DNA of 35,140 bases from Acidimicrobiia bacterium. Its GTDB lineage: Bacteria; Actinomycetota; Acidimicrobiia; Spongiisociales; Spongiisociaceae. The DNA lies in contig VXRE01000111.1 in the NCBI GenBank assembly GCA_009838635.1, positions 1 through 35,140 of the forward strand, given 5' to 3'. This document shows positions 1 through 35,140 of the stretch, in pieces (position 1 is the stretch's first letter; every line of letters begins with the position of its first letter). Made by a program: the position numbers and the translations under genes. The notes under the pieces are model-generated. The model saw nothing but the letters and a program-made list of their open reading frames with translations. It was not told where the DNA came from and ran no database searches.

Positions 1-924
1 GGTGTCGGGGGTGGTGAGGGACTTGAACACCGACTTGGCCAGGCTCGAGGTCTTCCCGAACGGCATGTTCACCGGCCCCGGCACCGCGTCGTCGGAGTCG
101 CCGTAGTCGACGATGAACCTCTCCCCGTCGATGGTGACCGTCACCGCCATCCGGATGAGATCGTGGGAGATGCCGTCGTCGTCCAGCCAGTCATGGGCCG
201 ACCACTGCCCGTCGGGCATGGCCCGCACCGCCTCGGCGGCGGTCTGCGCGCCGTGCTCGATGATGCGGTCGATCGCCGCGTCCACGTTTGCCAGACCGAA
301 CTTCCCCCAGATCTGATGCAGGCGGCGTTCCCCCACCCGAAGCGCGGAGATCTGGGCATGGAAGTCCCCGATGATGGTCTCGGGCATCCGGGAGTTGTAG
401 CGCAGGATGGCCATGATCTGCTCATCGACCTCCCCCCGGCGGATCAGTTTCACGCCCGGCATGATCAGGCCCTCCTGGTGCATGGAGGTGGAGTCGAGGA
501 CGTAGCCGGGATCCTTGGCGCCCAGGTCCATCCAGTGAGCCCGGACCGCCAGGTAGGCATCGGGACGGTCGCTTCCCTCGCAGAAGACCGGGGCGAACAG
601 CATGGCGTCGGACACGTGGGCCCCGCTCCAGTAGGGATAGTTGATCATCACCACGTCGCCGGGATGGAGGTTCTCGACCCCCACCTTCTCCACGCCCTTG
701 TGGATGGCGTAGTCGTTGGCGCCCAGGAAGGTGAGTATCCCCGTCGACTCCGAGATCAGCCGGCGGTGGCGGTCGTACATCGATATGCCGAAGTCCAGGA
801 CCTCGTAGATCACCGGGTTGAAGGCGGTCCGCACCAGCGTGCGCCGCATCTGCTCGGAGGTGGAGTTCAGGTAGTGGCGGATCACCTCCACGGTGGCGCC
901 GTCCAAGTCCGGGGTCCTGCTCAT
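1..924 (-). CDS. Hydantoinase B/oxoprolinase-type subunit (HyuB-like), 3' end outside window
   Basis: The minus-strand frame is open for 308 codons from the ATG at 924-922 to the window edge with no stop. It reads as the N-terminal half of a HyuB/HydB family protein (N-methylhydantoinase or 5-oxoprolinase B subunit). Visible family features are the early stretch LRRTLVRTAFNPVIYE-like (here QMRRTLVRTAFNPVIYE), the block GDVVMINYPYWSGAHVSD, and DFHAQISALRVGERR. The start overlaps the stop of the upstream hyuA-like gene as ATGA, so the two are translationally coupled. Family members hydrolyse cyclic amides (hydantoins, 5-oxoproline) with ATP, together with the A subunit. The exact substrate cannot be told from sequence. 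Complete family members are roughly 500-600 residues, so about half is visible. Confidence 0.9.
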   Translation of the reverse strand, partial: MSRTPDLDGATVEVIRHYLNSTSEQMRRTLVRTAFNPVIYEVLDFGISMYDRHRRLISESTGILTFLGANDYAIHKGVEKVGVENLHPGDVVMINYPYWSGAHVSDAMLFAPVFCEGSDRPDAYLAVRAHWMDLGAKDPGYVLDSTSMHQEGLIMPGVKLIRRGEVDEQIMAILRYNSRMPETIIGDFHAQISALRVGERRLHQIWGKFGLANVDAAIDRIIEHGAQTAAEAVRAMPDGQWSAHDWLDDDGISHDLIRMAVTVTIDGERFIVDYGDSDDAVPGPVNMPFGKTSSLAKSVFKSLTTPDT

Positions 925-2960
925 CGGACTACCAGATTCCCGGAGCCGTCAGGAACGGCCCTCTGGTCGCCGTGGATGATGGTGACCGAGGTGGGCTCAC
1001 GGATGATGGCGGGGCCGTTGATCTCCACCCCCGTCTCCAGCAGGCTCCGCTCGTAGATGGGGAAGGGGCGGCTTTCACGAGTGGCGAAGTCGAAGGCCTG
1101 TCGCTCGCCGACGCGGCTCTCCGCTGCGGCCTCATCCGCCGTATGGCTCCCCCCTAGGAGGGCGGACGGTTTCTCCAGGCGACCGATCGCCCTGACCCGG
1201 GCGGTGAGGATCTGGACTTCCTCCGTCAGACTGTGCCCGTAGCGCTCAACGTGGCGGCGATGGAACCGGTCTATCACCGAGTCGGTGTCGTCGGCATCCC
1301 GCAGCTCGACCGACAGGGTGTGCTCCTGGCCGTTGTAACGCAGGTCCAGGCGTCGCAGCAGCACCCGGTTGCCGGGAGGCACCGATTGGGCGGTGAGCAC
1401 CTGGTCGGCCTCGGTCTCCAGCTGCGCGAAGACCCCTTCGATCTGGGCCAGGGCCGCGTCGTCGAGCATCGTGAGCACCGTCTGGCCCAGGTCGTACTCC
1501 AGGTCCGACATGAGCATCCCCCAAGCGGAGAACACGGCCGGAGCGGCCGGCACCACCGCTTCGGGCAGGTCCATCTCCCTGGCCAGCAGGGGCGCAAGCA
1601 TCGGTCCCGCCCCCCCGAAGGCAACCAGAGAGAACTCCCGGGGGTCGAGTCCCCTCTCCACCGTGATCTCCCGGATGGCGCCCACGGTGCGGGCCAGCAG
1701 CACGTCGAAGACCGAGGCGGCGGCTCGCTCGGTGGACATGCCGAGCGGCTCCGCCAACTTCTCGGTCACGCCCCGGACCGCGGCGGCCTCGTCCAGGCTC
1801 ATCTCGCCTCCCAGGAACTCGTCCGCCGCCAGGTATCCCAGGCAGAGGGAGGCGTCGGTCACGGTCGGCTCGGTGTTGCCGCGGCCGTAGCAGATCGGTC
1901 CCGGGACCGCGCCGGCGCTCCGGGGGCCGACTCTCAGGAGCCCCTTGTCCATCCAGGCGATGGACCCGCCCCCTGCCCCGATGGTGCGGATGTCGAACAC
2001 CGGGATGCGGATCGGCAGGCTCTCGATCTCGGCTTCGTAGACCTCGGTTGGCGCCCCGTCCACGATGACACAGGCGTCGAGGCTGGTCCCCCCCACGTCG
2101 AAGGAGATCAGCGACGAGCGGCCGGTGGCCTCCCCCAGGCTGATCGTCCCGGCGATGCCGCCCGCCGGTCCGGAGAAGACGGTCAGGAGAGGCGACACAC
2201 GGGCGATCTCCGAGGTCATGGCTCCGCCCGCCGAACGCATGATCAGGAAGGAGCCGTCGAATCCTCCCCGGCGGAGCCGGTCCTCCAGATCGGTGAGGTA
2301 CCTGCCGAGGATGGGGCGGATGTAGGCGTCGGTCACCGCGGTGGAGGTCCGCTCGTACTCGCGGTACTCCCTCACCAGGTCGACCGAGACGGAGACGGAC
2401 AGCTCAGGGAAGGCCTTGGTCAGGATGCTCTTGGCCGCCTTCTCGTGCGCGCTGTTGGCGTAGGAGTGGAGGAAGCAGACCGCCACCGACTCCACCCCGC
2501 GCCCCGACAGGAGGCGGCCGGCCTCGATCACCGCATCATGGTCGAGTTCCTCCACCACCTTGCCGCGGTGGTCGATGCGTCCCGGAACCCCCACCGTGTG
2601 GCGGCGCCTGACCAGCAATTCCGGCCGCCGGTAGCGGAAGTCGTACATGGAGCCGCGGGGCAGGTCGCCGCGGGCGATCTCGAAGATGTCCCGGAACCCG
2701 GCGTTGGTGATGATGCCGGTCACCGATCCCCTCCGCTCCAGGATGGCGTTGAGCCCCAGCGTGGTGCCGTGGGTGTACACCGAGGCCTCCTCCAGTGAGG
2801 CGCCGGTGGCCCGGGTGGCGGTGATCACGCCGTCCGCCGGAGCGGCGGGGGTGGTGGGGGACTTCCGCACCGTGATCTTCCCGCTCTGCTCGTCGTAGGC
2901 GATGGCGTCGACGAAGGTCCCGCCGATGTCCACCGCCAGGCGGTATCTGCGTTCGGTCAT
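921..2960 (-). CDS. Hydantoinase A/oxoprolinase-type subunit (HyuA-like)
   Basis: This 679-residue protein is of usual length for the HyuA family. It has the ASKHA-type phosphate loop DIGGTFVDAIAYD near the N terminus, a second nucleotide-binding motif (DVGGTSLDACVI) and the glycine-rich GAGGGSIAW segment followed by GPRSAGAVPGP. These are hallmarks of ATP-dependent hydantoinase/5-oxoprolinase A subunits. I prefer the ATG at 2960 over the in-frame TTG two codons upstream (2966); neither has a good ribosome binding site. The gene lies 26 bp after the amidohydrolase and overlaps hyuB by 4 bp, so the three genes look like one operon. The partner B subunit would complete the cyclic-amide hydrolase. 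Substrate (hydantoin, N-methylhydantoin, oxoproline or related ring) is not determined. Confidence 0.93.
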   Translation of the reverse strand: MTERRYRLAVDIGGTFVDAIAYDEQSGKITVRKSPTTPAAPADGVITATRATGASLEEASVYTHGTTLGLNAILERRGSVTGIITNAGFRDIFEIARGDLPRGSMYDFRYRRPELLVRRRHTVGVPGRIDHRGKVVEELDHDAVIEAGRLLSGRGVESVAVCFLHSYANSAHEKAAKSILTKAFPELSVSVSVDLVREYREYERTSTAVTDAYIRPILGRYLTDLEDRLRRGGFDGSFLIMRSAGGAMTSEIARVSPLLTVFSGPAGGIAGTISLGEATGRSSLISFDVGGTSLDACVIVDGAPTEVYEAEIESLPIRIPVFDIRTIGAGGGSIAWMDKGLLRVGPRSAGAVPGPICYGRGNTEPTVTDASLCLGYLAADEFLGGEMSLDEAAAVRGVTEKLAEPLGMSTERAAASVFDVLLARTVGAIREITVERGLDPREFSLVAFGGAGPMLAPLLAREMDLPEAVVPAAPAVFSAWGMLMSDLEYDLGQTVLTMLDDAALAQIEGVFAQLETEADQVLTAQSVPPGNRVLLRRLDLRYNGQEHTLSVELRDADDTDSVIDRFHRRHVERYGHSLTEEVQILTARVRAIGRLEKPSALLGGSHTADEAAAESRVGERQAFDFATRESRPFPIYERSLLETGVEINGPAIIREPTSVTIIHGDQRAVPDGSGNLVVR

Positions 2961-2986
2961 GCTCAACTTCGAGAGGAGGCGTTGCG

Positions 2987-4168
2987 TCAGGCGGCCGGCC
3001 GGTCGTCCCGCACTACGCGCCCGGACTGCATGACGAAGGAGATATCTCGCATCGCTGCCACGTCGGCCAGCGGGTTTTCTTCAACGGCGACCAGATCGGC
3101 GACCTTACCTTCCTCAACAGTACCGATTTCCTCCTCCATTCCCAAGAGGCGGGCGGCATTGGAGGTGGCGCCGGCGAGGGCCAGTTGCGGGCTCAGCCCG
3201 GCTCCCTCCATGAGCCCCATCTCGTGCACCGTCACGGAGGTGTCGTCGATGGGGTCGCCCGGCGGGTAGTCGGTCCCGTTGACCATCGTCACCCCCGCGG
3301 CCACGGCTCGGCGGATGCTGGCCAGGTGGGAGGGGTGTACCTCGAGAGACTTCTCGATCTGGAACTCCTCGAACCCCCTCCAGCGCATCCACTCCTGCGA
3401 GCTGGTCACGCACAGGGTGGGGGTGAGGAACACGCCCTTCGCCGCCATCCGGCCGGCCGTCTCCTCGTCCAGGTCGTAGGCGTGCTCGAAGGAGCGGATA
3501 CCGGCGTCGAGCCCCCAGTTGATGGCGAGGGACGAGGCGGCGTGGGCCACCACGTAGGTGTCGCGCTCGGCCGCGGCGTCGACAGTAGCCCGCATCTCGG
3601 CCTCGGTCATCTCCGGCTCATCGAACGTCTCGCCCAGGTTGGCGATACCGCCGGTGATGAACACCTTGATGTGGGAACAACCCGCGTCCAGTTCGGCCAG
3701 CGCCGCCTCCCGGAATGCGTCCGGTCCTTCGGCGAACACGCTGCCGACGCCTTCCCCATGTCCTCCCGGGGCACCGATCGCCCGGCCGGCGCCGACGATC
3801 CTCGGCACGTCAGCCCATCCCGCCCGGGCCGCCTCGGCGAGCAGCAGGTCGGCCCGGTTCAGCTCATGGACGCAGCGGATGGTGGTGACGCCCGCCCGGA
3901 GCGCATCCTGGGCTCGCCCGTAGGCCCGGAGCACGGTGAGGCCCGGGTTCTCGCTCTCGTCGGTGTCCGAGAACGGGTACACGACCGACAGGTGGGTGTG
4001 CACGGAGATCAGTCCCGGAACGAGGTAGCGCCCACCGAGGCTCATCCGCTCGCCGCCTCCCGGCTGCCTGCTGATGGCGCCGATCCTCCCGTCCGATACC
4101 TCGACGCTGACCCCGTCCCGGATCTCCCCGGTGACGACATCCACCACCCGCGTATCGGTCAACCACAT
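2987..4168 (-). CDS. Amidohydrolase family metal-dependent hydrolase (prolidase/imidazolonepropionase-like)
   Basis: This 393-residue protein belongs to the amidohydrolase superfamily. The first metal motif H-T-H is at residues 57-59. A lysine in HIKVFITGG could be the carboxylated bridging residue. Further ligands appear as His in VVAHA and SFEHA and Asp in NGTDYP, in the expected order of the TIM-barrel strands. The protein looks cytoplasmic, with no signal peptide. The overall pattern is that of Xaa-Pro dipeptidase-like or imidazolonepropionase-like members that hydrolyse amide bonds of modified amino acids or dipeptides. It starts with ATG 4168 preceded by a clear AGGAGG. It leads the operon with the two hydantoinase-type subunits, which suggests a pathway that opens or trims cyclic amino-acid derivatives. 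The specific substrate is unknown. Confidence 0.88.
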   Translation of the reverse strand: MWLTDTRVVDVVTGEIRDGVSVEVSDGRIGAISRQPGGGERMSLGGRYLVPGLISVHTHLSVVYPFSDTDESENPGLTVLRAYGRAQDALRAGVTTIRCVHELNRADLLLAEAARAGWADVPRIVGAGRAIGAPGGHGEGVGSVFAEGPDAFREAALAELDAGCSHIKVFITGGIANLGETFDEPEMTEAEMRATVDAAAERDTYVVAHAASSLAINWGLDAGIRSFEHAYDLDEETAGRMAAKGVFLTPTLCVTSSQEWMRWRGFEEFQIEKSLEVHPSHLASIRRAVAAGVTMVNGTDYPPGDPIDDTSVTVHEMGLMEGAGLSPQLALAGATSNAARLLGMEEEIGTVEEGKVADLVAVEENPLADVAAMRDISFVMQSGRVVRDDRPAA

Positions 4169-4337
4169 CCTCGGCCTCCTGTTCGATTTATTCGTGCAAC
4201 GGTACGCGCGCCCGGCCGGCCCTGGGCTACCCCGGACGGGTTACCTGGCCGCTTCCTCGCTCGTTCCCAGAAGAGAACGGCGGCGTGATTGAGGAACGGT
4301 AGTGCTAGCGGCAAGGCAGCCGGTAGCGTCGGGCTCG
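4169..4337. other. Divergent intergenic region between amidohydrolase and glycosyltransferase
   Basis: These 169 bp separate two divergently transcribed genes and must hold promoters for both directions. A locally AT-rich stretch (about 4186-4200) lies just upstream of the AGGAGG of the amidohydrolase. I could not find a well-spaced -35/-10 pair for either strand, so no promoter is called. Confidence 0.4.
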
Positions 4338-5408
4338 ATGCGGGTGCTGCTGATCACCAACGACTATCCACCCCGGCCGGGCGGGATCCAGCAGTACCTG
4401 TCCAATCTGGTCAGGTACTCCGAGGCCTGCATCCGGGTGCTGGCGCCGGCCCACCCGGAAGCGCCCGAAGAACCCCACGTGGTCCGGTCGCGATGGGCCT
4501 TCATGTGGCCCTCCGCCCGCGTGCGAGGCTGGCTCGGCGACAGGATCGGGGAGTTCGAGCCTGACGTCCTGCTGTTCGGCGCGCCCCATCCGCTCGCCCA
4601 GCTCGGTCCTCGCCTCAGCCGGACGTTCGGGCTTCCCTACGTGGTGATGGCGCACGGCGCGGAGGTGACTCTGCCGGGTGCCGTACCGGGCCTCCGTCAG
4701 CTTCTCGGCCGGACCTTTCGCCGCGCCTCCCTGGTCCTGGCGGTCTCCCGGTACACGGCGCGCCGGGTGGAGCGTTTGGGCGCCGACCGGACCACGGTGC
4801 TGGGGGCGGGAGTGGACCTCGACACCTTCAGCCCAGGCGCCTCCACGCCGGGCCGTGACCGGCCCGTGGTCGGGTGCATATCGCGTCTGGTGCCCCGCAA
4901 GGGCCATCTGCGGGTGCTGGCGGCCGCCGAGCGGCTCAGCGCCGCCGGTACCCCCGTGTCGGTGCTTCTGGCCGGTCAGGGCCGGCTGGAGGGCCGGCTC
5001 CGCAACCGCGCCGCCCGGGCCTCGGTTCCGGTCGAGATCGTCACCGACGCCGCCTGGGAGGAGCTTCCTGATCTCTACCGGTCCTGCGACGTGTTCGTGA
5101 TGCCGGCCCGATCCCGGTGGCTCGGCTTGGAGGTCGAAGGCCTGGGCATCGTCTACCTGGAGGCCTCAGCCTCCGGGCTCCCGGTTATCGCCGGTACGTC
5201 GGGCGGTGCTCCCGAGACCGTGGTGCCCGGAGTGACCGGTTACGTGGCCGTCACCACCAGCCAGATCGTCGAAGGAGTCGGATTGGCCCTCGAGCGGCGT
5301 CGGGAGTTGGGGGCGGCGGCCCGCGCCCGCGCCGAGCAGCACTTCTCGTGGGAGTCGGTGGCCGGGCGTCTCGATGCCGCCCTTCGCCGGGCAGTGGACG
5401 GCCCCTGA
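4338..5408 (+). CDS. pimB: Family 4 glycosyltransferase, phosphatidylinositol mannosyltransferase (PimB-like)
   Basis: This is a GT-B fold glycosyltransferase of family GT4, 356 residues from the ATG at 4338. Upstream in-frame codons to 4302 lack family similarity, so I start at the MRVLLITNDYPPRPGGIQ segment, where the family begins. The C-terminal half has the sugar-nucleotide signature EGLGIVYLEASASGLPVIAG followed by TSGGAPETV, closely like PimB' of corynebacteria and mycobacteria. PimB' adds the second mannose from GDP-mannose to phosphatidyl-myo-inositol monomannoside at the cytoplasmic face of the membrane. The inositol-phosphate synthase gene at 31997-33064 in this window is consistent with such lipids. 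Exact acceptor specificity is inferred; other GT4 mannosyltransferases are possible. Confidence 0.8.
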   Translation: MRVLLITNDYPPRPGGIQQYLSNLVRYSEACIRVLAPAHPEAPEEPHVVRSRWAFMWPSARVRGWLGDRIGEFEPDVLLFGAPHPLAQLGPRLSRTFGLPYVVMAHGAEVTLPGAVPGLRQLLGRTFRRASLVLAVSRYTARRVERLGADRTTVLGAGVDLDTFSPGASTPGRDRPVVGCISRLVPRKGHLRVLAAAERLSAAGTPVSVLLAGQGRLEGRLRNRAARASVPVEIVTDAAWEELPDLYRSCDVFVMPARSRWLGLEVEGLGIVYLEASASGLPVIAGTSGGAPETVVPGVTGYVAVTTSQIVEGVGLALERRRELGAAARARAEQHFSWESVAGRLDAALRRAVDGP

Positions 5409-5486
5409 TCCAAGTCGCATGCCGCGCCATGATCGAGCCGATGACTACCGTCTACTGCAACCGGAAGGCAGGGGAGGGAAGTGTCG

Positions 5487-6452
5487 ATGCGGGCCATCGT
5501 GATATCCGAGGTGGGCGGTCCCGAGATGCTGGAGCTGGTGGAGACCGACGACCCCGTCCCGGGCCCGAACGATGCCGTGGTCGAGGTCGCTGCGGCCGGG
5601 TTGAACTTCATCGATACGTATCACCGCAGCGGGCTCTATCCCGTCGAGCTTCCGTTCACTCCCGGTCTCGAAGGCGCCGGTACGGTTGCCTCGGTCGGTC
5701 GGGACGTCACCGAGGTGGCGGTGGGAGACCGGGTGGCGTGGGGAACCTCCGCGGGCGCGTACGCGGAACGAGCCAGGGTGCCCGCCGATCAGCTGGTGCC
5801 GGTCCCCGACGGCGTGTCGGCGGACCAGGCCGCGGCGGTCTTGCTCCAGGGTCTCACCGCTCATTACCTGGCGGTCGACACCTATCCCCTAGAGCCGGGG
5901 TCGGCCTGCCTCATCCATGCGGGCGCCGGCGGGGTCGGGCTACTGCTCACCCAGATCGCCAAGCGGCTCGGCGCCACTGTCTACACCACGGTGGGAACCG
6001 AGGCCAAGGCTGAGCTGTCCAGGGCGGCGGGCGCCGACCACGTGATCGTGTACACGCAGGAAGACTTCGCGCGACGCGTGGAGGAGATAGGCGGCGCCAG
6101 GCCGCTGGATGTCGTCTATGACGGCGTCGGGAAGGCGACGGTCCCGGCCGGGCTGGGCCTGCTCCGCCCGTTCGGGCTGATGGCGGCGTTCGGCAACGCC
6201 TCCGGCGCGGTGGATCCCATCAACCCGCTCGATCTCACCGCCAACGGTTCGATCTTCTTCACCCGGCCGACCCTGTTCCATCATGTAGCCACCCGCCAAG
6301 CCCTGCTGGCTCGGTGCGAGGACCTCTTCGCCTGGGTGGAGGATGGGATGGACATCAGGATCGGCGCGCGGTACCCGCTCGAATCGGTCGCCGACGCCCA
6401 CCGGGCGCTCGAAGGGCGCGCCACCACCGGCAAGGTACTTATCGAGCCATGA
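5487..6452 (+). CDS. Zinc-independent NADPH:quinone oxidoreductase (zeta-crystallin-like MDR)
   Basis: This 321-residue protein belongs to the medium-chain dehydrogenase/reductase superfamily, quinone oxidoreductase branch. The N-terminal GroES-like domain contains AAGLNFIDTYHRSGLYP and PFTPGLEGAGTV. The Rossmann domain begins with the nucleotide loop HAGAGGVGLLLTQIAKRLG. Zinc-ligand cysteines of true alcohol dehydrogenases are absent. A GTG lies at 5481, but the GGGGAGGGA at 5471-5479 is better spaced for the ATG at 5487, so I use that start. Its stop overlaps the next gene's start as ATGA, implying coupling to the deacetylase. Likely role is cytoplasmic NADPH-dependent reduction of quinones or enones; the physiological substrate is unknown. 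Confidence 0.88.
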   Translation: MRAIVISEVGGPEMLELVETDDPVPGPNDAVVEVAAAGLNFIDTYHRSGLYPVELPFTPGLEGAGTVASVGRDVTEVAVGDRVAWGTSAGAYAERARVPADQLVPVPDGVSADQAAAVLLQGLTAHYLAVDTYPLEPGSACLIHAGAGGVGLLLTQIAKRLGATVYTTVGTEAKAELSRAAGADHVIVYTQEDFARRVEEIGGARPLDVVYDGVGKATVPAGLGLLRPFGLMAAFGNASGAVDPINPLDLTANGSIFFTRPTLFHHVATRQALLARCEDLFAWVEDGMDIRIGARYPLESVADAHRALEGRATTGKVLIEP

Positions 6453-7771
6453 GGGGTGGCCGGGGGCGGGCGCGACGGGTAGCGGTCGGCCTGGTGCTGG
6501 CCGGACTGGTTGCGGGGTGCTCGACCGCCGCCCCTCCCGCGGTGGCGCCGGATACTCCATCTCCTTCCTCTTCCGAACCGGCAGTTCCATCCACCCGGCC
6601 GCCGGAACCCGAGCCGGTTCCGGCCTCCTCTCCGGCTTCCGTTACGACCGCTCCGGCCGTCGCTGAGGCGACCGAAGCGGCGGCGCAACCGCCGGCGCCC
6701 GAGCCGGTCGTAGAGGACTTGGAGGTGGTGGTCGAGCCCGAGCCGGTCGCCGAGGCCGCGGCGGTGCGTGCGGAATCCGAGGCCGCCACCGACGTCGAGG
6801 CCACGCCCGAGGAATCCGGGCCCGTCACCGAGGCCACGCCCGCGTCCGCGGCGGTGGACGCGACCGAACCCGAGGATCCGGCGCCGGCGCCGACCGGCAT
6901 GCCCATCGAGTTCCCCCCCGGCGTGAACCTGATCACCATCTCCGGTACGGTCGCTCCGGGTGAGCGCCGGGCATACGTGTTCGATGCGCTGGCCGACGTC
7001 CAGTACACGTTCACGCTCGGAGCGCCCGCCGGCGTATGGCTGAACGCCGGGCTGGGCGAGGACGTGGCCGGCCTGCCGGGAGAGCGGCCGAGACGAGCAT
7101 CTCTCGTCCTTCCGGCGAGCGCGACCCGGCTGCTGGAGGTGGTCTCGACTGCCGAGCAGCCGGCCGACTACGAGATAACCGCCACGGTCCGCTCCCTCGA
7201 CCTCGGTCCGCCCTCCGGTCCGGTGATCTACCTGACCTTCGACGACGGGCCCCATCCGGTGCACACCGCCGAGGTGCTCGACCTGCTGCGGCGGTACGGG
7301 GCACGAGCCACCTTCTTCGTGGTCGGGAGGATGGTCGAGCGCTTCCCTCACCTGTTCAACAGGATCCTGCTCGAGGGCCACACGGTGGCCAACCACACCT
7401 GGAACCACGAGAACCTGACCAAGCTGTCCGGCGAGGCCATTGACCGGACTCTCGAGCGGACCCAGGAGATCCTTGGCGCCAACGCCACCACCTGCATGCG
7501 CCCTCCCTACGGGGCGCTTGACGACCTCGCCCGGCAGAGAGCCGAGGAGCACGGCCTGGACGTGATCATGTGGAGCGCCAGCGCAAATGACTGGCTCGAC
7601 CTGACCCCGGACACGATCGCCGGACGGATCGTGGCGGGCGCGGTCGATGGCGGGGTCATCCTCATGCACGACGGGGGCGGCGACCGCTCCCGTACCGTGC
7701 AGGGCCTGGACCTGGCCTTACAGCAGGTGTCGGATCAGGGCATGCGCTTCGAGCCCATCTGCACCCGGTAG
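6449..7771 (+). CDS. Polysaccharide deacetylase lipoprotein (NodB/CE4 domain)
   Basis: This 440-residue protein starts at ATG 6449, overlapping the previous stop by 4 bp. An Arg-rich n-region and hydrophobic stretch end in a lipobox with Cys24 (V-A-G-C), so it should be a membrane-anchored lipoprotein. Residues about 28-150 are a Pro/Glu/Ala/Thr-rich low-complexity linker typical of cell-wall-spanning tethers. A short beta-rich segment follows. The CE4 NodB domain then begins with TFDDGPH at residues 263-269 (catalytic and metal Asp) and has the metal histidines H316 and H320 in NHTWNH. Later motifs RPPYGALD and LMHDGGG complete the family pattern. It probably N-deacetylates peptidoglycan or another cell-surface polysaccharide outside the membrane. 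Confidence 0.92.
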   Translation: MRGGRGRARRVAVGLVLAGLVAGCSTAAPPAVAPDTPSPSSSEPAVPSTRPPEPEPVPASSPASVTTAPAVAEATEAAAQPPAPEPVVEDLEVVVEPEPVAEAAAVRAESEAATDVEATPEESGPVTEATPASAAVDATEPEDPAPAPTGMPIEFPPGVNLITISGTVAPGERRAYVFDALADVQYTFTLGAPAGVWLNAGLGEDVAGLPGERPRRASLVLPASATRLLEVVSTAEQPADYEITATVRSLDLGPPSGPVIYLTFDDGPHPVHTAEVLDLLRRYGARATFFVVGRMVERFPHLFNRILLEGHTVANHTWNHENLTKLSGEAIDRTLERTQEILGANATTCMRPPYGALDDLARQRAEEHGLDVIMWSASANDWLDLTPDTIAGRIVAGAVDGGVILMHDGGGDRSRTVQGLDLALQQVSDQGMRFEPICTR

Positions 7772-7790
7772 CTCCAGCCCTCCCAGACCA

Positions 7791-8909
7791 CTAGGTGGCC
7801 GCCACCAGCAAGGGGATCCTGACCTCTCGGGGATCCAGGCCGCCGTGATATCCCACCATGCGCCGGTCCATGTGGCCGGGAAGCAGCACCCGGCCGGCGT
7901 CGGCCAGGAAGGCGCCGTCCGGCCTCGCCTGCCGGGCCGCATCCTCCGCCGGATCACCGAGCGGCCCCCACCAGGATTCCATCTGCCTCGCCGGGTACCA
8001 GGTCGCCGGTACCTCGGCTCCCAGGGCCTCGATCCGATCGGCGGGGCCCTGGACGTAGAGCGAGCGAGGATCGCCGTAAAGCACCAGGTCAGGATGGTGA
8101 CGCCTCCGGATCCGGTGCTTGCCGGCCTTCTCGATGGTGACCAGCCCGTGATCCGCCGTACCCACCATCCTGACTCGGGGAGGAAGCAGGGCGGAGAGGC
8201 GCTCCCATGCGTCGGCGGCCTGCGAGAGGGCATCTGCGTAGGCCTCGCTGCCGAACCCGTGGACGTGGGCCGAGATGTCAACTTCCGGGAAGTAGGCGAA
8301 CACCAGGCGCCCGGGAACCCGGGCCAGGTCAAGCACCGCCTGGACGAAATCGGACATGCTGTCGACTCCTTCGAAGCGGCAACCCCGGTACAGGACGCGG
8401 GTAAGGGGGGTGTCCGAGTAGCCGCGTGGCTGCACGGTGATGGGCTCGATGCCGGCAGCCGCCAGCCGCTCCCACAGGTTGGGGCTCGGAATGGTGTGGC
8501 GCCGGACGGGGACGGGGCGGCCGGTGCTGTCCACCCACCGGAGCACATTGACCGGATGGGGGTGGCCTTCCAGCAGCATGAAGTGCCCGATCACGCCATG
8601 CCGGCTCGGAGGGAGCCCGCTCGCCACGGTGGCGAGGCTGACCGTGGTGGTGGTCGGGAAGGGGGCGTCCAGCGTTCCCTGCCGGGCCGCCGCCAGGGAC
8701 CAGGCCCGTGGGTGGCCGAGCTGGTGGTTGCCGAGCCCGTCGATCATCATCAGCACGTAGCTGGCCGCATCGGGGATCCGGTCGGACAGGTGAGGATGGA
8801 GCCGATCGAAGGGCGCCGACCCGGTCAGCCGCCATTCCAGCTCGGCGACGAGGTTGGGCAGGGATCCTCCCGAGTAGTCCGGGATCCGGAGCGGGGCGGT
8901 CTCGGTCAC
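7791..8909 (-). CDS. Alkaline-phosphatase-fold phosphodiesterase (nucleotide pyrophosphatase family)
   Basis: This 372-residue protein has the alkaline phosphatase/type I phosphodiesterase metal-binding layout. There is Asp in MMIDGLGN, a threonine cluster (FPTTTTVS) where the nucleophilic Thr is expected, D-I-S-A-H-V-H-G, the T-A-D-H-G motif, and a late His in GYHGG. This fits family members that cleave phosphodiester or pyrophosphate bonds, or related phosphonate/phospholipid substrates. The start is GTG at 8909. A TAnnnT hexamer (TAGCGT, 8921-8916 on the minus strand) sits six bases upstream, which would suit a leaderless transcript but is weak evidence. No signal peptide is visible. It converges on the deacetylase gene with only 19 bp between stops. 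Substrate unknown. Confidence 0.85.
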   Translation of the reverse strand: MTETAPLRIPDYSGGSLPNLVAELEWRLTGSAPFDRLHPHLSDRIPDAASYVLMMIDGLGNHQLGHPRAWSLAAARQGTLDAPFPTTTTVSLATVASGLPPSRHGVIGHFMLLEGHPHPVNVLRWVDSTGRPVPVRRHTIPSPNLWERLAAAGIEPITVQPRGYSDTPLTRVLYRGCRFEGVDSMSDFVQAVLDLARVPGRLVFAYFPEVDISAHVHGFGSEAYADALSQAADAWERLSALLPPRVRMVGTADHGLVTIEKAGKHRIRRRHHPDLVLYGDPRSLYVQGPADRIEALGAEVPATWYPARQMESWWGPLGDPAEDAARQARPDGAFLADAGRVLLPGHMDRRMVGYHGGLDPREVRIPLLVAAT

Positions 8910-9006
8910 CCCCGAACGCTAGCGGTTCACCGGTCACCCGGATGACGGCGTGCCGGACCCGGCTCGGTGCCGCATTTCGTCCTAGATGATACGTGGCGTG
9001 AATTCA

Positions 9007-9032
9007 TTGCCAACCGGGTTGGTCCCTATACT
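9007..9032 (+). promoter_or_regulatory. Possible promoter of the complex I operon
   Basis: In the 236-bp region between the phosphodiesterase and nuoA, TATACT at 9027-9032 is close to the consensus -10. TTGCCA at 9007-9012 resembles a -35, but the 14-bp spacer is shorter than normal, so the -35 assignment is doubtful. A start here would give a leader of roughly 105-110 bases before nuoA. I see nothing else in the region that I can name. Confidence 0.35.
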
Positions 9033-9145
9033 CGCCAGGGTTCGAGCCGCCGCGACCGTGGTCCCAGCACCGACCGGCTGAGGAGGGGCGGAGCCGGACT
9101 CGAACGGCCGGGAACAGGGCGACCAAGGCGACGGGTGGAACGACC

Positions 9146-9511
9146 GTGAGCGAATACTTCCAGGACTACGTCGCGGTGGCTGCATTCGCCGCATTCGGGG
9201 TCCTGCTGGTGGCCCTCACGCTGGGGATCACATACCTGGTGCGGCCCTCCAACCCCACCCGGGAGAAGGTCGCCACATACGAGTGCGGTGTGGACGCGGT
9301 CGGGGAGGGCTGGAACCAGACCTTCGTCCGCTACTACATCTTCGGCCTGCTGTTCGTGGTGTTCGACGTGGAGGCGGTCTTCATCTTCCCGTGGGCGGTG
9401 GTGTCCGAGGACCTCGGCCTACCGGGGGTGATAGCCATCGTCGTCTTCATCCTGACCCTCCTCGAAGGGCTCCTGTACGCGGTGCGCAAAGGGGTGCTCC
9501 GGTGGGAGTAG
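9146..9511 (+). CDS. nuoA: NADH-quinone oxidoreductase subunit A
   Basis: This 121-residue membrane subunit of complex I has three transmembrane segments. The conserved loop [20 protein letters not shown] carries the family cysteine, followed by [12 protein letters not shown] in TM2. Length matches NuoA. It opens the operon with a GTG start at 9146; no strong ribosome binding site is apparent. NuoA sits at the junction between the hydrophilic arm and the membrane arm, next to NuoH and near the quinone channel. Its last codons overlap the GTG start of nuoB by 10 bp. Confidence 0.95.
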
Positions 9512-10002
9512 TCGCCGATCGCTTCGGGGGCCTGAAGCCGGTTTCCTGGTTGCTCAACTGGTCCCGCCGCTACTCGCTCTGGCTGTTCCAGTTCGGCCTT
9601 GCCTGCTGCGCCATCGAGATGATGGCCGCCTCCGGGCCACGCTACGACTTCATGCGCTTCGGGATCATCCCCTTGCCCGCCTCGCCGCGGCAGGCGGACC
9701 TGATGGTGGTGGCCGGAACCGTGACCGACAAGATGGCCCCGGCCATCAAGCGCCTCTACGAGCAGATGCCCGAGCCCAAGTACGTGATATCGATGGGCTC
9801 CTGCTCCAACTGCGGCGGCCCCTACTGGGATTCCTACTCGGTCACCAAGGGAGTGGATCAGATCATTCCGGTGGATGTCTATGTCCCCGGCTGCCCGCCC
9901 CGGCCGGAGGCCCTGATGGACGGGATCGTCCTGCTGCAGCAGAAGATCAAGGACGAGGACGTGCGCGACAAGTGGAAGCAGCGTGACCGCCAGCCCGTCT
10001 GA
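9502..10002 (+). CDS. nuoB: NADH-quinone oxidoreductase subunit B
   Basis: This 166-residue subunit binds iron-sulfur cluster N2, the last electron carrier before quinone. The four expected cysteines are visible: the tandem pair in ACCAIEMM, one in GSCSNCGG, and one in [10 protein letters not shown] place the start at GTG 9502, which overlaps nuoA by 10 bp and gives the usual short N terminus before the family block [13 protein letters not shown]. The frame is open further upstream but that part is antisense to known family structure and is ignored. It acts with NuoC, NuoD and NuoI in the hydrophilic connecting module. Confidence 0.95.
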
Positions 10003-10585
10003 GAGCACCGTCTCCGAGGCAGCCGACGCGCTCGAGGAGTTCGCCGACCGGGTGGCCGCAGCGGTGGGCGGCCGGGCCGAGGTGGCCCACGGGACCGTCA
10101 AGGTGCGGGTGGCGCCCTCGGCCTGGAAGGAGGCCCTGACCGTTACCTCCGGTGACCTGGGTCTGGTGTTCCTGTCCTGGCTGTCCGCCACCGATTGGAC
10201 CAACGAGGTGGCGGTAGGGGATGAGCCCGACGAACCGGTGGAGGAGCGCTACGAGCTGCTGTGCGCGGTCTCCGACCTGTCGGACGGCAACCTGGCCATA
10301 ATCTCGACCGACCTCGACCACGACTCACCATCCATCCCGAGCGTGGCCGATGTCTATCCCGGCGCCAACTGGCACGAGCGGGAGGCCGCCGAGATGTTCG
10401 GCATCGATTTTGTGGGCCATCCGGACCTCACCAAGCTCTACCTGCCCGACTCCTTTGAGGGCTACCCGCTCCGCAAGGACTTCCCGTTGCTGAGCCGGGA
10501 GGTGAAGCCCTGGCCCGGCAAGGTCGACGTCGAGGACATGCCCGAGAACGGTGGCGGCCCCTCAACCGAGAACCCCGGCGCGTGA
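9983..10585 (+). CDS. nuoC: NADH-quinone oxidoreductase subunit C
   Basis: This 200-residue protein carries the 30-kDa subunit signature: [19 protein letters not shown], then [24 protein letters not shown]. It is separate from NuoD, unlike the fused NuoCD of E. coli. The GTG start at 9983 overlaps nuoB by 20 bp. The tail after the conserved core is Pro/Gly/Asn-rich and probably disordered. NuoC is a peripheral scaffold of the connecting module. The stop shares bases with the start region of nuoD. Confidence 0.94.
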
Positions 10586-11769
10586 TGCAAGGTACTTTCG
10601 CCCATCACCTGTCGGAGGCGGCCGTCTCGGTCGAGCTGGAGACCGAGGGCATGACCCTCAACATCGGTCCCCAGCATCCTTCCACCCACGGCGTGCTGCG
10701 CCTCGTGGCGACGGTCGACGGCGAGCGGGCCACCAACGTCCGCCCGGTCATCGGATACATGCACAGGGGCTACGAGAAGCTGTCGGAGGTTCGCACCTAC
10801 CCCCAGATCATCACCATCATCAACCGGATCGACTGGGTGTCGGGGTTCGCCAACGAGGTCCCGTTCGTGGTGGCGGCCGAGCGCCTGATGGGTGTCGAGG
10901 CCCCGCCCCGTGCGCAGTGGATCAGGCTGGTGCTGACCGAGATGGCGCGGATCTCCTCCCACCTGGTGTTCATGGCCTCCTACCCGCTGGAGCTGGGCGC
11001 CGCCACGCCGCTCTTCTTCGCCCTCCGGGAACGGGAGAGGGTGCTGGACCTGCTGGAGTCGGTCACCGGAGGCCGCTTCCACCCCAACTTCAACCGTCTC
11101 GGGGGGGTCAAGCCCGTCTACGCGGCCGGCCCGGTCACCAAGAAGGCCGGTATGGACATACCTTCCGGCTTCCTGGCCGAGACCAGGGATGCAATGACGA
11201 AGGTGCTCGCCACGTGCGACGAGATCGAGAACCTGGTGGCGGGCAACGAGGTGTTCCTGGCCCGCACCAAGGATGTCGGGATCATGCCCGCCGACATCGC
11301 GGCCTCGTACGGGGTCTCGGGGCCCAACCTGCGGGCCTCGGGTGTCGGGTTCGATCTGAGAAAGGTGTCGGACTACCTGCCCTACGGCGACTTCGACTTC
11401 GATGTCCCGGTGGGTCGCAACGGTGACTGCTGGGACCGGTGGTGGGTGCGCCTAGAGGAGATCCGCCAATCGTGCCGGATCATCACCCAGGCCATCGACG
11501 GCCTGCCGTCGAGCCCGCTCCAGGCCAAGGTACCCCGCATCATCAAGGTCCCGGCCGGCGAGACCTACGTTCGGGCCGAGAACCCGAAGGGGGAGATGGG
11601 TTACCACCTGGTGTCCATGGGCGGTCTCGGGCCCTACCGCCTCAAGATCCGCTCCGCCTCGTTCTCCAACCTCTCGATCCTGCCGTGGATCCTGGAGGAG
11701 GCCCTGGTGCCCGACTTCATCGCCATCATGGGTTCGCTCGACTTCGTCCTCGGAGACGTCGACCGATGA
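10585..11769 (+). CDS. nuoD: NADH-quinone oxidoreductase subunit D
   Basis: This 394-residue 49-kDa subunit shapes the quinone-binding cavity together with NuoB. The family motif NIGPQHPSTHGVLRL near the N terminus includes the His residues lining the quinone site. VRPVIGYMHRGYEKL and the C-terminal NPKGEMGYHLVSMGG and LGDVDR are also typical. Start choice is between GTG 10582 and ATG 10585; ATG 10585 gives a TGATG junction with nuoC, typical of coupled translation. The protein descends from NiFe-hydrogenase large subunits but lacks the metal-binding cysteines, as expected for NuoD. Confidence 0.95.
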   Translation: MQGTFAHHLSEAAVSVELETEGMTLNIGPQHPSTHGVLRLVATVDGERATNVRPVIGYMHRGYEKLSEVRTYPQIITIINRIDWVSGFANEVPFVVAAERLMGVEAPPRAQWIRLVLTEMARISSHLVFMASYPLELGAATPLFFALRERERVLDLLESVTGGRFHPNFNRLGGVKPVYAAGPVTKKAGMDIPSGFLAETRDAMTKVLATCDEIENLVAGNEVFLARTKDVGIMPADIAASYGVSGPNLRASGVGFDLRKVSDYLPYGDFDFDVPVGRNGDCWDRWWVRLEEIRQSCRIITQAIDGLPSSPLQAKVPRIIKVPAGETYVRAENPKGEMGYHLVSMGGLGPYRLKIRSASFSNLSILPWILEEALVPDFIAIMGSLDFVLGDVDR

Positions 11770-12761
11770 GCCTGGAGCTGACCTTCTGGTGGCTGCTGGC
11801 CATCAAGCTGGCGGTAGCGGCGGCGGTGGTTCCGGTGATCGGTATGGTGATCGGCTATGCGGAGATGAAGCTCTCCGCCCATATGCAGAGCCGGGTGGGC
11901 CCGTACTTCGCGGGCGGACGGTTCGGGTGGGCCCAGCTGATCGCCGACGGGGTGAAGTTCATCCAGAAGGAGGACATCATCCCCGAGGAGGCGGACCGTC
12001 CCGTCTTCAAGTGGGCGCCCGCCCTGGTGATGCTGGGGACGATGGCGTTGCTGGTGATCGTGCCTGTCCACCCTTCGCCCAGGTACGGGATCGTGCGCGA
12101 CCTGGAGGTCGGGATCTTCTACGCGCTGGCCATCTCGTCGGTCAGCACCATCGGCGTGCTCATGGCCGGATGGTCATCGGCCAACAAGTACTCGATGATC
12201 GGTGGGCTCCGGGCGGCCGGCCAGCTGATCGCCTACGAGCTGCCGCTGGTGCTCGCCACGGTCGGGGTGGTGATCCAGGCCGGAACTATGTCGATGCAAG
12301 GCATCGTGTCGGCGCAGGTGGCCCAGGGCTGGCCTTTCCTCCTGACCCAGTTCATCGGCTTCGCGATCTTCATGATCGCCACCCTCGCCGAGCTGACCCG
12401 CCTCCCGTTCGACATGCCGATCGCCGAATCGGAGTTGGTGATGGGCTATGTCACCGAGTACTCGGGGTTCCGGTTCCTGTTCTTCTTCCTGGCCGAGTTC
12501 GCCAACATGTTCTCGATGTCGGTGATCGCCGCCACGCTGTTCCTGGGTGGCTACGGCTTGTGGGGCATCAATCCCGAGACCCTCTTCTCGCCGATCATCC
12601 TGTTCGCCAAGGTCGGGATCCTGATCTTCCTGATGATCTGGCTGAGGTGGACCCTTCCGAGGCTGAGAGAGGACCAGCTCCAGACCCTGGCCTGGAAGTG
12701 GTTGATTCCGATTGCGATCGTGAACATCATCGCGACCGCGGTACTGAAGGTGGTGCTATAG
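11766..12761 (+). CDS. nuoH: NADH-quinone oxidoreductase subunit H
   Basis: This 331-residue integral membrane subunit has about eight hydrophobic segments. Family blocks seen are MQSRVGPYFAGGRFGWAQL, the cytoplasmic loop with KEDIIPEEADRPVFKWAP, and RLPFDMPIAESELVMGY followed by EYSGFRF. The charged loops of NuoH link quinone reduction to proton pumping at the membrane-arm interface. The start is ATG 11766, overlapping the nuoD stop as ATGA. The stop TAG is directly followed by the ATG of nuoI without any gap. Confidence 0.95.
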   Translation: MSLELTFWWLLAIKLAVAAAVVPVIGMVIGYAEMKLSAHMQSRVGPYFAGGRFGWAQLIADGVKFIQKEDIIPEEADRPVFKWAPALVMLGTMALLVIVPVHPSPRYGIVRDLEVGIFYALAISSVSTIGVLMAGWSSANKYSMIGGLRAAGQLIAYELPLVLATVGVVIQAGTMSMQGIVSAQVAQGWPFLLTQFIGFAIFMIATLAELTRLPFDMPIAESELVMGYVTEYSGFRFLFFFLAEFANMFSMSVIAATLFLGGYGLWGINPETLFSPIILFAKVGILIFLMIWLRWTLPRLREDQLQTLAWKWLIPIAIVNIIATAVLKVVL

Positions 12762-13283
12762 ATGAAACTCCCCCGGTTGCCCTCCCTCACCAAGGTGCCC
12801 AAACTCGGCATGCTGGCCGGTCTGCGCGTCACCTTCACCACCATGCTCCGGACCTGGGCGTTCAACCTGTCCGGCGGGCGAGTGGGCTTGCGGTCCACCG
12901 TCAACTACCCCAAGGTCAAGGAGACCCCCGTTCCCCGGGCACGGGGGGTCATAGCCCTCGAGCAGGAAGCCTGCACGGTATGCATGCTGTGCGCCCGGTC
13001 CTGCCCCGACTGGTGTATCTACATCGAGGGCCACAAGGAGATCAAGCCACCCTCCCGTCCCGGCGGGAGGCCTCGGGCCCGGGCCACCCTGGACCGCTTC
13101 GACATCGACTACGCCCTCTGCATGTACTGCGGTATCTGCGTGGAGGTCTGCCCCTTCGACGCCCTGTTCTGGACTCCCGAGTACGAGTACTCGGAGTACG
13201 ACATGGGACCGATGATGCACGACATGGATCGTCTCCAGGACTGGATGGAGACGGTGCCCAAGGGCCTGGGGGCACAATCGTGA
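12762..13283 (+). CDS. nuoI: NADH-quinone oxidoreductase subunit I (2x[4Fe-4S])
   Basis: This 173-residue ferredoxin-like subunit carries two [4Fe-4S] motifs, CTVCMLCARSCP and CMYCGICVEVCP, binding clusters N6a and N6b. The N-terminal 60 residues hold the amphipathic family segment that docks on the membrane arm. The acidic Tyr/Glu-rich stretch after the second motif (PEYEYSEYD) and a Met/Asp-rich C terminus are visible. In a complex without NuoEFG, these clusters would be the likely entry point for electrons from an alternative donor such as ferredoxin. It starts immediately after the nuoH stop. Confidence 0.95.
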   Translation: MKLPRLPSLTKVPKLGMLAGLRVTFTTMLRTWAFNLSGGRVGLRSTVNYPKVKETPVPRARGVIALEQEACTVCMLCARSCPDWCIYIEGHKEIKPPSRPGGRPRARATLDRFDIDYALCMYCGICVEVCPFDALFWTPEYEYSEYDMGPMMHDMDRLQDWMETVPKGLGAQS

Positions 13284-13326
13284 CCGCGGCGCCGGTCCGT
13301 GGTCGCCAACCGGCAGGACGGGTCGG

Positions 13327-13893
13327 ATGACCTTCTCCGAGTGGATCGCCGAACCCGTCAACTGGGCATTCCTGGCCATGGCGATCCCCATGGTGATAGC
13401 GGCGCTACGGGTCGTGACCAGCCGCAACGTGGTCCACGCCGCCCTGTTCCTGGTCCTGGCCCTGGCCGCCTCGGCCGGGCTGTTCATCCTCCTGTCGGCC
13501 GAGTTCGTGGCCTGGGTGCTGGTCCTGGTCTACATCGGTGCGGTGGTGGTGCTCTTCTTGTTCGGCATCATGATCACCCGAGCTCCGATCGGGCGGGAGA
13601 CCAACCTCAGCCACGACACCCGCTGGCCCGCTGCGGTCGCCGCGCTCGGGGTGTTCGCGGTGACCTTCTGGCTCATCAACGCGGTCGCCACTCAGATGGG
13701 CGGCTTCGGCGACCCGCTCCCCGCGGTGGGCCGGGCCACCGCCACCGGGATCCTGGGCGAGGGGTTCATCAACCGCTACCTGATCCCGTTCGAGGCGGTT
13801 GGCTTCGTCCTGCTGGCGGCCCTCATCGGCGGGATCACCCTGGCCCGCAAGGATCTCACCCCCGCCGAGGAGGAGGAGGGAGCCCGGGTATGA
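13327..13893 (+). CDS. nuoJ: NADH-quinone oxidoreductase subunit J
   Basis: This 188-residue membrane protein has five hydrophobic segments. It carries the family pattern SRNVVHAALFLVLALAAS in TM2 and FVAWVLVLVYIGAVVVLFLF in TM3, which holds the pi-bulge region involved in active/deactive switching. A 43-bp gap after nuoI is one of the few non-overlapping junctions in the operon. Start is ATG 13327. The C-terminal tail is acidic (EEEEG). It packs between NuoA, NuoH and NuoK in the membrane arm. Confidence 0.94.
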   Translation: MTFSEWIAEPVNWAFLAMAIPMVIAALRVVTSRNVVHAALFLVLALAASAGLFILLSAEFVAWVLVLVYIGAVVVLFLFGIMITRAPIGRETNLSHDTRWPAAVAALGVFAVTFWLINAVATQMGGFGDPLPAVGRATATGILGEGFINRYLIPFEAVGFVLLAALIGGITLARKDLTPAEEEEGARV

Positions 13894-13915
13894 CCCCGAT
13901 CCGCCGGAGCCCGGC

Positions 13916-14221
13916 ATGGTCCTGACCCAGTTCCTGGTCCTGGGGGCGCTCCTGTTCTCGATCGGGGTGTACGGCCTGCTGTCGCGCCGCAACGCCGTGA
14001 CGGTCCTGCTGGCGGTCGAGCTCATGCTGGCTGCGGTGAACATCAACCTGATCGCGTTCGAGGCGTTCTGGAACACGGCCGCCGCCCACGGCCAGATCTT
14101 CGCCATCTTCGTCATCACCATCGCCGCCGCCGAGGTCGGGATCGGCCTGGCCATCATCCTCCTGGTGTTCCGTAACCGCGCCTCGGGCAACATCGACCAA
14201 CTGGACCTGATGCGATGGTGA
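13916..14221 (+). CDS. nuoK: NADH-quinone oxidoreductase subunit K
   Basis: This 101-residue subunit with three transmembrane helices matches the family length exactly. Key features are the Glu in LLAVELMLAAVN (TM2) and the second Glu in IAAAEVGIGLAIILLVFR (TM3), both required for proton translocation in characterised complexes. The start is ATG 13916 with GGAG about 8 bases upstream. The open frame extends upstream into nuoJ, but that part has no family similarity. The last codons overlap nuoL by 7 bp. Confidence 0.95.
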   Translation: MVLTQFLVLGALLFSIGVYGLLSRRNAVTVLLAVELMLAAVNINLIAFEAFWNTAAAHGQIFAIFVITIAAAEVGIGLAIILLVFRNRASGNIDQLDLMRW

Positions 14222-16275
14222 GGGCGGTGGCCTCCGTACCCCTAGTCCTGGCCGCCGGGGAAGGCGGAGCCGGCGACCTGTCGTCCGGCGGTTTCTTCGC
14301 AGAGACCGCCTGGATCATGCTGGTGCTGCCCTTCGTCGCCTTCCTGGCCATCATCCTGGTGGGCAAGCGCATGAAGGGCCTCGGCGCCGAGCTGGCCATC
14401 GGCGCCATGGGGGTCAACCTGCTGTGGGCCAGCGTGCTGTTCGTCCAGAACATGTTCGAGGGCATCTACCGGGAGGTGAACCTCACTATCGGGGAGTTCG
14501 GCACCTTCGCGGGCCGCAGGTTGGCATTCGAGCTTGGGTTCGTGGTGGACGGCCTGTCGATCATGATGTACTGGGTGGTGGCCTTCGTGGGCTTCCTGGT
14601 CTTCGTCTACGCCCACGGCTACATGAAGGGCGACATCCGGGTGCCGTGGTTCTTCGCCTCCCTGTCGCTGTTCGCCGGATCGATGCTGGTCCTGGTGGGA
14701 GCGCCCAACCTGATCCAGTTGATCATCGGCTGGGAGGGCGTCGGTCTGGCCAGCTACCTGCTGATCGGCCACTATTGGGAGGAGAAGGAGAACAGCGACG
14801 CGGCGGTCAAGGCCTTCCTGACCAACAAGGTGGCCGATGTCGGCCTGATCCTCGGCACGATCCTCCTGGTGCCTGCGCTGGGCACGTTCCGCTTCTCGGC
14901 GCTCAGCGCGGCGGCCGATGCCCACAGCGAGGCGCTGGGAGGGGTAGCGGTGGCCGGCGCCCTGCTGCTCTTCTTCGGGGCCATGGGCAAGTCGGCCCAG
15001 TTCCCGCTGCATGTCTGGCTGCCGGACGCCATGGCCGGCCCCACCCCGGTCTCGGCTCTGATGCACGCCGCCACCATGGTCACCGCCGGCATCTACCTCA
15101 TGGCCCGGACCTTCCCCCTCTACCACCAGATGGCCACCGAGGCCCGGCCGTGGATGGTGACGATCGCGGTCATCACCCTGTTCGTGCTCGGCTTCCTGGC
15201 GCTGGTGGCCGACGACCTGAAGCGGGTGCTGGCCTACTCCACCGTCTCCCAGCTCGGATACATGATGGCGGCGGTGGCGGCCGGCGGGTACACGGCAGGC
15301 CTGTTCCACCTGTTCACCCACGCCTTCTTCAAGGCGTTGCTGTTCCTCGGAGCCGGGTCGGTCATCCACGCCGTCCACTCCAACAACATGAGCGACATGG
15401 GTGGCCTGCGCAAGGAGATGCCGGTCACCTTCTGGACGTTCGTAGTGGGATCACTGTCGCTGGCCGGCGTGATCCCGCTGGCCGGTTTCTGGTCCAAGGA
15501 CGAGATCCTGGCCACCCTCGGCCACGAGGGGTATACCGCCTTCATGTGGGTGGCGATCCTGGGGGCGTTCGTCACCGCCTTCTACATGACCCGAGCCGTT
15601 GCCCTGACCTTCTTCGGCACCTACAAGGGCCACGGCCATCCCCACGAGTCCCCGCCGGTCATGACCGCCCCGCTGGTGGCCCTCGCGGTTCCCAGCGTCA
15701 TCGCCGGCCTGCTCAACATCCCCGGGGTGTCATGGGGCCCGATCCGGAACTTCACGGACTGGGTGGGCGCCCGCATCGTCCCGATGGGGGACTACCACCC
15801 CAAGGCCATCGAATGGGAGCTGGCCGCCTACGGCCTGATCGCGGCGGTGGCCGGCATAGCCGTCGGATGGAGGCTGTTCGCTCCGGACGCCGAGACCCAG
15901 CAGGCGCGGGACCGGCTCCGGATCCCGGTGCTGTACCCGCTCCTCCACAACAAGTACTACATCGACGACCTTTACATGAAGGGCGTGGTCAACCCGGTCA
16001 AAGGTCCCCTGGCCCGGGCCGTCGACTGGGTGAACGGCTACGTCATCGACGCGGTCATCAACGGCGCCGGCGCGGTCACCGCCTGGCTGGGAGGGCTGGT
16101 CTACGGCCGCCTGGACCAGCAGGGCATCGACCTGTTGCTCAACGCCGCGGCGGGCGGAACGGGTGGTGCCGGCGGGAAGCTGCGGCTCCTCCAGAGCGGC
16201 AAGGTGCAGCAATACGCGGGCGCCTTCGTGGTGGGCGCCCTGCTGCTGGTAGTGGCCTTCGTGCTTGTGACCTAG
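14215..16275 (+). CDS. nuoL: NADH-quinone oxidoreductase subunit L (antiporter-like)
   Basis: This 686-residue polytopic protein is the distal antiporter-like proton-pumping subunit. Family hallmarks are the Glu in GWEGVGLASYLLIGHYW, the Lys in MGKSAQFPLHVWLPDAM, ADDLKRVLAYSTVSQLGYM, and GFWSKDEIL. The C-terminal region (about 540-686) contains the link to the lateral amphipathic helix and a last TM segment. Start ATG 14215 overlaps nuoK; the first ~30 residues before the first hydrophobic segment are longer and more Gly/Ala-rich than in many NuoL proteins, so a slightly later true start cannot be excluded. Confidence 0.95.
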   Translation: MVRAVASVPLVLAAGEGGAGDLSSGGFFAETAWIMLVLPFVAFLAIILVGKRMKGLGAELAIGAMGVNLLWASVLFVQNMFEGIYREVNLTIGEFGTFAGRRLAFELGFVVDGLSIMMYWVVAFVGFLVFVYAHGYMKGDIRVPWFFASLSLFAGSMLVLVGAPNLIQLIIGWEGVGLASYLLIGHYWEEKENSDAAVKAFLTNKVADVGLILGTILLVPALGTFRFSALSAAADAHSEALGGVAVAGALLLFFGAMGKSAQFPLHVWLPDAMAGPTPVSALMHAATMVTAGIYLMARTFPLYHQMATEARPWMVTIAVITLFVLGFLALVADDLKRVLAYSTVSQLGYMMAAVAAGGYTAGLFHLFTHAFFKALLFLGAGSVIHAVHSNNMSDMGGLRKEMPVTFWTFVVGSLSLAGVIPLAGFWSKDEILATLGHEGYTAFMWVAILGAFVTAFYMTRAVALTFFGTYKGHGHPHESPPVMTAPLVALAVPSVIAGLLNIPGVSWGPIRNFTDWVGARIVPMGDYHPKAIEWELAAYGLIAAVAGIAVGWRLFAPDAETQQARDRLRIPVLYPLLHNKYYIDDLYMKGVVNPVKGPLARAVDWVNGYVIDAVINGAGAVTAWLGGLVYGRLDQQGIDLLLNAAAGGTGGAGGKLRLLQSGKVQQYAGAFVVGALLLVVAFVLVT

Positions 16276-16315
16276 CCGAGCAACTCGAGAGAAAGACAGA
16301 GGAAGGACGAGCGAC

Positions 16316-17899
16316 ATGGACTGGTTCGAATCCGCGGGGCTCAGCCTCATCGTGTTCCTGCCCGCTGCGGGCGCGCTAGCCCTGTTCGCCGTGCCGAAGG
16401 CCCGGGAGGACGCCCAGAAGTGGGTGGCCCTGCTGACCACCGGCCTGACCGCGGTGCTGGCCGTCGCGGTGGCCGCCAACTTCAACTACGGAGGGTCGGA
16501 GAAGTTCCAGTTCGAGGTCTCCCAGAGCTGGATCCCGGCCATAGGCGCCCGGTACCACATCGGGGTGGACGGCATCAGCCTGCCGCTCCTGGTCCTCTCC
16601 GCGGTGGTGACCGTGCTGGCTGTCATCTACTCGTGGGATCACTGGGAGGAGCCCCGCAACGTCCGGGGCTTCCTCGCCCTCATACTGCTCCTGGCCACCG
16701 GCATGAACGGCACGTTCGTGGCGCTCGACCTGGTGCTCTTCTTCATCTTCTTCGAGCTGGTCCTGCTGCCCATGTACTTCATGATCGGCATCTGGGGGGA
16801 CAGCGCCAAGCGCCGCATCCCGGTGCTGGGCAGGACGGTGACGATGCGGCTCTACGCAGCCATCAAGTTCTTCATCTTCACCCTGTTCGGCTCGGCCTTC
16901 ATGTTGCTCGGCTTCCTCGCCCTGTACTTCCGGTCCGGCGACTTTCTCGGGGAGAATACGTTCGACATCCCGATCCTGATCGCGCTCGGATCGCAGAACG
17001 CGTTCGGGAGCGGCACGTTCGCCTTCCTGGTGTTCGGGGCGATGTTCCTGGGCTTCGCCGTGAAGGTGCCCATGTGGCCCTTCCACACCTGGCTTCCCGA
17101 CGCCCACACGGCCGCGCCGACGGTCGGCTCGGTGCTCCTGGCGGCGATCCTGCTGAAGCTCGGCTCCTACGCTTTCCTGCGGATCAGCATCCCGATCCTC
17201 CCCGACATGGCCCGGGAATGGGCGCCCTTCATCGGCCTGCTGGCGGTGATCGGCATCATCTACGGCTCCCTGGCCTGCCTGGCCCAGACCGACGTGAAGC
17301 GCCTGATCGCCTTCTCCTCGGTGGGGCACATGGGCTTCGTCATGCTGGGCATCGCCACCATGACCGATGTGGGCTTCAACGCCTCGCTGATCGGCATGGT
17401 CGCCCACGGGCTGATCACCGGCCTGCTCTTCTTCCTGGCCGGCTCGATGCATCACCGTTACCACACCCGCGAGATCGCCCGCATGGGCGGCAACCAGAAG
17501 CTCATGCCCTGGATGGGCGGCATCTTCGCCTTCACCGCCATGGCCTCGCTGGGACTGCCCGGCCTGGCCGGGTTCTGGGGCGAGTTCATGTCGCTCCTGG
17601 GCGCCTACCGTCCGCTGGCCGGGCTCAGCCTCAGCCAGTTCCAGACCTACATGGTGATCGGTGCCGTCGGGACCGTCCTCACCGCCGGGTACATGCTGTG
17701 GATGCTCCAGCGGGTCAACCTCGGCGAGCCCAAGGCCGAGTGGTCCGACCACGAGTTCCATGACGTGGAGCCCACCGAGTGGCTGGCCTGGGCGCCGCTG
17801 ATCGTGGCCATCGTGGCCATCGGCGTCTACCCGCGGATCGTCTTGGGGGCCACCACCGACGCGGTGGTGAACCTGGCCCGGACCGCCTTCGGAGGCTGA
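16316..17899 (+). CDS. nuoM: NADH-quinone oxidoreductase subunit M (antiporter-like)
   Basis: This 527-residue polytopic antiporter-like subunit has the NuoM features HIGVDGISLPLLVLSAVVTV, the TM5 Glu in FFEVLVLLPMYF-like context (here FFELVLLPMYFMIG), the Lys in FAVKVPMWPFHTWLPDAH, and TDVKRLIAFSSVGHMGFV. It starts at ATG 16316 after a 40-bp spacer with GAGGAAGGA upstream, so this gene has its own good ribosome binding site instead of coupling to nuoL. It forms one of the three parallel proton channels of the membrane arm. Confidence 0.95.
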   Translation: MDWFESAGLSLIVFLPAAGALALFAVPKAREDAQKWVALLTTGLTAVLAVAVAANFNYGGSEKFQFEVSQSWIPAIGARYHIGVDGISLPLLVLSAVVTVLAVIYSWDHWEEPRNVRGFLALILLLATGMNGTFVALDLVLFFIFFELVLLPMYFMIGIWGDSAKRRIPVLGRTVTMRLYAAIKFFIFTLFGSAFMLLGFLALYFRSGDFLGENTFDIPILIALGSQNAFGSGTFAFLVFGAMFLGFAVKVPMWPFHTWLPDAHTAAPTVGSVLLAAILLKLGSYAFLRISIPILPDMAREWAPFIGLLAVIGIIYGSLACLAQTDVKRLIAFSSVGHMGFVMLGIATMTDVGFNASLIGMVAHGLITGLLFFLAGSMHHRYHTREIARMGGNQKLMPWMGGIFAFTAMASLGLPGLAGFWGEFMSLLGAYRPLAGLSLSQFQTYMVIGAVGTVLTAGYMLWMLQRVNLGEPKAEWSDHEFHDVEPTEWLAWAPLIVAIVAIGVYPRIVLGATTDAVVNLARTAFGG

Positions 17900-17902
17900 T
17901 GG

Positions 17903-19393
17903 ATGGACCTCGACTACCACGCGCTCGCGCCTGAACTGGTCGTAGCCGCCACCATCCTGGTGGTGCTGGGGCTGGATGTGGCGCTGCCGCGTCCCCGCAA
18001 GTACTGGACCGCCTTCGCCGGGGTGCTGGGCCTGGCGCTGGCGGCGGTGCCGCTCCTGACGCTGGCGTTCGGCGACGGTCCGGAGACCAGGTCGATGCTG
18101 GGCGGGGCGTACGTGGTGGACGGCTTCGCTCTGGTCCTCAAGGCGGTGTTCATCGTGGGGGGCTACCTGGTGCTGCTGATGTCGGTGTCCTACATCGAGA
18201 GCGATCGCTACTACCAGGGCGAGTACTACCTGCTGATGCTCACCTCGATCCTGGGCTCGCTGGTGATGGCGTCGTCCCGGGACCTGATCACCCTGTTCGT
18301 GGGCCTCGAGCTGGTCACCGGGCCCCTGTTCCTACTGGCCGGATGGCGAAAGGGCGACGCCAAATCCAACGAGGCTTCACTGAAGTTCTTCATCCTCGGG
18401 GTGCTGTCCACCGCCATCCTGCTGTACGGCATGTCGTTCCTCTACGGACTGACCGGCTCGGTCACCTACGAGGGCATCCGGGAGGCCGGGGCCGACCTGT
18501 TAGACAGCGGGGCCTTCCGGCTGGCCGTGCTCTTCACCCTGGTGGGCTTCGGCTTCAAGGTGACGGCGGTGCCCTTCCATTTCTGGGCGCCGGATACGTA
18601 CGAGGGCGCTCCCACGCCCGTTACGGCCTACCTGTCCGTGGGATCGAAGGCGGCCGGCTTCGTCGGGCTGTTGCTGCTCTGCTACAAGGCGCTGCCGTCG
18701 GTGACCGAGATATGGGGTCCGGCGCTTTGGGTGCTCGCGGCGCTGTCGATGACGCTGGGCAACCTGACCGCGCTGCGCCAGGACAACGTGGTGCGCATGC
18801 TGGCCTACTCCTCGATCGCCCAGGGAGGCTTCATCCTGGTGCCGTTCGCGGCCGCGGCGGTGAGCAGCGATCCGGCGGTGATCCAGGAGGCGGCGTCGGC
18901 GACCATCGTCTACGTCATCATCTACGCCTTCATGAACCTGGGGGCCTTCGGGGTGGTGATCGCGGGCGCCCGCCGGACCGGCAGCACCATGATCGACGAC
19001 TGGGCCGGGATGTGGCGTTACGCTCCCCGCCTCGCCGTGCTGGGCGCCATGTTCTTCTTCTCGCTGGCCGGTATCCCGCCCCTGGCCGGTTGGTACGCCA
19101 AGTTCGCCATGTTCCTCGCCATCCTGCGCCCCGGCAACGCCTGGGCCACCGCCCTGGCGGTGATCGCGGCCGTCAACGCGGTGATCGCCCTGGTCTACTA
19201 CGCCCGCATCGGCAAGACCATGTGGATGGATCACGTGCCCGAAGGGACCGACACGGCCGCACGCCCGGTGAGCGGCTCCCTGGCCCTGGCCCTGGGCATC
19301 TCGGCGATCTTCGTGGTGGTGGCCGGCATCCTCCCGTTCGAGTTCGCCGGAGTCTTCGCCGACCTGGCCAAGGTGGTGACCACCGGCATCTGA
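17903..19393 (+). CDS. nuoN: NADH-quinone oxidoreductase subunit N (antiporter-like)
   Basis: This 496-residue protein is the third antiporter-like subunit and closes the nuo cluster. Recognisable blocks are the TM5 Glu in TLFVGLELVTGPLFLL, the Lys in GFGFKVTAVPFHFWAPDTYEGAP, RQDNVVRMLAYSSIAQ, and AGIPPLAGWYAKF. A GGAGG at 17891-17895, inside the end of nuoM, is well placed for ATG 17903. No gene for NuoE, NuoF or NuoG follows; a transporter gene comes next after 43 bp. Confidence 0.95.
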   Translation: MDLDYHALAPELVVAATILVVLGLDVALPRPRKYWTAFAGVLGLALAAVPLLTLAFGDGPETRSMLGGAYVVDGFALVLKAVFIVGGYLVLLMSVSYIESDRYYQGEYYLLMLTSILGSLVMASSRDLITLFVGLELVTGPLFLLAGWRKGDAKSNEASLKFFILGVLSTAILLYGMSFLYGLTGSVTYEGIREAGADLLDSGAFRLAVLFTLVGFGFKVTAVPFHFWAPDTYEGAPTPVTAYLSVGSKAAGFVGLLLLCYKALPSVTEIWGPALWVLAALSMTLGNLTALRQDNVVRMLAYSSIAQGGFILVPFAAAAVSSDPAVIQEAASATIVYVIIYAFMNLGAFGVVIAGARRTGSTMIDDWAGMWRYAPRLAVLGAMFFFSLAGIPPLAGWYAKFAMFLAILRPGNAWATALAVIAAVNAVIALVYYARIGKTMWMDHVPEGTDTAARPVSGSLALALGISAIFVVVAGILPFEFAGVFADLAKVVTTGI

Positions 19394-19436
19394 TGTACAC
19401 GCTTCAAACTCCTCCCGTTGCCAGTGATGGGCTGAC

Positions 19437-21203
19437 ATGACCGTCGAGGGCATCTTGGTGGTGGTGATTCTCGTCGGGATCGTGGCGCTGTTCATCTCCG
19501 AGAAGTACCCCCTGGACATCGTGGCCATGCTGGGCCTGGGAGTGCTGCTGGTCCTCGGCCTGGTGACGCTCCAGGAGGGGTTCTCCGGCTTCAGCAACCC
19601 GGCGACCCTGACCGTGGCCTGCATGTTCGTCCTGGGCGCCGGGGTGCAGAAGACGGGCGCAACCGCAGCGGTGGGACGGCTCATGGTGCGGTTCAGCCGG
19701 AACCACTACACGGCTCTGGTGGTCATCATGGTGACGATCACCATCATGTCGGCCTTCGTGAACAACACGGCTGCGGTGGCGGTGTTCATACCCCTGGTGA
19801 CCCTCCTCGCCAACCGCCGGCGGCTGTCGGCGTCCAAGCTCCTGATACCCCTCTCCTACGCCTCCCAGTTCGGCGGGGTGTGCACCTTGATCGGCACCTC
19901 CACCAATCTCCTGGTCAGCTCGATCTCCGAGCAGGCCGGATACGGGTCGTTCAGGATGTTCGAGTTCACCCGGATGGGGCTCATCCTCTTCGTGGCGGGA
20001 GTTGCCTACTTCCTGATCTTCGGACGGTGGCTATTGCCCGACCGCCAGGTGAAGGAGCTGGCGGCCGCGTATCACCTGGGCGAGTACGTGACAGAGCTAA
20101 GGGTCCGGCACAATTCCCCGCTCGTGGGCCGCTCGGTGCTCGACAGCAAGCTGGGTGAGGACCACGACATAACGGTCCTGCGGGTCCTCGATGCGGGCGA
20201 GGAAGGATGGGCCCCCCTTCGCCGGGTCATCCAGCCCGAGGACGTGCTGCTCGTGCACTGTTCCCTGCCGGACCTGATCCGCCTCCGCGGCACGATGGGG
20301 CTGCGGATAGACGCCGACTTCACGTTGCGCGACGAGACCCTCCAGACCGAGGACCTGCGCCTCGTCCAAGTCCTGGTGGCGCCTGATTCGGAGCTGATAG
20401 GGCGCACGCTCAAGGACCTGGACTTCCGGAACCGTTACAGGGCGCTGGTGCTGGCCATGCAGCGCAAGGGCGAGACCATCAACGACAAGCTCAGATCGAT
20501 CAAGCTCGACGTGGGCGACTCCTTGCTGGTACAGGCGCAGGAAGCGGCGATACGGGACATGCGCGACAGCAGCGACTTCATCGTCCTCAACGAGGTGCCC
20601 GGCTCGGTGCTGCGTCGTAAGGCCCCGCTGGCCATCGGGATACTGGTGGCGGTCGTGGGTCTGGCCGCCTTCGATGTCCTGCCGATCCTGGCCGCCGCCC
20701 TGCTCGGCTGCGTCGCCCTGGTGATGACCCGCATTCTCCGCCCGGAGGAGGTCTACCACGCCATCAACTGGCAGGTCATCTTCCTTCTGGCCGGGGTGCT
20801 CCCCTTGGGAATCGCCATGAACACCAGCGGAGCCGCCGGCGTCATGGCCGAGTTCGCAGTCGGATTGGTGGGGGACATGGGGCCAGTGGCGGTTCTGGCG
20901 GCCATCTACCTGCTGGCTGCCCTCATGACCGAGACGATGAGCAACGCCGCGGCGGCGGTGCTACTCGCTCCGATCGCCATCTCCACCGCAGAGCAGATCG
21001 GAGTGGATCCCCAGCCGTTGCTGATGGCCATCACGTTTGCCGCCTCCACCGGTTTCTCCACGCCGGTCGGCTACCAGACCAACACCATGATCTACAACCC
21101 CGGGGGGTACAAGTACACCGACTTCCTGCGCGCCGGGATGCCGCTCAACATTCTCTTCTGGATCCTGTCCGTCATCTTCATCCCTCGCCTGTGGGCGTTC
21201 TGA
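19437..21203 (+). CDS. SLC13-type permease with two RCK_C/TrkA_C domains
   Basis: This 588-residue membrane protein belongs to the divalent anion:Na+ symporter/CitT group. Hydrophobic helices span residues 1-200 and 390-588, with family blocks TLTVACMFVLGAGVQKTGA, AFVNNTAAVAVFIPL, and STNLLVSSI in the first half and their repeats (MTETMSNAAAAVLL, NTMIYNPGGY) in the second. Between them sit two RCK_C/TrkA_C modules beginning near residues 220 and 309 (SPLVGRSVLDSKL and SELIGRTLKDLDF), which probably bind a cytosolic ligand and gate transport. Substrate could be sulfate, a dicarboxylate or another anion. It lies 43 bp after nuoN on the same strand and may be co-transcribed, but has no known role in complex I. 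Confidence 0.88.
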   Translation: MTVEGILVVVILVGIVALFISEKYPLDIVAMLGLGVLLVLGLVTLQEGFSGFSNPATLTVACMFVLGAGVQKTGATAAVGRLMVRFSRNHYTALVVIMVTITIMSAFVNNTAAVAVFIPLVTLLANRRRLSASKLLIPLSYASQFGGVCTLIGTSTNLLVSSISEQAGYGSFRMFEFTRMGLILFVAGVAYFLIFGRWLLPDRQVKELAAAYHLGEYVTELRVRHNSPLVGRSVLDSKLGEDHDITVLRVLDAGEEGWAPLRRVIQPEDVLLVHCSLPDLIRLRGTMGLRIDADFTLRDETLQTEDLRLVQVLVAPDSELIGRTLKDLDFRNRYRALVLAMQRKGETINDKLRSIKLDVGDSLLVQAQEAAIRDMRDSSDFIVLNEVPGSVLRRKAPLAIGILVAVVGLAAFDVLPILAAALLGCVALVMTRILRPEEVYHAINWQVIFLLAGVLPLGIAMNTSGAAGVMAEFAVGLVGDMGPVAVLAAIYLLAALMTETMSNAAAAVLLAPIAISTAEQIGVDPQPLLMAITFAASTGFSTPVGYQTNTMIYNPGGYKYTDFLRAGMPLNILFWILSVIFIPRLWAF

Positions 21204-21578
21204 GTGGACCGCCGAGTGAGGGTGGTAGGAATCTACAACGCGGACGGCGGGCTGTCGGGTGAGTTGCGCTACGCCCTGGACAAGGTCACGGGCCGGAGTG
21301 ACTGCGGTCTGTGCGACCTGACCCACGGTTGGAACCCCCTCGGCAAGCGGTCGTGGAGCGAGGCCTGCCGGGCGAGCGCCGTGCCGATCGAGCTGATCCA
21401 CCGGGACATGGCGACCGAGTCGCAGCTGGCCGCGGCCGGGTCCCTACCGGCCGTGCTGGTGGGGGATGAGGGAACCTGGCGCGTCGCCGCGGACAGGGAG
21501 TTGATCACCTCCCTGCGCAAGGATCCGGCCGGGTTCCTGGAGCACCTCGAGAGACAGTTCCGCGGCGATACGGGCTAG
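21204..21578 (+). CDS. Small uncharacterised protein with CxxC motif
   Basis: This 124-residue protein begins with GTG directly after the stop of the SLC13 gene (TGAGTG). It starts with a predicted beta strand (RVVGIYNADGGLSGELRYAL) and has a C-G-L-C motif at about residues 34-37 followed by DLTHG. Similar small proteins with a YNADGG...CxLCDITHG pattern occur widely in bacteria, without a defined function. The CxxC could bind metal or act in redox chemistry, but the surrounding sequence does not make a convincing thioredoxin fold. Adjacency suggests cotranscription with the transporter. It converges with the methyltransferase gene with 32 bp between stops. Confidence 0.75.
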   Translation: MDRRVRVVGIYNADGGLSGELRYALDKVTGRSDCGLCDLTHGWNPLGKRSWSEACRASAVPIELIHRDMATESQLAAAGSLPAVLVGDEGTWRVAADRELITSLRKDPAGFLEHLERQFRGDTG

Positions 21579-21610
21579 CAGGGTCCGGATCCCGCCCTAC
21601 CCGAGGATGG

Positions 21611-22438
21611 TCACGGGTTGACCGCCAGCACTTCGGCGTGGAGGAATGCCCAGAAGGCGTCCGGTCGGCCGGTCCAGCGCCGGAAGGCGGCGGAGATCTC
21701 GACCGGTTCGGCGCGCGTCGCCAACCCGTTCCTGGTTGCGTGTTCGGCGAAGTCGCTCTCGATGATCCGCACCTCCCAGAGACCGCCCCAGGCGATGCGC
21801 TCATCAGGCGTGGCGTAGGTCGTGGTCCGCGTCGTGACGACGGGATCGGCGAACCCGGCCCTCATGACCCAGGACAGCAGGAAGCGCCCGGCGTCGGCCT
21901 CGCCCCCGTTGGCCGAGGTCACCTGGTGATACAGCTCGCGCCACCGTGTAAGAGCCGGATCTATGGGGGAATGGACCATCGTCCCGTAGTCGGCCTCGCG
22001 TACCGCAAGCAGGCCTCCGGGCTTGAGGACCCGCCGGGCCTCTCGCAGGGCCCGGACGGGTTCGGCCAGATGCTGGAGCAGCTGGTGGGAGTAGACCACG
22101 TCGAAGTAGCCGTCCCCCCAGGGAAGGTCATAGGCCGAACCGAGCCGGAAGGTGGCGTTGTCGATCCCTTGGTCCGTCACCAGGCTGCGACCCGCCTCCA
22201 CCATCTCCTCGGAGGCGTCCAAGCCGATCACGCTCCCTGCCCGTCGAGCCAGCCCGGCGGTTATCGTCCCCGGCCCCGAACCCATATCGAGCACCACTGT
22301 CCCGGCACGCAGGTGAGGTAGCAGGAAAGCGGCGCACTCCTCCGCCGTGCGCTGCGCAAAGGTGCTGACGATGGCCTCGTGGTACCCGTGGGTATAGAGC
22401 TCGTGGTCGGGCCGCTTGATCGTTGTCTCCCCGGTCAA
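21611..22438 (-). CDS. Class I SAM-dependent methyltransferase
   Basis: This 275-residue Rossmann-fold methyltransferase has motif I VVLDMGSGPGTITAGLA, an acidic residue ending strand 2 (GLDASEEMVE), and motif post-I VYSHQLLQHLAEPVRAL with LREARRVLKPGGLLAV, the UbiE/COQ5-type pattern. The only available start near the family N terminus is TTG at 22438; an in-frame stop lies about eight codons upstream, so a much longer protein is excluded. The substrate is unknown. It lies downstream of the acyl carrier protein gene on the same strand with 68 bp between, so it might be co-transcribed and act on an ACP-bound or related small molecule, but that is only a suggestion. Confidence 0.85.
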   Translation of the reverse strand: MTGETTIKRPDHELYTHGYHEAIVSTFAQRTAEECAAFLLPHLRAGTVVLDMGSGPGTITAGLARRAGSVIGLDASEEMVEAGRSLVTDQGIDNATFRLGSAYDLPWGDGYFDVVYSHQLLQHLAEPVRALREARRVLKPGGLLAVREADYGTMVHSPIDPALTRWRELYHQVTSANGGEADAGRFLLSWVMRAGFADPVVTTRTTTYATPDERIAWGGLWEVRIIESDFAEHATRNGLATRAEPVEISAAFRRWTGRPDAFWAFLHAEVLAVNP

Positions 22439-22506
22439 CCCTCGTCCAGAGGCTACAGATCACCCCTAGGACTGCGACCCAGGCGTCTTCCCGACAAGAG
22501 CGAGGA

Positions 22507-22767
22507 CTACGAACTTGTGGCCGAGGCCGCTTTGCTGTCGAGGAAGTCGACAACCTCTTTCAGCGTCCTGAGCGAGACACACTCCTCAACGGTGAACTCG
22601 ACGTTGAACTCCCGGGAGACGAGCTTGGCCAGAGCAATGATGTCCATCGACGATACGCCGGCGTTCACAAGGCTGACTTTCAGGTCACTCGGAATGTCAA
22701 GGGCTTGGCCGTCCACCTCGATGTTGCTGTTGACGAGATTTATAAGCCGTGCTTCGGTATTACCCAT
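22507..22767 (-). CDS. Orphan acyl carrier protein
   Basis: This 86-residue protein has the four-helix acyl carrier protein pattern. The attachment site lies in AGVSSMDIIAL; by alignment with the usual D-S-L, Ser40 would carry phosphopantetheine, with Asp replaced by Ser39. The following helix and F-N-V-E-F-T-V-E-E-C region fit ACP helix III. Codon use is noticeably more A/T-tolerant than in flanking genes (ATA, CTT, AAA, AGT, GTA occur), and the 5' region is AT-rich, which suggests acquisition by transfer. No ketosynthase, adenylation domain or phosphopantetheinyl transferase is nearby. It is therefore not the housekeeping AcpP; it may belong to a small specialised biosynthesis or aminoacyl-carrier role. 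Confidence 0.85.
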   Translation of the reverse strand: MGNTEARLINLVNSNIEVDGQALDIPSDLKVSLVNAGVSSMDIIALAKLVSREFNVEFTVEECVSLRTLKEVVDFLDSKAASATSS

Positions 22768-22808
22768 TGATAATGACCTTCCCAGGCGGGTTGCGATTGG
22801 TCGGGATG

Positions 22809-22837
22809 ACCGTAGCCGTGTGGTATATCCGTGTCAA
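22809..22837 (-). promoter_or_regulatory. Predicted promoter of the acyl carrier protein gene
   Basis: Read on the minus strand, a perfect TTGACA (22837-22832) is followed after exactly 17 bp by TACGGT (22814-22809), a TAnnnT -10. Transcription would start near 22802, giving a leader of about 35 bases before the ATG at 22767, with GGGAAGG as a ribosome binding site. This is the best sigma-70-type promoter by spacing in the window. Confidence 0.5.
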
Positions 22838-23002
22838 TGGGCAGGGAGATCCTGTCAGATCCTGCGGCCTGCTCAGGAGAGTTCAAGTGCTCGCCGCGCA
22901 GAACGACGCAAGCCCTCCGGCCCGTTGAACGCGGCCGGCGGGATCAGGGGCCTTGGTCGTGTGCCGGACGGTCTATCCGTCAGGGGTGTCGAGGTCTCCC
23001 GG
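22838..23002. other. Intergenic region with short direct repeat
   Basis: This gap between the acyl carrier protein promoter and the substrate-binding protein stop holds a tandem AGATCCTG at 22847-22854 and 22857-22864, spaced 10 bp apart, about one helical turn. It could be an operator for the downstream promoter, but the copies are few and short. No coding sequence is convincing here. Confidence 0.25.
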
Positions 23003-24145
23003 TCAGCGGGCGGGCGGGGCGTAGATCAGCCCGCCCTCGGCCCACCTGGCGTTGATCGAACCGGCTCGGGTGATACCCAGAGGGCCGAGGTTCCGCACAT
23101 GGATCTCGTCATAGTTGCCGACCTGGCGGATGGCCTGCGCGAAGGCGTCGGCCGGAAGACCCATCTTGGTCTGCAGCTCGTCCTCGCCCACGCCGAGAAG
23201 TCGGCCCGCCTCCGGATCGGGAGGGTTGGACACCATCTCGTCGACGTTGGCGGAGGTGATGCCCTTCTCGTCGGCGATCACCAGCGCGTAGACCGTCCAG
23301 TTGATGATGTCCGCCCACTGGCTGTCGTTCTGGCGGTACATGGGACCGAGAGGTTCCTTCGAGATCGGGGATCTCGGAAAGATGATCCATTCGCCCTCGC
23401 TGATCTCCCCGTTCGCCATGGCCGAGAACCGCTCGCCGAACAGGCGTGACCCGTCCGAGGTGATGAGATCGCAAGAACCTCCGCGGAACAGCTCCATCGC
23501 CTCAGGGGTGCCTTCAGTGGTCACCAGTTCGATCTCGGCGCCGGCGACCCGGGCGCCTTCGGTGATGTTCTTCTCGGTGGTGGTACCGGCGTTGGCGCAG
23601 ACCCGGGCCCCGTCCACGTCGGCCACCCCGGAGGCTTCGCTGAACCCGAGCCCGGCCTTGCCCATGATCAACTGACCGTCGTAGAAGGTGGTGGGACCGA
23701 AGTCTCCGCCGAGTTCGGTGTCCCGGCTCTGCGTCCAGGTGGTGGTACGGAAGAGCACGTCGACCCCGCCGGTGGCCAGCACGGTAAACCGCTCGGCGGA
23801 GGTGGTGCCCACGAACTCCACGGCGCCGGCGTCACCGAATATCGCGGCGGCTACTGCACGGCAGAAGTCGGCGTCAAAGCCGTTGTACGAACCGTCCTCC
23901 TGGGGCTCGGCGAAACCGATCGCGCTGTCGCCAACCCCGCAACGCAACGCGCCGCGGTTCTGAACCCGGGCCAGGGTGCCTCCGGTGGGCGGTGTTGCCA
24001 CGGTCACCTCCGCGACCGCTGTCGTCACCTCGGTGGCGGACGTGGCGGCGGTCTCCGCCGGTGTCGTGGTTGCTTCGTCGCCTGTGCAAGCGACGAGCGT
24101 CAGGGCCAGCACACCAAGCAGCGCAAGGACTCGCTTCATCGACAT
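23003..24145 (-). CDS. Amino-acid-type ABC transporter substrate-binding lipoprotein
   Basis: This 380-residue protein has a lipoprotein signal with Cys20 in L-V-A-C, then a Thr/Ala/Val-rich linker to about residue 60. The periplasmic-binding-protein fold begins at RVQNRGALRCGVGD and shows family features of polar-amino-acid binders (AapJ/BztA-like): GFDADFCRAVAAAIFGD, VDVLFRTTTWTQSRD, GARVCANAGTTTEKN, and FRGGSCDLITSD. The chosen ATG 24145 has AAGGAG upstream; the open frame continues further but lacks a signal there. No permease or ATPase gene is adjacent, so it is an orphan component here. It is divergent from the selenoprotein operon and might import that system's substrate, which is inference. 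Confidence 0.88.
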   Translation of the reverse strand: MSMKRVLALLGVLALTLVACTGDEATTTPAETAATSATEVTTAVAEVTVATPPTGGTLARVQNRGALRCGVGDSAIGFAEPQEDGSYNGFDADFCRAVAAAIFGDAGAVEFVGTTSAERFTVLATGGVDVLFRTTTWTQSRDTELGGDFGPTTFYDGQLIMGKAGLGFSEASGVADVDGARVCANAGTTTEKNITEGARVAGAEIELVTTEGTPEAMELFRGGSCDLITSDGSRLFGERFSAMANGEISEGEWIIFPRSPISKEPLGPMYRQNDSQWADIINWTVYALVIADEKGITSANVDEMVSNPPDPEAGRLLGVGEDELQTKMGLPADAFAQAIRQVGNYDEIHVRNLGPLGITRAGSINARWAEGGLIYAPPAR

Positions 24146-24305
24146 GTGGGAACCGGCTCCTTCGTGAACACCGAGGCCTTCGTCACAACGCTGGTCCTTC
24201 CGAACGGGAGCGCGCGTGTCAAGGCTAACCAGGCCCCCGAGGCTCGCCGAGAAGAAGGTTCGCTGGCTATCTTGGAATCGTGACACCGGAGAGGACCTGC
24301 GAGCC
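24146..24305. promoter_or_regulatory. Divergent intergenic region upstream of the selenoprotein operon
   Basis: These 160 bp lie between the divergent substrate-binding protein and the thioredoxin-like gene. A perfect minus-strand TTGACA is at 24222-24217 but I see no matching -10. TATCTT at 24268-24273 on the plus strand could be a -10 for the selenoprotein operon, again without a good -35. Promoter assignments are therefore tentative. A shared regulator binding here could couple import and the operon, but no operator-like repeat is obvious. Confidence 0.3.
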
Positions 24306-25748
24306 ATGAGCCTGCCCATCGCTGACGGACTGCTGGTGGTGGTCAAGGACGACTGCGAGACCTGCCATCTGGTAGTGCCCGTGCTGGCTGAACTCGCCGG
24401 GCGCGAGGACGGCGTGGCGGTCGTCTCCCAGGATCGGGCCGGCTTCCCCGAAGGCCTCGATGCCATCCACGACCGGGAGCTGGACATCTCGTGGCGTCTC
24501 GGCACCGAGACGACTCCCACCGTCTACCGGATGGAGGAGGGCGCGGTGGCCGACGAACAGGCCGGGTGGTACCGCACCGGATGGGAGCGGGTGACCGGAG
24601 TGACCGGTCTGGGAGCCGGACTTCCGGAGCAGCGGCCCGGATGTGGCTCGGACACCATGCTGCCCGACACCTACCAGAGGCTTCTGCGGCGCCATTCGCC
24701 CTATCCCATGTCCTCCCAGCGGGTTGAACTGGCGGCAGCCGAGGATCCCGTGGAGGCTGCCTTCGCTCGGGGATGGACGGACGGCCTTCCCGTTGTTCCT
24801 CCGACCGAGGAGCGGGTGGCGCGGATGCTGGAGGGCACCGATCTTCCTCCCGGTCAGGTGTTATGCACCCTCCCGCCCGATCTCGCCGAGTGCTCCGTGG
24901 AGAAGGTGGCGATCAACGCGGTGATGGCCGGCTGCCGACCCGAATACCTTCCGGTGGTGCTGGCCGCGGTGGAGGCGGCGGCGGGGCGCGGTTTCAACAT
25001 CCACGGGGTGTCGGCCACCACCTACTTCTCCGGGCCGGTGCTGATCGTCAACGGGCCGGTGCGGAGTCGGATCGGGATGAACTCGGGGGTCAACGTGCTC
25101 GGCCAGGGCAACCGGGCCAACCTGACCATCGGGCGGGCTCTCAACCTGGTGGTCCGCAACGTCGGCGGCGCCCGTCCCGGAGGCGTCGATCAGGCGACCT
25201 TCGGCAGCCCGAGCAAGCTCTCGTTCTGCTTCCCGGAGGATGAGGAGGGTTCCCCGTGGGAGTCCCTGGCCGTCCAGCGGGGCTTCGGGCCCGAGGAGTC
25301 CACGGTGACTCTCTTCGCCGCGCACGGACCGATCGAAGTGGTAGACCAGAAGTCGCGCACTCCCGAGTCGCTCGCCAGGACGCTGGCGCTGCAGCTGCGG
25401 ATGGTCGCGCACCCGAAGCTGGCGGGAATGTCCGAGGCGGTAGTGGTCGTGTCCCCCGAGCATGCCCGGCTGTTCCGGGAGGCGGGATGGACGAAGGCCC
25501 GGCTGCGCGAGGAGATCCACTCGCTGCTCACGCTTCCGGCCTCGGAGATGGTGGCCGGAGCGGGCGGGACGGCCGAAGGCATGCCGCCCTGGCTGGCGGA
25601 CCAGCGGCAGGAGTTGACGAAGTTCAGCCCTGAGGGTCTGTGGTTCGTCCATGCGGGCGGGGGCGCCGGAGGATTCTCGGCGATAATCTCGGGCTGGGTC
25701 GGTGGCAGGGCCGGCTCGGAGATGACCACCGTGGCGATCGATTGTTAG
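24306..25748 (+). CDS. Thioredoxin-like domain fused to a large uncharacterised domain, UGSC partner
   Basis: This 480-residue protein starts at ATG 24306, with GGAGAGG upstream. Residues about 8-100 look thioredoxin-like: a strand (GLLVVVKDDC) runs into a C-E-T-C redox motif at Cys17 and Cys20, then a helix, and a T-P at residues 70-71 where thioredoxins have their cis-proline. A linker leads to an unrecognised domain from about residue 148, opening with FARGWTDGLPVVPPTEERV and containing Cys187, Cys196 and Cys210, then IHGVSATTYFSGPVLIVNGP and a Gly/Asn-rich block. I cannot name that domain's function. The next gene, a selenoprotein, begins 9 bp later. The simplest reading is that the CxxC recycles the selenocysteine partner while the large domain binds substrate; this is inference. 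Confidence 0.8.
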   Translation: MSLPIADGLLVVVKDDCETCHLVVPVLAELAGREDGVAVVSQDRAGFPEGLDAIHDRELDISWRLGTETTPTVYRMEEGAVADEQAGWYRTGWERVTGVTGLGAGLPEQRPGCGSDTMLPDTYQRLLRRHSPYPMSSQRVELAAAEDPVEAAFARGWTDGLPVVPPTEERVARMLEGTDLPPGQVLCTLPPDLAECSVEKVAINAVMAGCRPEYLPVVLAAVEAAAGRGFNIHGVSATTYFSGPVLIVNGPVRSRIGMNSGVNVLGQGNRANLTIGRALNLVVRNVGGARPGGVDQATFGSPSKLSFCFPEDEEGSPWESLAVQRGFGPEESTVTLFAAHGPIEVVDQKSRTPESLARTLALQLRMVAHPKLAGMSEAVVVVSPEHARLFREAGWTKARLREEIHSLLTLPASEMVAGAGGTAEGMPPWLADQRQELTKFSPEGLWFVHAGGGAGGFSAIISGWVGGRAGSEMTTVAIDC

Positions 25749-25757
25749 GGGTGACCG

Positions 25758-26279
25758 ATGACGACTTTGTTGGATCCGACCAGCGAGAGAACCACGGGGG
25801 AGCGGCCCATCAGCGCTCGCTCCGCCAACCTCGCCGATGGCACGGTCGGCTTGCTCGATATCTCCAAGCCTCGGGGTGACGTGTTCATCAGGCGGCTGGA
25901 CGAGTTGCTGACCGAGATGGGGGTGGCGGTGCGCCATTACCGCAAGCCCACCTTCTCGAAGCCGGCGCCGCTCGACCTGCGCCGCCAGATCGCGGCCGAA
26001 TGCGGGGCGGTGATCGAAGCCCTGGCCGACTGAGGCTCCTGCGCGTCGTGCAGTGTGCATGACATAGTCGATCTGGAAGACCTGGGCGTGCCGGGCGTGT
26101 TCGTGGCCTCTGACCGCTTCGCGCAGGCGGCCGACGCACAGGGCAAGGCCCTTGGCATGCACCCCCGCCGAGTGCTCACCGACCATCCGATCCAGCAGCG
26201 CACCGACGAGGAGATGCGGGCTCTTGCCGAAGCGGCCTTTCCCGCCATCCTCGACGCGCTGACGGCCGGGCAACGCTAG
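25758..26279 (+). CDS. UGSC-family selenoprotein, in-frame TGA read as selenocysteine
   Basis: The frame from ATG 25758 reaches TGA at 26031-26033 and continues open to TAG at 26277-26279. Read through, it gives 173 residues with Sec92 in the motif A-D-U-G-S-C-A-S-C-S-V-H-D. This is the signature of the UGSC family, whose members have either U or C at this position. The flanks also fit: upstream a Rossmann-like half (LLDISKPRGDVFIRRLDELL, then RKPTFSKPAP), downstream VFVASDRFAQAADAQGKALG and a His-Pro (TDHPIQ) typical of the family's C-terminal half. Both sides of the TGA thus belong to one protein. A SECIS-like hairpin follows the TGA. Cys98 in U-G-S-C-A-S-C adds a third redox residue. Ordinary annotation would split it into a 91-residue ORF and a short ORF from GTG 26055. 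The biochemical function is not established. Confidence 0.88.
26028..26069 (+). promoter_or_regulatory. Candidate bacterial SECIS element
   Basis: Immediately after the TGA at 26031-26033, bases 26045-26052 pair with 26056-26063 to make an 8-bp stem with one G-U pair, closing a GUG loop at 26053-26055. The loop begins 20 nt after the TGA, and a G is its first base, as known for SelB-dependent bacterial SECIS hairpins (loop roughly 16-37 nt downstream). A lower 4-bp helix (26028-26031 with 26066-26069) includes the first base of the TGA, separated by an asymmetric internal loop. The structure was folded by hand. A shorter competing hairpin at 26039-26053 is also possible. Confidence 0.65.
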
Positions 26280-26308
26280 TAGCCCCGGAGCACCCGCAAA
26301 GGGATCAG

Positions 26309-27502
26309 GTGCCCGTACTGGTCATCAACTGCGGCAGCTCGTCGATCAAGTACAAGCTGTACGGGCCGGGGGCGGAGAACCTGCTCGCGGGCGGGATCAT
26401 CGACGGTATCGGAGGGGAACAGCCGAGACACCTCCACGCCGCAAGCGATCAGGAGTTCGAAGCAGAGATAGAGGTCCGGGACTACCGGCAGGGGGTGGCC
26501 GCGATCATCAAGGCCCTGGCCGGGTGGGGATCCCCACCGCCGATCGGCGACCCGTCCGAGATAGTCGGTGTGGGACACCGGGTCGTGCACGGAGGCGACC
26601 GTTTCTCCGAGTCCGTGGTGATCGACAGCGCGGTCATCGAGGAGGTCGAGTCCCTGGGCGCATTGGCCCCGCTTCACAACCCCGCCAACCTGGCGGGTAT
26701 CCGGGCCGCCCGCGAGCACCTGCCGGGAGCCCTGGGGGTGGCGGTGTTCGACACCGCCTTCTTCTCCACGCTTCCCCCGCACGCATACCGGTACGCGGTC
26801 CCCGAGCGCTGGTGGCGGGACTTCGGGGTGAGGCGGTACGGGTTCCACGGCATCAGCCACCGGTACCTGGCGGAGCGAGCCGCCCGGTTGCTGGAGAACC
26901 CCCGGCCCAACCTGGTGACCCTCCATCTCGGCGCCGGCGCCTCGGCATGCGCGATCCGGGACGGGAAGGCGGTGGACACCTCCATGGGCATGACGCCACT
27001 GGAGGGGCTGGTGATGGGCACTCGGAGCGGCGACATCGATCCGGCGGTGGTGTTCCACCTACTGGAGACGGGGTTGCCTGCCTCCGAAGTCCGGCGAGGT
27101 CTGCAGATGGAGGGGGGCTTGCTCGGCCTGAGCGGGATATCGTCCGACTTTCGCCGGGTTGCCGACCGCGCCCGTGCCGGCGATCGAGCCGCCGCCTTGG
27201 CGGTGGAGACCTTCGCCCACCGGGTCCGCCGCTATCTGGGCGCCTTCCTGGTACAGGTCGCGCCATGCGACGGGGTGGTCTTCTCCGGCGGCATCGGGGA
27301 GAACAGCGATGAGGCCCGGCACCTCATCCTGAGTGGTCTGGAGACGCTGGGCCTGGTCGTGGATCCCGCCCGCAACTGCGGCGAGGGGGAGAGGCGTATC
27401 TCCGCCGACACCGGCTCCGTCGACATATGGGTGATCCCCACCGACGAGGAGTCCCTGATAGCCCGGGACACCTCCCGCCTCCTCAACGATCGCGTGTCCT
27501 GA
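26309..27502 (+). CDS. ackA: Acetate kinase
   Basis: This 397-residue protein is of standard AckA length. It has the signature VLVINCGSSSIKYKLY at the N terminus, GVGHRVVHGGDRF with the catalytic Arg, FDTAFF, the active-site RYGFHGISHRYL, LGAGASACAI, and TRSGDIDPAVV with the catalytic Asp-adjacent Arg, then SGGIGENS for nucleotide binding. It interconverts acetyl phosphate plus ADP and acetate plus ATP in the cytoplasm. The GTG start at 26309 lies 29 bp after the selenoprotein stop. No phosphotransacetylase is next to it, which raises the question of what makes acetyl phosphate; the preceding two genes are candidates by analogy with glycine reductase. Confidence 0.95.
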   Translation: MPVLVINCGSSSIKYKLYGPGAENLLAGGIIDGIGGEQPRHLHAASDQEFEAEIEVRDYRQGVAAIIKALAGWGSPPPIGDPSEIVGVGHRVVHGGDRFSESVVIDSAVIEEVESLGALAPLHNPANLAGIRAAREHLPGALGVAVFDTAFFSTLPPHAYRYAVPERWWRDFGVRRYGFHGISHRYLAERAARLLENPRPNLVTLHLGAGASACAIRDGKAVDTSMGMTPLEGLVMGTRSGDIDPAVVFHLLETGLPASEVRRGLQMEGGLLGLSGISSDFRRVADRARAGDRAAALAVETFAHRVRRYLGAFLVQVAPCDGVVFSGGIGENSDEARHLILSGLETLGLVVDPARNCGEGERRISADTGSVDIWVIPTDEESLIARDTSRLLNDRVS

Positions 27503-27523
27503 GAGGGGTCACACGGAGCATCG

Positions 27524-28639
27524 TCAGCTCTCGGAGACTGCCTCCAAGCCGTGCGTGCGGGCCCACGCGTCGAACTCCCCGAGAAGCGACCGGCGCAGGG
27601 CGGGCTCGCACAGGGCGACCGTGAAGGCGTTGCGAGCGATCCGGGCCAGGTCCTCCGCTCCGTAGCCGAATCCGGTGGACAACAGGCGGTATTCGTCGTT
27701 CAGGGTGTTCCCGAACATGGGCGGATCGTCGCTGTTGAGCGTGATCATCAAGCCCATCCCGTCGAGGTGCGGGAAGGGGTGGAGGGCGAGACGATCGCAG
27801 ACACGGGTTCTCAGGTTGCTGGTGGGACACACCTCGAGAGGTATGGCGCGGTCCGCCAACATGGCGAGGAGGTGGGGGTCCCTGATCACCCCGATGCCGT
27901 GACCGATGCGATCCGCGCCGAGTGCTTCGATCGATCCGCGAACGTGACCGGGAGCCCAGGGCGCCAGCGACTCTCCGGCGTGGGGGACCCTCCCGAGGCC
28001 CTGCCGTCCGGCGTCGCGGAAGGCATGCGCGAAGGGTTCCGGCGGCCGCCCCTCCTCGTTGCCTCCGATTCCCAGCGCCACCACACCGTTCTCCTGGCCC
28101 TGGAGTGCGTAACGGAGCGTGGTGTCGGCCGGATGGGGGTCGTAGACGCCTCCCGGGCCGGAGAAACAGAAGTTCCGGGCGATGTCGAACACCCACCTCA
28201 TCTCGACGCCGAAGTCCGCCTTGGCGCTGCTCCGCCCCTCCTCCAGGCCGGTGAGGATCGCGTCGATTGTCAGTCCCTTGTCGAAGATGTGCGTGTGGTT
28301 GTAGGGGGAGACTGTCAGCTCGCTGTAGCGGATGTTCTGTTCCGCCATCGCGGCGCCCGCCTGGTAGGCGACCAGCGCGAAGTCATCGGGCGTCCTGATC
28401 AGGTTCTGGACGGCCGTGATCACCCGGATGAAGTCCGCGAAGTCCGTGAACTCGAACCAGTCGGCGAGCCGGGCCGGATCGGTGGTGGGCAGGGTGTGGA
28501 CGAGGTCGTGGCGCCGGGCCAACTCGACAGCCGTAGCCGGTTGGACGGACCCCTCGAGGTGGATGTGCAGCTCGGCCTTGGGCATCCCCGCGATCAAGCG
28601 GCCCAGGTCGGGGGAGGCCGATCGTTCGCTCAACCTCAC
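27524..28639 (-). CDS. add: Adenosine deaminase family protein
   Basis: This 371-residue metal-dependent deaminase has the full adenosine-deaminase motif set: AELHIHLEGS with zinc ligands His25 and His27, PHAGES with the catalytic Glu, ADRIGHGIG with the catalytic His, EVCPTSN, and LNSDDPPMF with the metal-binding Asp. It converts adenosine or a related aminopurine to the inosine-type product. The start GTG 28639 lies 6 bp after the stop of the nucleoside phosphorylase gene, so the two form a purine-salvage operon. Some relatives deaminate adenine or modified nucleosides; I cannot distinguish these with certainty. It converges with ackA with 21 bp between stops. Confidence 0.9.
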   Translation of the reverse strand: MRLSERSASPDLGRLIAGMPKAELHIHLEGSVQPATAVELARRHDLVHTLPTTDPARLADWFEFTDFADFIRVITAVQNLIRTPDDFALVAYQAGAAMAEQNIRYSELTVSPYNHTHIFDKGLTIDAILTGLEEGRSSAKADFGVEMRWVFDIARNFCFSGPGGVYDPHPADTTLRYALQGQENGVVALGIGGNEEGRPPEPFAHAFRDAGRQGLGRVPHAGESLAPWAPGHVRGSIEALGADRIGHGIGVIRDPHLLAMLADRAIPLEVCPTSNLRTRVCDRLALHPFPHLDGMGLMITLNSDDPPMFGNTLNDEYRLLSTGFGYGAEDLARIARNAFTVALCEPALRRSLLGEFDAWARTHGLEAVSES

Positions 28640-28645
28640 GCCCGC

Positions 28646-29434
28646 CTAGGGAGCGGAAAGCTCGGTGTCGTGCCTGACGATCGCCGCCAGCGCGATCGCG
28701 ATGGCGTTCTCCCAGGCCGCCACGAGACGCTGGTTGCCGTGTTCCCCCCGGTCGTAGTCGAAGTCGGCCTCCACCAGGCTCCCGGAAACGCCGCACACCA
28801 TCGCCGCATGCACCCCGCGGAGCTGCGCCACCGTCAGGATGGCGGAGCTCTCCATCTCGATGTTCAGCAGACCGAGCCTCGCATGGCGCTCGATCCACTC
28901 GGGCGTCTCCGCGTAGAAGGCGTCGTCGCAGGCGCCGAGGCCGATGTGCAACCCGAAACCCGCCTCCCGCCGCCGCTCTTGCGCCGCCCCGATGAGGGCG
29001 TGAACCAGGAAGTGGTCGGCTATCGCCGGGTAGGTGTCCGGCACGTAGGCCCGAGAGGTGCCGTCGTTGCGGAGCACCCCGGTGTTGATGACGATGTCTC
29101 CCGTCCTGATTCCGGGCTGGATGCCCGCGGTGCTGCCCACCCTGATCAGGTGGGTGGCACCGGCGTTCACCAGCTCTTCGGCGGCGATGGAGGCGGACGG
29201 GCACCCGACACCGGTGGACATGGCGCTGACCTCGATGCCCCGGTACCTGCCGGTGATCGTCCGGAACTCCCGGCTGTCCGCCACCGGTTCGACATCGTCG
29301 AGATGGGTCGCGATCCGATCGACCCGGGCCGGATCCCCCGGTAGGAGCACGTAGCGGCCCACGTCCCCACGGCGGATGCGGGTGGCGTACTGCCGCGCGT
29401 CCTTGTCGATAGCCGACTTGTCGAAGGTGCCCAT
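28646..29434 (-). CDS. Nucleoside phosphorylase (uridine/purine PNP-UDP family)
   Basis: This 262-residue protein belongs to the NP-I family of hexameric or trimeric nucleoside phosphorylases. Visible motifs are YVLLPGDPARV (phosphate-binding Gly), STGVGCPSASIAAEELV, IRVGSTAGIQPG with the phosphate-binding Arg, and LNIEMESSAILTVA with the ribose-binding Glu-Met-Glu. The arrangement is most like uridine phosphorylase-type members, though purine-specific members share these. It splits nucleosides with phosphate to base and ribose 1-phosphate. ATG 29434 is preferred; an in-frame TTG at 29470 would add 12 residues without family support. It precedes the adenosine deaminase gene by 6 bp. Confidence 0.88.
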   Translation of the reverse strand: MGTFDKSAIDKDARQYATRIRRGDVGRYVLLPGDPARVDRIATHLDDVEPVADSREFRTITGRYRGIEVSAMSTGVGCPSASIAAEELVNAGATHLIRVGSTAGIQPGIRTGDIVINTGVLRNDGTSRAYVPDTYPAIADHFLVHALIGAAQERRREAGFGLHIGLGACDDAFYAETPEWIERHARLGLLNIEMESSAILTVAQLRGVHAAMVCGVSGSLVEADFDYDRGEHGNQRLVAAWENAIAIALAAIVRHDTELSAP

Positions 29435-29602
29435 GACGTGTCCATTCGGAGGGTCGTGGTCGCCGACCAAGGCTAGTGAGAGACCGAGGCTGCCGTTCCA
29501 CAGTGTTCGCGTGCTGTTGACAGCCGCGCTCGAATGCGGAGTCCACTCTGAGTCAATCCTGACCGCAGGCGATTGCCTGCCGGCCCTCGGCTTCTCGCCT
29601 CG

Positions 29603-29608
29603 TAGAAT
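29603..29608 (+). promoter_or_regulatory. Likely -10 element for a leaderless molybdoenzyme transcript
   Basis: TAGAAT at 29603-29608 lies eight bases before the ATG at 29617. A start site about seven bases past a -10 would fall on or next to the ATG, and there is no ribosome binding site, so a leaderless transcript is likely. A perfect TTGACA at 29517-29522 is too far to pair with it and has no clear -10 of its own. Confidence 0.4.
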
Positions 29609-29616
29609 CCCAGGTC

Positions 29617-31944
29617 ATGACCACACCGGACTCGGACAGCGACGCCTCGAGCCTGACGCTGACGCACTGGGGCGCCTACGAGGTCGAAGCCTCGGGCGGC
29701 GCCATCCAGGCGGTGCGGCCCTTCCGCCACGATCCCGATCCGTCTCCCATCGGGGACTCCCTGGCCGACATCGGGCGATGCCGGGTCGGCATGCCGTCGG
29801 TCAGGGAGAGCTGGTTGGAGGCCGGCCCCGGAGCCGCTACCCACCGCCGCGGCAGGGAGCGGTTCGTGGAGGTCGGCTGGGATCAGGCTCTCGACCTGGT
29901 GGCCGCCGAGCTCGAACGGGTGCGGAGCGAGCACGGCAACCAGGCCATCTACGCGGGTTCCTACGGCTGGGCCAGCGCCGGGCGCTTCCACCATGCGCAG
30001 AGCCAGCTTCACCGCTTCATGAACTCGATCGGCGGCTACACCGGCTCGGTCAACACATACAGCCTTGCGGCGGCCGAGGTCATCCTTCCCCACGTGGTCG
30101 GGACCCGGTGGTGGGCTTTAGAGAAGGTCCACACCTCGTGGGACGTGATCGCCGCCGAGACCGACCTGATGGTGGCGTTCGGGGGCATACCGGTGAAGAA
30201 CAGCCAGGTGGACTACGGCGGTGTGGGTCGCCATGAGGTGAGCGGCTGGTTGCGGAGGTGTGCCGAGCGGGGCGCCCGCTTCGTGAACGTGTCGCCCATC
30301 GATGACGATGTCGTGGACTACGTGGACCCGGAGTGGATCCCGATCCGGCCGGGCACCGACGTCGCCCTGATGCTGGCTCTCATCCATACCCTGATCGAGG
30401 ACGGCTCCTACGATCGCGACTTCGTCGGGCGGTACTGCGTGGGTTGGGAGGCACTGGCCGCCTACATCACCGGCGACACCGACGGGGTTTCCAAGGATCC
30501 GGAATGGGCCGGACCGATCACCACCGTCCCGCCCGAGCGGATCAGGTCGCTGGCCGGCGCGTTGGTAACGGGGCGCACCATGATCAACGCCAGCTGGTCC
30601 TTGCAACGGGCTCACCATGGCGAGCACGCCATCTGGGCGGCCGTCGCCCTCGCCGCCGCCATCGGGCAGATCGGCCTTCCCGGAGGCGGTTTCGGCATCG
30701 GGTACGGGGCGGTGGCGGCCCTCGGAAACGGGTTCGACAAGGCGTGGCTGCCCCGTCTGAAGCCGGGGCGGCCGGTCATCGACTCCTACATCCCGGTAGC
30801 AAGGATCGCCGACATGCTGGCCGGGCCGGGCGAGGAGTACGAGTACGACGGCGCAACCCGCACCTACCCGGACATCCGCCTGGTCTACTGGGCGGGCGGC
30901 AACCCCTTCCACCATCACCAGGACCTCAACCGCCTGCGCGGGGCCTGGCAGCGTCCCGAGACGGTGATCGTTCATGAGCCCTTCTGGACGGCCACCGCCA
31001 GGCACGCCGACATCGTGCTGCCCACCACCACCGCCCTGGAGAGAAACGACATCGGCGGAAAGCCCAGCGATCCGTACTTCTTCGCCATGAAGAAGGCCAT
31101 CGAGCCGGTGGGCGGCGCCAGGGACGACCATGACATTCTCGGCGCCCTGGCCGCCCGCCTCGGCACGGGAGATACCTTCTCGGAAGGTCGCACTGCCGAC
31201 GGTTGGGTTCGGTTCATGTACGAGCAGTACCGGCGGAGCGAACCGGGGAGCCCCGCCTTCGAGGAGTTCTGGCAGGCCGGGTTCATCGACCGCGGGCTGG
31301 GGGGCGGGGAGCCGAAGCGGGTGATGCTGGAGGAGTTCCGAGAGGACCCCGACCGGTATCCGCTCCGTACCCCGTCGGGCCGGATCGAGCTCTACTCCGA
31401 GCGCATCGCCGGTTTCGGATATGACGACTGCCCGCCGCATCCGGCCTGGATGCCTCCGGGCGAATGGCTGGGCGAAGCGATCGGCGAGGCCGACCTGCAC
31501 CTGATCTCCAACCAGCCCTCCACCCGGCTCCACAGCCAGCTGGACCACGGGTCGAACAGCCGTGGCGCGAAGGTCGCCGGTCTCGAACGGCTACGGATGC
31601 ATCCCGATGACGCCGCCCGGCGGGGTATCGAGGACGGCGACGTGGTCCGCGTCTTCAACGACCGGGGCGCCTGCCTGGCCGGGGTGACGATCACCGACCG
31701 GATCCGGCGCAGGGTGGTCCAGCTGGCCACGGGGGCCTGGTACTCGCCGGGCGTCGGGCCCGACCTGGATGGCACCTGCCTGCACGGCAATCCCAACGTA
31801 CTCACCGCCGATGTCGGAAGCTCGAGCCTGGCGCAGGGGCCCACCGCCCAGACCTGCCTGGTCCGGGTGGAACTATGGCCGGGAGCGCCTCCGGCCCACC
31901 ACGCCTTCGACCCACCTGAGATCGTCGCCCTGGGAGAGCGGTAG
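29617..31944 (+). CDS. DMSO-reductase-family molybdopterin oxidoreductase (BisC/TorA-like)
   Basis: This 775-residue protein is a molybdopterin-guanine-dinucleotide oxidoreductase of the TMAO/DMSO/biotin sulfoxide reductase group. The YAGSYGWASAGRFHHAQSQ block leads to NTYSLAAAEV, where Ser149 aligns with the Mo-coordinating serine of DMSO reductase, so the metal ligand is serine, not Cys or Sec. Further family blocks are TDLMVAFGGIPVKNSQ, PIRPGTDVALMLALIHTL, YWAGGNPFHHHQDLNRL, PTTTALERNDIGG, and the C-terminal NQPSTRLHSQLDHG with DGDVVRVFNDRGA. There is no N-terminal [4Fe-4S] motif and no twin-arginine signal, so it should act in the cytoplasm like BisC. It probably reduces an S-oxide or N-oxide; substrate and electron donor are unknown. 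Confidence 0.92.
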   Translation: MTTPDSDSDASSLTLTHWGAYEVEASGGAIQAVRPFRHDPDPSPIGDSLADIGRCRVGMPSVRESWLEAGPGAATHRRGRERFVEVGWDQALDLVAAELERVRSEHGNQAIYAGSYGWASAGRFHHAQSQLHRFMNSIGGYTGSVNTYSLAAAEVILPHVVGTRWWALEKVHTSWDVIAAETDLMVAFGGIPVKNSQVDYGGVGRHEVSGWLRRCAERGARFVNVSPIDDDVVDYVDPEWIPIRPGTDVALMLALIHTLIEDGSYDRDFVGRYCVGWEALAAYITGDTDGVSKDPEWAGPITTVPPERIRSLAGALVTGRTMINASWSLQRAHHGEHAIWAAVALAAAIGQIGLPGGGFGIGYGAVAALGNGFDKAWLPRLKPGRPVIDSYIPVARIADMLAGPGEEYEYDGATRTYPDIRLVYWAGGNPFHHHQDLNRLRGAWQRPETVIVHEPFWTATARHADIVLPTTTALERNDIGGKPSDPYFFAMKKAIEPVGGARDDHDILGALAARLGTGDTFSEGRTADGWVRFMYEQYRRSEPGSPAFEEFWQAGFIDRGLGGGEPKRVMLEEFREDPDRYPLRTPSGRIELYSERIAGFGYDDCPPHPAWMPPGEWLGEAIGEADLHLISNQPSTRLHSQLDHGSNSRGAKVAGLERLRMHPDDAARRGIEDGDVVRVFNDRGACLAGVTITDRIRRRVVQLATGAWYSPGVGPDLDGTCLHGNPNVLTADVGSSSLAQGPTAQTCLVRVELWPGAPPAHHAFDPPEIVALGER

Positions 31945-31954
31945 ATCGAGCAGA

Positions 31955-31990
31955 CCGGGGAGAAGAGCGAGGAGGATGCTCTCTCCCCGG
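31955..31990. terminator. Bidirectional stem-loop terminator between convergent genes
   Basis: Between the convergent molybdoenzyme and inositol-phosphate synthase genes, CCGGGGAG (31955-31962) pairs with CTCCCCGG (31983-31990), and AGAGC (31964-31968) pairs with GCTCT (31978-31982), with one unpaired A and a 9-base loop. The 13-bp GC-rich stem fills most of the 52-bp gap. No strong U-tract follows on either strand, which is common for actinobacterial terminators. Confidence 0.6.
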
Positions 31991-31996
31991 CGACCC

Positions 31997-33064
31997 TTAT
32001 CCGTCGATGAACGCCTCGAGGGCCTCGCGGGCGACTTCGTCCCGCATCTGGCGGGGTGGTGACTTCATGAAGTAGGCACTGGCCTCGTAGAGCGGCCCGG
32101 CGATACCCCGGTCCAGACCGATCTTGGCGCACCGCAGCGCGTCGATGACCACCCCGGCCGAGTTGGGGCTGTCCCAGACTTCCAGCTTCACCTCGGCATT
32201 GAGGGGAGTGTTCCCGAAGGCGGTCCCCTCGAGGCGGATGTGCGCCCACTTGCGGTCGGTGAGCCAGGGCACGTGATCAGAGGGGCCTACGTGGATGTCC
32301 TCGACGGGGAGCCGGGTCTCCATCTGGCTGGTCACCGCCTTGGTCTTGGACTCCTTCTTGGAGACGAGGCGGCTCCGCTCCAGCATGTTCAGGAAGTCGG
32401 TGTTCCCGCCGAAGTTGAGCTGGTAGGTCCGGTCCACCTTCACCCCCCGATCCTGGAAGAGGTTGACGAGGGTGCGGTGCAGGATGGTGGCGCCGACCTG
32501 CGACTTGATGTCGTCGCCCACGATGGGCAGTCCGGCCCGGCGGAAGCGGTCTGCCCACTCCTCGGTGCGCGCGATGAACACGGGGATGCAGTTGACGAAG
32601 ACGCAGCCGGCCTCCAGGGCTTGGCGGGCATAGAACTCGGTGGCCTGCTGCGATCCGACCGGTAGGTAGGAGACCACCACGTCGGCGCGCGTCTTGCGGA
32701 GTTCCTCGGCCACATCTACCTCGGCCGCCGCCGACTCCTCCACCACGCCGTTCAGGTAGGCGCCGATCCCGTCCAGGGTCGGCCCGCGTTGCACCGTCAC
32801 GTCCAGATAGGGGACCTCGGCGAAGGCCGTGGTGTTGTTCTCGCCGGCCAAGATCGCCTTGGACAGGTCCTGGCCCACCTTGGTGGCATCCACGTCGAAT
32901 GCGGCCACGAACTGGATGTCGTCGATGGCGTAGTCGCCCAGCACCGGATGCATCAGGCCCGGAATGGTCTCGTCCGCGGCGGCATCGCGGTAGAACTCGA
33001 CCCCCTGTACCAGTGAGGAGGCGCAGTTCCCCACCCCTACGATCGCTACCCGTATCCTGCTCAC
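31997..33064 (-). CDS. ino1: myo-Inositol-1-phosphate synthase (actinobacterial type)
   Basis: This 355-residue enzyme converts glucose 6-phosphate to inositol phosphate using NAD. The N terminus has the nucleotide loop [17 protein letters not shown]; later blocks are [68 protein letters not shown], and the catalytic-core KAVTSQ. Start is GTG 33064 with GAGAGG about seven bases upstream; the open frame extends to 33145 but those residues are not part of the family. In Actinomycetota the product feeds phosphatidylinositol, PIM lipids and mycothiol. The PimB-like gene at 4338 fits this. A LysR-type regulator is divergently placed 86 bp away. Confidence 0.93.
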
Positions 33065-33135
33065 ACGTACCCTCTCGACTCGGATCTCCGCTGAGTCTGG
33101 CGCGTGGATTGATTCAGTCAAATAGACGAGGCTCC

Positions 33136-33141
33136 TATAAT
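33136..33141 (+). promoter_or_regulatory. Consensus -10 box for the LysR-type regulator gene
   Basis: A perfect TATAAT at 33136-33141 lies nine bases before the ATG at 33151, with no ribosome binding site, so the regulator transcript is probably leaderless or nearly so. No good -35 is present at 17 bp; the closest is TTCAGT at 33113-33118. The 86-bp region from 33065 to 33150 also must hold the promoter of the divergent inositol-phosphate synthase gene. Confidence 0.5.
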
Positions 33142-33150
33142 CCATAGATA

Positions 33151-34050
33151 ATGGTTATGGATTTGCCGGCATTGAACTTCCGGAGCCTGCGCTATCTCCA
33201 GGCGGTGGAGCGCCACGGAACGTTTACCGAGGCAGCCTGGGAGCTGGGCGTCAGCCAGCCCGCCCTCTCCCATTCATTGGCCGAGCTCTCCCGACGGTTG
33301 GGGGTGCCCCTGTTCAGGAAGGACGGGCGGAGGCGAGTGCTCACCGAGGCCGGGCAGCGGGTGGTGCGCTATGCGGATCGCGTGATCGGCCAGACCGGGG
33401 ATCTGATCCGATGGCTGGACAGCTGGCAGCGGGGAGAGGTCGGCTTGCTCCGGGTGGGGCTGATCGACACCGTCGGCCTCTACACCCTCCCGTCCGGCCT
33501 GTCCCGTTTGCAAGGGGAGCAGCCCGGGATCGATCTCCAGTTGGTGGTTGCCGAGTCGGAGGAGCTGCTGTCCATGCTGGATCGATACCAGGTGGACCTG
33601 GCGCTGGTGGTCGGCCCGGCCGGTTCCCGCTACAACTCGGAGGCCATCGCCACCGAGAGGATGCATGTCTACTCCTGGCGGGATGACATGGCCAGCTCGT
33701 CCGACTCAGGATCGGACGTAAACACCCCGGCGGGCTGGGCGCTCTACCCGCCCGCCTCTCGAACCCGGCTGCTCATCGACCAGGGGTTGGCGCAGTTGGG
33801 CATCCATCCCGAGGTGGCTCTCGAATCGGCTCACCCAACCGTGCTCCGCCAGATGGCGGTTCTCGGCTACGCCAGGACGGTGCTACCCCGGCAGGTGGCG
33901 ACGGCTGGGGAGGACTTGGACCTGACGGAAGGACCGCTGGTGGCTCTGCGGCAGATCGAGGCGGTGTGGAGGTCGGACGAGGACCTCGATCCACGTGCCG
34001 CCCGCCTCATCGAATTGGTCAAGAGAGGCGACCCCACCGGAACACCGTGA
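33151..34050 (+). CDS. LysR-type transcriptional regulator
   Basis: This 299-residue protein has the LysR winged helix-turn-helix at residues 10-65 ([20 protein letters not shown], then [22 protein letters not shown] and a wing [14 protein letters not shown]). A linker helix and a periplasmic-binding-like effector domain of usual size follow, including [18 protein letters not shown] 33151 is taken as the start because of the closely spaced TATAAT; ATG 33157 is an alternative. LysR regulators often control the divergent neighbour, here inositol-phosphate synthase, but that target is inferred only from position. The effector is unknown. It converges with an ABC permease gene with 19 bp between stops. 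Confidence 0.9.
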
Positions 34051-34069
34051 CTCGGCGAACGGCCCCCGG

Positions 34070-34987
34070 CTAGCCGCCCGTGGTGAGGTCCAGGAGCCGG
34101 GCGAAACGCTTGCGCGCGGCGATCAGGGCGATCAGGGTCACCAGGAACGGCAGGGCATCTGTGATCTGGACCGGGAGCCCGTTGCCCTGGAGTCGGAACC
34201 CGAGCCCCTCGGCGAAGGCGAACAGCAGGCTGGCGCCGAACACGGCGAACGGATGGGCCCGGCCCAGCATGACCGCCACGACGGCCACCCAGCCGCGTCC
34301 CGCCGACATTCCCTCGGCGAACAGGACCAGGTTGCCCAGGGCAAGCTGGGTTCCGGCCAGTCCCGACAGGACGCCCGAAGCGATCACCGCCCCGTACTTG
34401 TAGGCGGTGGGGCTGACGCCCAAGGACTCGGCCGCCAGAGGGCGCTCACCCACTCCCCGAAGACGCAGACCCGCCGGGGTGCGGAACAGGAGAAGCCAGA
34501 TAGCCGGCACCAGAAGGAACGCCAGGTAGCCGAGGATGGTCTGGTCGAATAGGACCGGCCCGATCCACGGGATCTCGGACAGCCCCGGTATCGGCAGTCG
34601 ATCCAGCCCGTCGATACGCTCGTGGCGGAACGTACCGCGCACGCCGAAGATCTGCGGGAGCAGGAATCCGGTGAGCCCCAGCGCCATGAGGTTGAGAGCG
34701 ATGCCGAGCACGATGGGGTCCCCCTGCCGGCTGACGGTCCCGAACGCCAGCATCAGGGAAATGAGAACTCCTGCGGTCACCCCGAACACAATCCCCAGTC
34801 CGCTTGACACCGCCAGGTACGAACCGGCCATCGCCGCGAAGGCCCCCGCCAGCATCATTCCTTCCATTGCGATCTGGAATACGCCGGCCCGCTCGCAGAT
34901 CATCCCGCCCAGGGCGGCCAGCAGGATCGGGACCATTGCCCTGACCACTGACTCCAGGAGGGCGGCGTCGAACAGCTGATCGAACAT
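34070..34987 (-). CDS. ABC transporter permease, nucleoside/BMP-type (NupQ-like)
   Basis: This 305-residue polytopic permease belongs to the BPD_transp_2 (LivM/RbsC-like) group. Blocks such as ALGGMICERAGVFQIAMEG, GDPIVLGIALNLMALGLTGFL, LRGVGERPLAAESLGVSPTAYK, and GRGWVAVVAVMLGRAHPFAVFGA are those of the simple-sugar/nucleoside permeases linked to BMP lipoproteins. ATG 34987 overlaps the preceding stop as TGATG and has GGGAGAGG just upstream. Uptake of nucleosides would fit the adenosine deaminase and nucleoside phosphorylase genes at 27524-29434. The ATPase and binding lipoprotein would lie beyond the window. Confidence 0.87.
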   Translation of the reverse strand: MFDQLFDAALLESVVRAMVPILLAALGGMICERAGVFQIAMEGMMLAGAFAAMAGSYLAVSSGLGIVFGVTAGVLISLMLAFGTVSRQGDPIVLGIALNLMALGLTGFLLPQIFGVRGTFRHERIDGLDRLPIPGLSEIPWIGPVLFDQTILGYLAFLLVPAIWLLLFRTPAGLRLRGVGERPLAAESLGVSPTAYKYGAVIASGVLSGLAGTQLALGNLVLFAEGMSAGRGWVAVVAVMLGRAHPFAVFGASLLFAFAEGLGFRLQGNGLPVQITDALPFLVTLIALIAARKRFARLLDLTTGG

Positions 34988-35140
34988 CACACCTCTCCCA
35001 CGCCGGCCGATTCGAGCTCGCCGCTGGTGGGGCCCCTTCGCCGTCGCTTGAACAGATCGAAGGCCCGCCGGCTGGCCCCCGCCCCGATGACCCGTGGCGG
35101 GAGCACCGGGGCCCGGCGCCCCGACCCAACGGCGGTACGT
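34987..35140 (-). CDS. C-terminal end of an upstream gene, probably the partner ABC permease
   Basis: The minus-strand frame ending in TGA at 34989-34987 is open to the window edge, showing 50 residues: an Ala/Pro/Arg-rich segment ending with RAFDLFKRRRRGPTSGELES. It overlaps the start of the NupQ-like permease by one base, so it is the preceding gene of the same operon. In BMP-type operons the neighbour is the NupP-like permease, and a basic cytosolic tail suits that, but the visible part is too short to prove the family. Confidence 0.55.
   Translation of the reverse strand, partial: RTAVGSGRRAPVLPPRVIGAGASRRAFDLFKRRRRGPTSGELESAGVGEV

Follow-up and report, generated by a model that had tools for sequence, protein, structure and literature searches.

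A probable selenocysteine-dependent UGSC-family protein in an acidimicrobial genome, its constant partner domain and its likely distant kinship with GrdB and PrdB

In a 35,140-nucleotide stretch of DNA from an Acidimicrobiia bacterium (contig VXRE01000111.1, referred to as the window), the frame at 25758–26279 is broken by one internal stop alone, a TGA at 26031–26033, before it ends at a TAG. UGA is normally a stop codon, and the mechanical open reading frame at this place ends at the TGA as a 91-residue ORF, as the initial annotation had foreseen for routine gene callers. The question raised by the locus is whether the codon is a stop or encodes selenocysteine (Sec), and what the full-length protein might do together with its neighbors.

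The in-frame TGA and its decoding

The features that bear on the first part of this question are as follows.

25747–25751, forward strand: AGGGG, Shine-Dalgarno-like, overlapping the stop codon of the partner gene and preceding ATG 25758 (sequence)
25758–26279, forward strand: UGSC-family selenoprotein gene, 173 residues, with Sec as residue 92 (PF24696, NF041046, AlphaFold2 pLDDT 89)
26031–26033, forward strand: TGA codon that almost certainly encodes selenocysteine, residue U92 in the motif UGSCASC (TGA or Cys codons in homologs, Sec machinery of the genome)
26045–26063, forward strand: SECIS hairpin GUCGUGCAGUGUGCAUGAC, 8 bp with the loop GUG closed by an A-U pair (−9.1 kcal/mol, covariation, codon choice)

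Read through the TGA, the frame matches PF24696 over residues 4–169 with an E-value of 5.9e-43 (147.4 bits against a cut-off of 25) and NF041046, the model named “UGSC family (seleno)protein”, with 150 bits against a cut-off of 125. The initial proposal that both sides of the TGA belong to one conserved protein is borne out by this match and by the homolog alignment, in which conservation is seen on both flanks and continues downstream. The motif reads U92-G-S-C95-A-S-C98, and the columns U92, G93, S94 and C95 are invariant when Sec is written as C. The codon was also correctly placed at a position occupied by Sec or Cys: TGA stands there in 80 of 91 distinct homologs, and the Cys homologs that the initial annotation had suggested looking for make up the other 11, with four Sec/Cys changes required on the tree. 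Within the class Acidimicrobiia the family is present in 108 of 295 genomes, most matches having exactly one TGA, and relatives that keep the TGA are found in many of these genomes as well as in a few Pseudomonadota, Chloroflexota and other phyla. Since the codon is kept across phyla in a protein conserved on both sides of it, it is not there by chance, and since it recurs in dozens of independent assemblies it is not a sequencing error, a possibility that the initial annotation had raised.

The source genome, of 2.89 Mb on 171 contigs and 96% completeness, carries all four components of the Sec machinery that had been named as a check: a tRNA-Sec on contig C47 (14997–15087, 77 bits; called SeC with anticodon tca by ARAGORN), adjacent selA and selB on contig C55, and selD, which itself has an in-frame TGA, on contig C91.

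The SECIS hairpin comprises nucleotides 12–30 after the UGA, GUCGUGCA-GUG-UGCAUGAC, with its loop starting 20 nt past the codon. The bacterial SECIS model (stem of 4–16 bp, loop of 3–9 nt with a G in the first two places, 16–37 nt from the UGA, MFE ≤ −7.5; PMC13188914) describes it well at 8 bp, a GUG loop, 20 nt and −9.1 kcal/mol. Single-sequence folding found no unusual stability of the whole 42-nt stretch (z 0.03), so the evidence for the element comes from covariation and codon choice. Over 39 Sec sequences, pairing is kept in 96% of cells and both sides have changed in four of the eight pairs; the covariation score is reached by none of 500 shuffles, and sliding the pairing partner destroys the pairing. 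In the clade with the motif UGSCTSW TGC (Cys) is replaced by TGG and, opposite it, the Val codon GTG by GTC, so that the pair is kept. For the loop serine, 43 of 45 clade-A sequences use AGT, a codon that accounts for 16 of the 384 other serine codons in these genes; the nearest Cys forms have AGC at this serine.

A genuine stop codon or a misassembly at this place, leaving a truncated gene or pseudogene, would agree with the usual meaning of UGA and with the behavior of gene callers; this reading has next to no chance of being correct given the same-codon TGA (or Cys) of homologs over several phyla, the full Sec machinery, the covarying hairpin and the protein conservation 3' of the codon. 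On these sequence comparisons we are practically certain that TGA 26031–26033 is the selenocysteine codon of a UGSC-family protein, as first annotated, and the locus illustrates how routine annotation cuts genes at a Sec codon.

The protein is a further member of a family that is itself already known, since about 2008, and it is therefore one of a known kind. It shares with PF24696 and NF041046 the full-length match, the U/C-G-S-C motif and the Sec form, and it shows no essential difference from them. Its UGSCASC motif had been singled out as a notable variant, which did not hold up: common forms are UGSC[T/A/V]SC or UGSCTTC, the protein falls in the common UGSC[T/A]SC clade, and the motif is ordinary because UxxCxxC occurs in 61 of the 80 Sec forms. 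In marine and fresh water, few selenoproteins are commoner than those of the UGSC family, of which the GOS data contain 255 Sec forms (PMC2398784); a review from 2026 lists them with the selenoproteins whose function is largely uncharacterized (PMC13188914).

Probable relationship to GrdB and PrdB, and predicted fold

The initial annotation had also noted a likeness of the motif spacing to that of glycine reductase selenoprotein B (GrdB), to which a UxxCxxC motif is ascribed (PMC13188914). The likeness stands, and it extends beyond spacing to homology detectable by profile comparison; actinobacterial relatives of GrdB read U-G-T-G/S-T-R-C/S at this place, where the initial annotation gave U-G-T-C-T-R-C. 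For the comparison, sequences of GrdB and of short PrdB-like proteins were taken from the phylum to which the genome belongs and were read past their own TGA; gap-trimmed profiles were then compared with hhalign. UGSC against pooled GrdB/PrdB gave 96.2 and 95.2%, with Sec aligned on Sec, while the values were 95.7/94.7% against GrdB alone and 90.3/78.8% against the PrdB-like proteins alone. The signal persisted when the Sec column was masked (94.8/93.5%) and when the seven-residue motif was masked (91.4/82.2%). Among 200 column shuffles of the gap-trimmed profiles the highest value was 5%, the pooled GrdB/PrdB profile against unrelated profiles reached at most 6% in 64 comparisons, and an earlier control against unrelated profiles gave 29% in one case. 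The E-values of 2e-9 to 3e-8 are not to be read literally, because untrimmed controls had produced one artefactual shuffled score (99% over 37 columns at 11% identity), after which gappy columns were trimmed. As a single sequence, UGSC had no match to PF07355 at E 0.01.

From these profiles it is very likely that UGSC is distantly related to the part of GrdB and PrdB around Sec, and the comparison, the masking and the controls together make it look like a short, divergent third branch of that family. A search of the available literature found no paper that states this relationship, which seems to be new. Relative to GrdB (PF07355), the likeness would be a distant homology over the Sec region, with a Cys at U+6 in many members; at 173 residues UGSC is without the N-terminal half of GrdB, and no GrdA was seen at its locus. 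With PrdB of D-proline reductase and the short PrdB-like U-P-x-C proteins it shares Sec, the Cys at U+3 and a probable distant homology (79–90%), whereas its motif is U-G-S-C rather than U-P-x-C and no PrdA-type partner was identified beside it.

An AlphaFold2 model of UGSC (pLDDT 89.4, pTM 0.85) has a five-stranded alternating alpha/beta fold with U92 at the start of helix 93–108. Its best structural matches include flavodoxins and DJ-1, at modest TM-scores, and the predicted fold appears flavodoxin-like. The GOS paper of 2008 had guessed a Trx-like fold (PMC2398784), which we reject in view of this model; the Trx profile likewise has no similarity to the UGSC profile. Searches of solved-structure sequences with UGSC, its partner and GrdB gave nothing credible.

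Several related genes were seen along the way. PF07355, the Pfam GRDB model, gives matches that stop at the residue preceding Sec, which would fit a model built from TGA-truncated proteins. The same genome holds a second Sec system on contig C138, an operon whose presence seems likewise to be new, with GrdE at 3950–5401 on the reverse strand (PF09338, E 6e-97) and GrdB at 2899–3939 on the reverse strand plus a C-terminal part past its TGA; its motif is U-G-T-G-T-R-S-G, its neighbors are a beta-keto acid cleavage enzyme and amidohydrolases, and no GrdA was seen nearby. On contig C91, at about 6812–7780 on the forward strand, a short protein matches the C-terminal part of PF07355, the match ending just ahead of an in-frame TGA. 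Relatives of this protein (L132–L145) have U-P-x-C in the read-throughs examined and are common in Acidimicrobiia.

The partner gene and the acetate kinase

Upstream and downstream of the UGSC gene lie the following features.

24216–25748, forward strand: partner gene, an N-terminal thioredoxin-like domain plus domain X; the conserved start is probably ATG 24306, as relatives begin at the matching residue
24306–24665, forward strand: thioredoxin-like domain of the partner, with a CETC motif, TPT (cis-Pro type) and then a conserved RPGCG linker (alignment; TraF/Thioredoxin matches)
24666–25745, forward strand: domain X of the partner, 360 residues (AlphaFold2 pLDDT 79.6, pTM 0.80)
26309–27502, forward strand: acetate kinase gene (ackA), 29 nt past the UGSC stop and the only one in the genome (PF00871, E 1.7e-130; TIGR00016, 426 bits, over its cut-off)

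The N-terminal domain of the partner has weak but consistent matches to TraF/Thioredoxin families, and domain X was recognized by no Pfam or NCBIfam model. Cysteines at residues 240 and 338 of the partner are conserved in about 90% of members. In a neighborhood set of 67 UGSC genes at 64 loci, domain X adjoins UGSC on the same strand in all 65 cases with a visible neighbor, in both gene orders, and the two genes without it lie at contig starts. Domain X is often accompanied by a thioredoxin-like domain, and at one locus (L103) UGSC, with its U, and domain X are fused in one 552-residue frame. It is very probable that the partnership is obligate, and this invariant partner seems to be new. The UGSC/Unknown_1 fusion in the GOS data (PMC2398784) joins UGSC to a conserved domain that may be domain X.

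No pyruvoyl-type partner (GrdE/PrdA, PF09338) was found at the UGSC locus, where the partner has no Pfam match. A kinship of domain X with GrdE was considered and rejected, as profile similarity was absent, so the pyruvoyl chemistry of the Grd and Prd systems is not carried over. A class I fumarase fold was also rejected: the best matches reached E 6e-4 but a TM-score of only 0.29. Some genomes hold several UGSC-domain X pairs (among L072–L079, L087 and L100–L109). Outside clade A, the genes around some pairs encode acyl-CoA ligases, enoyl-CoA hydratases and short-chain dehydrogenases, which may hint at a substrate.

In the genus, ackA adjoins UGSC and is the only acetate kinase in 8 of 8 genomes searched, which were chosen because UGSC is present. 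PTA_PTB and phosphoketolase are absent from all eight and both families were detected in control genomes; this search for acetyl-phosphate sources covered Pta and phosphoketolase. The adjacency is confined to the genus and a few close relatives, and other UGSC clades have no ackA beside the gene. The orphan acetate kinase beside UGSC seems to be a new observation. In glycine reductase, a thioredoxin-driven reduction yields acetyl phosphate, from which acetate kinase makes ATP (PMC9751293, PMC13188914). The order of Trx-domain X, UGSC and AckA mirrors that set of thioredoxin reductant, Sec protein and downstream acetate kinase, with domain X standing where glycine reductase has the pyruvoyl GrdE.

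A possible two-component reductase

The explanation that seems best, and which we consider somewhat probable, is an enzyme of two components, in which UGSC, with its kinship to GrdB/PrdB, provides the catalytic selenolate and the Trx-domain X protein is the other part. That the pair forms a selenolate reductase of this kinship, to which domain X contributes the second component, is about as plausible. Sec would sit at the N-terminal end of the helix after the third strand of the flavodoxin-like sheet and would attack a substrate held by domain X, here taken as the substrate-binding part; Cys95/Cys98 and the attached thioredoxin-like domain would then reduce the Se-S bond so formed. That the pair cleaves an organic substrate reductively is slightly favored. 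In the genus, the product may be an acyl phosphate (acetyl phosphate), from which the neighboring AckA could make acetate and ATP, the route known from glycine reductase; that UGSC supplies AckA in this way is a tentative proposal, and the GrdE and GrdB pair of the same genome, which could also feed AckA, speaks against it. More speculative still is that UGSC and domain X form a widespread third class of selenolate-dependent reductases, next to those for glycine and proline, in which domain X replaces the pyruvoyl subunit and, in the genus, an acyl phosphate yields ATP through an AckA without Pta.

Just as conceivable as the supply of AckA is a GrdB/PrdB-type reductase that makes no acyl phosphate and has AckA as a bystander. 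The restriction of the adjacency to the genus and its close relatives fits this, as does the fact that in some other clades the nearby genes encode acyl-CoA ligases, hydratases and dehydrogenases; the occurrence of the sole ackA at exactly this place in eight genomes, with neither Pta nor phosphoketolase as its partner, argues the other way.

Most bacterial selenoproteins are redox enzymes, and the pair could accordingly be a general selenol/thiol redox enzyme for disulfide or peroxide reduction or an antioxidant role, rather than a substrate-cleaving reductase. The UxxC motif, the thioredoxin-like domain of the partner and the Trx-like fold guessed in 2008 (PMC2398784) agree with such a role, which we nevertheless regard as rather unlikely: the fold predicted for UGSC resembles that of flavodoxin, comparison with the Trx profile gave no similarity, the relatives appear to be GrdB and PrdB, and a conserved partner domain of 360 residues exceeds the needs of a redox relay. 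The probable placement with GrdB/PrdB, the invariant partner and the orphan acetate kinase together define a concrete assay for UGSC function.

Elsewhere in the window, a Complex I operon occupies 9146–19393 on the forward strand, in which nuoA, B, D, H, I and L are recognizable and the ORF list points to C, J, K, M and N as likely further members; nuoE, F and G were not seen among them. At 29617–31944, also on the forward strand, lies a molybdopterin S/N-oxide reductase of the BisC/TorA kind (TIGR00509, 932 bits, just under the cut-off of 1017.55).
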